A DNA stretch of 64,000 bases, from NCBI GenBank assembly GCA_021927905.1, contig BLLK01000051.1:620001-684000 (forward strand), read 5' to 3'. The notes beneath the pieces were generated by a model. The model saw nothing but the letters and a program-made list of their open reading frames with translations, made no database searches and was not told where the DNA came from. The DNA comes from Chaetoceros tenuissimus. Its lineage: Eukaryota; Bacillariophyta; Thalassiosirophyceae; Chaetocerotales; Chaetocerotaceae. Shown here piece after piece: positions 1 to 64,000 of the stretch; position 1 is the first letter of the stretch, and every line of letters begins with the position of its first letter. A program made the translations under genes and the position numbers.

Positions 1-3000
1 TGACCATATTTCTGAACAGTTCTGATAATACCAGCCAAACTTGCTGAGAAATTATCTACTCTCGATGTTTGCGACAACTGCAATAATCTTTGAGCAGCAG
101 CTTTTTGAGCTTCTACTTCAAGGGTCATTAAATTTTCCAAAACTTCAGCATCGAGTTTATTCCATCGAACTTCATCATTTACAGTGACAATTTGTGCAAG
201 AAGATCTTGAATCTCAGGAGCTAGCTTCTGTACTACTTCCTTTGAATCTCTTACAAGTAGAGCTACGGCTTCTGAAGCTGCCTTTAGCTGACTTTCAGAC
301 TCGGCTTCAATATTCCTTCCTCCTTTCTTCTTCTTAGACTTTGATCCTCCTTGCAAAGCCATTAATGCCAATTCTCTATCTTCGTCATCTTGATCTGCAT
401 ACCTTTTGGCTTTCTTTTTGAGCTTGGCCTTCTTCCCTCTTGTATTAGCTGCACTTGCTTCACTATGTTGCGAGTTGGATTCTTCCTTTTCTGCATTCAA
501 AGCAGCCTTCCGTTTCTTGGCCTCTTCCTCCTCCTTTCTTACTTTTGCCAAAATTTCCTCGGCGGCCTCAAGCGAGCCATACTTCTTTATAAGCTTTCTT
601 TCCTTTGCGGACAATCCTTTCTTTTTCTTTGGTTTTTCTTCCGCTGAATCTGACAGAGATGCAACTGGCGACTCCTTTTCATTGGTTATTTCTATCTTCG
701 AAATTGCGTCGGTAACCTTATCTTCACTGGAGGAGTCGGAAGCTTTTTTATTTTGCTTCTTAGTTCCTTCTGCGCCTTCACTTTTTTTAGATTGTTTTGG
801 TTTCGAAGTTTCAGTTGTCTTTTTCTTCGGTAGTTTTTCTTGTTTTGACTGGGATTCTGTTTTAGCCTCATTTGCTTCTGCTCTTTCTTCCGCAGCCTGT
901 TCGAGGGCCATGAGTGCAAAATCACGTCGTTCATTATGATGTCTAGCTACACTAGCCTCGTCTCCTAAACGAAACAAAACTCCCATCCCCATTTCAAGTT
1001 GAACTGGAGGTAGAAAATTCTTCTTTCCACGAATCATAAAACCTCCAACAGATAAATATTCACCAGTTGGGGCAGTTTTGCTCACTTGATGAGATTCAAC
1101 CCACCATGCAGATGTCACCATGCGTGCGCCCCATGCCGATGATCGACAAATTGCAAAATTACCTGCTTCTCTCAGAGCCTGGTCTGACAAAGGCAAAACT
1201 TCAGTTGCACCACTTTCTGTTCGGCGTCTCTTTGCTCGCAGTATGCATGTGGGCGCTCCGTGGACATCAGCGTGCAAATACGCATCTCCTGGTCTTAAAT
1301 ATCTTTTCACTAGTTGCTCATTTTGCTGTGCATCTCTACCACCAATACAAAGGTAATTATCGCTTGTAATGAAATAAATGAACTTTTCAAACCAATGCTG
1401 TTTACGCTGAATGCTCATCATTGTAGAATATGACATTTTCTTCTTTTTCTGGGCTTCTTCAATCTGCCTTTTAGCATTAGCTTCTGCTGCCTGTAGAACC
1501 TTCTCAGATGCTTCCACTGTTTTCTCGGCTTTATCTTTTGATATACGATATTTGTCATACAGTTGACGAGCATTTCCATAAGCAGACTCTTTTAGAGATA
1601 CAGTTACATCTTTAATAGTGGGAGTATCTTCAGTGTCCTGATCCCAATTCATTGTATCTGGCAAGGATAGTGTAATCTCGTCCTTTTCGAGCATAAGTTT
1701 TTTCATGAGCAAAGCTATTGGATTTAAGTTCGACTTTTCCACTGTAACCAATTCTTCTAATGCATCCCAGTCCATTCCACTTTCTAACGCGGAATTGATA
1801 ACTCCAATTGCTTTGTCGACATCATCTGCATGCATCTCGATGAGTTGCGCACTTTCCTTCACTTTTTCCATTTCAACCTCGAGCCCTTCCATTCTCTTAC
1901 TTTGATCTTTCTTAATTTTATCTAGACGCTCAATTGCACTTTGCTCTGCCGCTTCCGCACGAATTGCTCGTTTTTGACCTTCTATCAACGAAAAGAATTC
2001 ATCTACTGCCATTGAAAAGTTATGATACTCAATATACGGCTTGTTAGCATGTTGCTTTAACAAATGAGGTTGAAACTCCTCAAACATTTTGTCACTATGA
2101 GGCATGTTTTTCAGCACTTCTGAAACATCAGCGTCTTTTTTGGTTTTCTCTTTGTACAAAACATAACCTTTGTTTTCGCCCTTTGTAAAGTTTTCAATGA
2201 TTTTGCTGCCTTCCACTTGTAAGTTTTCAATCAATGTTTCGAACTTTTGTGGAGGCATGAAATCTTCAATAGTATCTAAAGTAAACTTTGTCGTTGGCTC
2301 TAATCCTGCTGATAAAATACAATGTTCTATCAACGATGGCCCATAATGAAACACCCCACTGTTTGGTTTCAACAAAATCATTTTCAAAGTGGCCGATCCA
2401 TCGAGATCCTTCTTCTTCTTTCCCTTCTTCTTTCCTCCACCACCAGTATTTGCAAGCTGTGCTTGAATCGCTTGTTTTTCAACTAGTGCCTGCAACTCTG
2501 ATTTTGTCCATTCGTATGCCTCTTTGCCATTCATATCTAATATAGAATCTTTCGTCGTAGATTCTTCTTCATTTTCACCATTAGTTGATGACTTTGTTAT
2601 AGTGGTAGCATATGTGACAGGATAAACGTTTCCCACTCGCACTTTAACTTCCTCTTCTGCATCTTTTTCCTCTTCTTTATTAGCAACGTATTCATGCGTT
2701 CTCAAAAGAGCAAGCATTACATATTTATTGTCAGTCAAGATAAGATTTCCCATACCATACAATTCAAGAATCAGGTGACATGACTTCTCTCCAGAACCGA
2801 ATCTAAAATCCACAACACGATCCAAGTTTCCTAACTGAGTGATATTTTCAAAACGGAGATTTCTTAGATGTTTTCTTAATTTCATTGCAAAAGGCGATGG
2901 GACAGAGTTATTATCTGACGTAGTGTAGAAACTTGTCGTATGAAATCTTACTCCCGATTCAATCAAAAGCATATTTCGACTAGCGCTGGTATTCCCATCA

Positions 3001-3191
3001 TTTTCTTTATTGGCAGATGGGTTCGCGAGTTTGAAAACAAAGGTAGACTTTCCACTACTATCACCACTAATGGATGTGGAAAGAGCCATTCCGTCATAAA
3101 CGTTTGCTAATTTGTGGCCGAGTAAAGTCTGGCGAACTTGAGCTGTCATACCAGCCACATCCAGCCCATCAAATCTAGTCTTTTGCTTCAT
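1..3191 (-). CDS. NEMF: NEMF/Rqc2-like ribosome quality control protein (3' end cut by window)
   Basis: The frame is open from the ATG at 3191 to the window edge (about 1,063 codons, no stop), so the C-terminus is missing. The N-terminus starts MKQKTRF and holds an NFACT-N domain. It keeps the Asp-Arg pair (D124-R125, in GNLDRVVDF) that corresponds to the pair needed for CAT-tailing in yeast Rqc2. A coiled-coil middle is followed by the NFACT-R domain at about 590-735, with GGRDAQQNE near 617 and the block TSAWWVESHQVSKTAPTGEY near 700, both hallmarks of NEMF. Lys/Glu-rich low-complexity sequence follows, and NFACT-C begins near the edge. In this family the protein binds stalled 60S-peptidyl-tRNA with Listerin and adds C-terminal tails. 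Transcription is away from the next gene. I see no intron. Confidence 0.93.
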   Translation of the reverse strand, partial: MKQKTRFDGLDVAGMTAQVRQTLLGHKLANVYDGMALSTSISGDSSGKSTFVFKLANPSANKENDGNTSASRNMLLIESGVRFHTTSFYTTSDNNSVPSPFAMKLRKHLRNLRFENITQLGNLDRVVDFRFGSGEKSCHLILELYGMGNLILTDNKYVMLALLRTHEYVANKEEEKDAEEEVKVRVGNVYPVTYATTITKSSTNGENEEESTTKDSILDMNGKEAYEWTKSELQALVEKQAIQAQLANTGGGGKKKGKKKKDLDGSATLKMILLKPNSGVFHYGPSLIEHCILSAGLEPTTKFTLDTIEDFMPPQKFETLIENLQVEGSKIIENFTKGENKGYVLYKEKTKKDADVSEVLKNMPHSDKMFEEFQPHLLKQHANKPYIEYHNFSMAVDEFFSLIEGQKRAIRAEAAEQSAIERLDKIKKDQSKRMEGLEVEMEKVKESAQLIEMHADDVDKAIGVINSALESGMDWDALEELVTVEKSNLNPIALLMKKLMLEKDEITLSLPDTMNWDQDTEDTPTIKDVTVSLKESAYGNARQLYDKYRISKDKAEKTVEASEKVLQAAEANAKRQIEEAQKKKKMSYSTMMSIQRKQHWFEKFIYFITSDNYLCIGGRDAQQNEQLVKRYLRPGDAYLHADVHGAPTCILRAKRRRTESGATEVLPLSDQALREAGNFAICRSSAWGARMVTSAWWVESHQVSKTAPTGEYLSVGGFMIRGKKNFLPPVQLEMGMGVLFRLGDEASVARHHNERRDFALMALEQAAEERAEANEAKTESQSKQEKLPKKKTTETSKPKQSKKSEGAEGTKKQNKKASDSSSEDKVTDAISKIEITNEKESPVASLSDSAEEKPKKKKGLSAKERKLIKKYGSLEAAEEILAKVRKEEEEAKKRKAALNAEKEESNSQHSEASAANTRGKKAKLKKKAKRYADQDDEDRELALMALQGGSKSKKKKGGRNIEAESESQLKAASEAVALLVRDSKEVVQKLAPEIQDLLAQIVTVNDEVRWNKLDAEVLENLMTLEVEAQKAAAQRLLQLSQTSRVDNFSASLAGIIRTVQKYG

Positions 3192-3475
3192 TAAACTGGT
3201 GCCTATAACTCACTTGCTATCTTGTCTTGACAATAGGTACTATGCAAATGAATTGAACTTTGTATTCCGTCATCCATGGATTTCTTCGCTTAGAGTTTGG
3301 AGTTTCGTCAGGTTTCGTCATCACAAAGCAAAAACGAGTGAAGCAGAGAGTAGTCTGTCTACATACAGACGAAAATACCCATTTTTCCTGAATCTCAGTT
3401 TTCCCCTTCTCATTGCGGTCTCTTCCTATGTTGATAAAAATTGATCAAATGACTTACTTTCACGTAATTATTAAA

Positions 3476-4675
3476 TTAATTATAATATTGATCCTTTATC
3501 CATTGCCTCGAGGCTCTTGACTTTTGCGCTAATTCCTGCATGAACTTATCTTGAGATTCTTGTAAATTTATAGTTTTGAAAAAGACAAGAAGCACTTTTT
3601 TCCCTGAGACTTTGGAAGGGCTTCGTCCTAAGATCGCTTCTCCGGCGTGAAAAGCAAGTGGATCTGGAGATCCGTCATCGAGAAGATTGTGGAATATACA
3701 TAGTTGGCCAGGTTTAGGACTGATTCTCACTCCTAGAGAACTCTTTGGGAGAAATGTATCAGGAACTTTTTTGACAGTGTCATGTTTTGATATTTCTCTA
3801 TGAAACAAACTATATGCTGCAGCCTCAAGCATAGTAGATTCGCCTTCAGCGTTTGGCCAATCTCTTTGACCCGAATGCAACCTATTGGCATTTAAATGGT
3901 TTCTTGCAGCCTCTTCTACTCGTTCATCAAATGCAGTCTTTTCGTGATCACTTTGATGTAAAGGTTTTGCGAGAGGAAAAGTGGTATGTCCACCCACAAG
4001 ACCTTCTTCTTCTGATTCATCAATTTCGTCGCTCAAATACAGTAATGCTGATATATGGCGAGTGAACTGATTGTTTACATTGTCACTATGAAGTCCATCA
4101 GGGAGAAGAAAATTGATTGTTTGCTGAACACCATCTTTTGAAGGATCTGGTATTTCATCTACTTTGAAAGAAAGAAATCTCGGCAGTGCAAAATCTCCTT
4201 TGTGTGACGGGGAATTTGTCAATCTATCTATTTCAGACCGAATTCTATAAATTATACTGCGAGCCTCTTCGTAGAATGCTTCTACATTTTCTTCTTCTAT
4301 CGTCAATGAGTTTTCATTGTTTACCTTGGAAATATGCGCTGTCGAAAATACATTTCTTCCATTGTCTTTGAAAAAGACATCGTTTAGAGGATCTTCGCTG
4401 CCGTCCTTATTCATTTCAAGGTACCGTGTGACTTTTTTACATTCTTCAGGTGATAACAGAGGTCTTTGTGAAACAAGAATGAGGGGCTTCTCCGATATAG
4501 GGATCATAGTGTTCAAGGATTCCACATCATCCTTGATACATGTATCTGCATAACTGCTTTCTGTAGACATCGACTTTGTGCATTCCCAACTACTAGGTTT
4601 CTGTCCATTGGTTACAAAAGCAGAAGCATACAAACATATCCAACATGCTCTCAAAACCAACATATATTGCTTCAT
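3476..4675 (-). CDS. secreted/ER prolyl-4-hydroxylase-like 2OG-Fe(II) oxygenase
   Basis: A 399-aa protein with a signal-peptide-like N-terminus (residues 1-24, hydrophobic core CWICLYASAF). The C-terminal half carries a double-stranded beta-helix dioxygenase signature: the iron ligands are probably H196 and D198 (LHSDN), a GGHTTFP strand lies at 228-234, and the distal His H343 (AFHAGE) is followed by a basic stretch (K355-K360) that could bind 2-oxoglutarate. This layout fits the prolyl-4-hydroxylase family acting in the secretory pathway. The substrate cannot be inferred. The spacing between the HxD motif and the distal His is long, owing to an insert at about 238-300 rich in charged residues. 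Single exon. Confidence 0.75.
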   Translation of the reverse strand: MKQYMLVLRACWICLYASAFVTNGQKPSSWECTKSMSTESSYADTCIKDDVESLNTMIPISEKPLILVSQRPLLSPEECKKVTRYLEMNKDGSEDPLNDVFFKDNGRNVFSTAHISKVNNENSLTIEEENVEAFYEEARSIIYRIRSEIDRLTNSPSHKGDFALPRFLSFKVDEIPDPSKDGVQQTINFLLPDGLHSDNVNNQFTRHISALLYLSDEIDESEEEGLVGGHTTFPLAKPLHQSDHEKTAFDERVEEAARNHLNANRLHSGQRDWPNAEGESTMLEAAAYSLFHREISKHDTVKKVPDTFLPKSSLGVRISPKPGQLCIFHNLLDDGSPDPLAFHAGEAILGRSPSKVSGKKVLLVFFKTINLQESQDKFMQELAQKSRASRQWIKDQYYN

Positions 4676-5067
4676 CTTTGCTGGTCACTTTGGCACCCCG
4701 TTTACGATTCAATTTCCAACTTTGGTAAGTTCGTATGAAGTTGATATAGTATATACTCAATCTAGGCAGAATGATAAGTTGTGAAAAGAGAGTGAAAAGT
4801 GAAAAGCAATAAGACTTGAGAAAAACTTCAATCAATGAAACATTTGCATGCGTCATAGGTAAGGAGGAAATATTGCGCGCCTTGGAAAAGAGAAGTTTTC
4901 AGGCTTATGACAGGTGTCAACACGAATAAATGAAGAGAAAAGCTCTCATTATTTTTCCAAATCTGGTTCTCTTCCACTTACGTATGAGTAGCTACACATC
5001 GAAAACTTTACGTAAAATTACAAATACTGACAGAATGAGCAATTATTTTAATTGAAATAAACCTAAA
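4676..5067. other. intergenic, 5' region of the oxygenase gene
   Basis: AT-rich spacer between two minus-strand genes. It should hold the promoter of the oxygenase gene and the 3' end of the gene starting at 6675. I see no conserved ORF or RNA gene. Confidence 0.5.
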
Positions 5068-6675
5068 CTAAAGTTCGATTGCACTAGCCTCCTTAAATTT
5101 GCATCGTAGCTTTTTCTGTTCTTCTGTAAGGTTATCCCGATTTCCTCCATACTTTTCATACATGTATTTTGTAACACAATTTGTCTTTGATATCTTTCTT
5201 GCGAACGCAGCATAATAACCAACACCATATGCTACGCATTTTGCATGGATACCAAGAAATAGATCAATGAATACAGAATAATAGTTTTCAACGTTTGTCA
5301 TTTTTGCCTTGTCAATGTGTAGGTTTTCAGAGTCTTGTTCTCTCGCAACAATTTTCCATTTATCAACCACTTTCTTTGCTGTCGAATTTGTACTTTTCTC
5401 ATCGCTGAACCATTCTAGATGCGATGAAATGTATTTAGGATCGGTCAAGTTGAAAACCATGTAATCAACCAATTCAGACATGTCACTCATGAAATAATAA
5501 GGTTTTGTACTGAGTTCGTTGTATTTCTTTGTGATTGTAGCTGCACATTTCATTGCAGTTATAGCAGTGTCAACCATAATGTCCTTGAATTCTCCACCAA
5601 AATAAGGTACATATCTGTCAGCTTTTGCAGCATACTTGCCATCGATAACTTGTCCTTTTTTGTATGCAAACGGATGTCGAACACGACAGTGCACTGCTGT
5701 GTATTGCTGTGATACAAGGTTATTCTCCTTCATCACATGGTTAATAACTTTTTGTACAGGCTTGCTAGGAGTAAAAAATGCAAGAAATATTTTCCCAAAG
5801 CTAGGAGTATCATAAATCATATCCGTCTCCCCAAGCTTTTTCCACTTTTCCTGAATTGAACTTTCTTCTTGATGAGCCAAGAGTTCAAATTGAACAACCT
5901 TTGTATCTTTTAGCTCTCCTTTTGTTAGATTGTGTATATTTCTATCGAGTAGTTCCGATGCTGTGAGTGATTCTTCATCTGTCGTTCTATGAAGATTTCT
6001 CACATTATCAGGGAGGAAAGGAACTTTATCCCACTTCTTGACACAATCCCATCTTTTATGGCATTTGCTTGTACCATATTCATCCATAATTGGCATTCGC
6101 CAGTCTATAGAATACTTTACTCCAGGAGTAGATAAATCAGGTGGAACCATAAATTCATCCAAAGCATATGGTTTCCACCAATGAATCAACAACACCCGTT
6201 GTGTCTGATTTGCAAGGTATAAATCACTTGGAAGATTTCCCAAACGATCATGAAGTCCTCCACATTGATGATTCAGACAAGTTCGAATTAAAAGAGGCGG
6301 AGCATGAGGATTTTTAAATAATTCCTCCCCTGGAAACTTTTTACGTATCGATGCATGCCAGTCAAAATAGTCTGAAACCCATGTTGGTAATTCATGATCT
6401 TGATCTGTAATCAACTGATGACTTTTCCCTTCTTCATAGTGCTCACCAGGATTATGATGTACATGCTGCACTTGCATTGTATCATCATTTCCATGAGTAT
6501 TTGGTTCACTGCGAAGATTCTTTTCTTGCGTTGGTACATGTTTCATGTTCTTTACAGGTGGCTCTATTTTCTCATGGTTTGATGAAAAAATAACTCCAAG
6601 ATATATATTAAACCCTCCAATGATGAAAGCCAAGCCACCTACCAAACCTATTAGGACCTTGAATTGAGATATCAT
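5068..6675 (-). CDS. type II membrane protein, putative fucosyltransferase-like glycosyltransferase
   Basis: 535 aa. One N-terminal membrane anchor (about residues 7-30) follows a very short cytoplasmic tail, and a long lumenal part contains many NxS/T sequons, as in Golgi type II glycosyltransferases. Visible motifs are CGGLHDRLGN at 138-147, like the substrate-binding GG..DRL of GDP-fucose transferases, an HCRVRHP block at 329-335 comparable to the HxR motif of that superfamily, and a C-terminal helix FIDLFLGIHAKC followed by GVGYYAAFA at about 469-492, where the family has D-L-x-x-L plus S-x-F. The assignment rests on short motifs; fold and donor sugar are inferred. It could be a lineage-specific GT of unknown specificity. 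Confidence 0.5.
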   Translation of the reverse strand: MISQFKVLIGLVGGLAFIIGGFNIYLGVIFSSNHEKIEPPVKNMKHVPTQEKNLRSEPNTHGNDDTMQVQHVHHNPGEHYEEGKSHQLITDQDHELPTWVSDYFDWHASIRKKFPGEELFKNPHAPPLLIRTCLNHQCGGLHDRLGNLPSDLYLANQTQRVLLIHWWKPYALDEFMVPPDLSTPGVKYSIDWRMPIMDEYGTSKCHKRWDCVKKWDKVPFLPDNVRNLHRTTDEESLTASELLDRNIHNLTKGELKDTKVVQFELLAHQEESSIQEKWKKLGETDMIYDTPSFGKIFLAFFTPSKPVQKVINHVMKENNLVSQQYTAVHCRVRHPFAYKKGQVIDGKYAAKADRYVPYFGGEFKDIMVDTAITAMKCAATITKKYNELSTKPYYFMSDMSELVDYMVFNLTDPKYISSHLEWFSDEKSTNSTAKKVVDKWKIVAREQDSENLHIDKAKMTNVENYYSVFIDLFLGIHAKCVAYGVGYYAAFARKISKTNCVTKYMYEKYGGNRDNLTEEQKKLRCKFKEASAIEL

Positions 6676-7798
6676 ATTGATGGGAGGTAAATGAATGGAA
6701 TAGTAGTAATGGTTTGTAATGTGATGTTCTCACATAGAATGTAAATGGAATACCGTAGAGAAAATGGAAGTAACGGCTTGGTCGGTCTAATTTGCTCATT
6801 TTCGGCGAATTGACATATCAAATCATCCATATATGGTTGGTGTTTGTTTTCAGGTCTTTCAAAAAAATGGAAGGTAGTCTACTTCTTTGTTTAAGCTTAT
6901 TCTTATCCATAAAAACAAGTGAAATGCAAGTATCTCTTTTAGAAACATTCTTTAATCTAGTTTATTGGAATTCAACTTGCGCACTTACCTACTGAATTGA
7001 AATAAATACTTCGATTACAATAGTCATAATACTTTGGTCTCTATTTCCAATATTTTCCCTTCATGATGGGAATAATAATATGCTAATATAAATAAATATA
7101 TTGGAATAGGGATCATTCTCGGACAATGAAGTTTCTTTCTTTTTTGAAAACATCATTATTTCCTGTTCAATCGCCGTCGTTATTGTGTTCTAGCTAACTA
7201 TTTTACATAGCTAGCTAGACTACAGAAAATATCTTTTGCCTTTGACTTTTGACCCTCTTTCACACACCAAACCCTCTCTTCATGCCATCAGCCATGAGAA
7301 CATTGTGATGCATTCCTATCTTCTATTTGGTATTCATTACAAAAGATCAAGTAAGATCTACGATAGCATCGACTCCACCTCTTTGCAGCAATAGTACAAT
7401 TTGCGAAATTCATCTTACGAAAGAGAGGTCTAGCTCGTACTCATTTATTCCTTGTTGAAATTCAAAAAACACGACAGTACAGAGTATAGTTCCTCTACGT
7501 GGTGTCATTCGTAAATACTTTAGTGTACACCTTATCTTATCTCGACAACAGATAAGCCCCGATTATAAGAAAACCATATTCACTTACATTACTATCGTAT
7601 AGACAAGAGCAACAAGACAAGAAGGCCATATTCTGACAATATTTGAATCAGAATTCAAAAAGATTTTTAGAGAACTCCAGGATTCATTCAAGCATACCGT
7701 CTAAAAGATCCAGTCCAGGACTTCCCATTTCTACACACTTACAAGGCAAGCAACTAAGAAAGCAAAGCTTGGACCATTCCTACCATCGTAACAACATT
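6676..7798. other. intergenic, divergent promoter region
   Basis: About 1.1 kb between the start codons of a minus-strand glycosyltransferase-like gene and plus-strand GSK3. It is AT-rich, with a TTTGACTTTTGACCC run near 7240. The reading frame of GSK3 extends upstream to 7643 without an ATG, so that part is taken as 5' UTR. No gene recognised. Confidence 0.5.
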
Positions 7799-9230
7799 AT
7801 GGACAAGGGCTTAAAAATGACTACCGCAGCCACAGCCACAGCAACCGCCTCAGATAAAAATAGAGAATCAAGCACACAAGCGCCGCAGTCGCCTACCAAC
7901 CTCAACACGCAGTCTGATCAAACGATATCCTATTCTGCAGAACGGATTATTGGCAATGGTTCGTTCGGGGTAGTTTTTCAAGCTGCTGTGGTGGAGACAG
8001 GTGAAGTTGTAGCCATCAAGAAGGTATTACAGGATAAACGATTCAAAAATCGGGAATTGCAGATTATGAGACAGCTGGTCAAGGATCCGCATTCAAACAT
8101 TGTGACTTTGAAACATTGTTTTTATTCACAGGTGAGTTTCTAGATAGTATTTTGACAGGATTGTAAAAATGAGTTATGGAAATTCATTCTAGGTGACAAC
8201 AGAGTTCGTATCTTGAGAACTGAAACCTATGGAATCAAGGAATGCTTTCGTTGTTTTCTTTTTTATTTTTCAAAAATGCAATTGCCAACATTATTCTTGA
8301 TTTACAACAGGGAGAGAAACCGGATGAATTGTATCTCAATCTTGTATTAGAATACGTTCCTGAAACAGTATATTCTATATCCCGTCAGCACTCCAAGGCT
8401 AAAATACCGCTGCCGCTACTGTACGTCAAGCTATATCTCTATCAATTATCTCGTGCTCTAGCACATATCCATTCGCTTGGAATATGTCATCGAGATATCA
8501 AGCCGCAAAATTTACTAGTCAATCCAGAAACACAGCAGTTGAAACTCTGTGATTTCGGAAGTGCCAAGGCTTTGGTCAAGGGTGAGCCAAATGTGGCTTA
8601 CATTTGTAGTAGGTATTATAGAGCACCTGAATTGATTTTCGGAAGCACAGACTATTCGACAGCCATTGATGTTTGGAGTGAAGGTAGGTTTCATTCATTT
8701 TTTTACTGATTCATTTTTTATAAAATCAATTCGGATATCCAGCTCACTGTACTTGTGATTACTTCTCAGGCTGTGTTGGAGCAGAACTACTTTTAGGACA
8801 ACCCTTGTTCCCAGGAGACTCTGGAGTTGATCAACTTGTTGAAATTATCAAAGTCCTAGGTACACCTACTAGAGAAGAAATTTCTTCCATGAATTCAAAC
8901 TACACCGAGTTCAAGTTTCCACAAATTAAAGCTTGTCAATGGCGCAAGGTATTCCGAAGTAAAACACCAGAGGATGCAATAGATTTTATTTCAACTACTT
9001 TAGCATACGCACCGGAACGAAGGGTGAAGCCTTTGGATGGGTGTGCACATAGCTTCTTTGATGAACTGAGGGATCCAAAAACAAAATTACCGACAGGGAA
9101 ACCTCTGCCGCCACTATTTGACTTTACTCAACATGAATTAGATGCCAAACCTGAAATTGTTGAGAAATTGATTCCAGATCATTTGAAAGGCCAATTTAGT
9201 GATGGCGGGGGGAAAACCAAGTCAGGTTAG
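7799..9230 (+). CDS. GSK3: glycogen synthase kinase 3 (GSK3/shaggy)
   Basis: Three exons: 7799-8131, 8311-8683, 8770-9230 (introns of 179 and 86 nt, GT-AG, frame kept), giving 388 aa. The frame is open upstream to 7643 but the first ATG is 7799; another Met lies at codon 7. The kinase domain has the Gly-rich loop GNGSFGVV (52-59), VAIK lysine K74, HRDIKPQN (171-178) and DFG (192-194). The GSK3-specific activation segment [17 protein letters not shown] carries the autophosphorylated Tyr equivalent (Y208). The exon 2/3 join restores [14 protein letters not shown]. The C-lobe retains [12 protein letters not shown]. Highly conserved; it acts on primed Ser/Thr substrates in signalling. The N-terminal tail is Thr/Ala-rich and does not show the mammalian Ser9 context. 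Confidence 0.95.
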
Positions 9231-9528
9231 ATCAATCATTTTTTGTACAGAAGAAAGCTCTTAGGTGTTTGTGATAATTGAAGTAGGGGGAGTGGAATGA
9301 AATGGATCTGTGAACCATTCGAAAAGAAAACACAGATTTGCAGTAGATATATCATTCAAGCGTATCAAAGTTTCTTTGCAAGACCATCATCGTCTTGACG
9401 TATTACACCAGTCCCTTTCAATACTCCAATATTTCCACTCGGTACCAATTGAGATATCACAACACCATAAACCATCAAATAACAGGGTTCATTACATATT
9501 CCAATTCAGCTTCATATCTTTCTCTAGT

Positions 9529-10839
9529 TTAGAACATACGATACCAATCTACTTTACCAGCTTCTTCATCCCAAATGTCGACAGATACACCACTGTCCTC
9601 AGGTCTGCTAATCCAAATTGTCATGGCAAGTCGTTCCTTGGTACTTGATAAAACATGCTCTACAGAGTGTACTAGTCGTGAGTCAAAAATGAGCAATTTT
9701 CCATTTTTGGGTGTCACATCTTCATATGGCAAATTGTTTTGTTTTGCAATAGAAGGGTCTGTAAAGTCCACAGTGTTTGGATATATGCGAAGTGCACCAC
9801 CATCACGTTGAACGTGCCAATCATCACTGCAATACAAAATGACCGTGAACCTTCTATAATTACTTCTTGTCAAAGATTCTCCGGAACCATCACTTGTTTG
9901 TATCAGCAAATTATCGCTATGCGCGACATAAAATTCTCCAAGAGCATAAGATGCAATCTGAATATTTGCTGGATTGGTAAGTGGTGCTGCTTTAGTCGCA
10001 GGAGCCAAAGGTGCAAAACCCGAGTCTAGTCTGCTCCAATCAAATTTCCTATTAAGATAATCAGCCATACCCATCAAAAGGTTATATTGTTCCTCAATAC
10101 CACACTGTATAGCATCATTCCGGTTGATAAATGTGACAGTATCACTTCGAATCTGATTATCTTGAGAAGTCTTTGACTTTAAAATATTGGATAGATTCTG
10201 AAATTGAACTGGTGTTGTGAGTATATCTGTATCAAAGTGAACATATCCATTTGCTACAAGACTTTCTATTTTTTCATTGTCAAGGATGGTATCAATCAAG
10301 TCATAATTCGATGATTGTGATGCTTCATATCCTGTATGAGGTTTCATATTTTGGAAATGATTCCGGACAATCTGTCTAAGAAATTGATTGTTTATCTTTT
10401 TTTGCTGTAGAATATCATCACTCTGTTGACTTTCAAAGAGTTTTGCACAAAGCATTCCAAAATCTTCTTCATTTGCTCCGTGTATCTCAAGTTCGTATTT
10501 TAATGGCAGTTCGGTTCCTTTAAGTTTGATGGAAGCATTGAACGCCGGTATTACACATGTGCTTGCATCATTTGGATCTCGTTGGAAATATGATGTTGAA
10601 TCTATGAAGCTTTCAAACCATGAATTTACCGCTTGTCTTGATGAATTTTCGTCAACGTCTTGTGCAAAATAAAGTGGAATAGGTGCAGGAGGTGGAACAG
10701 GAGATCCAGCAATACTAGGGAAAGGCGACAAAGGAGTCGACGATGAAACTGAAGGTGTCGAAACTGAAACTGAAGCTGAGAAAGCTGAGACTCTTTCTGT
10801 ACAGAATAGTGAAAAGACGGTGACTATCTTTATCTTCAT
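9529..10839 (-). CDS. 2OG-Fe(II) oxygenase (PHD/EGLN-like) with possible plastid presequence
   Basis: 436 aa. The C-terminal 150 residues form a prolyl-hydroxylase-type dioxygenase: HxD ligands H307/D309 (VAHSDN), RDGGALRIYP at 345-354, distal His H391 (RLVHSVEH) and the 2OG-binding Arg R403, followed by LAMTIWI as in PHD/EGLN enzymes. The N-terminus is hydrophobic (residues 4-13) with VSAF at 17-20, that is Phe directly after a predicted signal cleavage, then a Ser/Thr/Pro-rich stretch. This resembles a diatom bipartite plastid presequence, but the call is weak. The gene is convergent with GSK3, about 300 bp apart. Substrate unknown. It is unrelated in detail to the oxygenase at 3.5 kb apart from the shared fold. 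Confidence 0.8.
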   Translation of the reverse strand: MKIKIVTVFSLFCTERVSAFSASVSVSTPSVSSSTPLSPFPSIAGSPVPPPAPIPLYFAQDVDENSSRQAVNSWFESFIDSTSYFQRDPNDASTCVIPAFNASIKLKGTELPLKYELEIHGANEEDFGMLCAKLFESQQSDDILQQKKINNQFLRQIVRNHFQNMKPHTGYEASQSSNYDLIDTILDNEKIESLVANGYVHFDTDILTTPVQFQNLSNILKSKTSQDNQIRSDTVTFINRNDAIQCGIEEQYNLLMGMADYLNRKFDWSRLDSGFAPLAPATKAAPLTNPANIQIASYALGEFYVAHSDNLLIQTSDGSGESLTRSNYRRFTVILYCSDDWHVQRDGGALRIYPNTVDFTDPSIAKQNNLPYEDVTPKNGKLLIFDSRLVHSVEHVLSSTKERLAMTIWISRPEDSGVSVDIWDEEAGKVDWYRMF

Positions 10840-11216
10840 TTGATCACGCTAATCTCTAAACAGTCGAAGTGGATGGATGGTGTACTAGATTTGCTTTGTA
10901 CTGAGTGATAAAAAGGGTCTGCATGAAGTTGATTATTGATGAAATGATAGTGAAAATAAATAGAAATGTGTGTGTGTTGTGTGTATCGTATGTGATACCG
11001 TGCTGTTGTGTGCTGTATTTTTATGATATGACGCACGCGTCTCATTATTGTTAAGTATCTAGCTTAACTAGCTACGGACTACATTGCTTGGCTACTACTA
11101 ATGCTTGACATTTGACATTTTTTGAGGTCCACTCCTCCTGTTCCCTGTCAAATGGTTGAAGGAATCATCATTTCATTCTGTGAAAAAGTGATGGTAGTGT
11201 TAGAGATATACGAATC
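10840..11216. other. intergenic, divergent promoter region
   Basis: AT- and TG-rich spacer between the start codons of a minus-strand oxygenase and a plus-strand small protein. It contains a GTGTGTGTTGTGTG tract near 10969-10982. No gene recognised. Confidence 0.4.
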
Positions 11217-11492
11217 ATGGTCTCGTATATTGATCCACTATCAGTCGAAGGGTCGAGGGCTTTAGCGCAACAATCAAGGGTTCAAAGACAAGCAAGAAGA
11301 AATGAAAAAGTAGTGGAAACCAAGACAAAAAAGAAACTTCGAAATAAGAACAGTTGGGAGCATGATCCATACGAAGATCCTATGAATGTGAATGCTGCTC
11401 GCTACCTTGCAAAGAAATCAAGTAAGCCAAAGGCTACTAAAAACGTAAGCAGTATCATGAAGAAATTATTTGGGAAGTCAAAGAATAAATGA
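11217..11492 (+). CDS. small basic protein with two internal DP-V-R-LA repeats
   Basis: 91 aa, single exon, start context AATCATGG. Very Lys/Arg-rich and probably nuclear or nucleic-acid-bound, but no known domain was recognised. Two copies of one motif are visible: YIDPLSVEGSRALAQQS (residues 4-20) and YEDPMNVNAARYLAKKS (52-68), sharing Y-x-D-P-x-x-V-x-x-x-R-x-L-A-x-x-S. Such conservation between internal repeats argues for a real coding gene despite its size. Function unknown. Confidence 0.55.
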   Translation: MVSYIDPLSVEGSRALAQQSRVQRQARRNEKVVETKTKKKLRNKNSWEHDPYEDPMNVNAARYLAKKSSKPKATKNVSSIMKKLFGKSKNK

Positions 11493-11993
11493 AATTCCTG
11501 AGAAGATAGTCCTTATCATTGTGAAATCACTTCAGCAGTAAATGATACTAGCTCTTGGCTTTCTAAGAATCAACAAGAGCTAGAATTTGGCAAGGATCAC
11601 AAAAAACAAGTAAAGAGGAGAAGCCTATAGCGGACGCTACATTGTTTATCTTTAGATGATACATTTTTTCTGTTTCAAAGATATGAGCAGGTTCAAAACA
11701 CTTGAGGCCTTTCAACTAATAATGATAATAAGAATAATAACTTTACCTTTTCGTCGTAGTGCTTTAAACTATTTTATTTGCTGAAATGGAACGATAAAAC
11801 GAAATAAATTTTTGAAATGGTACTATTCTCGCCCCTCCCCCTTTTTACCTTTTTTACAATGAGAGAAGATGAATGAAGCGACGAAGCGACCACACACCAA
11901 AAAAGGCAACATATGCACACAACACATGTATTATTACTTTTGTATGCCGATATATATATACTGTACTATTCCACTGACATAAATAATAGTATC
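11493..11993. other. intergenic, promoter of the RWD gene
   Basis: AT-rich spacer of about 500 bp. A TATATATATA run lies about 45 bp before the ATG at 11994. The frame of the downstream gene is open back to 11913, where another ATG exists, but that extension lacks similarity to the family and is treated as 5' UTR. Confidence 0.4.
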
Positions 11994-13002
11994 ATGGCTG
12001 ATCATCTAGAGGAACAGGAGCTTGAAGCTGAAGCTTTGGCTGCAATTTTTGATACTGCGTTCGAAATAATATCTACATCAGCAACTGATGAAATCAGTAA
12101 CCACTGGAAAATCTCACTGTATCCAATAGACACTCTTGATGAAGACGAATGTTTGGAAGTGAATCACATATGCTGCAATCTAATAGTGAAATTGACGCAA
12201 AACTATCCAGAAGAATTGCCAAACTTGGAAATCGACATTATTCGAGGGCTTGGGCCTGAACAAAAGGAAACTTTGGAAAGCATAGCTATGGAAGAAGCTG
12301 AACAATTTCTTGGTATGCCTGCTATCTACTCTGTTTGTGAAAAGATTAGGGAATGGTTAGCTGATAACAATGTCAAGGGTTTGGATGACCAAAGTATGCA
12401 TGCACAAATGCTTCGAAAAGCAAGAGAGCAAGAGTTGAAAAAGGTATGTCAAAATATGGTCCATATTTCGCAAATTTTTCCTATAGCTAATTTCTTATCA
12501 ATCGATGTAGGCGCAAGCAGAGAAGGAATATGAATCACAAAAGATAAAGGAAGAGCTTACACAAGCTGAAGCTGAAGAAATTGCTGTGAGAAAGCGTCGT
12601 GCAGAAGGTACACCGTGTAATAAAGAGAATTTCGAAGCATGGAAAGAAAAGTTTGAAAAAGAATTGGCTGAGAAAGAAGCAAATGACGGAGACGATGATA
12701 CACCTACTGATAAAGCAAGTAAAAAAGAAGCAGCGAAGAGAAAGGCTGAAGAAGAGGAAATGGAAAGCAGACTCACTGGTTATCAGCTATTTTCAGAAAA
12801 GCTTGGTCTTGCGAATTTTGATGCACTTGAAAAAGCAGCTGAAGAAGCGGAGAATGAGGAAGGTGATATCGAGAGTGAATTGAACGTTGATGATCTAGAC
12901 GTTGATGAAGATTTATTTGATGAAGATGAAGACCTTGATGACTTAGACTTTGATAGTGATGAAGATGATGATGATAGTGATGAGGAAGAACTTGACATTT
13001 AA
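11994..13002 (+). CDS. RWDD1: RWD-domain protein, RWDD1/Gir2-like (DFRP2)
   Basis: Two exons: 11994-12443 and 12511-13002 (67-nt intron, GTATGT...TGTAG), 313 aa. The N-terminal RWD domain starts MADHLEEQELEAEALAAIF and includes the family's YPEELPN core at about residues 77-83. A charged helix follows, then EGTPCNKENFEAWKEKF and RLTGYQLF, which match the DRG-family-regulatory-protein region of RWDD1/Gir2 (EGTPVT...F..WK..F, LTG.QLF). The tail is strongly acidic (Asp/Glu runs). In yeast and animals this family partners the DRG2/Rbg2 GTPase and the Gcn1 pathway in translation control. The intron was placed by consensus and by restoration of the charged helix. Confidence 0.88.
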
Positions 13003-13186
13003 TAAAAAAATCTAATAAATCATTTGACAAAACATCTAGCTACGAGTACAGGGCTAATAATACACAACATAATTGGAAAAAGTTTCACATTTTAGACAAG
13101 TTGCATTATTCCTAACTGAAAATAGAAAGGCAAGTTTCGCCTTCCAGAGAATTGTAATGTACAAATGAAACCAAAGTTTGTCTGTT

Positions 13187-16100
13187 CTAGGTGAGGACCA
13201 AAGCAACCTCATCTGATACACCATACATCTCAGCCAACATAATTTGAATATCGTATGAAAGCTGCGACTCTAGACCGAAAATGAAATCAAGTGACATCTG
13301 CTTCAAGAATGCATCTTTATCCTTCTTTGATAACTTCCTTTTGGTCTCTGATTTGGGATATGTGGTTGTATTCATGGCAGAGTCAACTACATCTCTAATC
13401 ACAAAGCATGCATGTCGTGGAAATTCTTCCTTCTCTTTCTCACAAAGGATCCAAGAGATGTTACTCACTAGCGATCCAAGAGCATTAGAACATTCTCTTG
13501 CTTCCTTGGTGAATTTGTGGCAATTTGCTTCTTTGGCTTTGTACAGATGTCCATGTTCAGTCCAAAGACTAATCATTGCTTTCGTTGTCTCCTTCAGTGT
13601 TTTTCTAATATCAGAACTTATGATACTAGAGACGTATGGATATTCAGAGCAGTTGTCCAAAGAGACACATTCGCCTTTGCACAGTTCCTTGATTTCTTCC
13701 TCGACACAGTATGCTACAAACGAGAGGCTTTTCGCTGCTAATTGCAGCTTTTGTGTAGCCTCTTTCAACCGTTTACTACTGATATCACCTTCTACTGGAA
13801 AAGGTTCGCCTAGGTTCGCCAAAGGCAGCAATTGATGAAGCACAAGCGGGAGAGCTTTGTCATCGCGCGTGAAATCCCCATCGTTCTGCTTATTCACAAA
13901 ATGATGTAGATAATCAAAAACTAATTCCATTCTGTGTGTCTGGTGGATCTCGATATTATTTTGACTTGGACCTCTTATTAGAAAATCCGAAAGATATTCT
14001 TTGAGAACTTTGTTCGGCATCATATTCCATGCTTCAAACATGTGAGAAAGCAATGAGAATCCAACATGCGGTTCGTTTGAATTCAAGTTACCCCATACGA
14101 AGTTCGTTTGTGAATAATTCAAATCTGAAATGGAAGGCCTCATGATGTTTTCTTCACTAAAATCGCATGTGATCAAATCACCAAAATCTTCGGAAAGATC
14201 TCTACTTGGTAAAGAGAGAGATTCAATATTGACTTCATATGTATCATCAGTACCTTCTGACATAACTTCGTCTCTGGTTGTTATATCTGCCACTGGCTCA
14301 GATTTTACAGTTGTCTTCTTAGTTCTATTGCTGTTTGGCCAGTAGCGAATCAAATCGTCTTTTTCCTTTGATTCAAGCAACTGTACACACAACTTGCTCA
14401 CAACGGAGCTGTAGTCTTCGTTAACTACGTCACCATTTGGTTTGCGCACTAAACAGATTTTCTTTTCATTGCATTCGTTGATTTCCATTACTCTTGTGCA
14501 CTTTCTCCGACCATTTTGTGTCGTTGTGACATCATACTCAGCTCCAACGAGCCAAGATGCAGCATTTTCAGAAGCACGCTGTGATAGTCTAATCTTGTCA
14601 CTATCTCGAGGGATTTCCGCCTCGACTTCTCCGTCAAGGTAAGCAATATCCACTTTATCTTTGCCTCTAAGTGTCACTATTCTACCTGTCCACCATCGTC
14701 CATCTGAAGCTCCATCTTGATAGTAACCGTCGACGAGATCCCCCAATTCTAATTCTGAAGGGTTTGAGTTCCATAGGATTTCTGTGGAATCCATAACATT
14801 AGCATCTACGTAAGCATTTGCTCCTAAAGAAGGGTCGTGTCTCAACAACTGGAAATCATGATTTGGGTACAGGAACATCCCTTCTGTTTTATCATCCCAC
14901 AAAATTTTTACTTCGTATTTGTTCAACGAGGATATCTGATTGACTTCGCCAATAGATCCTATAAAATACATTTCATGTTTTCCATTGAATATGTCGACTT
15001 GCGTCATTCTCACTCTACATCTATCCCCGACCTTTGGAGTTATTACACTTCTTTCTTCGATCGTGGACTTCTCTTGAGATGAATCACAAATATCTGTAAT
15101 GAGGAGCTTTGGGAATGGGTTATAGGCTATCTCCATTTCTTTCTTTGTTACGTGACCAGGCCAACTGATCACGTTATTAAGATTTTCTTTACATTGTTTG
15201 CGTAGTGATGAAAAAAGCGCTCTAAGAACTGGTGTGAATGGCAAGGTTTCCTTTTCTCCGTTACTTCTTTTCATAATACAAGATAGATTAGAAGAAAAGT
15301 TCATGTCAAAATGATCATCTGGAGAGAGATCCTCATCATCGCTTTCAATTTTTACGATCTTAGCCTTTGGAACACGGTGTCCAAAATTATATGACTTTCC
15401 GTCAATAATCTCTGCGCCATCAATCCAAGAAAGCGGTTGATGAGATGCACGTTCCAATAGTCGTATCATTCCTTTCCCGCAGGGTACTCCAACTTCATAT
15501 GACTTGAGACGGAAAATATGAGGGCATTCTTTGAAAATATAATATAGATTTCAGCAGGAATAGATATAAACTTACAAAACCTTCCAAATAGACCACATCA
15601 ACTCTATTCTCTGCCTCATCAATGTGAGCAATTCTACCAGCATACCATTTATCCCCATCTTGATACTTGCATTCAACAAAGTCCCCAAGTGCCAAGTCTG
15701 AAGGATTGCAGTCACATCCTACGCGAGATTCTTCATCATTGGCGCCGACAATGTAATACTTTCCATCGTTATTCATCGCATGCAAGAAGTCCACATCCCT
15801 GTGAGGATATTTCTTTTCTGTTATTCTCCCATCCCCAAATTGCAAAGTCAGTAACCAGGAACCACCTTGCTTCTTCACTTTGGTTGCAGTAGTTGTGAAC
15901 CAACATCCATGCTTTTTTCCAAATAAATCTTTCATTGGATATTTTACCCTGTACATTTCCCCTTCTTTTGGTTCATGTTCATCAATGTTATTATGATGTG
16001 GCATGGAAATACTCGAGTCTGAGGTTGATTGAACACTTGATGAAATAGCCCGACTAGACTTCCTGGCGGTCTTTGGGTCTCCTTTTTTGGTACTTTGACC

Positions 16101-17339
16101 AGCATATGGACTGCTACTTTCCTTTTCATTGACCGTCGATGATGTTTTGCGCTTGGAAGGTTTGACTCCCTCCTTCCCTATACTACGCTTATCTATGACA
16201 CTTTTTGGTTCACCGCTGCGCACAGATGGTTTCACGGATCGTGTTGATCTACGAGCTGGAGGCTTCCCATCAATCTCATTCTCCACAAGACTATTCTTGG
16301 AACTTATTTGATCTCCAGTAGGTTTCTTCTCGACAGCCGCATCCTTATCATCTTCCTTCTTGTCATCCGTGGATCGAATCCCCACCAATCTATACACATA
16401 TTTACAGCACTTTAGAATATGACTTGTCCCGGTTGATCCCTTTGCAGAAGCACTATTCTTCCAAGCATCCATCACAATCATATCTCCAACTTTTAGAAAA
16501 ATTCTCTCCTTTTTTTCCAAAACTTTGACATGTTCAAACAATTCTTTCTGTAAAAGTACATTTTTCTGCACACGAGCTTTAATGACAAAGATGGAATTAC
16601 TCTTGTTTTCAATTCCAACTTCTGGAAACGATTTTTGCAAAGATGTAATTTTTTCAATAGGATCCTTGTTTCCTTCCTTTGGACAAGATTCTGGTTCACG
16701 AATGCTGAAAATGTGCAAATGTTCACGTGAGATTCCCGATTCCGTCGATGGAATGTTGAGAGATATTTTATGAGCTTTCTTTTTGACTTCTTTTCTTCCC
16801 ATCACCTTGTTCGCAGATAAATGTATATGCTCTGATGTTTGTATCGATTTAGGATCTTCTAGTAGGTTGGCTAGTTCTGTCAATTTTGTTTTGACTTTTA
16901 CGGGTAAAAGCACCATTTGAAAATTTGAAGAATTCTCTAGAGATGATGACTGATTGTGTTTACTACTTTCATCCGTTGCAATGGTAGACTTCGATGCACT
17001 ACCGCTTCTGGTACTGCTATTGCTTACAGATATATTATTAGTATTTGAAATACTGCTGCTATTGACAAGATTCTGACTTGCATTCTTCTTTTGCTTTTTA
17101 CTAGGAGAAGAAGCAGCATCTTTTTGAAACGTGTTTGGATGTAACTTTTCTAGAGCATTTTGTCTCTTGCGTTTCGCCATTGTGTTTGGAGAAGAATGTA
17201 AAGAATTTTTGGACGGAGAAAAGTAATCCAATAAAGATTTGGACGATGATGAAGCTGGACTGGCTTTAGAAGAAGGACTGCCCTTTGTTCCACGATGAGA
17301 AGTGCGTTTCTTGATTTGACTACTTTTAGGAGAAGCCAT
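13187..17339 (-). CDS. large Tudor-like repeat protein, two exons
   Basis: Exons 17339-15576 and 15502-13187 (73-nt intron, GTAAGT...CAAG), 1,359 aa. The splice is supported because the join VVYLEGF/SYEVGVPCGKGMIRL aligns with an internal repeat copy, IAYLDGEVEAEIPRDSDKIRL. Residues 1-450 are mostly disordered and Ser/Lys-rich, with a PIP-box-like SKSLLDYF at 33-40 that lacks the usual Gln. Two homologous Tudor/agenet-like modules lie at about 459-610 and 745-895. Each has an SDLALGDFVECKYQDG..WYAGRI or SELELGDLVDGYYQDG..WWTGRI core. The rest is helical with no family recognised. Possibly a chromatin reader; function is inferred from the Tudor-like modules only. Confidence 0.75.
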
Positions 17340-17872
17340 CGTGTCTGCTTTTTGTTGCTTAGTTTCTTTTTCCAGATGGAATTGCTGAGGTATTACTCGT
17401 CAGTAAGAAGTGGATAGAGGTTACTATGGATAGTGAATGAAATATGCAGATATATGAATATATGAAATAGAGATATGAAATCACGCTAAGCAGCACATCA
17501 TAGAGTTCATGCATATTTTCAGTGTTCGATTTCCATTTTTGGAGGCCGCCTTTTTGCAAAGAAAAAAGGGCGCGGAGGGTTTTGGTAACTCACGTTTTCC
17601 ATGATCCAACTAGAAAAGTAAGGGAAGAATGTTGAAAGCATGATTTACCGAACCCCCGGTCTTCAACGGAAGGCCATTTTGACACGATGAAAATTTCGGG
17701 GGGGGGGGGCATTATAGGGGTGCAAACAGAGCCACAATACAAAATGTACAACTTTCATTTTCATCATTATTTCGTTTTTACATGAAAGAAAGGTTGATGC
17801 CATAAACTTGTTCCAACATTCAAACTTTTACAGTTGCCAAGAGTAAATATAGATATAGGTTAGCATCAAGTG
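17340..17872. other. divergent intergenic region with a G12 run
   Basis: About 530 bp between two divergent genes. It contains an uninterrupted run of twelve G at 17698-17709, otherwise unremarkable, and an AAGGCCATTTTGAC string near 17670 that faintly resembles the upstream element of the MYND genes. Confidence 0.4.
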
Positions 17873-19525
17873 ATGTCAGAATCGCCAGAGCAAGATTTAT
17901 CGCTGATGAAGCAAGGACATGAAGAGGAAGATCAAGGAAGAATGACATCAAAGCCATCTACCGTTACTTCACCTAGCAAAGAAGAAGAATCAAATGAAAA
18001 CAAGAATCAAGATAATGAAGTACATCCAGAAAATGACGATGCTACAGGTAGACAAGTAAATTTTGTTCCTACTGATATCACAGCTCAGACAACACAAAGC
18101 AACGAAGAAAAAGATGCTTTTGTTGACAATCAATATGTACAACAAAGAGCAATGCGAAATGTCATGTCATGGAGACCACCGACTCCCCCTCCTTCTTCTT
18201 CTTCACCGGCACAAGAAACTACAAAACCTGCATCGGAAAAGAAATGGAAGACACTGGGTGTTGGTGCACCATCTTTATTTCAAAGGGATAAACAAAAGCC
18301 GACTTCTCCAAGTATTGTCCCAATGTTGACAGCAGACGATCATAGTTTATACCTCAATAGTAATCAAGAACAGGATGAACAGAAAATACCAGTCAAAGTA
18401 CATCGTAATCGCAAGCAAAATGCAAATAGAATCACAAATGTCATTCAGTCCATGATATCCGGTAGTGGCAGTCATGATAGTATAGAACAGAAAGAAGATG
18501 ATACATATCAAATGATGAAGTCACAACATGGGAAAGGACAGAAACAACATAAACGGAAATTGCCATCCGATCAGGCGTCCTTCTTTTATTCAGGCATAGA
18601 ACAATTAGAACGTGAACGACAAGAAAGGAATGATGCATTTGGTCAATCGTCAACTATACCCTCTCCGAATAATCATCCAACTTCTTCTTCGTACTTTAAT
18701 CATCAAACACGTCGAGAATTCATTCAAAAACATACCTTACTGAATGCAAACTATAGTGTATCTTCGCAAGAAGATGATGAAGATAAAGATGAATGGCATG
18801 ATGATGATTTTGACTTGACGACTTTGTTTCAATTCGGATCCTCTCCTCAATCTCGTGATCGGCATGAAAAACGACAACGGGAAATGCAAAGAGCTCCCAT
18901 TGTGGCAGATATCAGGAAAAGTAGTCTTAGTTATATGAGACAGGGTAGAATACAAATGAGAGTACCAACGGATAATGTACGACTTGTCATGGATGAGTTT
19001 TTAGATGGAGGGATATTGAGTGTCGAATGTGATGATCAGTATCAACCCTTGAAGGTGGAGAGTAAAAGTCAGGTGGAGAAACCATTGACGACAGTTGCTA
19101 TTGGACTTGAAATGGCTGCATCTGAGAATTCCTGTATGAATGATCCAGATTTGTCATTTGATAACGATGCAAACATTGAAGATAGAAAGAAAAGTCCATT
19201 GGAACTTCATGATGATGAATGTATGGAACAAGGATTATTATCATCCCCTATTCGAAATGATATAGACCGCAATAGATTGGATATAGAACGAGGAAATAGG
19301 ACAAGACCGCCCGATTTGCGTTATATTCTGACTGTGGACCAAGATCTTTACAAGCGCGTTTTGAGTGAAATTACTCATAGCCGCGCTCCATGTGGATTAT
19401 ACAATTGCTGTCATGAAGCAGGCGATGGATCACATCAACATGTCCATATTAGCGTAGCATTGATTATCCTTTTCTTGGTTTTTACCTTGCTTCTTTGGGG
19501 AACCATTGAATTTCCAACCAATTGA
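17873..19525 (+). CDS. disordered protein with C-terminal membrane anchor, unknown
   Basis: 550 aa from the ATG at 17873 (the frame is open slightly upstream without ATG). Almost the whole chain is hydrophilic, rich in Ser, Gln, Glu and Asp, and likely disordered. The last 25 residues form one hydrophobic helix (VALIILFLVFTLLLW) with a short tail, so a tail-anchored or type II membrane topology is likely. The segment just before it (about 480-525: PPDLRYILTVDQDLYKRVLS, then Cys/His-containing APCGLYNCCHEAGDGSHQHVH) looks more ordered and could be a small metal-binding or conserved juxtamembrane module. No family recognised. The 3' end lies only about 46 bp from the convergent F-box gene. Confidence 0.65.
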   Translation: MSESPEQDLSLMKQGHEEEDQGRMTSKPSTVTSPSKEEESNENKNQDNEVHPENDDATGRQVNFVPTDITAQTTQSNEEKDAFVDNQYVQQRAMRNVMSWRPPTPPPSSSSPAQETTKPASEKKWKTLGVGAPSLFQRDKQKPTSPSIVPMLTADDHSLYLNSNQEQDEQKIPVKVHRNRKQNANRITNVIQSMISGSGSHDSIEQKEDDTYQMMKSQHGKGQKQHKRKLPSDQASFFYSGIEQLERERQERNDAFGQSSTIPSPNNHPTSSSYFNHQTRREFIQKHTLLNANYSVSSQEDDEDKDEWHDDDFDLTTLFQFGSSPQSRDRHEKRQREMQRAPIVADIRKSSLSYMRQGRIQMRVPTDNVRLVMDEFLDGGILSVECDDQYQPLKVESKSQVEKPLTTVAIGLEMAASENSCMNDPDLSFDNDANIEDRKKSPLELHDDECMEQGLLSSPIRNDIDRNRLDIERGNRTRPPDLRYILTVDQDLYKRVLSEITHSRAPCGLYNCCHEAGDGSHQHVHISVALIILFLVFTLLLWGTIEFPTN

Positions 19526-19571
19526 AATTGTAATAAAATCATTTACGATATTTAGCGCTTATATTTACGTA

Positions 19572-21755
19572 CTACAATAGCTTTTCCACGGCCTTGTAAA
19601 TTGGACCATAATTGCTTGCTGCTCCTTTGTGGGTATCTCCAATAGCTGTAACATGCCATTGGTCCTCGCCACTTATGCGATACAATTTGCAAATGATGAT
19701 TGATGTCAAATCAGCAACTTTATCATGTGCGTCCAAATTATAGAGGCAAAGTGTTCCATTTGATTGTGGATCATAAAACCTAATAGAGGCATCTTTGATA
19801 TCGAACAGAGTTGCCTTATCCCAAGCTGACAGCACAAAGAATAATGAGGTAACATCAGGAGAGAATTTGGTGAGATCTAGTTCTATTGTATGCAAACCAG
19901 TTTTTTCGTTGATTCTATCTCCACTGTGAATCACGGCATTGTCTTTATAGTACAGGTGGCTATAATCAATTGTTGCGACTCTCTTTTTCCCTTTATACAC
20001 AAGACAAGAGGCATCCAAATAGATTATGTCATTTGGGTGATCAAATGTCCATCTATCTTCAAAATGCAATATTTCCATTCCTTTAGCTGCACTGTATTTT
20101 TCACCCTTGGAAAGAATCTTGCTTGTTCCACTTTTATGGATGGCGGTAAAGTCGGTAGAAGTCTTATGATAATTTTTGCGAAGAGAATTCTTGACCGATG
20201 TATGCAGAATTGACACCATCTCGTGCTTTGTGTGAGGACATGGTGCGAGAGCATACTTGTAAAACCCTTGCCAATTTTTCACCTGCATAATGGAATGAAT
20301 TTGGTATCGAAATTTTTGGTAGCTCAAGTGCTCATTCAATTGACTCGCTGTGTCCTTGTAAGGACTGGAATAGTAGGTGTCATACATCAACGCTCTATCC
20401 TGAATTGACCCTTTACAAAGTAGCCACTGGAAGTAAACATTGATCATGGTAAGGCGTAGGCTAACTTTTGAAGCTGTAAATGACTTTTGAAGTCTCTCGT
20501 CGTCAGGCACACTAGAGACATCTTTAAGCTCGGGATACTCTTTGCAAATCCATAATACTGAGCGATCAAATACTTCATTGAGATATACCTTCCAAAGGTT
20601 ACCCCAACTAAAATCCTTCTCGTCTACTACAAAGAGCAAAGGTAGCAAGTTCCCTAGACTTGGACAGGTTTCCTTTCTTCTATTCCACTCATGTTTGGTA
20701 AAATCCTGTAGCTTGGATAATGCATTTATGCGGATCTCTGGAAACTCCTCTGCTAAAGCGAGAAATAAGCGATGAATTCGTAATAAACCAATGTAACTCT
20801 TTCTTGACGCAGCTATTCCCGAATCTGAAAGCAATACTACGAAAGTATTGACAACTTTTGGAAACACATTGAGGATCATGGAAGGTTTGAATTCACCAGA
20901 GGGACTACCATGATACAAAGTGCGAACAGCTTTCTTGATCAAAGGCAGAGCTCTCTGAAAGTGACCATTCGAAAAATATAGCGGCAAAAAGAGCTTGTAT
21001 GTATTGTCGAAGACATCTGAAGTATTACCAATATCGAAGGAGCTCTTACTGACTAGGTCTTGACTCAGTGAAATATAGTCAACTATTCTTGTCTTTGGAT
21101 TGATTGTGTAGTCAACACCAACACCAATAATTCCCTCGAAAAAGGTTTTTCTTGTATGGAAACAGCGAAAATTTTGAAGCAAATTTAACCTTGTCAGTTT
21201 GAACGCAAGTTTGTACTCTCTTGGGCAACTAGGAGTCAGATCTGAATGTGGAAACTCTCGCTTCATTAGTAAACTCCATACATGAGCAGTATCGCTCAAC
21301 TCCTGAGTATGTTTACCACAAATTCCAAAGGTGAGCACATCCTTTGGTTCCAAGAAGGATAAAATTGACGAAGTCCAAATTTCGTCAAAGATTTGTTTTG
21401 TTGATACTGCTTGCACTTGACTTTCGTCGTCTTGACGATTTGAAACCATACCACATTTCTTTTCCATTTCTCTCATAGCTCTACGCTCTGCTCTTTTCCT
21501 ATTACGTCGTTGATTTCGCTTCTGACACTTCCTGGACCCTGGTCCTTTCACCCCGATGAGTGAAGTGATGGCCGAGTTATGATGAAGTTTTTTCTCTAGA
21601 ATCTTTGGTATATCAAATCTATTCGTAGATCCAGATGTAGTAGAAGAAGGACGAGGAATAGAAGAAGAATATGGAGTCATTTTGCTCATGCCCTTACTCT
21701 TGACCTTGATCCATCCTTGGTCTTGATTGATAATTTTCTTTCCTTGCTCCGTCAT
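19572..21755 (-). CDS. F-box protein fused to a C-terminal TerD domain
   Basis: 727 aa from the ATG at 21755. A basic NLS-like patch (about 78-101, QKRNQRRNRKRAERR) is followed by an F-box-like segment at about 122-169 (IWTSSILSFLEPKDVLTFGICGK... then HVWSLLMKREFP). A long helical middle contains no recognised repeats. Residues about 558-727 look like a TerD-type calcium-binding beta-sandwich: IYLDASCLVY, VIHSGDRINEKTG, then LFFVLSAWD, a LYNLD strand, IIICKLYR and W.VTAIGD. TerD domains are known from bacterial tellurite/stress operons and, less often, eukaryotes. With an F-box, the protein may act as an SCF substrate receptor sensing a TerD ligand; that is inference. The duplicated CRE-containing segment lies in its upstream region. 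Confidence 0.75.
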   Translation of the reverse strand: MTEQGKKIINQDQGWIKVKSKGMSKMTPYSSSIPRPSSTTSGSTNRFDIPKILEKKLHHNSAITSLIGVKGPGSRKCQKRNQRRNRKRAERRAMREMEKKCGMVSNRQDDESQVQAVSTKQIFDEIWTSSILSFLEPKDVLTFGICGKHTQELSDTAHVWSLLMKREFPHSDLTPSCPREYKLAFKLTRLNLLQNFRCFHTRKTFFEGIIGVGVDYTINPKTRIVDYISLSQDLVSKSSFDIGNTSDVFDNTYKLFLPLYFSNGHFQRALPLIKKAVRTLYHGSPSGEFKPSMILNVFPKVVNTFVVLLSDSGIAASRKSYIGLLRIHRLFLALAEEFPEIRINALSKLQDFTKHEWNRRKETCPSLGNLLPLLFVVDEKDFSWGNLWKVYLNEVFDRSVLWICKEYPELKDVSSVPDDERLQKSFTASKVSLRLTMINVYFQWLLCKGSIQDRALMYDTYYSSPYKDTASQLNEHLSYQKFRYQIHSIMQVKNWQGFYKYALAPCPHTKHEMVSILHTSVKNSLRKNYHKTSTDFTAIHKSGTSKILSKGEKYSAAKGMEILHFEDRWTFDHPNDIIYLDASCLVYKGKKRVATIDYSHLYYKDNAVIHSGDRINEKTGLHTIELDLTKFSPDVTSLFFVLSAWDKATLFDIKDASIRFYDPQSNGTLCLYNLDAHDKVADLTSIIICKLYRISGEDQWHVTAIGDTHKGAASNYGPIYKAVEKLL

Positions 21756-21971
21756 TTTTTTCAAGTGGTAGGTAGTCTAGTAAAAATTTTTGGAGGAACT
21801 TGAGGAGTTCTTGTTTTTGCAAGAAAAGAGAATTTATGAGAAGACAAGTTCATTTCTTCATTTGCTTCGATATGTGTACCTTTTGAGATTTCCAATGATT
21901 ACCCATGACTACATTTTCTTTCCAGAGAAGGTCGCATTGTTCCAAGAAGCTCCTCCTCCTCCATATTTCAT

Positions 21972-22137
21972 GATTACCCGCGAGCTATTTACCTTAAATT
22001 CAAATGTGGATGGAGTGGAAAAGAGAAATGTGACGTCACATCGTGCCTCCTTCGTCATTCTACTTTGTCTCACATTTTTTGTAGAGCTGTTTTTTGTTTT
22101 TCTTTCAGGTAAAATTTATAGAACTACTCAATCTTGA
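21972..22137 (+). repeat. direct repeat, copy 1 (CRE-containing segment)
   Basis: About 165 bp, repeated in the same orientation at 23620-23790. Long shared blocks include GATTACCCGCGAGCTATTTA, the GGAGTGGAAAAGAGAAA block, GTGACGTCACATCGTGCCTC and CTTCGTCATTCTACTTTG. The two copies flank the cell-wall-type gene at 22373-23371. This copy lies about 220-380 bp upstream of the F-box/TerD start codon. Confidence 0.85.
22031..22038. promoter_or_regulatory. CRE-like palindrome TGACGTCA
   Basis: Perfect 8-bp bZIP (CRE) palindrome within repeat copy 1. In diatoms, TGACGT-type elements are known to mediate CO2/cAMP-responsive transcription; whether this one is used is inference. Confidence 0.5.
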
Positions 22138-22372
22138 TATTGTCGCCTTGTCCCGTCGTCGAAAAGATTTCCCACTCCTTTATCAGTATGCATTTTTACC
22201 TACCTATGAACATTATCACAAACATTCTACAAGGGAAAAAATATTCTAAGTTCATCATACATTTCGTTTCACAAATAACACAAACATTCTACTTTATCCA
22301 TCTCTTGAATGGTTACATATATAAATGACACTTCTATTTTCTTAGATACCATCACAAAGTAAAGCTTTTCGT

Positions 22373-23371
22373 CTATAAAGCGAAAAGAGTGATCGCAGCA
22401 GCAGCTGTTGCTGCGACGGTATTCTGCATTGTAGATCCAGAAGAACTTGCTGCTGCTCCTGGCGATTTAGTTGATTTTGGTGATTTCGTGCTTCCCTTCG
22501 GTGCCTTGGATGATGGAGCTGCTGTCGCCTTTGGTGATTTGGTTGCCTTCGGTGCCTTGGAAGATGGAGTTGAAGGAGATTTGGATGACTTTGGTGCCTT
22601 GGAAGAAGGAACTTTACTACTTTTGGGCATCTTGGAGGATGGAACTCTACTTGACTTTGGTTGCTTAGAAGAAGGAGATTTGCTTGACTTTGGTGCCTTT
22701 GAGGATGGAGTTGCTGGACATGTAGCAAATCCATTAAAATTGAGAAAATCCCAATAGGTCCCAAAGTAGTCATACGAAGGACTATCACCTAAGCCTACGT
22801 AATAGACAAGAGGCGCATAGTATTCTAGGAAAATATCTCTGAAGTTTTCACCTCCACAAGAAGGAGCCACACAATAAGGACGATTAACATGTGTTGAAGT
22901 AAATGGAAAATACTCATCAGGGCAAAATGTCAATGTAACCCTTTCTACAACTCCTCCATTTTCCTCGCATCCAGGTACTTCAACGGTACTAAAATCGCAA
23001 TTCCATTCATCATCGCAATGTGTGAAGATAACTTCATAATAATCGTCAAAATCCATTGGATAATCGTTGAGGTAGAATGCAACTGTATCAAAAAAGCATT
23101 GGTAGGAAGAATCACTTCCATTTCGTGTAGCTGGTGGCACGTAATCATTGGCAGTGATGAGATTTTTAGCAATAGCATCGAACTCCTTCTGTTTGCTAAT
23201 ACGTTGACCCAAAGAAACAAGAGATCTATGTTGATTGAAGTCAGAGAGAGATCTGGTACCTTTTTCCTCAGATCTCTTTTGGAGCACTTTGGTTGTAGCC
23301 GCAGACGCTGAAGTAAGCTGCAAGAGGAACGCGATTAGAAATGTGGACTTCATTTTGTTTAAAGATAACAT
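22373..23371 (-). CDS. secreted Cys-containing protein with KxxK/Ser/Pro repeats and GPI-type tail
   Basis: 332 aa. The signal peptide is at about 7-24; M7 (MKSTFLIAFLL) may be the true start. The ordered part (about 85-218) holds eight cysteines (C92, C119, C125, C135, C150, C167, C172, C218) and is Tyr/Phe-rich. Residues 221-303 are repeats of the type PSSKAPKSSK, PSSKMPKSSK and PSSKAPKATK, giving strings of K-x-x-K spacing. A Ser-rich linker and a hydrophobic C-terminus (about 313-332, VAATAAAAITLFAL) resemble a GPI-attachment signal. Regular KxxK spacing among Ser resembles the lysine clusters of diatom silaffin-type, silica-associated proteins, so a cell-wall role is plausible. No enzyme motif. 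Confidence 0.7.
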   Translation of the reverse strand: MLSLNKMKSTFLIAFLLQLTSASAATTKVLQKRSEEKGTRSLSDFNQHRSLVSLGQRISKQKEFDAIAKNLITANDYVPPATRNGSDSSYQCFFDTVAFYLNDYPMDFDDYYEVIFTHCDDEWNCDFSTVEVPGCEENGGVVERVTLTFCPDEYFPFTSTHVNRPYCVAPSCGGENFRDIFLEYYAPLVYYVGLGDSPSYDYFGTYWDFLNFNGFATCPATPSSKAPKSSKSPSSKQPKSSRVPSSKMPKSSKVPSSKAPKSSKSPSTPSSKAPKATKSPKATAAPSSKAPKGSTKSPKSTKSPGAAASSSGSTMQNTVAATAAAAITLFAL

Positions 23372-23619
23372 GTGATTGTGACAGGAACTGTATTGTGAGC
23401 AAGAAATATATTATGTCAACCAAGTTTGTTTCATAATTAGTTTTGATGTTTTCTACGCAAGGTCTCAACCGTTTCACGAGCTAAACCGTTACTAGATTTT
23501 TCTAATTTAATGCTATCTTGATTCCAACGTTTCTAAAAAGACATATTTAGTCCCATTCATTGGGAGGGCAATTATATTTGAGAACCGTTGCATCTTCAAT
23601 CCCATATCGGTTTGATATT

Positions 23620-23790
23620 GATTACCCGCGAGCTATTTACCACCAAGGTCAAATGTAGCTATGGAGTGGAAAAGAGAAATTGTGACGTCACATCGTGCCT
23701 CCTTCGTCATTCTACTTTGCCTCATTTTTGTTGTAGATGAGCTGCATTTCTTTCAGATAGATAAAAAACAAAGTACTATTCAATCTTGAA
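23620..23790 (+). repeat. direct repeat, copy 2 (CRE-containing segment)
   Basis: Second copy of the segment at 21972-22137, same orientation, differing by scattered substitutions and small indels. It lies about 80-250 bp upstream of the ATG of the M20 amidohydrolase gene. Confidence 0.85.
23683..23690. promoter_or_regulatory. CRE-like palindrome TGACGTCA
   Basis: Same palindrome as at 22031, at the matching position in repeat copy 2, about 180 bp before the M20 amidohydrolase ATG. Its retention while neighbouring bases diverged is consistent with function but does not prove it. Confidence 0.5.
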
Positions 23791-23855
23791 ACAATACTGC
23801 CTTCTTTCCAGATAGATAAAAAACAAAGAACTATTCAATCTTGAAACAATACTGC
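23750..23855 (+). repeat. 55-bp tandem duplication in the M20 gene 5' region
   Basis: Two adjacent copies with a period of 55 bp, each containing CAGATAGATAAAAAACAAAG, CTATTCAATCTTGAAACAAT and ACTGC. The second copy ends about 15 bp before the ATG at 23871, so the duplication covers the probable 5' UTR or core promoter. The end of repeat copy 1 (CTACTCAATCTTGAT, near 22121-22137) matches only part of the unit. Confidence 0.85.
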
Positions 23856-23870
23856 ATTTGTTGTTGAACT

Positions 23871-25552
23871 ATGAAGCTTTGCAGACTGGCACTATTCTCT
23901 CAACTGCTGCTACTAGCATCTGTAGATGCTTTGCCATTTGGATCTAGAGTGAGCAAGGATTCTGTAGAAGACGATTCTTCAAATGATGGTGTGACTCAAG
24001 AAAAGAAAAGTGTTCGGGGAGCAACGTCAAAGGTTGCCAGGCAATCTTCCACTGATGTACTAACAAAGTTTTATGCGCAAAATGGAGATGATGCATCGTC
24101 ACTTGAACTCAAAAATGAAATCCACAATCTAGCAAATAGTACGAGTATGCAGCATTTTTTGGTCACTGCAAGGCGTTCACTTCATAGACATCCAGAAGTA
24201 ATGTATCAAGAAGAATTTACTTCGGAAGTTATTCAAGATATTTTAAAAGAGCTAGATATTCCGTTTACAACTGGTTGGGCAAAGAATGCTCATCCCGATG
24301 TCTTTCCAGGAGAAGGAGGATATGGAATTGTGGCGCATATCGGTAGTCAAAGTGAAGATCAACCATGTATAATTTTAAGGGCTGATATGGATGCACTTCC
24401 AATTCTCGAACAAACCAAATACATTGATGAATTCAAAAGCAGAACAGATAATAAAATGCACGCGTGTGGACATGATGGGCATGTGACTATGCTATTGGGT
24501 GCAGCTGCATTATTGAAAAGTGTCGAAGCAAAAATACCTGGAACAGTTCGACTGTTGTTTCAGCCCGCAGAAGAGGGTGGTGGTGAGTTGTTAAATAAAT
24601 ATGTAATGAATGTTGGATATTTCTAACTTTACTTCTTTGCTTCATTGAATAGCTGGCGGAAAGCGTATGGTCGAAGAAGGTGCAGTATCACTGTCTCCAC
24701 AAGCACAGCATGCTTTTGGAATGCATGTTTGGCCCACACTTCCAACTGGAGCTGTCGCTTCAAGATCAGGACCTCTTCTCGCTGCAGCAGAAATGTTTGA
24801 AATTCATGTAGAAGGCAAAGGGGGTCATGCTGCAATGGTGAGTACATTATTTGTTCTATATATGTAATGAATGTTGGATATTTTTAACTTTACTTCGTTG
24901 CTTCATTGAATAGCCACATTTGACTAAAGATCCTATTGTTGCAGTATCATCTTTGGTTCTTAATTTGCAGACAATTGTTGCGAGAAATGTTTCCCCATTG
25001 GAGTCAGGCGTTATCAGCGTCACACAGGTAACATCCGGTGATGCATTCAATGTTATTCCAGCCAATGCTATTGTGAAGGGTACTATTCGAGCACTGAGTA
25101 CAGAGCGTTTGATGGAATTGAGAGATAAAGTACAGAGTATGACAATGGCGACTATTTCCGATGTTTATGGATGCAATGCAACAATTTCCTTTTCCCCAGA
25201 CTTTTATCCTCCAACTGTCAACGATGAGAACTTATTCCAATGGTCAAAAGAAATTGGTGCACTGGTGTCCAAAGAAGGTACTTTGAGAGACATTGAACCA
25301 ACCATGGGAGGAGAAGATTTCGCATTTATTGCAGAAGCGGTTCCAAGTACTTTCTTCTTAATTGGACAAGGAAGTGGAGGATCGGAAAATGAAAAATACC
25401 ATGTTCCTAGAACTGATTTTGGACTCCATCACCCAAGTTTTGCACTAGATGAGCACGTCATGCCGATCGGAGTTGAGTTACACAGTAACCTTGCTATCAG
25501 ATCCATTTTAAAACTAGCTTTGGAGAAGGAGAATACTACCGCTGAAAAGTAG
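23871..25552 (+). CDS. secreted M20 amidohydrolase (IAA-amino acid hydrolase/ILR1-like)
   Basis: Three exons: 23871-24582, 24653-24837, 24914-25552, giving 511 aa. The signal peptide is about 1-20. The metallopeptidase motifs are complete: IILRADMDALPI (about 167-178), ACGHDGH (198-204), QPAEEGG (231-237), MHVWP, GKGGHAAMPH across the second intron, and near the C-terminus PTMGGEDFAF and HHPSFALDE. These are the dinuclear-metal ligands and dimerisation-domain core of the M20D family, which hydrolyses N-acyl or IAA-amino-acid conjugates. The substrate here is unknown; a role in processing auxin-like conjugates or N-acyl amino acids outside the cell or in the ER is inference. The two introns are near-copies of each other. 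Confidence 0.92.
24583..24652 (+). repeat. intron 1 of the M20 gene, near-copy of intron 2
   Basis: A 70-nt GT-AG intron. Its last 53 nt match the last 53 nt of intron 2 with two mismatches, including TATGTAATGAATGTTGGATA, a TAAC branch-point-like string and the acceptor TTGCTTCATTGAATAG. The donors share only GTGAGT. Confidence 0.9.
24838..24913 (+). repeat. intron 2 of the M20 gene, near-copy of intron 1
   Basis: A 76-nt GT-AG intron. The 3' 53 nt are almost identical to those of intron 1, while the first about 20 nt after GTGAGT differ. The flanking exon sequences are unrelated, so this is not a duplication of an exon-intron unit. Confidence 0.9.
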
Positions 25553-25832
25553 TTCGGATTCCTGTATTGTACGATACATATATATCTTAATGTAAGGATA
25601 ATGGAAAAGAAATTTACATTTCAAAACTATTTTCTATTACATGTAGAGTTAAAACTACGAAAGACTACCAAAAATATGGTTTGGTCAAAAATCTTTCTAT
25701 GCAAGTATATGATCAAAACTCATGATCCATTTGCAAGTATAGGAACAAAATAATACGTATAGGACATGTATTTCCCGAAATATAGAGGCACTTCCTGTAT
25801 TTTTTAATTGCGAATAGTAGAGCCTAAAGGTT

Positions 25833-27563
25833 TCAAACCAAATGGCCATCTCCTGTTCTGTCAAATTTGACTTTGTTTCTTGGGTAACGTCCCATTTTCT
25901 TTCTCAGAGGAGAAGGGACTATTTTCTTTAGTTGATACTTCAATTCACCACGAATAGATGATGCGATTGACTTCTTTGTGGATTCGGTCTCCTCCGTCAG
26001 TTCAGACTCTTCGTCAAATTCACCAGTTGCTTCCTGTATCTGGCTGTTAACAGACTCGGATGCACTTCGAACGTGACTTTGCAAAGAGTATTTTGAGGAA
26101 GGATTGATATATGAATGACTGCTTTTATCCATAGAGTACATATCTTGACTCATTAGACTAGTCGCAGCACTTCCCATGGACCTATGACAAGGCGTCGTAT
26201 GACAAGGCGTCTCTGGTCCGAAAGTTTGACTTCTTCTGAAACTCTTTGGAGAGTTATTCAGAGGGTGAGAATCACCACATTCAAATCCATTCCAGACACC
26301 TAGTTGTTGATTAGGACAGGAAGCTACAGTATCTGCAGTGCTAGATAGAACTGTGTTCGATGTGCTTCTTGCAGTCTCGAGTGTTGGTGGCCTATTTGTG
26401 GAGGGTATGAGCTTTCTTCGTCCTGGTGATGCTGCTGCGAAGTCTGATACTTTGTTATGTGCAGAAATGACTTCACGCAGGGTTGCATGTGGTGCGACAG
26501 TTCTTTGTTGAGAGCTGCCACAACTTGAAACTCTATTAAAATGACTAAGAGGTGCTGGACGAGAAACTGGAAACTCTGAAGAAACACGAGCATGTAGAGG
26601 TCTAGGTCGTTCCAGCAAAGGATTAGTGGATGCAGATGTCACACATCGTCTATGTTGCGGCTTTTTAATACGATGATCAACAAGATCGTATTTCTGCTGT
26701 CGTTGTTGCTGATATAGCTGTGCTTCAAACACATCATCTAGTGCAACGGAGGATACAGCTTTTTTGTGTTGAGGAGTACTTTGTTGTACTCTAATTTCAT
26801 GTTGCCTCATGAGGTCATGCTGTTCTTGATACTCATATATTTCATCAAATGAGTCATCGAGTAAATCTTTCTTGTTCAAAGTCATCTCCACTAAATCATC
26901 AAAGGCCCCATTAAAATCGCGGCCTGCTTTCGACTGTCTGCTACTCCTCGAGTTGACGGTCTTGCCTCGACTTCTGTTGGAGATTGATGCATCTATCGAC
27001 TTGACAGTTTTGTCATCCAACTCATAATTCGTATCGTCTGCTGATAAACTAGATATAATCGAAGCACCTCCATCATGGTTACTATTGTCGTAGGTCCTTT
27101 TATGCTGTTGTTGAAAGATATGCTTCTCTGGTGTTTGTTGCGATGACCATTGGTCGTGATAATGGGACGGTTGCACTCTTGCTTCAGATGAGTGGGTAAT
27201 ATCTCGTGACGTTCTCGACAAATCGACATCTTGCTCAAATGTATCATACTGTTCATCAGATTCTAGTTCACTCGAAACAGCCTTTGAGGCCCGCTTGAAG
27301 GACTTGGTCAGGGGCCTGAGCCCATCCGCAAGCTTTTTCCTCAAGCTAGGACTTTCCCTATCAGCATCATCTTCCATGCTTTTTTCCAACATGGGATGCG
27401 AGATTCTAGGTGAAGTTTGTGCATGTAGAAAATGGAGCCCCTCGAGGGAATCCCGACTATATTCGGTTGCTCCAGAACTCAGTCGATTCCGATTCATGGG
27501 AGGACCACCTTGTACCCAGTTCTGAAACACAGGAGATGCATTCTGTATTGCAGTTTGATCCAT
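25833..27563 (-). CDS. disordered Ser/Gln-rich protein, unknown
   Basis: 576 aa, single exon, ATG at 27563. Low-complexity, hydrophilic chain with many Ser, Gln, His and Arg and no globular domain seen. The basic C-terminus (about 530-570, GELKYQLKKIVPSPLRKKMG followed by RYPRNKVKF) and the acidic ESELTEETEST just before it look more conserved in character than the rest and could be a binding motif. A short repeat, TPCHTTPCHR, lies at about 449-458. No membrane segment or signal peptide. Function unknown. Confidence 0.6.
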   Translation of the reverse strand: MDQTAIQNASPVFQNWVQGGPPMNRNRLSSGATEYSRDSLEGLHFLHAQTSPRISHPMLEKSMEDDADRESPSLRKKLADGLRPLTKSFKRASKAVSSELESDEQYDTFEQDVDLSRTSRDITHSSEARVQPSHYHDQWSSQQTPEKHIFQQQHKRTYDNSNHDGGASIISSLSADDTNYELDDKTVKSIDASISNRSRGKTVNSRSSRQSKAGRDFNGAFDDLVEMTLNKKDLLDDSFDEIYEYQEQHDLMRQHEIRVQQSTPQHKKAVSSVALDDVFEAQLYQQQRQQKYDLVDHRIKKPQHRRCVTSASTNPLLERPRPLHARVSSEFPVSRPAPLSHFNRVSSCGSSQQRTVAPHATLREVISAHNKVSDFAAASPGRRKLIPSTNRPPTLETARSTSNTVLSSTADTVASCPNQQLGVWNGFECGDSHPLNNSPKSFRRSQTFGPETPCHTTPCHRSMGSAATSLMSQDMYSMDKSSHSYINPSSKYSLQSHVRSASESVNSQIQEATGEFDEESELTEETESTKKSIASSIRGELKYQLKKIVPSPLRKKMGRYPRNKVKFDRTGDGHLV

Positions 27564-28654
27564 CTTCCCTTGTGTTTTGTGTAAAAGTTGATGTTGTGGC
27601 TGTACAGTTCAATCCCAAATTCTTTCACCTAATTGGAAGTAAAGTGTAAAGTGATGGGTAGCCCAGAAAAGGAACGAAGCTGCAGCAGTAGTTCGTCAGT
27701 CGTTTTCCGTATTCTTGTGTGCCAATTCTTGGTCTTGATAGGAAGATATTCAGATCAGAGCTTGTGGGCGATATTTCCTGTTTGGCGGTGGAAGTAGGGT
27801 GCTCAGTGTTATTTTGAAGGGATATTCAATATTCCAAACGCTTCAATATTTGCTTGTGATTGGTGCTCCTCTACTCCGAATTCTTTTGCTTTGGTATGTG
27901 TTGTGTTATCAGTGCAGCTCTTAGTCAATAAGGGTGCGCCATACTTGGCGATAGATGATGCGGTACAAAAACTGCATACGATAGTATGTACGTACAGATA
28001 TACTGATTCCCACCTGTATAGATTTTAAAAGACAAAACACGTGGTATAAAAAGCCTATCGTAGCATTAATTTGTATTATCTGTTTTCAACTCCGTCCCAT
28101 TCTGTCACATATTTTAAGAAGAACATCGCTTGTGTTTGTCAAGCATGATGTGTGAGTTTGAAATTCAAATTTGATAGAGGCAGAGAAATTTCTTTTGTTT
28201 TAAAATGAATGACTCATTTAGATGCACATATAAATAGGTAATTACTGTAAAGAATAGAGTAGGTATGGAGCCCCTCCACAAGAAAGAGTATAAAATCAGT
28301 ACCAATTTGTACCTACTCGTTTACGAAATCTTATGCTCAGAAAAGAATCTTCGGTGAGGCAATCAATATACATCGCACCATTGCTACAAATGATGATTGA
28401 AAATTCTTTATATTCTTGGTTATGATAAAGGAATTAAATTCATATGAGAAAAACAGGCATTGGTTTCTACATTGTTCGATTCTCGAAATGTTTTATAACA
28501 AGCCAAACATTATTCCTAATAATAACACCAGTTAAGAAAAGAATGGAGGCATTTATTTAGTCTGGATTATGTTCTCCTCAATGGTCCTACATCCTCATAT
28601 ATTCCAAAAAAGATGCAATGAGATACATAATTATAATTAGCTGTCAATCAGTAT
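27564..28654. other. intergenic, 5' region of the disordered protein gene
   Basis: About 1.1 kb, AT-rich. Near 28040-28050 a CACGTG box is followed directly by GTATAAAAAG, and a second GTATAAAATC lies near 28289; both look like possible TATA elements, but no coding or RNA gene downstream of them was recognised. An unannotated non-coding RNA cannot be excluded. Confidence 0.35.
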
Positions 28655-29260
28655 CTAAAACACCAACTTTGCAAACGCTTCCAAATCCTTTTGTGCAACT
28701 TCACAAGCCTTTACAACACCTACTTCATTCTTTTTCGAAGCCTCTTGACTAATGTTGATAATATCAGCCTTGACGGTAGCCGCCGCCTTCTTTGCCTTTT
28801 CACCTTCTTTGGCATTTGCATCCGTCGCACTCTTTACCAAAGTATTCATAGTTTGAACCAAGGTACCCAATGGCCCAGTGAGTATACCCTGCACTTGAGA
28901 CCATTTCTTTTCTTTTGCAATAGCTGGAATTTCATTCAATTTCGAGGATGCTTCTGATATTCTTGATAATTGTGTCAATGGATCTGCACCTTTGTACAAT
29001 ATTTTGGAAGGATCGACAGAACTATTCTTTTCAATGAGAAATTCAATGTAATTTGGGAGTTCAATATTAGAGCTTGTTCCATATGCTGCTGAAGCAGGAT
29101 TTGATGATCCTAGTAGAAGCATAGCGGATGATGCAAATGCGGATGCAATAAAGTCCTTTCTGGATATCTTTTGAACTTCATTTGTTTGCTTAGGTGCTGC
29201 GAATGCATCTGCTTGAAGCAAAAGAGTGAAGACAGTTGCAATTGCGGCTTCAAATTTCAT
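28655..29260 (-). CDS. PSBQ: PsbQ-like photosystem II extrinsic protein, plastid-targeted
   Basis: 201 aa from the ATG at 29260. The precursor has three targeting parts: an ER signal (residues 1-19), an ADA-FAAP cleavage motif with Phe20 (the diatom ASAFAP signature), and a thylakoid-lumen signal with R34-K35 and a hydrophobic stretch SAFASSAMLLLG ending in ASA-A at about 58/59. The mature part is a four-helix, Lys/Ala-rich chain (YIEFLIEKNSSVDPSKILYK through DLEAFAKLVF) in the style of PsbQ/PsbQ' oxygen-evolving-complex subunits. It would stabilise the Mn cluster on the lumenal side of PSII. It is the clearest evidence here for a secondary red-type plastid. Confidence 0.85.
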   Translation of the reverse strand: MKFEAAIATVFTLLLQADAFAAPKQTNEVQKISRKDFIASAFASSAMLLLGSSNPASAAYGTSSNIELPNYIEFLIEKNSSVDPSKILYKGADPLTQLSRISEASSKLNEIPAIAKEKKWSQVQGILTGPLGTLVQTMNTLVKSATDANAKEGEKAKKAAATVKADIINISQEASKKNEVGVVKACEVAQKDLEAFAKLVF

Positions 29261-29650
29261 GATGATTATTGTACTATTCAATTCTTTAATTTACACAAAT
29301 CGTGTAGAGAAAGATTTACCTAGTTGAAATAACTCACTTTCAAATACATCAAAGTTGAACAAGTATTTTCAAGCAACAATAGGCAAAAGGCAAACAGCGA
29401 GCAAAAAAGATACCGTAGAGATAAGACCCAACCCGACAGTTACAGCAAGTCGTGCGTTGAAACAACAACGACGGAAAAGAAGTCTTCTCTATCTAGTCAA
29501 AATGCAACATTAATCTACGAGCCGTGTTTGTTATTGGTATCATCATCATACATACATCACATATATTTGTATTACAAATACATATCGCAGCCTTGACTCT
29601 ATTTCTACACTAATTGGTGGTCCCTGCTCGAAATAGCTCCAAGGTAGAAG
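29261..29650. other. divergent promoter region
   Basis: About 390 bp between PSBQ (minus) and the PH/J-domain gene (plus). No ORF, RNA gene or clear motif seen. Confidence 0.4.
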
Positions 29651-31684
29651 ATGAGCATCAACCCAGAAAACGCAAATCTCGCACAACTGTTGAGAGAATG
29701 TGCCTCCCTAGTAGAACGTAATGAACATTCAGCCCTCCTCTACAAAGCTGTAGAAGCTCTCAATAGATATGCAGAGACTACAGGACACATTGATTCATCT
29801 ACAAAAGTCAGTCGTAGGCTTTCATTTCAAAGGCCCAAGAATACCAAATCTACCCTTATTGCAAATGGATGGCTGGAACAAAATCGAAAGTCTAGATTTA
29901 GAAACGTGTGGAAAGAAGTTTTGGCGTCATTAGTCGAGGGTTCAAGAGAAGGAGAAGAAACTACTCTTTGGATTCAAAGAGAAAGAATTGTCAATGGTAA
30001 AAGTACGCTGGAAGCTTTGCATCAGATTCCAATGAAATGGATGCTGGATGTAAAAATGCTGGAGTTTTATGGTGAATACCGATTTGCAATCACAGTTTAC
30101 AACGTACCTGAAGATTTTATTTTTCGTACACGTGGTGAAGAAACTTGTCGAGAATGGATTGCGACATTGAAAAGTGCAAAAGAGAGTGGTAAAGTTGACA
30201 AAGCGAGTAAAGCTGCAAAAGAGACTGAATTTCCTGATTTGCTGAATGAGAAAAAGAGTAATGGTGGTACGGGAGATAAATTATTTCCAGATTTGAATAT
30301 GGAAAATGGACAACCTGAGCCTTCGGCTCCTCCTATGCCTGAAAACAGTAGTCGAACTTCGTCCTCTTCAAGTCATGGACATGAAAATGGAATGAGGAAC
30401 GAAGCAAATAGTCAACAAACGAATAAGGCATCAGGTAGAAAGACTATTGCAGAATTAAGAGCTATCGCTCATGGCGCAGGTTATGACACTCGTGGAATGG
30501 AAAGAGCAGATTTGGAAAAGATTGCAGCATACTTTGCCCCAGTGAGCGAAAGAAATGCAGCTGTACAGTCAAACCAGAAAAGCGTGCAAGAAACTCAGCA
30601 AGAGAGAACTACTAGGATTCAAAAGGAAATAGAGGAACGAAGAAAGGCTGAAGAAGCTGAAAGGTTGAGAAAACAACAAGAAGACGAGCGAATTCGCCAG
30701 CAACAACAATATGTGCAACAAAAGCGAGAAGAAGCAAAGCAGAGACAAGAAGCTGTAAGAAAACAGGCTGAAGAAGCCAAGAGACGGCAACAACAGCAGC
30801 AGCAGCAAGAGCAATGGCTCCCACAGCAGCAATGGAAAAATTCGACTCAAGCATCGTCTTCTCCACGCCGTCGACAACCGGTGGGTGGTGTGAACCAATT
30901 TGAATCAACCCGGTTTTTCGGAAGTAACAATCATACTCAAGCTGGAGAAAGTGGTCCAAGGAGAAAATATCCAGGTCATACTGCAAATCAACCCAATCAA
31001 GCTGGCACACAACAACAATCCGTTCCATCATCCCAACAGCCATTTAAGGCGCCACAATATCATCAACCACAGGGACGACCACAACAACAATACCCACAGC
31101 AGCAGCAACAACAGCCTCAACAGACATATCAAAGACAGCCACCACCTCAACCACAAGCACAACAGCAATCTCAACCTCAGCAAACATATACAACACCCGG
31201 AGAAAATCAACGTACAAAGGATCCCACTTCTCCTCTTAATCAAAAATATGCAAAGGCTATGGGGTCGGATCAAGAGTCGGGACAGGATGATGATGCTATA
31301 ATTGCAGTCGTGAGAAGAAATGTTTTAATGACATGGGCTTTGGTACCACCTCAATATAACATGCTTCGTCCAATAGATCAATTACTCTCATCAATCCAAA
31401 CTGTGCTTCCACCATTTGGAGGAGTCGCTAGTCATGATTATTTTGCAAAATGGAAACCAATCAATCACCAAGATCTTCTGATAGGGGCTGCAATGACCGG
31501 ACCTGACGAAGCAAAGCTGAAGAAAGCTGTGCGAAAATTAAGGGTATTCCTTCATCCAGATCGCTTGCCAAAGGAATTTGACGCAAAACAAACTTTTGTT
31601 TGTAAAATGCTTTGGGATGTAAGTAACGATGCTTACGAAGAATTCCTCAAGAATAAAGATGAGCTTGAATGGATTAGATCCTAG
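29651..31684 (+). CDS. PH - SAP - Gln-rich - J-domain protein
   Basis: 677 aa, single exon. In order: an N-terminal helical segment (1-60), a PH-like domain at about 73-180 (IANGWLEQNRKSRFRNVWKEV start, CREWIATLKSAK end), a SAP-like motif at about 262-297 (KTIAELRAIAHGAGYDTRGM), a long Gln/Glu/Arg coiled-coil and polyQ region (about 310-530), and a C-terminal J-like domain whose HPD is H635-P636-D637 (VFLHPDRLP) in an auxilin-type context after a long helical lead. A PH domain suggests phosphoinositide binding and the J domain Hsc70 recruitment, which together suggest a clathrin-uncoating-like role. The SAP motif does not fit that neatly. The function is inference. Confidence 0.75.
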   Translation: MSINPENANLAQLLRECASLVERNEHSALLYKAVEALNRYAETTGHIDSSTKVSRRLSFQRPKNTKSTLIANGWLEQNRKSRFRNVWKEVLASLVEGSREGEETTLWIQRERIVNGKSTLEALHQIPMKWMLDVKMLEFYGEYRFAITVYNVPEDFIFRTRGEETCREWIATLKSAKESGKVDKASKAAKETEFPDLLNEKKSNGGTGDKLFPDLNMENGQPEPSAPPMPENSSRTSSSSSHGHENGMRNEANSQQTNKASGRKTIAELRAIAHGAGYDTRGMERADLEKIAAYFAPVSERNAAVQSNQKSVQETQQERTTRIQKEIEERRKAEEAERLRKQQEDERIRQQQQYVQQKREEAKQRQEAVRKQAEEAKRRQQQQQQQEQWLPQQQWKNSTQASSSPRRRQPVGGVNQFESTRFFGSNNHTQAGESGPRRKYPGHTANQPNQAGTQQQSVPSSQQPFKAPQYHQPQGRPQQQYPQQQQQQPQQTYQRQPPPQPQAQQQSQPQQTYTTPGENQRTKDPTSPLNQKYAKAMGSDQESGQDDDAIIAVVRRNVLMTWALVPPQYNMLRPIDQLLSSIQTVLPPFGGVASHDYFAKWKPINHQDLLIGAAMTGPDEAKLKKAVRKLRVFLHPDRLPKEFDAKQTFVCKMLWDVSNDAYEEFLKNKDELEWIRS

Positions 31685-31778
31685 GGTGTGCAAATTATGA
31701 TAGGTATAAAAGTAATGTATCATAGTACTTTTCATATTACAATGTTATAATCATCATTCCTTGACAGTTTCGTAAGTG

Positions 31779-33011
31779 CTAAAAATCGAGATCGTCCATA
31801 CCCATTCCATCTAGATCCATATCATCGCCAAAACCATCAAAGTCGTCACCAGCCAAATCTAGATCAAGATCAAAATTATCCATATTGGTTTCGTCGAGGT
31901 TAAATGTTGTATCATTGAGTGTGCTATCAGGAGGAGCTGGTGGAGCCTCTTGAATTTCGACTTGGCCCTTCTTTTTCTTCTTTTTCTTTTTAGGTTTGTC
32001 ATCGGTATCGGCTTTCTTAGATGTAGTCTTCTTCTTTTTCTTCTTTTCTTTGGAAGCTCCTTTTTTGTCACCGGAAGTATTACTCTCAACATCAACACTC
32101 GTAGTACCACGGATCTTTTTTATTTCTGTTGCATCTAGATACAGCTCTGGATGTTTTGTCGTTATAGCATCATCTTCATCAAACCATTCACGGTAGTTTT
32201 CCATCCATGGTTCATATTCTACGTATTCATCTTCTATTTCTTCCAGTACTTTCGTTTGCAAGCCCCTTTGTCCTTGATTTCCTCTTCCTGGACGTTTATT
32301 TGGATCTTTCATGGATATTTTCTCTATTAATTGCATCAAATCTTTTTCTACGTCTATAACTTCATTCATAGGTGGAGGTACTCCAGAATGTTCCCTTGCC
32401 ATGAATCGTTTTTGAACCACACGCTTCATAGGTGGAGTTATTCCCGAATGATAATAACTAGGAAACGCTTCTTGTCTATATCCAGGTGTACTTTCTGCTT
32501 CTTCTAATGCTGTCATGTCCTCATATACAATCAACATTTGTGCAATATCTGTACATTTGTAAAATGCGGCATGATCTTGGGTTTTGTGCACTTCGATGGG
32601 CAGTGGCATATTCACTAATCTAGCAGGATATGTAGCTCCATCACAGTGAAAATTCCATAGTGTATATTGATCTAATAATTCTGCTGAAGCAGCATCATTT
32701 GGTTTGAGTAAGGGTGCAGAAGAAGATTGTATAGCTGGTTCACAAGTTACACCATCTAGGTCAAACACGACACCTTCTGATGCTTTCGAAGATGTTCCTG
32801 CTGCTGCAACCGATGATATATCCAAGGATGAAAAATTGGATGCTTTGCCACCATATATTTGTGATATATTCGATTTGCTTTTACTTTCCTCCTTATTGAC
32901 TTTCTTTTCTAACTCTGCCATCTTCTCTCTTAAATGCGATTGCAAGCGTTCATCAAGGATGCGAAGGATCAAAGTTTTGTCCCGAAGAAGATTTCGTTCT
33001 TGAATTGTCAT
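31779..33011 (-). CDS. TAF7: TFIID subunit TAF7
   Basis: 410 aa from the ATG at 33011. The TAF7/TAFII55 core lies at about 113-235: YPARLVNMPLPIEVHKTQD (human has ARLVDLPCVMESLKT), FYKCTDIAQMLIV (human FYKTADICQMLV), HSGITPPMKRVVQKRF (human HGITLPLKNVRKRRF) and DVEKDLMQLIEK. A lysine-rich stretch and a strongly acidic Asp/Phe/Leu tail end the protein. TAF7 regulates TAF1 in TFIID. Odd features: a 90-residue N-terminal coiled-coil extension, and a near-repeat of HSGITPPM as HSGVPPPM 20 residues on. Head-to-tail with HSF upstream. Confidence 0.88.
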   Translation of the reverse strand: MTIQERNLLRDKTLILRILDERLQSHLREKMAELEKKVNKEESKSKSNISQIYGGKASNFSSLDISSVAAAGTSSKASEGVVFDLDGVTCEPAIQSSSAPLLKPNDAASAELLDQYTLWNFHCDGATYPARLVNMPLPIEVHKTQDHAAFYKCTDIAQMLIVYEDMTALEEAESTPGYRQEAFPSYYHSGITPPMKRVVQKRFMAREHSGVPPPMNEVIDVEKDLMQLIEKISMKDPNKRPGRGNQGQRGLQTKVLEEIEDEYVEYEPWMENYREWFDEDDAITTKHPELYLDATEIKKIRGTTSVDVESNTSGDKKGASKEKKKKKKTTSKKADTDDKPKKKKKKKKGQVEIQEAPPAPPDSTLNDTTFNLDETNMDNFDLDLDLAGDDFDGFGDDMDLDGMGMDDLDF

Positions 33012-33750
33012 CTTTGTCAAAATCTTGGGACGAAGTTCAATGCAGCCTCAAATAAATGGAAGTATCAAGCAAGACGATCGAAAGCTAGAGGTCGATAGTT
33101 AGTTCAGAGGGAAGAATCGTGAAGATAGTTAATAGTTATATGTTTTGGATGTGATGAAAATAAAAAATGAGCATGGATTCTAGAGAGGGAGGAGGGGAGA
33201 GGGGAGTAGCAAAGTAAAAAAAGCCGAAAGAATACAACATGGCTAGCTAGTAGTACTTCTATTTGTTGGCTAGCTAAAAGGTAACCTATGTTTACAATAG
33301 GTGTACCTTCTTACACTGGTTATGATTGGATTTTCACAAACTGACGTCAGAAACTGGGAATGGCATTCCAAGAAACTTACTTATGGGCAATCGTTAGTTG
33401 AAGGAAGATAGGAAGTTAGGAACGTGGTATGAGGAAAAACTGACGTAAGCAGAAACATTTAAAAGCCTAGAGATTCACCTGCCGGTGAACGTTCTTCTTT
33501 TTGACAGAGGAAGAGGTTTTGTTTTCAACGGAACAAGCGTTGAGCGTCGTGATGGATAGTGCCACGAGAGACGTTGCAATTGTCTCGAAGATAATCTTGT
33601 TGAAGCATCTTTCTTCTCTTCAAGGATTATCAGCAGTATGTCACAAAAACAATTCTAAATAATGATGATAAAAATATCTTGACTTCTATAGTGTTATTTC
33701 CATGTAGTTGTTGTTGTACAATTCGGCAAGTGATTGAAAAAATGTTCGCC
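33012..33750. other. intergenic, 5' region of TAF7 with CRE-like sites
   Basis: About 740 bp. It holds a perfect TGACGTCA at 33342-33349 and a half-site TGACGTAA at 33441-33448. A 36-codon plus-strand ORF (33552-33662) starts with ATG but has no recognisable similarity. No RNA gene seen. Confidence 0.4.
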
Positions 33751-35120
33751 TTACTCCTCATTCGTGAATCTTCTCGTGTTGGTCATGCCAGCCTTTGACA
33801 TGAGTTCTTGACGCTGTCTCTCAAGCTCTAGAAGCTGTTGTTGGACATTTTCCATTACATCAAGAGATGCGCTTGTGTTGAGATTTCCAGAAGAAGGGGC
33901 TTGCATTCTGTTATCTTGTTGGATTGGACCTTGGTTAGAAGAAACAGAGGAGAAATTCATGTTGTTCATGTTGTTGCCGTTGCCAACACTGCCGTTGGAA
34001 GGCTGCTGCATTCCTTGGCGTTGAGACATCTCCTGAGTAGATTGGCTCTGATTTCTGTTTCCGTACTGATGATCATTAAAGTTGTTCATCTGATTGTGAT
34101 TGTTTTGGAATCCTCCAGACAATAGTCCTTGCTGATTCTGTGGATTCTGCTGCATCAAAAGATAAGCAACGTTGTTGTTTAGTGAAGCCATGGAGTTCAT
34201 GTTGTTGTTATCATAGCCCATGTTGGACATGTTGTTTTGTCCAGAAAGCTGTGTCATTAGCATTCCATTGTTTTGCATGATAGGGAGGCCCTGGAATTGC
34301 TGCTGCATAATTCTCATACCACTGTTGCCCAACATCTGAGGAAGAGCGAAACCACCAGCTGACATCAATCCAGAAGATGAAGATGGGACAACTCCAGAAG
34401 CTCCTTGGGCTCCAGAGAGAGAAGGCATTCCATTCATAGCATTCATACTTCTTCCAGAATTAGCAGCCAAGAATTGCATTGCGGTCTTGTCGTTGAACTT
34501 GTCGTCATCTTCACAATCAGCCTTGTTCAAAAGAGCAAGAGATGCTTCAACGTCAACTTTGGAGTTGCAAAGAACAGCTGTCGAGCAAAGAGAGAACTTG
34601 CCCTTCTGGAAAGAAGGATGGCAGAACCAGATAGGAGTTGGTGTGCTTCCATTGCGGCTACCAGTTCCAGATCTCTTTGCAAAGCCCCAGCGAGAAAGCT
34701 TACGAACAAAACTGTCAAACTTTGAAGTTTTGAACAAAGCAGGAAGAACATTTCTCTCAAAATGCTTGGAGTCAACTACTACAAAGGACTTGCCGTTCTT
34801 GGACCATCTAAGAACCTCGTCGTACTCTCCACATTCGAGGACATACATGAGCTATGATGGATAGATTTGATGAGACTTTGTCATTGGCAGTGAGAAACAT
34901 AAAGCACATTACATACCTTCATTGGGAATTTGATGGTTTTGCTTCTTGCCTTCTTCCTTCCCTTTTCCATGTTACTGAACGATGCAGAGAAGAAGTCCAT
35001 CATTCTCTGGTACGGATCTTTACTGGTTTGAACTGGATGATTCACTGCTGGCTGCGGTGCAGCAGCGAGTGAAGGCATGGCATTGGTATTATTCATTGCA
35101 AAAGCGTTATTAGAATTCAT
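33751..35120 (-). CDS. HSF: heat shock transcription factor (HSF)
   Basis: Two exons: 35120-34917 and 34851-33751 (65-nt intron, GTATGT...ATAG), 434 aa. The splice joins IKFPMK to LMYVLE and completes the winged-helix HSF DNA-binding domain (about 63-165). The domain includes the wing and recognition helix FDSFVRKLSRWGFAKR (113-128), then WFCHPSFQKGKF. After it the chain is Asn/Gln/Met/Gly-rich and probably an activation domain, ending in a short heptad helix (LLELERQRQELM). A classical hydrophobic HR-A/B trimerisation helix directly after the DNA-binding domain is not obvious. HSFs are expanded in diatoms, so this need not be the general heat-shock regulator. Confidence 0.92.
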
Positions 35121-35550
35121 CTTACAGGATTTAAAAGTTGTACAAAAGGATGTTATGAGGAGACGCTAAAATATCTCTTGCTTCCATCTGAAGACCGTTT
35201 CCCTGCTGAGACTATTCCTGCAGCCTGCCCTTCAACCTCATTTTGTCCTTGAAGGAAAAAACTAGGAAAAATAGGAAGGACAAGAGAGCTAGGGGAATTT
35301 GCAATCCACTACATTTGAAACAAGGTTGAGGCGAAAACAACTCAGACTTACCTTTCAATATCAATAACAATTTTATTGGTATGATCTTGTGCATCCAGAG
35401 GTATTTCAATTGCATCTAATTACATAAATTCAAGTAAATCGAGTAGTTTTGTTTTTAGAGAAGGAACTGAATCTTCCCTTCCTATCCGGCTAAAATGGTA
35501 AATTCTCAGAAAGCGTGAATCTCTAGGCCTTTTATCGAAATCCCTCCTTC

Positions 35551-35815
35551 CTAATAATGTTGAAGTAAAAATGATTGGTCCTGAGCTATCCATCCTTTAT
35601 CACCTTGAATGATGTTCAAAACATTCAAAACCGTCCATTGTGGTACCCGGTGAAAAGAGCAGTCCGAATTACTACACAAAATATCATTCTCACTCGGTAC
35701 TGTGTTTAGTTCCATCATGTAATATACTTTGAGGTCACTTTCGATGGTAGCCTGTATGCCAGCAACCAATTGGAGACAGGTCAAGTCATGCGATGAAGAT
35801 GCCAATTTGAAACCT
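35551..35815 (-). pseudogene. cystatin-like fragment
   Basis: Reading on the minus strand from about 35815, an acceptor-like TACTCAG is followed by a frame encoding FKLASSSHD, then LQLVAGIQATIES, VYYMMELNTV and FHRVPQWTVLNVL before a stop at 35551. QLVAG fits the QxVxG papain-binding loop of cystatins, with beta strands in the expected order. No ATG exon that would start it was found. It may be the last exon of a decayed gene, or chance. Weak call. Confidence 0.3.
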
Positions 35816-36325
35816 GAGTATACTTTAGATATATTGTATCATAGCTTTGTCTACTTTGCTTGTGTTAGATATGACCTATGACTTGGACAAGCATATCAAT
35901 TCATCTTGAAAACGAAGAAGATATCGCCTACGAGCAAGATAGAAGATATGATACGAAAATATCATTCTTAAATCAAGACATCGGAAGCAGCCACAACACG
36001 AGGTCACTTGTTGTTGAGATGGAGATGTTTTCACAGTTACGATTCACTTTCGATACGTAGAAGGTCCTGTCATGCAAGCAACCGATTGAGACAGGAGAAG
36101 GTTTGCAATAAGTTATGCAATCAGTTGCCAACTTCGAACGTGAGTACGAGTATTTCTTTAGTGGATTAGGGGTTAGGTATGCTACTTACCATAGCTATGT
36201 CAACTTTGTTTGTGGTTGTGATAAGACCTATGACTTGGAAAAGAAGAAGTCAATTCATCATGAAAACGAAAGAATATCGCCTGAAGATTAAAGATCTGAT
36301 CATGAATATTTCGTCTTAATTCTAC
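35730..36325. repeat. degenerate direct duplication, about 300-bp units
   Basis: Unit A (about 35730-35985) and unit B (about 36045-36325) share ordered blocks: ACTTTCGAT, AGCAACC(A/G)ATTG(G)AGACAGG, CATAGCT(T/A)TGTC(T/A)ACTTTG, GACCTATGACTTGGA, TCAATTCATC.TGAAAACGAA, ATATCGCCT and TTCTTAA/CGTCTTAA. Many indels separate them, so the copy is old. It covers the 5' part of the cystatin-like fragment; unit B has lost the reading frame. Confidence 0.7.
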
Positions 36326-37002
36326 TAACCAAAAATGAGGCTAAAGTTGTGAATGCATTCATGCATATGGTGTATGAATAATGCTTTTGGAACATTCAAT
36401 TGTATTGTCGATCGTTCTTTGACGTCTCTGCCATTTTATCGCATTCGCTATAACTTCTGATGAAATTGCCTTTCAATGGTTTTTATACATGCGCTTGTTT
36501 TAGCTGGTTGCTAATAGTTGCTCACTGATGTCAAGTACGTAGTATAGAACGCATTTTTAAGAATTAAGATAACATTTTGAGTAACACTCTACTTCCATTT
36601 GACTTTCAGCCTTGATTCTAAAATGTAAAAGCTATATATACTTTCCTTTTTCCTTAAAGCGCTTGTTGTTTCAGCGAACTTCATCTTTGAAAGCAGCTTG
36701 CAATTTCATAAGTATGTACAAGTACTTCTACAATCTACAATACATGCAACCATACTTACCCTATGTAAATATTTCTTGCAAAATCACTATATTTTGGCCA
36801 GAAAGGAATACTATTTCAAATTTATTTTTATGATGATGTATACATAGAACATCAGCGTGATTGGTGTTTGCATTCTTTGTATTAAATAAGTGAAAGTAAC
36901 AAGAGCACAATAATACAATTACTCTCTTTTCAATTTTCTATTTCATGTTTTTCCAACTTTGGACATTTCGATTCGCGGCTGTCTCCCCCAGATGCAGTAA
37001 TC

Positions 37003-37617
37003 TTAAACTTCTGCTGCACCATCTGGCATAGCATCGTAATCCGTTGTAGGCCTAACCATTTCAGTATGTGGCCCTGCAAATTTCTCGAAATTCTCAACTC
37101 TTTTTGCAATTGACCCTGCAAGTGGATGTGGTGCTTCTGTTGCTACTTGTCTCCTTGAATTAAATGCTGCTGCCGCTAAAATTGCTCCTGCTGCGGCTAC
37201 GCCAAACATCTTTCCTGCGTTATTTGAGTTTGAAGGTGGTGCAAGTGATGATAGCGAATCATAATAATCAGTATTAATTCCTGAATAATCTGAATAATCC
37301 GAAGCATCTCCTGTTGTGTCTCCATTAGTGCTACTTCCATTAGAACTTGAATTTGTCTTTGGTTTTGGATGATGCTTTGGCTTTGGCTTTGATGTTGTAC
37401 CTAAATTGAAAGTTAATTCGTGTTTAGTATTCGTGTTGGCAATAGACTTCTCACCGTACCAATTATTATTTCCTTTGTACTTACTGCTGCTGCTGCTACC
37501 TAGCTCACGTCGCATTGCAGCTTGCACCTCAAGTGCTTTAGTTCTGTCATCGCTGGCAGCATGACAAACATTCAGCACTAGCAAAACTAGAGCTACAGGG
37601 AAAAGGGATGTCTTCAT
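37003..37617 (-). CDS. secreted or membrane protein, unknown
   Basis: 204 aa from the ATG at 37617 (the frame is open further upstream but without ATG). Signal peptide 1-20 (LFPVALVLLVLNVCHA). The rest is Ser/Asn/Thr-rich with a PKPKHHPKPK basic patch near 77-86, a Tyr/Asp/Ser stretch (about 104-125), and one Ala/Gly-rich hydrophobic helix at about 134-151 (MFGVAAAGAILAAAAF) followed by a basic RR and a charged tail. It is probably a type I single-pass protein. No family recognised. Confidence 0.6.
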   Translation of the reverse strand: MKTSLFPVALVLLVLNVCHAASDDRTKALEVQAAMRRELGSSSSSKYKGNNNWYGEKSIANTNTKHELTFNLGTTSKPKPKHHPKPKTNSSSNGSSTNGDTTGDASDYSDYSGINTDYYDSLSSLAPPSNSNNAGKMFGVAAAGAILAAAAFNSRRQVATEAPHPLAGSIAKRVENFEKFAGPHTEMVRPTTDYDAMPDGAAEV

Positions 37618-37939
37618 CTTATTTTTTGTATGGACTAGTGTTGCTCCTCGTCGTTGTGTTAGTTCGTGCTTGATCGGTTCCAATTGCTTGTCTTGGAGTT
37701 TGGAGGTTTGAATTCACACAACGTTTACCAACGGGTTCTTCAAATTGGCTGCATGACTAAAAAAGCAGTATTATAGCAAGACGCCTTCATTAGAAGAATA
37801 CTTTTGAATTTTGACATTGTTTTGAATGATCCTCTTTCCTCTATTAGTTCGTCAAAAATGTCTATGGCACAGAAAAAATTCTGCGTACTACCATCTACCA
37901 TACATAGTTTTAGCATTCGTAAAAATAGCATTAAATTAT
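37618..37939. other. intergenic between two minus-strand genes
   Basis: About 320 bp holding the 5' region of the small secreted protein gene and the 3' end of TRMT61A. No feature seen. Confidence 0.4.
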
Positions 37940-39307
37940 TTATTCCTTGAGAGGATCGGGATATGACTTGTTTCCTGCTTTCGCAAATGTGAGAAATGCA
38001 GTGTGTCCTCGCATGTTGGAAAATGGGCGACATCCCAACATTCTCTTCTTTGATACTGGTTCTTTTACTTCTTTTGAGTCTTTAGTCTCTTCCTCCTTTT
38101 TATTTGTATCCACTTCCATATCTTTTGCTTCAGGTCCACTTTCTCCGTTGTTGCTTGGAACTGGTGAGACACTTTGTCCTGGAACATAATTATTGACATT
38201 CATATCTCTTGGTAACTTGAATGTGGGTACTTTTTCTAATTCAACTTCGTCTACATAGTGTTCTCGCAGTCGAACTTCGATGGTTTTCAAGCTATGGAAT
38301 CCATAGTCCCTCATAGCTTGACATGTTCGTTGCGTTTGTTCCATGCATGGACTGTAAGAACAAAGTCCTCCGTTTGGCTTTATTGTATGTGCTGCATGAG
38401 GAATTGCTAGCCAAGGCTCTGGAAGATCTAAAAAGATTGCGTCAGCAGCTGCAGGACCAATATCAAAGCCCCCACTTCCAAAAGTCAATGATTCTCCCTC
38501 TTTTGTTTCTCTTCCATCATTACTAGTAGATTCTGCTGATGGCTTTCCACAGACATCTCTCCAATGAACATCTACCAAATGATCTACTCCATTCCTTTTA
38601 AATTCTTCTTTTGCTGTATGAGCTCTCATTTGATTGAATTCATATGTGTGGAGTTTTCCATGTGGAGCAATAGCTCTCATGATACAATGGCTCATGGCTC
38701 CAGAACCTGTTCCACTCTCACATACCACCATATTTGGTCTAATATTTAAGTTAAATATCACAATCGCGGAATCCAGTTCATGAACAATTTGAGTACGATG
38801 ATTTAAACTTCTAGCCCACAGTTCAGGAGTCGGTCTCAATAAATATAGAAATCCAAATCCACGATTATTTCTCGAGCGAATTTTGCATCCATATGGCTTA
38901 CCAATAAAGTCATCGTGATGAAAATGTCCATTTTTATTATGAAATACCTCGCCTGGTGTTGCATATACAAAATTCAATGAATCAAATGATTCAAAAATAA
39001 CCACCAGTGAGCCTGCTTCAATAATTGATGAAGGTGGAAGTAGCTTTGTAGGATATAATTTGGCATCTATGAGATGATCTTTATCTCTAACTACGGAATC
39101 TTCTGATAGAGTTTTGATTGTAGAAAATAGCCTTGATCCTGATCCAAGAAACAGATCAGATGCAGCCTTGTTGGCTTGTTCTAGTAAAAGATTTTCGAGT
39201 TTTGCTTTCTCATCGTTTTCATCTACATCTTTCTTGGTTTCAAGTATTCTGACACCTGATTTCGTAGTCACATTTTCATAATCTGTAAGCTTCTTGGCAA
39301 AGTCCAT
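37940..39307 (-). CDS. TRMT61A: tRNA (adenine58-N1)-methyltransferase catalytic subunit
   Basis: 455 aa, single exon. The N-terminal beta domain is followed by the Rossmann SAM-binding motif CESGTGSGAMS (196-206), then DAIFLDLPEPW (the catalytic motif IV region) and the C-terminal signature FSNMRGHTAFLTFA. These match TRMT61A/Gcd14, which works with TRMT6/Gcd10 to make m1A58 in the T-loop of tRNAs. Relative to the family there are hydrophilic inserts at about 255-280 and near 390-425 (Glu/Lys-rich). No plastid or mitochondrial presequence is evident. Confidence 0.92.
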   Translation of the reverse strand: MDFAKKLTDYENVTTKSGVRILETKKDVDENDEKAKLENLLLEQANKAASDLFLGSGSRLFSTIKTLSEDSVVRDKDHLIDAKLYPTKLLPPSSIIEAGSLVVIFESFDSLNFVYATPGEVFHNKNGHFHHDDFIGKPYGCKIRSRNNRGFGFLYLLRPTPELWARSLNHRTQIVHELDSAIVIFNLNIRPNMVVCESGTGSGAMSHCIMRAIAPHGKLHTYEFNQMRAHTAKEEFKRNGVDHLVDVHWRDVCGKPSAESTSNDGRETKEGESLTFGSGGFDIGPAAADAIFLDLPEPWLAIPHAAHTIKPNGGLCSYSPCMEQTQRTCQAMRDYGFHSLKTIEVRLREHYVDEVELEKVPTFKLPRDMNVNNYVPGQSVSPVPSNNGESGPEAKDMEVDTNKKEEETKDSKEVKEPVSKKRMLGCRPFSNMRGHTAFLTFAKAGNKSYPDPLKE

Positions 39308-39780
39308 TTTACTTATAAATACCCCTTTTGTAGAAAATTAAATTCTTTGATTCCAAGCTCTGTCTATACACTACGTGCTTTAAATTCTACTACTATTCCA
39401 CAGTAGATTTCTCATCCAAAATTCAAATGAAAAGAAAAAATGAATGGTCAATGCGCTCAAATTACCTACTCGAGATGGCTAACAAAAAACCTGAAAAATC
39501 CAACGGAGTTCTCATAAGATTGGACTTAAATTGGTCTAATACAAGATGAATGAGATGGAATTACTTAAGCCCTACATCGCAAAGAATCCTAATTTAGTAG
39601 TTTCCAAGATTTACAATTTTTGGTGAACATACATCGTACAACAGTCTTTCTTTCATTCCTCTTTCTTCGTATGAGTTTACGACGATAAAAACATTAAAGG
39701 GACTTGGTAGAGTACTGCAAATTATTGCTTGACCTAACATCCAGTCTAGGTACCTTTTCATCAAATAAAGTTGACTTATC
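39308..39780. other. divergent promoter region
   Basis: About 470 bp between TRMT61A (minus) and the multipass membrane protein gene (plus). No ORF, RNA gene or clear motif seen. Confidence 0.4.
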
Positions 39781-42565
39781 ATGGCGTCAAGAGATGAAGC
39801 CATCGGTAGCACAGACGGAGGAGCTTACGATCTAGGGGCCGTAAACGAAAGCGAAAGGAATTCGATCAGGGAAGAGCTCCCTGCAGAAGGGAGAAGACAA
39901 AATGGAAACATCGTTTCAAAGATTGTATCTCCCGTTGCAAATGTTGCGAGAGGAACTGTGAGAGCAATCAATGAGAATATTTTGCCATCAGTAGAACTAA
40001 AGATGAAGTGGTATCACTTTATAGCACTTACATTTTTTGTTGCTATCCCGTAAGTATTTGACAAACATGCAGCTAGGTCGTCCTTTCCATTGTGACTATA
40101 TCTCACCGTTTACCAATCTTTATAGTGCTGCATTCTACATTCTAATATTCACAAAAATGGGATGGGGCCTTGACTCTTTTTACTATCTTTCTAAATACTT
40201 TGAAGTTCATAGCTTCAAGCTTGGGGCAGGTTTAGGAGCCTTTGCATTTGTTCTTTACCTTCTTGATGTGTATTACTGGGAAGATAGATGTTTGAAATTC
40301 TTCCGAATGCTGTTTATATCCATCATAGTCATCGGACTGTTTGTCCTCATTTGCTTTATCGCCACTACATATCCATATGGACCGATTTGTATGTGGATAG
40401 CAACGACACCGGTTTGGTTTATGATTATTCGAGGTTTATTTTTCCGTAAAGTGGATGTGAGAACTTACTTCTCTTGGCTTACTCTACCTCTTTTGTTGAA
40501 CTCGATCATCGTGTTCGTCGCCTGGGTTGTTTGGACTTATGATAGACCTGAAAACAAGTGGAACGAAAGCATAAGGCTTCGTGATGCTGAGATGACGGGT
40601 TGCGAAGCGGATGCATCTGTAGTTGGAGGTGTCTGTGTTGACGAAGATACAGGCGAGGTTTGCTTCTCATCGCAAGATAATGGGCCAGTATGGACAGCTG
40701 CTTGTCCAAAAGAATGCGCGGCTGTATACGATGAATGTTTCAATCAATTTATCATCTGGGGTGGTCCTTGCCTTGTGAGTATTGGGCTCTTTTGCTTGTC
40801 ATTTTTTACATCATTTGTAAAAAAGGAGGATTCTCTTGAAAAAGAGTTTGCAAAGTTTGGAAAAATATATGCACTCTTATTGATGGTTCTTTGGATTGCA
40901 GCATCTCTCACTGGTGCGGGTGCAGGACTTACCACTACACTGTCTGCCTTGACTTTTTCCGCTTTTGTAGCATCCGCAATATTCATTGCAGTTAGTCAAG
41001 GAAATAGGGAAGAATGGGTCAAAGTGCGTATTCAAAGTATTTTCGAGAAGTATGAAACGTATCTTGATATAGGGAAAGGATTGCTTGTTGTCACGTGTCT
41101 TCCTCTTGCAGTTGTCTATCTTGCTGTATCATTCATCGTTCAAACCATCAGACTAATGGGATGCACCGCAAGATGTACAAATCAAAACCTTCGTGATAAT
41201 GAAGTAGAAGGTTGTGGAAACTCCAAATTCTTGACAGTCGAAGCTCGAAGTCTAATCAAACAGTTTAGATCATGGAATCTTGCAATTGTTTATACTTATG
41301 CAATTTACTGGGGAGCAGGATTTATCACTTTTACAGTCCTCGCTGCAAAGTTTACAATCCTGTTCTTGTCCTGGCTTATTGAAGAAACAAAAGCTCTTGA
41401 TATAGCATCAGTTACTGGAATTATTTTCGGAGTTGGAGTTATTATGTTTTTGCTGCCTCCTGTTCCTGGAGCTCCAATTTACCTTACATTGGGAATTGTC
41501 ATTGTACCAGTCGGCAGAGAAGCGTTTGGATTGGTATGGTGCATTGTCTACGCTATGGGAATCTCCTTATTGTTAAAGCTGTTTGCAACATTCTTGCAAC
41601 AGAAAATGATTGGAGGATTGCTTCAAAATAGTTTATCTGTAAGACAAATGGTTGGAATCAATACAAAGTTGATCAGAGCTATGAAGCTTTGTCTGGAAGA
41701 GCCAGGACTTGGTATTTCAAAGGTCAGTATACTATGTGGAGGACCTGATTGGCCAACATCTGTTTTGTGTGGTATCATGGGACTTCCTCTTTTCCCTATC
41801 CTTGTGGGTACACTCCCAGTCGCACTCTTAGTAGTTCCAACTGTGCTAGCTGGAAGTTTCACTTACATGTCAGGAATAAGACTTGCTGAAACTGATGAAC
41901 TTGAATTTCCATGGGCGACAACAGCAGCTACTATGGCTACTGCAGCTTCAGGATTGGTATTGCTTGGATTTGCACTTTCAGCAACGTACTACCTTGAGCA
42001 AACAATGAAGTCGAGAGAACAAGAGTTAGAAGATATGCCATATGATGAAGAAGTGAAAAAGGCCAATGAAGAAGAAGTTGCTATAAACAATGCATATGCT
42101 GAGGTAGTTGAATGGAGCAGTCTTCCTACATTTCCACAGTTGCTTCTCATTATTTCATTAGCTTGTATGATCACGTCATGTTATATTACACAAGTGTTTC
42201 AAGAAGATGCGTTTGCTGAATATGAGCTCACATACACGATAGAGGATCATCTCGAGGGTGATTGGAAAAACCTTGTGAAACCAATAGGTCTCGTGTCGAT
42301 TGTATTGTTCGGTGCATCTTTATTGTTTTTGTTCATGTTCAGAACATGGGCAATGTCGAAAGCTCGTAGAGTCCTTAAAGAAAATCCGGACAAATATACA
42401 AATAAGGAGGAACAGATGGAAGCGCCTGCACCTCAAGACGATGAAAAATATGAAATGTCGGTAAATGAAGATGATATTAGTGTGGACGTTGCTAAGACTG
42501 CAACTGGAACCTTTTGTGGATTTGAGGTTTCTCAAATCAAATTGAAGGAATCTGAATCAACATGA
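39781..42565 (+). CDS. large multipass membrane protein with VTT/DedA-like segment
   Basis: Two exons: 39781-40049 and 40126-42565 (76-nt intron, GTAAGT...TATAG), 902 aa. A soluble N-terminus (1-75) is followed by at least ten hydrophobic segments. A Cys-containing loop of about 60 residues lies between segments in the first third (GCEADASVVGGVCVDE), probably lumenal. Near residue 535, LPPVPGAPIYLTLG and the following two helices resemble the re-entrant core of VTT (DedA/VMP1/TMEM41) proteins, which scramble lipids. This is a weak match by eye. The C-terminal tail is acidic and hydrophilic. The splice join (AIP/AFYILIF) lies inside the first membrane segment. Confidence 0.6.
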
Positions 42566-42699
42566 CAGTAAAATTCATTATCACAATCCTAGTGGTCTAT
42601 TCCTGGTGGAATCAGTGGTATTTCAATGTTTAGATATGTATAAGATTTTAAATAGATGGTTTCAAACTCCTAAGTTATTTATGCTTTGTCATCTTCATC

Positions 42700-44916
42700 T
42701 CATATATTTGTAATAGTTGCAATAGTATGCCCTCCACCTGTAGCTAATAACACTTTTCCAACTTCTCTTTGATTTAAATGAAAATGAGAACAGATGCGTG
42801 CACCCGTTGTAACCGTTGGTTCAGACACATCAGAAGAATGGCCCACTCCTAAATTGCCATGCTCATTCCAACCGCAGCTGATAATCTCATTTCTTCCATT
42901 CAGTATGGTGACAAATTCCGAACCGCAAAAGGCAGATTTGATTCCATCCTTGACGAAATCATCTTCTATACAACAAGGGGTCGATATGCACTCAGTGGTC
43001 CCTATGAAAGTCAACTGGTGCTTATCATTTCTACCCCATCCAAAAATGTCGAGGTTTCCATTCTTCTTTCTATCAACCATTGCGATAGTATGGGACCATC
43101 CGCAATCTATATCAACACATCCTGAACCTTTTTGACCAAGAATACCATCTACAAGTTTCATATCTGAGTCACGTTTAGATGGTATGGCACGTCCTAGTTG
43201 ATTGTATTTGTTGTCGCCCATTGTATATACTCGTCGGAATTCATCTAAGACAACAGTGTGGCGTCTACCACATGCAACTTTAACAAGTTTACTACCATCG
43301 GAAGGCTTCCAGTAACGAACATTAGAGTCATGATGACTAGGAGTTTGAAGAGTCTGACCAAATCGACCACATCCAAATGTACACAACTCGCCGTCTTTAG
43401 TGATGGCTGCTGAATGAAAGAGTCCTGCTGAAACACTGACAAACTCGCCTAAATCGAGTTTGGTGAGTGTATGATATTGATCACCTGTTGTTATACCAGT
43501 GACTTGACCTCTATTGTTGTCCCCACATGCATAAAGACATCCTGTTTCCTTTTCAATTACAAGAGTGTGATTATGTCCTAATGAAGCACACTCCACTTGG
43601 ATGCCCAATGGTGGTACAATTGGATGATCTAGTTCATTGTCAAAGTATTCTATTTCACCATCTCTGGCCAATTGTTTTGCTTCATTCCACCCCCATAGGT
43701 AAAAGTCTCCTCCGTTAGTCAACAGAGCGGAATGCCCGCCACCAGCATACAAAGCCTTTGGTTTACGATCATGATTATCTTTTTCTACAGCAACTTTCTT
43801 TGGAACCAACAAAACAATTTCCTTGAAATCATGAGCTTCATCTCCATTCACAATCATTGCGGCATTCTTACTTTTCACTGAATGATTCAGTAATAGTTGA
43901 TTGTGTTGATTAGAACCGCTGCCGTATAAAAAGTAAACATCATGCTCATGCTGTATCTTTTTCGAAAATGCAGTCAATCGTCGTGTCCTTGAATCTCCTT
44001 GATACGAATCATCATTACTACTACTACTACTGCTACTTGTACCACCATTAGCATTTTCGTTGGAAACATCTGATGCATTGGACAAAAAGTCATGTAAAGA
44101 ATAAAGATAAACATCATTTTTCCCCGATGGGCCAACTGCGACAGACATGACTGAAGCAGCATAAATTTCATCCAAGAGTGCCCTGTTTGAAAAGGCTGGA
44201 TTATCCGCTGTCCCTCTGTACAACATGGCTTGAATAGTTTTAGTTTTCGAATCAGAATCAGACTCATCATCATTGGCAGCAACAACAACATCAATCAAAT
44301 CTCGTGCATATCCTCCCTTTTCACGAAAATCCAATTCTTCCAGACATTGCGTAACTAATTCCGCAGGAACTTCATATACCAATCCTTCAGTCATACTCAC
44401 TCCTTTAGAATCATGATCTTGACTCCGAGTAGAATCTTGTAGTAAAAGCGATGCATGTTCATCTTCGATAGCTTTCACTTCCTCATCGCTCAAGAGAGTA
44501 CATACCAATCCAGGAAAATGGACATTACCTCTATGATCAGCAGATTTCTGACTCCAACATCTTTGAAATCCAATTGCCTTACCGAATACACTTTTGACAG
44601 AGGGATGAGCCAATACACCATCTGGTCTCCAGCATAAAGATCCATAACCGAATATATACAATGGTAATTTTTGCGATTGAATTTGTTCAATGTGTGTTTG
44701 TGCTTTGGTCGATTGTTCAATGGATCCGTCAATGTATATCTGTTGTTCAGGGCACCATATCCCTTTTCGTTTCGTATTACTGTTGTTACTGGATGACATG
44801 TTGTGTCTAGTAATTGGTCTATTGGATGATATACAGGGAGATGGTTTAAATGAGATACTTTGTGGAAGTGAAATCAGCAAAAGAAGGATCGAGAAGAAAG
44901 GAAAGCACATGAACAT
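42700..44916 (-). CDS. ChaC-like gamma-glutamylcyclotransferase fused to RCC1 repeats
   Basis: 738 aa. The signal peptide (1-22) ends SIS-FKP, with Phe at +1 and Pro at +3, as in diatom plastid precursors. The N-terminal domain at about 85-275 is ChaC-like: YIFGYGSLCWRP (87-98), GFQRCWSQKSADHRG, GLVYEVP and LDFREKGGYARDLI. In other organisms ChaC enzymes cleave glutathione to 5-oxoproline and Cys-Gly. Residues about 390-735 form RCC1 blades, each with (A)GGGHSALL / SLGHNHTLV / SAGLFHSAA / ACGRRHTVV / DCGWSHTIA followed by W/G-x-G-x-N-x-x-x-Q-L. The combination suggests a glutathione-degrading enzyme with a beta-propeller interaction module. It is one open frame, so the fusion is not an assembly join by eye. 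Confidence 0.85.
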   Translation of the reverse strand: MFMCFPFFSILLLLISLPQSISFKPSPCISSNRPITRHNMSSSNNSNTKRKGIWCPEQQIYIDGSIEQSTKAQTHIEQIQSQKLPLYIFGYGSLCWRPDGVLAHPSVKSVFGKAIGFQRCWSQKSADHRGNVHFPGLVCTLLSDEEVKAIEDEHASLLLQDSTRSQDHDSKGVSMTEGLVYEVPAELVTQCLEELDFREKGGYARDLIDVVVAANDDESDSDSKTKTIQAMLYRGTADNPAFSNRALLDEIYAASVMSVAVGPSGKNDVYLYSLHDFLSNASDVSNENANGGTSSSSSSSNDDSYQGDSRTRRLTAFSKKIQHEHDVYFLYGSGSNQHNQLLLNHSVKSKNAAMIVNGDEAHDFKEIVLLVPKKVAVEKDNHDRKPKALYAGGGHSALLTNGGDFYLWGWNEAKQLARDGEIEYFDNELDHPIVPPLGIQVECASLGHNHTLVIEKETGCLYACGDNNRGQVTGITTGDQYHTLTKLDLGEFVSVSAGLFHSAAITKDGELCTFGCGRFGQTLQTPSHHDSNVRYWKPSDGSKLVKVACGRRHTVVLDEFRRVYTMGDNKYNQLGRAIPSKRDSDMKLVDGILGQKGSGCVDIDCGWSHTIAMVDRKKNGNLDIFGWGRNDKHQLTFIGTTECISTPCCIEDDFVKDGIKSAFCGSEFVTILNGRNEIISCGWNEHGNLGVGHSSDVSEPTVTTGARICSHFHLNQREVGKVLLATGGGHTIATITNI

Positions 44917-45500
44917 GAGCTTCTTTCGTAGACTCAGTCAATGTAGGTTCGGTAGCAGATTGACTATCTATTCAAGAGCGATCAATACTTATGTTGGTGA
45001 AATAAGAGGTTCCAAGAAGACGAAATAGGTGTCCTGTTTTTAAATAATGAGCAATTAATGACGCATATGTCAATGAATCTAAATTTATGTATTGACAGAT
45101 GTCAGTAAGATTGTCAGTTAGATCAATCTTCTCTAGAGAGATGATGATCAGAAGAACGAAAGAGCCGAGGGAAGAAGGCATCTCATTCGTAAAAATTGAA
45201 CTAAACCTTGATACAAACCATATCAGATTATATAAACAACAACCTTGACTTACGATAGACTGGACGAGACAAACTATAGTCCTTTAGCAATCACAGATAC
45301 ATCAGGCTGTACTCAAAGCAAAGCATAAAGCGAACAAACAACAGAACGTGACTCAATCAATCTCTCGACAATCCAAAGAGAAGTCCCATACAAAAGCTAC
45401 ACTTGGAACAACATTTCCTTCCTTTTCAATAGATTTAATTTCTATACACATCATCAAACATACACAAAGCAATTAAATTCAAAAGAGAAATAATTCAAAG
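44917..45500. other. divergent promoter region
   Basis: About 580 bp between the ChaC-RCC1 gene and the Derlin gene. AT-rich, no RNA gene or conserved ORF recognised. Confidence 0.4.
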
Positions 45501-46480
45501 ATGGACGTTGGAGCTGACATGCAAGGATTCGACCTCTTTTCATGGTAAGAAGATGCAGAAAAAAGGGTCATTCCTTTGAAACCCCTAATCATAGTATTGA
45601 CTTCCTTCATCTCTTTTTTTCTCATTGCAATTCTAATCATTGGTCTTACTAAATAATCTTGTAGGTACATGAATATACCACCAGTGAGCAGAATATACTT
45701 TACATCGGCATTCCTCACCACCACATGCTGTGCGGTAGAAATCATCAACCCATATTATCTATACTACAACAAAGAATTAATCTTTGAAGGACAAGTCTGG
45801 AGACTTATTTCGCCATTTTTATTCTTTGGTTTGTTCAGTGTAGACTTTTTATTCAACATGTATTTTCTCATTCGACACTGTCGTCAATTGGAAGAAGGAG
45901 ATTTTAGAGGCAAACCTTCGGAATTTGTTCTCATGATTTTTTTTGGAATTGGTATGATTTGTTTATTGACTCCTTTTTTGCAGTCGCATAATTTCTTGGG
46001 ATCGGCTCTGACGTTCATGTTTACCTATGTTTGGTAAGTTGCTTTTGAGGAGGTGGATGTAGATTTTGGTGTCACTTTTTTATGTTTGTTGGATGACCAT
46101 GGACGATGCTAGATTCATTTCATTGACAATACTAACCCATATTCCATTCTTTACATAGGGGAAGAAGAAATGAAGATGTACGAATGAGTATGTTTGGAAT
46201 CATTACCTTTTCAGCTCCATATCTACCGTGGGTCATGTTGGCATTTGGATTCCTAGTTGGTAATGCGATTGACATGAGTCTCATTGGCATTGTAGTGGGT
46301 CATTCGTATTACTTTTTGAAATATGTATTTCCAGTTGTAGCGGAGATTAGGGGATGGAAGAGGAAAGAATTGTTAGTTCCTCCTAGAGTTTTCCGATACA
46401 TTTGCGGTGAAGAATTGGAAGATGATCATGTTCAGATGGTGGCACCTCGAGAAAATGAGGTTCATGAACATCAAGATTGA
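45501..46480 (+). CDS. DERL: Derlin (Der1-like ERAD membrane protein)
   Basis: Three exons: 45501-45544, 45665-46033, 46159-46480 (introns 120 and 125 nt), 244 aa. Both introns split a Trp codon, and both joins restore family sequence: FSW-YMNIPPVSRIY and FTYVW-GRRNEDVRM. Derlin hallmarks are IFEGQVWRLISPFLFFG, FLFNMYFLIRHCRQLEEGDFRG, WGRRN and APYLPWVMLAFGFLVGN with IGIVVGHSYYFL. These define the rhomboid-like, catalytically inactive ER channel component of ERAD. Diatoms also have a symbiont-specific SELMA Derlin for protein import into the periplastidal compartment. This one has no N-terminal bipartite presequence, so the host ER form is more likely. Confidence 0.93.
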
Positions 46481-46981
46481 GATTATGGGGATTGGAACAT
46501 TACAAGATTCATACACATGATGCAATGATATATTTAGTAAACATATTTGATTTTCGATTAATATTTGGACACAAAGATTTCCTTTTGAGGTAAAAATAAT
46601 GTAAATAGCAATTAATCAATTCTAAAGAAGGATGAAGAGGAGCATAATGTATGTGATAGTTCAGAGTCAAATTAAAGCATGAAGAATATCGCGTTGCCTT
46701 CATGTTTTTATGAAAACAGTGTTTTAAAAGTGTAGGGTGATTGGAGTGAAGCCAATCTGAATATTACGTCGCTTGATTATGCAGATTGAAAATTGAAAGT
46801 AGGGGAGGCCATTTTCACGTCAAAAGTCTTTTGTTCTTTTTGCTTCTTTTTGGTTCTTTCCAACTGGGAGAGAAAATCGAATCATATATCAAGCGCATTC
46901 GTCGTCTTCACTCCACACTCTCTACCGATTGATCATTAAATCATTGCGGTAACGTAGAACACCATCTATCTTCGTCTGGCT
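46481..46981. other. intergenic, 5' region of MYND gene M1
   Basis: About 500 bp. It includes the MYND-cluster upstream element at 46806-46860; nothing else recognised. Confidence 0.5.
46806..46860 (+). promoter_or_regulatory. MYND-cluster upstream element, M1 copy
   Basis: GGCCATT followed by TTTGTTCTTTTTGCTTCTTT and TTGGTTCTTTC, about 120-175 bp before the M1 ATG. The same arrangement precedes M2, M3, M5 and M6 and in part M4. Confidence 0.6.
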
Positions 46982-48222
46982 ATGGGAAAGAAAGGAAAGA
47001 GAAGTAGACGCAAGGCAGTAACTGCTGCAGATCGAGGTAAGTTGCAATCGTCTAGGCGACAGCTAATCTCTTTGAAAGACCTGTGATGTAATATCGATTT
47101 GATTCACTACACTTTGTAATAGCCTCGATTGTTGCTTTGCAAACAAAAATTGATGAATCAATTGTCAAAATTAATGAAAGTGGTAACCTCCATCTTTACT
47201 CTGAAGCTGTTGATGAGCTAAGAGCACTAATCCAATTGATTGAGACTGAAATGCTCGAGTCAAGCAATACGATGCATGAGATGAAGAATTTACAAAGCTG
47301 GTTCTTTGAAACCAAAATGATAGCTTATTCGCATCTTATGATGGGAGAATTCGATCGTCACAACTTTGATGATGCAATTCAAATTTACAAGGAACATTTT
47401 GAGAGACGTAATATCGATATGAATATGAAGGTTTTGTACCCCCAGATTCCTAGCTTGCAATTGAAATACCACGAAGCTCTTTTGAGGCAAGGTAAAGGAA
47501 GCATAGATACCTTCATCTCACTCAGTAAGTCGTTGATTACCCATGGAAGAAAAGACATTGATGATCTTGAGATAGATTTGTATCGATATGCTGATTTTCT
47601 GAGGACAATAAAAAAATTTGACGCAGCAATAGTTCTTGGTAAACAATTGGAAGCACTAAGCGGCGACAGATTGTCATTAGCCACTACATATTTAGAGCAG
47701 TATATAGTTGGCGATAAATCCCTCCCTAAAGATGTCTTTCTATATATGAAACATGTGTTGCGGAAGCATGAGAAAAATCGTTTCTATACTGTCGGTTCTA
47801 TGCTGATGCTAGCACAATTGACTTATTTATTCCATCAATTTTACAGTAACACAGAAGTAATAATGAGGAAAGCTATTGGTTATGTCGAAGAGTACTTAGA
47901 TTGCATCTCGAAAGCAAAAATTCATTGCATTACATGCAATCAAACTGCAACTGAGTCTGATGTACAATTCGTCTGCAGTGGGTGCCGAGTAGCTTGCTAC
48001 TGTAGTATCGATCATCAACGCATGACTTGGAAAAAGGAAGCAGAGAAAGGGATGCGTTTTGGGCATGAGATTCTCTGTCCAGTGATGAAAGCTTACAGAA
48101 AGTGGAGACATGCACATGATAATGGTGACAATGACCGAGTATCAAGATTGAGACGACGTTTTGAGAGGGAATGTTTGTATTGTTTGTCAGATAGCCTTGG
48201 TCTGAGGGACAAGTGTTTCTAG
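46982..48222 (+). CDS. variant-MYND zinc finger protein M1
   Basis: Exons 46982-47036 and 47123-48222 (86-nt intron, phase 1), 384 aa. Exon 1 encodes only MGKKGKRSRRKAVTAADR, a basic head. The body (about 25-280) is helical and TPR-like, with motifs NFDDAIQIYKEHFERGN-type and KKFDAAIVLGKQLEALSGD. The MYND-like finger uses C287, C290, C303, C306, C312, H316, H333 and C337; the sixth ligand, normally Cys (YCSxxCQ), is His (YCSIDHQ). The loop between W321 and H333 is longer than usual. A conserved basic C-terminus (RLRRRFERECLYCLSD) follows. MYND fingers usually bind proline-rich partners; no SET or other catalytic domain is present. Function unknown. Confidence 0.85.
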
Positions 48223-48249
48223 AAGTAGAAATCATTCACATCTTTCTTG

Positions 48250-48720
48250 ATTCTTCAAACTCTTGGGAAGAAATAACAATAACCTAATACATTTCATTGA
48301 CTTTGTAGGTAGTAAAAGCAAAGTAAACCAATGACAATCTTGTCAATTTGTGTTAATCTGCAATAATTTCTACTTTCGTGGAAGATAGAATGTCTTTCTG
48401 AAGCTGTCTATTTGTACTACGAAAACACAATCATAATAATAGCATTTTTATTAAGAAGCTCCAAGCAGTAACAATAAGAATACTGCATATTATTTGGAAT
48501 AACTAGTAGCAACATATGAAGACCTCTTGCACGTAGCTATTAGATACTTCATTTTATCTCAGTGAAATGAAGATACAATAGTCTAAGTAAACCGTACCTT
48601 AGTCATTATCACTTTCTTAGAAGAGCTCTTTTCATATGCAAGGCCATTTCTGAAAAATTCGAAGTGGGACTGATTGTTCTTCCGGCTTCTTTTTGTTCTT
48701 TTGGCGCCAAAGTGAAAACG
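48250..48720 (+). repeat. intergenic homology block, M1-M2 copy
   Basis: Intergenic sequence between M1 and M2 that is collinear with 61480-61950 between M5 and M6. Shared strings include GGGAAGAAATAACAA, TTTCTGAAGCTGTCTA, AAGATACAATAGTCTAAGTA, AACCGTACCTTA and CTTTCTTAGAAGAGCTCTTT. Confidence 0.8.
48640..48703 (+). promoter_or_regulatory. MYND-cluster upstream element, M2 copy
   Basis: AAGGCCATTTC, then TTGTTCTTCCGGCTTCTTTT and TGTTCTTTTGGCGCC, about 160-220 bp before the M2 ATG. Closest to the M6 copy. Confidence 0.6.
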
Positions 48721-48861
48721 AAAGAATGAAAGCAATTGATTGAATTTGGTCAAAGCGATTCAGTACCTTCCTATTTCTAGTTACCACGGTGCTATTCTTC
48801 ACTCTAATTGACATAGAATAAATGAATAAATGTAGCACACCTTATCAACTTGTGTAATACA

Positions 48862-50076
48862 ATGGGAAAGAAAGGAAAGCGGAGTAGACGCAATGCTGCG
48901 AAGGAAAATGAAGACAAAAGTAAGTTCTATCGATGCTTACATTACCGAAAGCTCGCATGAAAATCATTCACCAAGAGCGTCTCTTTTCTAGTTGTTTTCA
49001 AGTGTAAGCAGCTTACGGACAGAGCAATGGCTAGCAATCAAAACATGTTGAAGTCCCAGGCCCGTAATGAATTGAGAGAAGCTATTCGAATTCTAAAGTC
49101 AATCGAGCACTCGAATAGCAAAAGAGTAATTGTAGCAATCCCTGTTCTTTATAGTATACTAATGGTTTGGTGTGTCAATGATTGTCACTACCATGCAGCT
49201 CTTGATTGCTACAAGTACTTTGAAATGCGTGGAGATATCCAGAGTATGGAAAGCGTGAAAGCTTATCATCATATGGAAAGCGTGAAAGCTTATCATCAGC
49301 TTCTCTTGTTGAGACTGGGACATCCAGAGTGGAATATTTCCCATATAATTGACTGGTTTGAATCTAAAACCAATTCCGACAAGAAACTTAATGGTGAAAT
49401 TCTCTTCCACATTGTGAGTGCACTTCGTGTCAATAAGGAATTTGAATCAGCCATCCTACTAGTGAAAATGTTTGGTGTCAAATATTGGGAACCATCCCAA
49501 CAAAATTTATCCTTAGCATTGACGTATCTAGAAGGCTATCGTTTAAATCATATCTTTATGGACTCAAACGATTTATATTTCTTTCAAGGTTACAATTTTC
49601 TGGAAGACCAACAAAATGGTTTGTATTTGATGGTGCTGAAGCTCTTTCTCCTACACAAACACTTCGACGAAGAAGAAAATATTGAGCAAGCTATTGCTCT
49701 CATTAAATTTTATCTCACGAACACTGACTTGCCATTTTCCGGTCTTGATGATAGCTTGGATGTGTGTCAAACTTGTGGTCAAGCTGTTACCAGAAACGAT
49801 GTTCAACTTGTTTGTAGTGGCTGCCACGTAGCTTGCTACTGTAGTCTCGACCATCAACGCATGACATGGAAGAAAGATGCGATACATGGAATGCGCATTG
49901 GTCATGAAATACTCTGTCCGCTTTATAAAGTATGCAGAAAATTTGTCTCTGCAACCAGGAATGGAGATGTGAAGAAGCAGGTAAAGATGGAAAAACGTTT
50001 GGACAGAGCATGTCTGAAATTTCTTTCTCATGGCTTAGGCTTGAAGGATAAGTGCTTCCCTTGTGAAAATAAATAG
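48862..50076 (+). CDS. variant-MYND zinc finger protein M2 (divergent paralog)
   Basis: Exons 48862-48919 and 48992-50076 (72-nt intron, phase 1), 380 aa. Exon 1 encodes MGKKGKRSRRNAAKENEDK. The helical body is much diverged from M1, but the finger keeps the spacing C278 to C328 with VACYCSLDHQRMTWKK, including the His replacement. The tail LDRACLKFLSHGLGLKDKCF matches the family. There is a perfect 27-bp in-frame tandem duplication (49246-49272 and 49273-49299, last base differing) encoding MESVKAYHH/MESVKAYHQ. Placed downstream of M1 as M6 is downstream of M5. Confidence 0.82.
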
Positions 50077-50248
50077 TGAACTGGCACTGCTTCGGAGAGG
50101 AAGGACAATTAGAAATTGAAGAAGTCTGGTAACATTTACTAGCATTTTTTTGAAAGCTACATTATTTACAAAGATTTTATGAGAGTCACTATATATATTG
50201 TGTTATTTTGGCAACTAGAGAAGAAATAGGTAGTCTAATTCTTGTTGT

Positions 50249-53200
50249 TTACAACCCACTATCATCTAGCTCAGCTAGCATAGTCTTGAACTTGTCATTC
50301 TTTCGTACGCGAGCAACCAAATCAGCAAATGTTGTACAGCTATTTCAATCAAGGTTTGTGAGATAGGGGACCAAATTTATCAAAGACATCAAAAATGCAA
50401 AATAAACTTACTTCATAGCATCCGTAACTTTGGAAAGAACTACCATGACCCTGACTGCACTCTTTACCCAATCCTTTGCTCTATCTAACTCAGCTCCCTT
50501 TTTGTTTCCCATCTTTTTATTCATAGTCTTTTCTAATGGAGCTACGAAGGTCTCAACAGCTGCAGCAATTTCACTTGGGTACTTTGAACTCATGGCAACA
50601 ACAATCTGATGAGATTGGAGTTGAACGTCTTCTTTATCTCCGAGACCTGAAGCTAGAATTGGTATGAATTCATTGATATCAATTGCTTGAGGACACTTGT
50701 CGAGGCATGTAGAGAAAATGCTGAGAGCAGCTTTTCTAATTGGCAATGCATCATCAACCTTTTGCTTGAACGGTCCGAGGTCAATGACTCTCTCCTCTTT
50801 CAGAACTGCAAGTCCGTGCAATGCTGGAACAATTGTCTCTTTCATGAATCCAAGTACAAGGTCGCTGTTGTGATGAACGGCAGAGTAAATCATTAACAGG
50901 CATGCATTCTTTACAGACAAGTCTTCTTCCTTTAGAAGCTGAAGAAAAGTTGGTATGTATGGAAGCACATGCTCCGTTTGACATTTGTTTGCAATAGCAT
51001 ACTTGACAGAACCAAGGACAGTCGCGCAGGTAATTGGGTCTTCGCCATTCATTTTAGCAACTACCAAACTTTGAAGATGAGGTAGAATGACGTTTGGTTC
51101 CAAGCATGCAAGACAACCCATGCAATCAGCAACCATGGTTCTAATTCCTTCTTCTTCATCAGCCAAATGACGATTGAGATGAGGGAGAATTTGTGCAATA
51201 CTTGGACCAATATTGCCCCCATACCCTTTCTGGTGACAATAAATCATTTCTTTGAGACCAGTCAGTAAGAGGTATTGTTTATTTTGGCCATTCTCCTCGA
51301 GAGCTGCTAGAATCTTTGGAAGGAATTCCTCTTTGGAGCACACTGATGCACGACCAAGACCATACGCTGCGGCGTGTTTAATATCCTCGAAAGCAGAGTC
51401 AAACAACGAGATAAAAATGCTATGAAGACGATCAGTTACTCCCGGAAGCAATCCAAGATGAACTCTACTGCCTAGATCACCTGATACACGAAGAGCGAGC
51501 TGGATATACGGGCAATTCTCAGTTGTTTGATTATCCTTGAGTGACTCGAGAGAAGAGATTAGATCTTCTACAACTGATTTTCTGTCGTCGTCACTCACAA
51601 CAGCTGTGATTGCGGCAATACATTTCGAAATGTTTGCAATGGATAGTTTACCACTTGGACTGTTCACTTGACCCTCAGTCAAAACAGGTAGACCATCTTT
51701 CAGCGCCTTCAAAAGATCTTCGAAGTTGACAACGTTTGAGGTAATCAGTTGCTCCATCACAACTAAGAGAGAGTCAAGAGCCTTGTCTTGTAATAGAGAA
51801 GATTTTGACAGATTGAGTAAGGAAGGAAGCAAGAAAGTTCTAATATCCGAGACTTCAGAATCGGATAATGTAACAGTAGTAAAAATTGTAGAGCAAACCT
51901 TGAGAGCCAAATGACTAACATGGAGGTCACTATCTACAATGCAATTGCTGATCTCCTTCAAAACATTACCATAAACACCGCCATTGACCCCAGAAGGACT
52001 TAGCGTTACAATAGTATCCAAGCACTGAAGGGTAGTCTGTAACAAAGAACGACTGCTTTGGCGACAAAGACAACCTAGTTCAGTGATGATATCATTGATG
52101 ACTGAAGATGTATCAACGTTGGCTTTGATAACTTTGGAGATTGTGCGGATGGCAAAGACTCGAGTATTGTCGTGCTTCAATCGCACTAGAATCAACGACA
52201 GCAATCTTTCTCTTGAGGCGACATCAACATATTCGTGCAGGTTAGAGAAAAGCGCTGCAGCTGCTTGTAAAGTGGTCTCCTTTACCCCCTGATCAGAGTC
52301 ATGCAGGGCTAGGCGAGGCTCAATGGCTTCATAAAGAGTTTTTGTAACAGATCCTTTCTCTTCTGCCGAAGCATTGGCATTGACAACAAGAGATGGTATC
52401 TCTGTTAGAATTTGGAGAGATTCAGCTGTGATCTTATACCAATTCTCTTGAAGAGTTTTGCAAAGCTCTGGTAAGATGTCCTCAATTATACAGTCTTTCA
52501 TACTCTCTGGTTTATGATTTGGAGATGTAATCACAGTATGGATACATTGCAAACTATCAAGCTTCAACGACTTGACAGATGCAGCACTAGTATCAGAAGA
52601 GCTAATGATATCTCTGACATGTCGTAGCAAAATCTTGATTTCTTCTTCATTTCCAATTCCACCTGGAGCTTTACAAAGTGTAGAGATTAGAGACAAAGCT
52701 GCTACCTTTGTGCGGTTTCCAGCCTTCTTTTCTTTTAGTTGAGCCTCACATCCCTTGACAACGAGAGGCGCATATTTTGTTCGAAGATCAATGACAGTAT
52801 GTGCTGCATCTCCTGTAACATCCATGGTATCATCAGACTTCAAAATAATATCTCCAGTCTTTGCCGCCTCGATGGTGTTCCCGAGTAAGGTAGAAAAGCA
52901 ATGTACAATATCAACACGGCAATTTTCATCACGCTCTTTGAATCTATTCACAAGTGCAGCTGCTACAGTAGTTTTGTATTTCTTATTCTTTCTCCACTCA
53001 TACTCTTCAGTCCAGAGCTTGGAAGGATCATTAGCTGCAATCTTGACAATTGCATTCAAAGTACGAATAGCACTTCTTCTAACATTCCAAGATTCATCGT
53101 CTTCTTGGTCGTCATCGTATTCGTCTTCGTCGTATTCTTCTTCTTCGTCGTCGTCCATATCATAGTCTTCTTCTGATCCTGCGTTATCATTATCATCTCC

Positions 53201-54596
53201 TTCAGAATTGTTTTCATCTCCATAGGAATAATTAGGATCATGACGCATGTATGCCAAAGCTGTGTGAATAATGACAGGTAAATACGGTTGAATTTCAACA
53301 GGCTTGCTCAATACAAAAGATTCGTATCCAAGCAAACAAGCTTCTCTCAATTCATTTGCCAAAGCGATAGCCTCTTCGTCTTCTTCGTCCGAATCTTCCA
53401 TCTCATCCGAACCCTCATCATCGTCATCATCATACATGTCATCACCTGCAGCTGCATCGGCAGGATCACAAAATCTAGAAAAGATTGGTACTAGACGATC
53501 AATCTGTTCCTGTCCTAGACGATGACCGACTTGACCAGCAACAGTACACATGGTCCGAATCAAAGCACAAGTATCCTTTGACTTGCAATCAATCAAGTCT
53601 TTATTATCAGCATCATTTCCCATGATTCTTCTTGATTTTCTCCTTCCACTTTTTCCAACAGCTTCGGAACGATCAATTTGCATTAGCAAACTCTCAACAA
53701 GTCTCCCTAGCAATTGATCCGAAATGACAATACTAAGATTCCCAATGGTAGTCCCTGCACGTTTCCTCACAAGTTCCGATTCACAAGCCAATTGTCTCAA
53801 GGTAACTTCCAACAAAGTCAAATGCTGCTGTGTAATGAAAGAAAGAGCTCCAAATCTAGCCAACAATTCAGTCAAAATCTCAAGACAAGCCAGGGTAATC
53901 TGCTCCGCTACAAGACTATCTTCCCTGATAGCTTTCGCCTTGTCTTTATTTTTAGAAGTCGCCTCGTACAAACTTGCTTTGGACAAAATATCCGGTGAAT
54001 ATTTCCGAATCCCATCGAGTAACCCAGCAGCTAATCTACTACTGACAATATCTCCCATGTTCATAGGAACAGTCTGTACCAATGTCCGAAGTCCAATAGT
54101 GTACACATCTCTCAATGCACCATTATCCTTGTCAAGAACGAGACTTGCAAGTCGTTCTGCAATCGCCACGACCATATCTTCATGGACGCAGGTAACCAGT
54201 ACCCCCAGAGTTTTGACAGCAATGGCTTGTACATCATTGGAAGAATCATCTACGAGACGTAAAACAGCGTCACAGATTTTCTTTTCGGATGCAAAGTCAA
54301 TCATTTGAGTTTGAGAATTGGAAGTAGCGGCGTTGGGGTCTTGATTCATGTCATGGTCTTCTGTGTTTCTTGTACGTGAGACGTTTCGTCCAGATGCAAT
54401 GGCGTGCTTTCGGAGTGCATCGCATAGATCCGATGTAGCCATGTAGCGTTCATCCTGTAGAGAGAGACAAGGTTAGGAATACAGAGTATCCATGGAAAAA
54501 AAGAGAAGGTATTGCTTTGATTGATTCATTCATTCGTACCTTATCGTAGTGCTCCGTCTTTTTCAAAAGATCAGAGATTGAGACGGCGTTTGACAT
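50249..54596 (-). CDS. CAND1: CAND1, cullin-associated NEDD8-dissociated protein
   Basis: Three exons: 54596-54540, 54454-50412, 50339-50249, giving 1,396 aa. Exon 1 encodes MSNAVSISDLLKKTEHYDK and joins DERYMATSDL, matching the CAND1 N-terminus. At the 3' end the long frame would stop at a TAA lying inside a GTAAGT donor; splicing a 72-nt intron adds 30 residues (NCTTFADLVARVRKNDKFKT then MLAELDDSGL). HEAT repeats run throughout. An acidic insert (EEEEYDEDEYDDDQEDDESW followed by NVRRSAIRT) matches the acidic loop of animal CAND1. The C-terminal TIP120 region is present. In other eukaryotes it exchanges SCF substrate receptors on cullin-RBX1. It interrupts the MYND array on the opposite strand. 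Confidence 0.92.
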
Positions 54597-55030
54597 TTTT
54601 CAAATGAGCCTCTATTGAATTGAATATTAAATCTCTAAACTGTTGAGTATAGAGAGAGTAAACAAGTCAAAAGTAGAATAGAAGCAATCAATCAAATCAA
54701 AGGCACATACATTCGCATCGTCTCTACTGTATTCAGATCTTTCACTGATCTTCTGTGGCGTTCTCAATCTCAGTTGTTGTTGGATCTTGATATTCATTTC
54801 TGGCCAGCTGCATTGCTATTTAGTAAAAATACCCCTCTTTTCTAGGGGGTAAAAATAGCATCCTACACAGCGACGGCAATACATAAGAACTTCGCTTCAA
54901 CAGAGAAGAACACAAATGAAAGATATCGAAATCTTTTCATTGGATGGCACTTACAAAGACATATTCCATACAAATACAAACAAACTACAAACATATAGAC
55001 ACCATTGCATCTCCTACATCGCTATAGAAA
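54597..55030. other. divergent promoter region
   Basis: About 430 bp between CAND1 (minus) and the SLOG-domain gene (plus). No ORF or RNA gene seen. Confidence 0.4.
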
Positions 55031-56006
55031 ATGTTGACAATCAATAGAGCGCTGTTTGGATCTTTGTTGCTGATATTTGCGGTACTGCACCATGTGGCAT
55101 CTTTTACATCACCTAGTTCTTCTACACGTCGCCATTCCATGAGAATTGTTGGACATTCACATCATTTGCAACCGACTCCTCAATCAAGACCTTCTTCTTC
55201 TAGTCTCTATGCAAACTCAAAAGAAAATGACGATAAAGATTCGGTATCTTCATCCGAGGCAATGGAAGAAACAAACGAATTACTAAATTTTGCAGGGGGA
55301 TTGGGAGAATTCGACCCGAACAAAAAGATTCCAATCAAGAGAGAGGTTCTAGTGGGTAATCCACAATTAAAAGTCAAGAAGAAGGATCAATCCGTTACAG
55401 CTATTTTACAAGAGTTGGCAAGTATTCAAAAACAGGGACCTAGGAAATATTGTATCTTGGGAACGAGGCATTGTAGTTATCTTCATCAGCAAATTATTGA
55501 ATTGTTGTAAGTACCTTTTATAGGGTGATTTGTCATTTTTCAAGTCAGCCTTGTTGTGTATAGAGTTTTTGAATAATGTTGCTCCAGTATTTCATTTTTG
55601 TATCTAATTCTCTCACATCGTCACTTGTTCTATTCCTAGATCATACGCATTGGTTCTATCCGAGAATCATGTCTACACTTCAGGAGCAGGAGGTACAAAT
55701 GCAGCAGCAATCAGAGGAGCTCTACGTGCAGAACGACCAGATTTGTTGACAGTAATTTTGCCACAGTCATTAAGTAAGCAATCCAAGGAGTCGCAGGAGT
55801 TGTTGAAGGATGTCACGGATTTGATTGCCATGCCTCAAAATGATGAAATGAGTTTAGATGTTGCTAGTAGGCTTTGTAATAGCAAATTGTTGAGTGAGAC
55901 GGATCAATTGATTGCATTTGCTTTTCATGCAAGTAATACTGTGATTGAAGCTACGAAGGAAGCAAAGAAGTTGGAAATGCTTGTAACTATGCTCTTTTTG
56001 GATTAG
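55031..56006 (+). CDS. plastid-type DprA/SLOG-domain protein
   Basis: Two exons: 55031-55506 and 55640-56006 (133-nt intron), 280 aa. Signal peptide (1-24) ending VAS-FTSP, with Phe at +1, suggesting plastid import, then a Ser/His-rich transit stretch. The domain at about 138-280 has a Rossmann-like SLOG layout: KYCILGTRHCSYLHQQIIEL, then NHVYTSGAGGTNAAAIRGA (a GG-containing nucleotide-binding turn), LLTVILPQSL, and a C-terminal helix (LIAFAFHASNTVIEATKEAK). Similar single-domain proteins occur in cyanobacteria and algae, and DprA-type domains bind DNA or nucleotides. The specific function here is unknown. Confidence 0.65.
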
Positions 56007-56686
56007 GAAATATTTGTTTTGGGATAAGAAAGAAGTATAGGCTATGATTTTGGAGCTATTTGAGATGGGAAGAGTGCAAATGCAAGGAAAGAAAAGTGCT
56101 TACTGGAATGGACATAATGGTGGTATTATAGAAGGATTGGTAATTGAAAATAAGAACATGACTACAGGGTACAGAAATGCATAGAAAGATTAATCAAGTG
56201 TAATTTCAATCATGTTGTAGTAGAGGAAGGTTTAAAAATGAAAACAGTGTATTCGTATAGATACGAACATAGCAAACGATATTCAAGAAAGCCTTGAATA
56301 TGCTTTCATCTTTAATGCCAACCAAAAATCAGCATCGAGTTTGAAGAAAGCTTGAACAGTTGCATGAGCATTTTTTCAATAAGCGATCTTGTGTGGAATT
56401 TGGTGAATTCATTGTTTGTTGGTCATACTTAAACGGAAAGTCCTATACAAAGAAGCATAAGGTAGCAGTCTTCACCTGTTGTTTCAACTTTAAAACCCAA
56501 TGTCAGGCCATTATTGACAAATGGCCTTCTGTTCTTTTGGCTTCTTTTTTGTTCTTTCCAGAACTGAGGGGGGAAATCGATTTTTCAATCGTCATCACTT
56601 TACACTCTCTACCAATTGATCATTCAAAATCGTTGGAATAATTAGATACTAATCGTACGTTTGGCTACAGCACCATCTATTCAGCT
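56007..56686. other. intergenic, 5' region of MYND gene M3
   Basis: About 680 bp. Contains the upstream element at 56500-56560; no other gene recognised. Confidence 0.5.
56500..56560 (+). promoter_or_regulatory. MYND-cluster upstream element, M3 copy with inverted repeat
   Basis: Inverted repeat GGCCATT / AATGGCC around a 7-nt loop, then CTGTTCTTTTGGCTTCTTTT and TTGTTCTTTCC, about 125-185 bp before the M3 ATG. Nearly identical to the M5 copy. Confidence 0.65.
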
Positions 56687-57951
56687 ATGGGGAAGAAAGG
56701 AAAGAGAAGTAGACGAAAGACAGTAATTGCTGCAGATCAAGGTAAGTTTCATTCGTGCAGGTGAAAGCTAATCTCTTTGAAAGACCTGTGATGTAACATC
56801 GAATCAATTCACTACACCATGCAATAGCTTCTGTTGTTACTGCGCAAACAAAAATTGAAGAATTGATTGAAAAATTTCAAAAAAGTCATGACCTCAATCT
56901 ATATTCTCAAGCTGCGGATGAGCTAAGGGAAGGAGTCCAAGTGGTTGAGGCAACAATGCTCGAGTCAAGCGATACGCTGTTTAAAATGAATCTTCAAGCT
57001 TGGTTCGTTGAAAGTAAGACATTATTTCTTTCGAATCTAATGGTGGTTGAGTTCGATCGTGACAACTTTGATGGTGCAATCCAAATTTATAAGAATCTTT
57101 TTGAGAGAGGTAATATCGATATGAATATGAAGATTCTATCGCCGATTTTTCCTACCTTGCAATTGCAATACCACGAAGCTCTATTGAGGCAAGGTAAAGG
57201 AAACATAGATACCTTCATCTCACTTAGTAAATCACTTATTTCTCGTGGAAGAAAAGAGAATCTCGAGCTGGATTTGCTTCGATCTGCCAATTTTCTGAGG
57301 ACAGTAAAACATTTTGACGCGGCTGTAGTTCTTGGTAAACAATTGGAAGAACTTATTGGAGACAGATTGTCTCTAGACACTACATATCTCGAGCAGCATA
57401 TTCATATAGGTGGTAATAAATCCCTCCCTGACGATTACTTTCTAAATATGGAGTATGTGTTACAAAAGTATGAGAATGATGGTTTTAATGCTGATAATGC
57501 CGGGTGCATGTTGGTGCTTGCACAATCAACTTATTTACTCCACCAGTTATCATCCGATCACTCAGAGGAAGTATTCAGGAAAGCTATTGTTTTTATTGAG
57601 GAGTACTTAGCTTCATTCTGGATATTTAAAAGTCATTGCAATACGTGCAATCAAACTGCAACTGAATCTGAGGTACAATTCGTATGTAGTGGATGCCGAG
57701 TAGCTTGCTATTGTAGTATCGATCATCAACGGATGAGCTGGAAGAAAGAAGCAGTCAGAGGGATGCGTATTGGACATGAGGTGTTGTGTCCAGTGATGAA
57801 AGCTTACAGAAGGTGGAGACATGCTTGTTGCAACGATAAGGATGATGAGGACGACAAGGTCTCAAGATTGAGACGACGATTTGAGAGGGGATGTTTGTAT
57901 TTATTGTCGGATGACTTGGGTCTGAAGGACAAGTGTTTCAAGAAGAAGTAG
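56687..57951 (+). CDS. variant-MYND zinc finger protein M3
   Basis: Exons 56687-56741 and 56828-57951 (86-nt intron, phase 1), 392 aa. Exon 1 encodes MGKKGKRSRRKTVIAADQ. The body is close to M1 and M4 (SQAADELREGVQVVEATMLE, NFDGAIQIYKNLFERGN, HFDAAVVLGKQLEELIGD). The finger spans C289 to C339 with ACYCSIDHQRMSWKK, again with His as sixth ligand. The tail FERGCLYLLSDDLGLKDKCF is conserved. The acidic insert KDDEDDK sits just before the basic tail. Confidence 0.87.
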
Positions 57952-58346
57952 ACACCATAGACAATATTTTAAATATCTTTTTGTGAGGTTCTAGTGTAGG
58001 CTGCCACATCCTCCTTGAAAGTAAACATGCGATAATAGAACAAAAACATTTTTTGTGTACCATAGTTATCTTGAGAAACAGTAATTTTAGAACATTGGAA
58101 TGAGATAGATAGTTATAGCATCACAGTTTACCTCATACCTTTTTACGGAAATAATATTTGCTGTTGAAAAAAGCAAAAGCAAATCAATTTCAAAATGTAA
58201 GGCCATTGTTGACATTGTATTCTTTCTGAACTGAGAAAGAAAATTGAAAATCAATCTTCAGTACACATTGTGTAGCAATCGATCATTCAATCATTACAGT
58301 GAAGTACAACACACCATCATATAACTAGAACTCCATCTATCTTGTC
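57952..58346. other. intergenic M3-M4, homologous to the M4-M5 spacer
   Basis: About 395 bp. Strings such as ATAGTTATCTTGAGAAACAGTAA and GAGATAGATAGTTAT recur in altered form after M4 (59720-59780), pointing to tandem duplication of M3/M4 with their 3' flanks. A shortened upstream element (GGCCATTGTTGACATTGTATTCTTTC) lies at 58201-58226; the pyrimidine repeat seen in the other copies is missing. Confidence 0.6.
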
Positions 58347-59595
58347 ATGGGTAAGAAAGGAAAGAGAAGTAGACGGAAGACAGTAACTGCTGCAGATCGA
58401 GGTAAGTTACCACATGAATGTGAAAGCTAACCTCTTTGAAACACCTGCGAAGTAACATCGAATCGATTCACTACACCATGTAACAGCATCTATTGTTGCT
58501 GTACAAACAAAAATTGACGAATTGATTGTCAACAAAACTATCAAGAGTTGGCGCCTCAGTCTTTTTTCTCAAGCTGCGGATGATATACGTGAAGGAATCC
58601 AATTGATTGAGGCAACAATGCTCGAGTCAAGTGATACCTTGCTCAAGATGAATCTACAAACTTGGTTCGTTGAATGCAAACAATTACTTTATTCAAATCT
58701 AATGCCTATCGAGTTCAGACGACACAACTTTAGCACTGCAATTCAAATTTATGAGAATCTCTTTGAGAGAGGTAACATCCAAATGAAGATTTCTTCTCCT
58801 AGGTTTCTTAGCTTGAAATTGCAATATTACGAAGCTTTCTTGAGGCAGGGTAAAGGAAGCGCAGATACCTTTATCTCGCTCAGTAAATTGCGCATTACCC
58901 ATTCTCATTCATTGAAACATGATGATACTCTTGAGAAGGATTTGATTCGATCTGCTGATATTCTGAGGACAACAAAACATTTTGACGCGGCTGTAGCTCT
59001 TGGCAAACAATTAGAAGAACTAACCGGAGACAAAGTTTCCCTTGCCACTACACATTTGGAGCAGTATTTAGTTGGCGATAAAGAATTTCTCCCTGAAGAT
59101 TTCGCATCAAATATAGCCCAATTGTTGCAGAAGCAAGATAATGACGGTACTGCTTCTTCCGCTTCTATGATGGTGCTTGCACAATTGACATACTTACTCC
59201 ATCAGTTATATGATGACACAGAAGGAGTGGTGAGGACAGCGATAGGTTTTATTGAAAGGTTCTTAGACTCGTTCTCGAGAGCAGAAACTCATTGCATTAC
59301 ATGCGGCCAAGCTGGTACCCCCACCGATGTACAACTTGTCTGCAGTGGATGCCGAGTTGCTTGCTACTGTAGTATTGATCATCAACGGATGAGTTGGAAG
59401 AAGGAAGAAGTGAAAGGAATGCGTTTTGGGCATGAGGTGTTGTGCCCAGTGATGAAAGCCTACAGGAAGTGGAGACATGCGAACGATAATGGTGATAATG
59501 AACGAGTCCCAAGATTGAGACGACGTTTTGAGAGGGAATGTTTGTATTTATTGTCGGATGGCATGGGTCTGAAGGATAAATGCTTCCAGAAATAG
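58347..59595 (+). CDS. variant-MYND zinc finger protein M4
   Basis: Exons 58347-58401 and 58487-59595 (85-nt intron, phase 1), 387 aa. Exon 1 encodes MGKKGKRSRRKTVTAADR. Body as in M3 (SQAADDIREGIQLIEATMLE, HFDAAVALGKQLEELTGD). The finger spans C288 to C338 with ACYCSIDHQRMSWKK; the first knuckle differs (CITCGQAGTPTD). The tail RRRFERECLYLLSDGMGLKDKCF is identical to that of M5 over most of its length. Confidence 0.87.
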
Positions 59596-60180
59596 ATAAT
59601 ATTGGATAGCTTTTGTATGTGAGGTTCAAGTAAAATGAAAACGGATAAAAACGGTTAGGCGCATTTTACTGTAGACTGCGATGGTCTGTTATCTGCCTTG
59701 AAAGTATAAAACTAATGTGTATAGTTATTTTGAGAAAGAGTATGTAACTTTAGACTATGAATAAGATAGATAGTCATTACATATAGTGCCTCAAGACTGA
59801 CAAAACGCTAGAATATCTGTATACTATAACAATAGCACTTCACAGTCAAAGCTAAAAGCGACCTTGACTGAACTTCGTGACTTTCCTTCTTTCAATGATT
59901 GATAAAGCAATACTTCAATAAAAAGTATTGTAGGCGCGGGCAGTATTCATCTGATCAAATCTGATGTTTCAACTTCAACTGAAACTCACTGAAACCCAAT
60001 GTCAGGCCATTATTGACAAATGGCCTTTTGTTCTTTTGGCTTCTTTTTTGTTCTTTCCAATACTGAGGGGGAAATCGAATTCTGTTCGTCATCACTTTCA
60101 CTCTCTAGAATAGTACATTCAACCGTTGGAGTAATTAGATACATAATCGTACGTTTTGCCAAAGTGCCATCTATCCAGTA
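59596..60180. other. intergenic, 5' region of MYND gene M5
   Basis: About 585 bp, with homology to the M3-M4 spacer in its first part and the upstream element at 60001-60060. Confidence 0.5.
60001..60060 (+). promoter_or_regulatory. MYND-cluster upstream element, M5 copy with inverted repeat
   Basis: GGCCATT / AATGGCC inverted repeat, then TTGTTCTTTTGGCTTCTTTT and TTGTTCTTTCC, about 120-180 bp before the M5 ATG. Confidence 0.65.
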
Positions 60181-61472
60181 ATGGGAAAGAAAGGAAAGAG
60201 AAGTAGACGGAAGGCAGTAACTGCTGCAGTTCAAGGTAAGTTGCAATAGTGTAAATAAAAGCTAATCTCTTTGAAATCGATTCGATTGCTTACACCATTG
60301 TAGCATCTATTGTTGCCGTGCAAACAAAAATTGAAGAATTAAATGTCAAATTTGAAGAGAGTTGGCACATCAATCTTTCTTCTCAAGCTGCGGATGAGCT
60401 AAGAGAAGGAATCCAATTGACTCAAAGACAATTGCTCAAACACGAGTCAAGCAGTACCTTTAGGATGAATCTACCAACTTGGACATGGTTCGTTAAAAGC
60501 AAATTGATTGCTTATTCTAATCTAATGGCTGTTGAATTTGATCGTCGTAACTTTGAAGGTGCAATTCAGATTTATGAGAATCTCTTTCAGAAAGGTAACA
60601 TCAAAATGAAAATGGAAATTCTGTCGGATGTTTTTCCTTCTTTGCAATTGCAATATCACGAAGCTCTCTTGAGGCAAGGGAAAGGGAACATAGATACTTT
60701 TATCACGCTCAGTAAAGTGCGTATTAGCTATGGAGGAAAAGACGATAATCTTGAGGGTGATTTGTTTCGATCTGCCAATTTTCTGAGGACGACAAAACAT
60801 TTTGACGCAGCAATAGTTCTTGGCAAACAATTGGAAGAACTAAATGCAGACATAGAGCCCCTAGCAACATCGTATTTAGAGCAGTATTTGGTGGAATATT
60901 ATCCCAAGTTTGGTAGGAAAATCAAGTCTCTCCCTGAAAGCTTTGAAAACATCTTTATAGATATGGGCGACGCTTTTGGAAATATGGTAGAGAAGTATAA
61001 TAATGGAGGTTTCGATACTTCTGTGGATCCTGAAACTTTACTGGTACTTGCACAATGGATATACTTACTCCATCAGTTTTCATCCGATGACAAAGAAATA
61101 ATGATGAAGAAAGAAGCGATTGGTTTTATTGAAGATTACTTAGATTTGATCTCGAAAGTAGAAACTCATTGCAGAACATGCACGCAAACTGCAACTGAAT
61201 CCGAAGTACAATTAGTATGCAGTGGATGCCGAGTAGCTTGTTACTGTAGTATCGATCATCAACGGATGACTTGGAAAAAGGAAGCAGTCAAAGGAATGCG
61301 TTTTGGGCATGAGGTACTTTGTCCAGTGATGAAAGCCTATAGAAAGTGGAGACATGCAAACCATAATGGTGATCATGAGCGAGTATCAAGATTGAGACGA
61401 CGGTTTGAGAGGGAATGCTTGTATTTATTGTCAGATGGCATGGGTCTGAAGGACAAGTGTTTCAAAAAGTAG
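60181..61472 (+). CDS. variant-MYND zinc finger protein M5
   Basis: Exons 60181-60235 and 60304-61472 (68-nt intron, phase 1), 407 aa. Exon 1 encodes MGKKGKRSRRKAVTAAVQ. It is the longest member, with about 20 extra residues at about 215-240 (VEYYPKFGRKIKSLPES region). The finger spans C308 to C358 with ACYCSIDHQRMTWKK; the tail matches M4. Intron 1 retains the TAATCTCTTTGAAA block shared with M1, M3 and (as TAACCTC) M4, supporting recent common ancestry. Confidence 0.87.
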
Positions 61473-61479
61473 ACATCAC

Positions 61480-61950
61480 TGATTTCTTTCTTAAAACTTT
61501 TGGGAAGAAATAACAAACCGTTAAATTTCATGAAGTTTGTAGGCATGAAAGGCTTTAGTAAGCCAATGACAAGTTTTGATCTATAATAATTTGTATTTCC
61601 ATGGAAGATTGCACGTATTTCTGAAGCTGTCTAGAACCACAACGAAAGTACAATAATAATAATAATAACAGCGTTTTTATAAACAAGCTCCAGCAAGTAA
61701 TAGCTAAATAAACATATCATTTGAAAATAATTTAGTGTCATCCATAAACGAACTAGACATATGGAGACCTCTTGCTCATAGCTTACAGATACTACATTTA
61801 TCTCAGTCGAAATTAAGATACAATAGTCTAAGTAAACCGTACCTTAATCATTTTCACTTTCTTAGAAGAGCTCTTTTCACGCAAAAGGCCATTTCTGAAA
61901 ATTTCGAAGTGGGATTGATCGTTCTTTTTGCTTCTTTTTGTTCTTTGGCG
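61480..61950 (+). repeat. intergenic homology block, M5-M6 copy
   Basis: Collinear with 48250-48720 between M1 and M2, diverged by substitutions and small indels. It includes the upstream element of M6 at its end. Confidence 0.8.
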
Positions 61951-61953
61951 CCA
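61884..61953 (+). promoter_or_regulatory. MYND-cluster upstream element, M6 copy
   Basis: AAAGGCCATTTC, TCGTTCTTTTTGCTTCTTTT and TGTTCTTTGGCGCC, about 170-240 bp before the M6 ATG; closest to the M2 copy. Confidence 0.6.
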
Positions 61954-62124
61954 AACCTGCACTATTCTTTTCAAGCAAGCAATTTTCATGTAATCACTTC
62001 AACAACTTTTACTTCCATAACACCATAGACAGATAGCCAAGCAAGTGTAGCACAGTTACAAAGAAGGAAACAATATTGTACTTGTTTTAAATAAGTACCT
62101 AGGGACAAAGGATCTATTCAAAGC

Positions 62125-63389
62125 ATGGGCAAGAAAGGGAAGCGGAATAGACAAAAGGGTGAAACTGGTAGGCAAGCTAGGGAGAAGAGTAAGTTCTGGA
62201 TCTATTTTTAATTATCCTAATAATTAAAATGTTTCTTGACTTCCTCACCAAATACAATTCGCAAGGACTGGTTGACAGCTTCTATGCAAGACTTGATAAA
62301 GTTCAGGCTGAAACGATACTTGATCAAAAAAGTAATTTGTTCTCTAAAGTCATGAAAGAGTTAGAAGAGTGTATTGACTTCATCGAAACGAAGCAGGATG
62401 CGATCTTTAGACTCGAAAAATGTGCAAACAACCATCAATACTTCTTCTACCGGGTTTCATTTGTCTTTTCCTACCTCGTTATCATTTACTACCGCGCCTA
62501 CAAATACGAGAAGATAACTGCTGTCGTCGAGAAGTTTCTTTTGATGGGCCAGCAAAAAGGGAATGATACGACAAAAATTCTGTTGAGTAATCAGCATTCT
62601 TTCAGCCTCATTTTCTTTTCTCGACTTTCTAAGTTGAGAGAGGGAGAAACAACTGTAGATGACTGTATCTCTCAACTCAATAGCTGGTCGTCCATTATTG
62701 CACAGATGGAAGATAGTGTCGAAGACATTACTCATGCAATGATGGAAGCAGCAGTTACAGAATTGATGTTGATGAAGGAATTCGATAAAGCCGTAGTTGT
62801 CGGTAAAAAAATGGAACAGCTTACTGGTGATAAAATGGCCCTAGCCAGAATATATTTTGAGCAGTATCGACTTGGTATATGTGATCATTCACTTATTCAC
62901 AACTTCATGCCATGCCCACTAGATGATGATTATATACACAAAGATGGATTCAACCAAAAAAGATATTCTCAAGATTTGCTAGTCCATGCACAATGGGACT
63001 TCGTCTTTCACAAAGAGGCGAGTAGGATGGCTGTCTTATGGATTGAGGCATTCGTGCAAGTAATTTGCAAAGACCGCAATTGCGGATCATGTATGCAAGC
63101 AGTCACTGACTCCGATGTACCTTTTGTTTGCGGCGGATGCCGAGTTACTTGTTATTGTAGCCTTGATCACCAACGTCTAAACTGGAAGAAAGACCCATTG
63201 AGAGGTATGCGTATTGGTCACAAACTTCTCTGTCCAATGATGAATGCTTATCGAAAATGGAGACAAGCAGAAGATGTTGGTAACGAAGAAGCAGTAAAGA
63301 AGTTGAGAAGACGCTTCTTGATGGAAATACTATACTTTTTGTGTCATGGGTTGGGACTAGAGGAGAAATGCTGTCAGGAGGAGGTGTAA
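62125..63389 (+). CDS. variant-MYND zinc finger protein M6 (divergent paralog)
   Basis: Exons 62125-62188 and 62266-63389 (77-nt intron, phase 1), 395 aa. Exon 1 encodes MGKKGKRNRQKGETGRQAREK. The acceptor (GCAAG) was chosen by frame and by intron length like its paralogs; the frame is also open upstream to 62229. The body is strongly diverged from M1-M5. The finger spans C294 to C344 with TCYCSLDHQRLNWKK, again His for Cys, and the tail LRRRFLMEILYFLCHGLGLE is recognisable. Positional counterpart of M2. Confidence 0.8.
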
Positions 63390-63486
63390 AAACTACAACT
63401 AGTTGCAAGTAGACTACACGAATACTGGGAATCTGGAATGTAAAACTAAAATATTTCATATTTGAAAAAGAGAATTACACATCATT

Positions 63487-64000
63487 TCAATACTTTAGAC
63501 ATTCATTTTCAGTCAAGATGTCGAGAATTTGCTTGCTCAAAGGGGCATTATCACCATCATCATCCTGTTTACAAGTAACAATAAGATCTCGGTCTGTAAT
63601 CGTTGCTTTCACGCCTTCAAAATTAGAAATGAAACCTCCGGCTTCTTCAACAATAACCATTCCCGCAGCAATATCCCAGCTATTCAAATCCCACGAGACA
63701 TAAGAATTCAATTTACCTTGAGCTACCCAGCTCATAACTTGGGACGCCGAAGCTATCATTCGTACCCCTCTCACTTTTGTTGCTAGCGCAGCAACAGCCC
63801 TTGACGAGGCCCGCAGTGTACCTTCCGAAGATACTGGAAAGCCTACATTGATTAATGCTTGTTTGAGATCCGATGAAGCCGCTCGCGGTTTCATCTTCTC
63901 TCCGTTGATATAACATCCTCTCCCTTTCACAGCCGAAACCATTTCATTCAAAACGCAATTGTAAATCACTCCTCCCACTACAACTGGCTCATTATGTTCA
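63487..64000 (-). CDS. inositol monophosphatase family protein (5' end cut by window)
   Basis: Minus-strand frame open from the window edge to a stop at 63487; the first 171 codons in view encode the C-terminal half. The family motif WDLNSWDIAAGMVIVEEAGG (the third metal-binding motif W-D-x-A-A-G) and the G-V-I-Y-N-C / GCYINGEKM region are present. IMPase-family enzymes dephosphorylate inositol monophosphate, histidinol phosphate or PAP. Which one applies cannot be decided without the N-terminal half. No internal ATG should be taken as start; the chain clearly begins outside the window. Confidence 0.88.
   Translation of the reverse strand, partial: EHNEPVVVGGVIYNCVLNEMVSAVKGRGCYINGEKMKPRAASSDLKQALINVGFPVSSEGTLRASSRAVAALATKVRGVRMIASASQVMSWVAQGKLNSYVSWDLNSWDIAAGMVIVEEAGGFISNFEGVKATITDRDLIVTCKQDDDGDNAPLSKQILDILTENECLKY

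Follow-up and report, generated by a model that had tools for sequence, protein, structure and literature searches.

Near-identical 3′ parts of two neighbouring introns in a Chaetoceros tenuissimus M20D gene: a candidate product of local DNA copying

Results

The M20D gene and its surroundings

The window, a 64,000-nucleotide stretch of the genome of the diatom Chaetoceros tenuissimus (assembly GCA_021927905.1, contig BLLK01000051.1), carries on its forward strand an M20D/ILR1-like gene (23871–25552) with three exons, two introns and a 511-aa product (Table 1). The genome searched totals 41,027,912 bases, with a GC content of 38.9% in the window and of 40.3% for the coding part of our sample, next to 41.0 Mb, 38.9% and 40.3% for the published NIES-3715 assembly of this species (PMC8613185). 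Pfam domains Peptidase_M20 and M20_dimer were both recovered in the protein, whose best solved relatives were ILR1-like 2 (1xmb, E 2.6e-82) and YxeP (1ysj, E 9.6e-70). Since the joined exons (QPAEEGGAGGKRM; GKGGHAAMPHLTKDP) align to 1xmb and 1ysj with no gap across either junction, the two intervals listed in Table 1 are introns by homology, with putative splicing. Each of them breaks the reading frame if retained, and a small genome-trained HMM recovered both to the base. No second genomic locus (paralogue) for the M20D protein was found in the 41 Mb genome, and the six M20D relatives found on IMG/VR contigs, with 38–40% identity, are too distant to be close orthologues.

Directly upstream of the M20D start codon lies a 55-nt tandem duplication (23742–23851, 91%), and a 171-nt duplication (21971–22137 and 23619–23789, 81%), one copy of which (23619–23789) extends into the M20D upstream region, flanks a minus-strand gene; the 5′ side of the M20D gene thus also shows general short local duplication. 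The product predicted for the flanked gene (22373–23410) is secreted and has a lysine/serine/proline repeat at its C-terminus (SSKAPKSSKSPSSK...); our impression is of a likeness to diatom silaffin-like or cell-wall proteins. Farther downstream, at least five related genes form a tandem family (46945–63324), four of them with a homologous intron of 68–86 nt (at 47037, 56742, 58402 and 60236).

Table 1. Exons, putative introns and shared intron parts of the M20D gene (positions in the window).
Feature	Position	Strand	Remarks
Exon 1 of M20D (ILR1-like amidohydrolase)	23871..24582	+	Protein start MKLCRLALF...
Intron 1 (putative splicing), 70 nt, phase 1, GTGAGT...TAG	24583..24652	+	Gap-free homology at junction; HMM
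Donor-proximal part of intron 1 (13 nt)	24583..24595	+	Only GTGAGT in common with intron 2
Copy A of the 57-nt common intron 3′ part	24596..24652	+	Terminates at acceptor
Exon 2, 185 nt	24653..24837	+	Frame shift if skipped
Intron 2 (putative splicing), 76 nt, phase 0, GTGAGT...TAG	24838..24913	+	Gap-free homology at junction; HMM
Donor-proximal part of intron 2 (19 nt)	24838..24856	+	27-mer 24838–24864 unique in genome at up to 3 mismatches
Copy B of the 57-nt common intron 3′ part	24857..24913	+	3 mismatches relative to copy A
Exon 3	24914..25552	+	Stop codon TAG at 25550–25552

The shared 3′ stretch

A direct repeat of 58 nt (24596–24653 and 24857–24914, 95% identity) occupies the 3′ parts of both introns and ends one base beyond the acceptor in each. 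Counted up to the acceptor, the introns match over 57 nt with 3 mismatches, which extends the preliminary description of two near-copies differing at 2 sites over their final 53 nt, a count that we recovered as well. In a BLAST search of 234 kb from this genome the pair reached an E value of 1.6e-16, and the 51-mer core had 0 matches in 100 shuffles of the window. Two further points of that description stood up: no relatedness was detected between the exons flanking one intron and those flanking the other, identity halting at the acceptor plus the single base, and the donor-proximal parts differ, since beyond GTGAGT the 13 and 19 nt align like shuffles (fraction at or above the observed value, 0.75–0.86). 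The common GTGAGT is weak evidence because this motif opens 10 of the 58 well-flanked introns in the genome sample. The sequence shows a relation by copying, in which one copy stems from the other or the two share a source.

Copy number and age

BLAST of each intron against the whole genome, at E values up to 10, returned just the two M20D copies; the tool skips very common words, which is not expected to affect a sequence as rare as the one searched here. A 35-nt pattern allowing up to 3 mismatches likewise found two places genome-wide (reversed control, 0). The earlier interpretation, intron gain by copying or intron-intron gene conversion, survives in part: the copy relation, one from the other or from a common source, is retained, and the membership of an introner-like family is not, since BLAST and the pattern search of the 41 Mb genome revealed no copy beyond these two. 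An identifiable source sequence is nonetheless present, the sole similar genomic sequence being the other intron of the same gene; either of the two may have been the source. A genome-wide search with the 5′ part of intron 2 gave no second place, and the divergent 5′ parts had no exact match of at least 9 nt within 3 kb. Neither intron has a repeat longer than 4 nt between its ends, nor an inverted repeat within it.

The 3 differences at 57 sites correspond to a Jukes-Cantor distance of 0.055 (0.011–0.17), or 3.5 times the heterozygosity of strain NIES-3715, 1.56% (PMC8613185). If the rate of a different species is taken over, 4.77e-10 per site and generation in Phaeodactylum (PMC6604790), and neither subsequent conversion nor constraint is supposed, the two copies would have diverged about 6e7 generations ago (1e7–2e8).

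A second intron with a local template

The frequency of such cases was surveyed in 170 kb taken elsewhere in the genome together with the window, i.e. 234 kb or 0.6% of the genome. A small HMM trained on long ORFs predicted 70 introns in these 234 kb, each of which was searched against the whole sample; introns outside the M20D gene and the AAA-ATPase gene described below are HMM predictions alone. Beside the introns of the tandem family (47–60 kb), two credible independent cases emerged, the M20D pair, for which the window itself had been picked, and an intron of the AAA-ATPase gene, which comes from the 170 kb outside the window.

This second intron, 65 nt long, lies on the minus strand of a VCP/NSF-like AAA-ATPase gene (L018:6996–7060, L018 being G000:C14:200001–210000). 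Over nt 3–58, i.e. 56 of its 65 nt, the intron copies in antisense, at 84% identity, L018:5976–6032 (HIDKLTETLEQRKKEREQN), a coding exon of a neighbouring coiled-coil gene on the opposite strand, 1 kb off. In 41 Mb the intron sequence was found at two places only, the intron itself and this exon. The joined exons align to VCP-like ATPases with no gap at the junction, and a short direct repeat bounds the intron, with GAAAAG at the exon end and GAAAAAG at the intron end (GAAAAG|GT...GAAAAAG). The AAA-ATPase intron was thus likely born from copied local DNA, which makes gain by local copying credible as a plausible process in this genome. Its template is an exon, and overwriting by a sister intron therefore cannot be invoked there.

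Three other candidates were set aside. A match to an intron end in L028 (E 0.001) proved to be a coding repeat (DCQGDxRCAQRS) mis-called as an intron; the matches of L018:1463–1517 concern a predicted intron within a many-copy repeat stretch, which makes the call doubtful; and the pair 2935–3028 and 3168–3261 of L021 (G000:C14:1600001–1610000) has no long coding frame around it. The latter is a 94-nt duplication (91%, 233 bases apart), treated here as non-coding and adjoined by more tandem and inverted repeats.

Near-copies at E < 1e-6 no more than 5 kb away were found for 6 of the 70 predicted introns (among them introns of the gene family and a questionable prediction from a repeat-rich region), for 110 of 1500 intergenic control pieces of intron-matched lengths, and for 73 of 1500 exon segments. 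Introns are thus not clearly enriched in local copies relative to intergenic DNA, and because the two rates are about the same, no intron-specific process is needed; the plain reading is that general short local duplication on occasion hits an intron or gives rise to one.

Discussion

Origin of the shared stretch

The reading that we favour, and to which we would give an even chance, is that one of the M20D introns was gained by short-range templated copying of local DNA. Break repair or a template switch would have placed a copy of the 3′ three-quarters of an intron at a site about 260 bp away within this gene, the copied tract bringing with it the branch region and the acceptor; this copying would most likely have created one of the two introns, whose donor and first ~20 nt might derive from filler or from later change inside the new intron. 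The repair mechanism, and gain as opposed to overwriting, are what we infer here from the 57-nt match (95%, E 1.6e-16), from the end of both tracts at the acceptor plus one common base, and from the continuity of the exons. A copied acceptor would account for tracts that end there, a register that an unguided overwrite would need to hit. Gain is further favoured by the AAA-ATPase intron with its clear local source and by the many unique intron positions of Thalassiosira, which have been read as widespread intron gain (Roy and Penny 2007, as cited in PMC3488318). Counting against gain are the donor-proximal part, which was not copied and for which a search within 3 kb gave no source, the lack of any flanking repeat longer than 4 nt marking either intron as an insertion, and the rate of local copies in introns (6/70), which is about that of intergenic DNA (110/1500).

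Some of these points would suit an overwriting event, a serious contender with a probability slightly above one third. Here two old introns would already have been in place, and ectopic gene conversion or a template switch mediated by microhomology would have replaced the 3′ part of one with sequence of the other, selection purging exonic changes so that the tract stops at the acceptor. The sharing is partial with independent 5′ parts, short identical runs stand at the junctions (TATATG-like on the 5′ side, TAG plus C on the 3′ side), and the non-coding DNA of this genome commonly shows generic local copying. However, conversion requires a prior homology that is near absent between unrelated introns, the replacement must fall exactly in register at the acceptor, and no other pair of introns within one gene showed such sharing in the 234 kb, save the mis-called coding repeat of L028. 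That exact 3′ end, together with seamless exons and a GTGAGT donor in both introns (10/58 introns), would also be expected from full-length RNA-mediated copying (reverse splicing, or repair templated by intron RNA) with a later complex change close to the donor. We consider this route improbable: the 5′ parts resemble shuffles against 95% identity elsewhere, so that the route has to add a further replacement event. Sharing limited to the 3′ three-quarters of the intron also speaks against a seamless reverse-spliced copy of full length.

Near-identical introns at two unrelated exon sites would speak for membership of a transposon-like introner family, a very slight probability given two copies in one gene, no more in 41 Mb (BLAST; 35-nt pattern, 3 mismatches), and no terminal repeats or target-site duplication seen at the M20D introns. 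Target-site duplications or terminal inverted repeats occur in many, not all, introner families. We rejected this assignment on three grounds, the copy number (at least four introns in different genes being expected), the lack of end-to-end similarity and the lack of end repeats. Least probable of all is a functional RNA element, e.g. an intronic snoRNA, held similar by selection with no recent copying. The same stretch does recur in two introns of one gene, but Rfam gave no match (the top hit, at E 2.1, lay elsewhere and on the opposite strand), folding was no better than that of shuffles (z −0.08 and −0.61) and differed between the copies, and a functional element would still have had to be duplicated.

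Beyond this gene, short-range copying could have a broader role. Scaled up, the single unbiased case in 170 kb would correspond to about 240 such introns per genome (Poisson range 6–1340), provided that the sample is fair. It is possible, though in our view doubtful, that new spliceosomal introns arise in C. tenuissimus at an appreciable genome-wide rate from copies of ~55–60 nt within ~1 kb, with introns or coding exons of either strand as templates, and that template-copying break repair, not transposons, is the main intron source.

Comparison with known systems

The M20D pair offers a small example of introns arising, or being overwritten, by local DNA copying; it is real, modestly interesting and of a kind already known. 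To our knowledge, most newly gained introns have not been traced to a source. A young intron with a nameable template, joined by a second one whose template is a neighbouring coding exon, makes the question of intron sources testable in a culturable diatom.

Among known processes, ectopic gene conversion and microhomology-mediated template switching explain a partial tract, sharp ends and a short distance; they would, however, create no new intron, and they need in-register pairing between otherwise unrelated introns. In Daphnia pulex, end joining at staggered double-strand breaks produced single new introns with filler that is local or of unidentified source (PMC4202315; Li et al. 2009, as cited there), leaving short direct repeats as a footprint (PMC4202315). 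The AAA-ATPase intron resembles these gains by the short direct repeats at its ends, whereas the M20D introns lack clear end repeats; the source is mostly unidentified in Daphnia, while here it is a neighbouring intron (M20D) or a neighbouring exon (AAA-ATPase). Intron transposition and introner-like elements in fungi and Micromonas (PMC4457414, PMC3879977; survey in PMC9860276) share with the M20D pair near-identical introns at unrelated exon positions, but their families comprise four or more copies over many genes, in contrast to two partially shared copies in one gene. The published survey set the family minimum at four introns (PMC9860276), and as its screen keeps families of at least that size, pairs like the one described here would have escaped report.

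What the first reader, a model, noticed from the sequence alone, without database searches (positions are those of the whole stretch)
46982..63389. Six-gene cluster of two-exon TPR-like/variant-MYND proteins
M1-M6 are all on the plus strand and share one architecture: a 55-64 nt first exon encoding MGKKGKR..., a phase-1 intron, a helical body and a C-terminal MYND-like finger with a conserved basic tail. No catalytic domain is attached. A locally expanded, co-oriented family with conserved upstream DNA is the best candidate here for a lineage-specific system, perhaps transcriptional or protein-interaction adaptors.
Basis: partly seen in the sequence, partly recalled or inferred. Interest (0 to 1): 0.75.

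Follow-up and report, generated by a model that had tools for sequence, protein, structure and literature searches.

The report
Diatom TPR-MYND family with shared promoters
The six genes belong to a larger diatom gene family whose predicted protein-binding part changes fast, while its zinc finger, tiny first exon and a set of promoter motifs recur, which looks like a set of jointly controlled adaptor proteins of still unknown use.

Summary
Six plus-strand genes (46982-63389) each have a 55-64 nt first exon encoding MGKKGKR..., a 68-86 nt phase-1 intron and one large exon; Chaetoceros tenuissimus records are identical for four. AlphaFold2 gives a TPR-like solenoid, a variant MYND finger and two tail helices. 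No catalytic domain was found.

It is not a private cluster: M3 matches 92 places in the 41 Mb genome. Every organism-named homologue returned is C. tenuissimus.

New here: (1) A promoter cassette: of 39 upstream regions 28 have GGCCAT, 26 a CT-rich element, 18 TTGGCGCCAA (shuffled means 1.29, 0.18, 0.01). TTTGGCGCCAAA, cited as the JASPAR E2F1 motif, occurs 27 times genome-wide, 18 just upstream of family genes. (2) Similar distal promoters sit on proteins mostly 32-40% alike, suggesting recombination. (3) The solenoid evolves fast (dN/dS 0.58), finger plus tail slowly (0.22).

Best reading: co-regulated adaptors with variable target-binding solenoids and a constant docking finger; unproven. 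An infection-response role (IFIT-like) is possible but untested.

The parts
46982..48222 (+). M1: exon 1 46982-47036, intron 47037-47122, exon 2 47123-48222; 384 aa
   Evidence: identical to NCBI record P0006
48862..50076 (+). M2: exon 1 48862-48919, intron 48920-48991, exon 2 48992-50076; 380 aa; divergent protein clade
   Evidence: tree
56687..57951 (+). M3: exon 1 56687-56741, intron 56742-56827, exon 2 56828-57951; 392 aa
   Evidence: identical to NCBI record P0007
58347..59595 (+). M4: exon 1 58347-58401, intron 58402-58486, exon 2 58487-59595; 387 aa; protein modelled by AlphaFold2
   Evidence: identical to NCBI record P0001
60181..61472 (+). M5: exon 1 60181-60235, intron 60236-60303, exon 2 60304-61472; 407 aa
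   Evidence: identical to NCBI record P0009
62125..63389 (+). M6: exon 1 62125-62188, intron 62189-62265 (acceptor uncertain), exon 2 62266-63389; 395 aa; divergent protein clade
   Evidence: model of the exon-2 open frame; tree
46807..46855 (+). M1 promoter: GGCCAT 46807 and CT-rich element 46833-46855; no palindrome
48642..48711 (+). M2 promoter cassette: GGCCAT 48642, CT element from 48684, palindrome TTTGGCGCCAAA 48700-48711
56506..56549 (+). M3 promoter: GGCCAT 56506, CT element from 56539; no palindrome
58201..58206 (+). M4 promoter: GGCCAT only
60005..60048 (+). M5 promoter: GGCCAT 60005, CT element from 60038; no palindrome
61887..61955 (+). M6 promoter cassette: GGCCAT 61887, CT element 61921-61943, palindrome TTTGGCGCCAAA 61944-61955

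Best explanation
M1-M6 belong to an apparently lineage-restricted, genome-wide family of adaptor proteins in the diatom Chaetoceros tenuissimus. Shown (by sequence or prediction): a basic N-terminal tag from exon 1, a predicted TPR-like solenoid, a variant MYND finger with its candidate zinc ligands kept and two conserved tail helices; a recurring promoter cassette; fast solenoid and slow finger evolution. Inferred: the solenoid's variable surface binds different targets, while the constant finger and tail dock on one common partner and the basic tag brings the protein to nucleus or nucleic acid. The cassette (an E2F-like palindrome plus two further elements) switches many members together. 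Recombination near the cassette lets a common promoter be joined to different bodies.
Confidence: 0.55

Rival explanations
1. An intracellular infection-response family that works like vertebrate IFITs: TPR proteins from tandem two-exon genes with a minimal first exon and a common inducible promoter element, here aimed at the diatom's ssDNA and ssRNA viruses.
For: Layout like that of IFIT genes (PMC3688568, passages): tiny exon 1, one large exon, clustered copies, a common element in the promoter, lineage-specific expansion. The host coexists with two viruses (PMC12305248, abstract). Fast body evolution.
Against: No sequence link to IFIT was found; that IFITs lack MYND is recalled. The shared element resembles an E2F site, not an interferon element. 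The word MYND does not occur in the infection paper (count 0 in the listing); its supplements were not readable, so family genes may still be in its tables. No relative in viral contigs.
Confidence: 0.17
2. Cell-cycle adaptors: the palindrome is a true E2F/DP site and the family acts in S phase, for example at replication or chromatin.
For: TTTGGCGCCAAA is given as the JASPAR E2F1 motif in PMC11580471 (passages). E2F-DP-related factors are reported for two diatoms (PMC4686930, passages). Basic N-terminus.
Against: Two thirds of the exact palindromes sit at this one family: 18 of 27. A general S-phase site should also mark replication genes; none was recognised at the 7 remote sites, although those ORFs were judged by eye and half-sites were not tested.
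Confidence: 0.15
3. Neutral drift: a birth-and-death family of dispensable duplicates with a relaxed solenoid, promoter likeness being mere recent duplication.
For: Broken copies exist (stops inside matches). Body dN/dS does not exceed 1 on average. Segmental copies, e.g. the DNA upstream of M2 and M6 at 80% over 851 nt.
Against: Finger and tail are constrained in the ten paralogues tested. The elements persist in two orders. Environmental relatives interleave with own members, some as close pairs, so several lineages have been kept for some time.
Confidence: 0.13

Closest known systems
MYND zinc-finger proteins (Pfam PF01753), expanded in diatoms and green algae
   Same: Finger with C-x2-C, C-x2-C, CYC, HQ, W, H-x3-C ligands; expansion in C. 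tenuissimus (PMC8613185, passages), Fragilariopsis cylindrus (PMC8991070 citing Mock 2017, passages) and Edaphochlamys (PMC8226300, one passage)
   Different: Eleven residues between W and H, histidine before Q where common MYND fingers have cysteine (recalled), constant tail helices, weak Pfam scores, promoter cassette
Alpha-solenoid plus MYND proteins of green algae (PMC13126933, passages)
   Same: Helical-repeat body with MYND, species-specific expansions
   Different: Those are computed candidates for organelle factors in Archaeplastida; here no organelle signal was tested and no homology was shown
IFIT family of vertebrates (PMC3688568, passages)
   Same: TPR fold, tiny first exon, clustered copies, shared promoter motif, lineage expansion
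   Different: No MYND (recalled), different promoter motif, no detected sequence homology; a likeness of layout only
LGN/Pins and bacterial Rap TPR proteins
   Same: TPR solenoid, best structural matches
   Different: 11-15% (LGN/Pins) and 5-8% (Rap) identity in the rows listed; no MYND there (recalled)
SMYD methyltransferases
   Same: MYND together with a TPR-like C-terminal domain (PMC4307310 and PMC4414169, search listing only)
   Different: No SET domain here; here MYND follows the solenoid

Membership tests
MYND zinc finger (PF01753) | Score above Pfam gathering cut-off 22.7 | tested here: inconclusive
   4 of 6 exon-2 frames above, M1 21.4 and M5 22.6 below
MYND zinc finger (PF01753) | Complete set of zinc-ligand positions | tested here: met
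   Invariant C288 C291 C304 C307 C311 C313 H317 H334 C338 in 41 aligned sequences; spacing pattern in 56 of 62 proteins, one of the 56 with x11 in place of x12
MYND zinc finger (PF01753) | Binding of proline-rich partner motifs | not testable with these tools
   Recalled property of known MYND domains; no assay
TPR solenoid | Antiparallel helix pairs forming a TPR-like superhelix | tested here: met
   AlphaFold2; structural matches, with the caution printed there
TPR solenoid | TPR sequence profile | tested here: not met
   No TPR Pfam model above cut-off; best is TPR_BSK1_C in M4, 17.3 bits against 42.2
SMYD methyltransferases | SET domain | tested here: not met
   No SET match in six exon-2 frames at E <= 1
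IFIT family | Detectable sequence homology to IFIT | tested here: not met
   Profile search of PDB sequences listed 2 matches at E <= 1, neither an IFIT; three protein searches returned none
IFIT family | Two exons, minimal exon 1, clustered copies | tested here: met
   layout of IFIT genes from PMC3688568; here exon 1 encodes 18-21 residues, in IFIT only the start codon and two bases
IFIT family | Induction by infection | not tested
   Data exist (PRJDB19534) but cannot be reached
E2F-regulated genes | E2F motif in promoter | tested here: met
   Core TTGGCGCCAA in 18 of 39 upstream regions
E2F-regulated genes | Binding by E2F/DP and S-phase expression | not testable with these tools
   No binding or expression data

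The most novel reading that the evidence does not exclude
A diatom-specific intracellular recognition repertoire: dozens of TPR-MYND receptors with diversifying solenoids under one common inducible promoter that also serves as a recombination hinge, so that new bodies are brought under the same switch. It would be a unicellular-alga counterpart to IFIT or other polymorphic recognition families, answering virus infection.
Probability: 0.13. Interest if true: 0.85.

Novelty: new variant of a known kind. Interest (0 to 1): 0.52.

Why it matters
MYND expansions have been counted in diatoms and green algae, but no role was given in the passages seen. This gives one such expansion a testable handle: a largely family-bound promoter motif set that predicts co-expression, a variable part and a constant part. 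If the published infection RNA-seq shows joint induction, it becomes a candidate inducible recognition system in a marine primary producer; if S-phase expression, a lineage-specific set of cell-cycle adaptors.

Tried and rejected
Gene conversion of the finger as the reason for its likeness: rejected, as pS is about equal in body and finger. Viral origin or viral copies: 13 pattern matches in viral contigs, none a relative; BFVD gave nothing at E <= 0.001, the top rows being mostly TPR, SNAP and Sel1-type repeat proteins. A homologue outside Chaetoceros: three protein searches (51, 50 and 51 rows) gave only C. tenuissimus and records without an organism name; these searches need shared 5-residue words and may be cut near 50 rows, so absence elsewhere is not proven. 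A solved homologue: none credible (best E 0.03, a designed repeat protein). Long inverted repeats as a sign of a mobile element: six imperfect pairs of 25-31 nt, none framing a gene. Positive selection: not shown. Foldseek and VIA-align lists name no specific function; families not listed there are not excluded. A print record of this family: searches listed MYND papers; in the passages opened there was no description of it, and no held paper has Chaetoceros, tetratricopeptide and MYND together; only open-licence PMC papers are held and not every listed paper was opened.

Limits and rows dropped: protein searches, Pfam and the M6 model used the open frame of exon 2, which begins inside the intron, so the first residues (about 24 in M6) are intron-derived (searches used spliced records). 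One search found 49 ORFs, pieces of one broken gene counted apart. One search used ORFs of at least 360 aa (36) and 10 of those for 45 pairs, intron-derived codons included; one search starts at residue 19 and excludes them. One search left out environmental proteins under 280 aa and P0016, and used the quick method. One search used 35 genes with a start and at least 300 aa. One search used the top 51 of the 92 matches and 44 of the 69 starts; its binomial figures treat related copies as independent, so I do not quote them. The palindrome count of 18 of 27 is 17 plus C16:3490577, whose gene start (MGKKSRR) the start pattern misses and which one search places at -171.

Full report
The window is C38:620001-684000 of a 41.03 Mb, 68-contig genome. 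Identity of the spliced M1, M3, M4 and M5 proteins with NCBI records names it Chaetoceros tenuissimus, a diatom (taxid 426638). The published genome (PMC8613185, passages) is of strain NIES-3715, 41 Mb, with models made by BRAKER2 from RNA-seq mapped with TopHat2, so the four identical models are probably RNA-seq-informed; I saw no reads.

Observation. Six genes on the plus strand share one layout: exon 1 of 55, 58, 55, 55, 55 and 64 nt, GTAAGT donors, phase-1 introns of 86, 72, 86, 85, 68 and 77 nt, one large exon 2, proteins of 380-407 aa. A CAND1-like gene (minus strand, PF08623 and PF25782) and one further gene lie between M2 and M3. Pfam sees only a weak MYND at profile positions 1-34 of 39, and none of the 150 scored PF01753 matches (of 378 candidates) of the genome falls in this window. 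The likely reason: the finger reads C-x2-C-x12-C-x2-C-x3-CYC-x3-HQ...W-x11-H-x3-CP (56 of 62 proteins held, one of them x11 for x12). From memory, ordinary MYND fingers have a cysteine before the Q and a much shorter W-to-H gap.

Family. The M3 exon-2 frame matches 92 places at E <= 0.001, several with stops. The exon-1 pattern finds 69 starts against 0 for its reverse. In 20 fetched regions plus the window, 49 family ORFs (pieces counted apart) were found, 39 with a recognisable start. Arrays occur on C38 (four places), C16, C34 and C8 among others. In a tree of 36 own and 30 environmental proteins the two sets interleave (23 label changes; shuffled mean 21.9), with several tight own-environment pairs, so much of the expansion seems older than the split from those relatives (quick method). 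No homologue with another organism's name was returned, within the limits given under Tried and rejected.

Evolution. In 45 pairs of ten close paralogues, body dN/dS is 0.37-0.88 and finger plus tail 0.10-0.37. Pooled: 0.58 against 0.22, with pS 0.355 and 0.369. The drop comes at about residues 290-300. A stretch at 153-180 and a four-residue loop (239-242) exceed 1. Equal silent divergence argues against recent homogenisation of the finger. Diversifying and relaxed evolution of the body cannot be told apart with ten genes.

Promoter cassette. Within 350 nt upstream of 39 first exons, GGCCAT occurs in 28, a CT-rich element in 26 and TTGGCGCCAA in 18; 17 have all three, 8 none; dinucleotide shuffles give means of 1.29, 0.18 and 0.01. 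The motifs were read off these same regions, so the shuffles overstate. The 350 nt downstream of 49 family ORFs have 5, 4 and 3, some of which may belong to the next gene's promoter. Of the 17 full cassettes, 10 read GGCCAT-CT-palindrome and 7 GGCCAT-palindrome-CT, which plain inheritance of one block does not explain. Genome-wide, the 23-nt CT element with up to two mismatches has 24 sites (reversed control 0), 20 just upstream of family-type starts or bodies. A shorter 18-nt form has 16 sites at up to one mismatch, 15 of them at family genes by position, but 79 at up to two mismatches against 14 for the reversed control. The 12-nt palindrome has 27 sites: 18 upstream of family genes, one more inside a family array (C38:924930), one beside another CT site (C34:3720917) and 7 elsewhere. 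Those seven show no family ORF in 2.5 kb, though one (C32:987536) has the whole cassette in reverse and another (C59:550083) a CT-like stretch beside it. Eight 3.1 kb loci of other MYND genes have no palindrome, but GGCCAT in 3 and the CT pattern in 2; the first 46 kb of the window has GGCCAT 9 times, CT once, the palindrome never. TTTGGCGCCAAA is given as the JASPAR E2F1 motif in PMC11580471 (passages). In the window, M2 and M6 have all three elements, M1, M3 and M5 two, M4 one.

Promoter exchange. M2, M6, C38:984635, C16:3484991 and C16:3489105 have distal promoters (-350 to -120) 79-88% identical over aligned bases (56-72% with gaps counted), while nine of the ten protein pairs are only 32-40% identical (the tenth, M6 with C16:3484991, 57%). 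The other 35 pairs among the ten genes compared gave 61-78% (43-62% with gaps counted), so the contrast is clear on aligned bases and weaker with gaps. Over 595 pairs of 35 genes the mean distal identity is 0.67, and distal identity correlates with protein identity at 0.13, the proximal 120 nt at 0.52 (all). In six cross-clade comparisons the homology block ends within 5 nt of the palindrome's 3' edge in four, short of it in one, and runs on 50-60 nt in one. C38:984635 looks chimeric: distal promoter like M6, 5' region and exon 1 like M3 and M5. I read this as recombination between paralogues in or near the cassette; the block ends are BLAST ends, not mapped breakpoints.

Mechanism. Shown: architecture (part predicted), cassette, contrast of rates, promoter-body mismatch. 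Inferred: the solenoid binds varied targets, the finger and tail one shared partner, the basic first exon directs the protein to nucleus or nucleic acid, and the cassette gives joint expression. What the targets are is open. The infection reading rests on likeness of layout to IFIT genes (PMC3688568, passages) and on the host's known viruses (PMC12305248: abstract and sections 3.2 and 3.4); the word MYND is not in that paper (count), and its supplements could not be read. The cell-cycle reading rests on the E2F motif alone; the DNA virus raises replication-gene transcripts, so the two readings could coincide.

Known versus new. Higher MYND counts in this species than in three other diatoms are published, as are MYND expansions in F. 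cylindrus (review passage), in green algae and among alga solenoid proteins. In the searches named I found no description of this subfamily, its variant spacing, the cassette or promoter exchange. I rate it a new variant of a known kind, of moderate interest now.

Noticed in passing
G000:C17:1199700-1263613: A second cluster of 16 exon-1-like starts (MGKKSKR type) with none of the CT or palindrome sites; perhaps a sister family under other control.
   Followed up: no
L061:1216-1256 (C32:987536): All three cassette elements in reverse orientation with no family ORF within the 2.5 kb fetched; an orphan promoter or a non-family target.
   Followed up: partly
C34:3718037 and C34:3720917-3720952: Two CT sites and one palindrome near a broken family fragment (C34:3721175-3721414); possibly a decayed array.
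   Followed up: no
Other MYND genes on C58 and C32: Several other MYND ORFs show two MYND matches about 230 nt apart in one frame, so double-finger proteins occur repeatedly in this genome.
   Followed up: no
C38:834306, C48:260129, C34:983994, C16:846875, C44:651928: Broken or partial family copies, signs of birth and death of genes.
   Followed up: partly
window 55028-56006: A two-piece plus-strand gene between CAND1 and M3 with no Pfam match at E <= 0.01; its N-terminus looks like a targeting peptide by eye.
   Followed up: no
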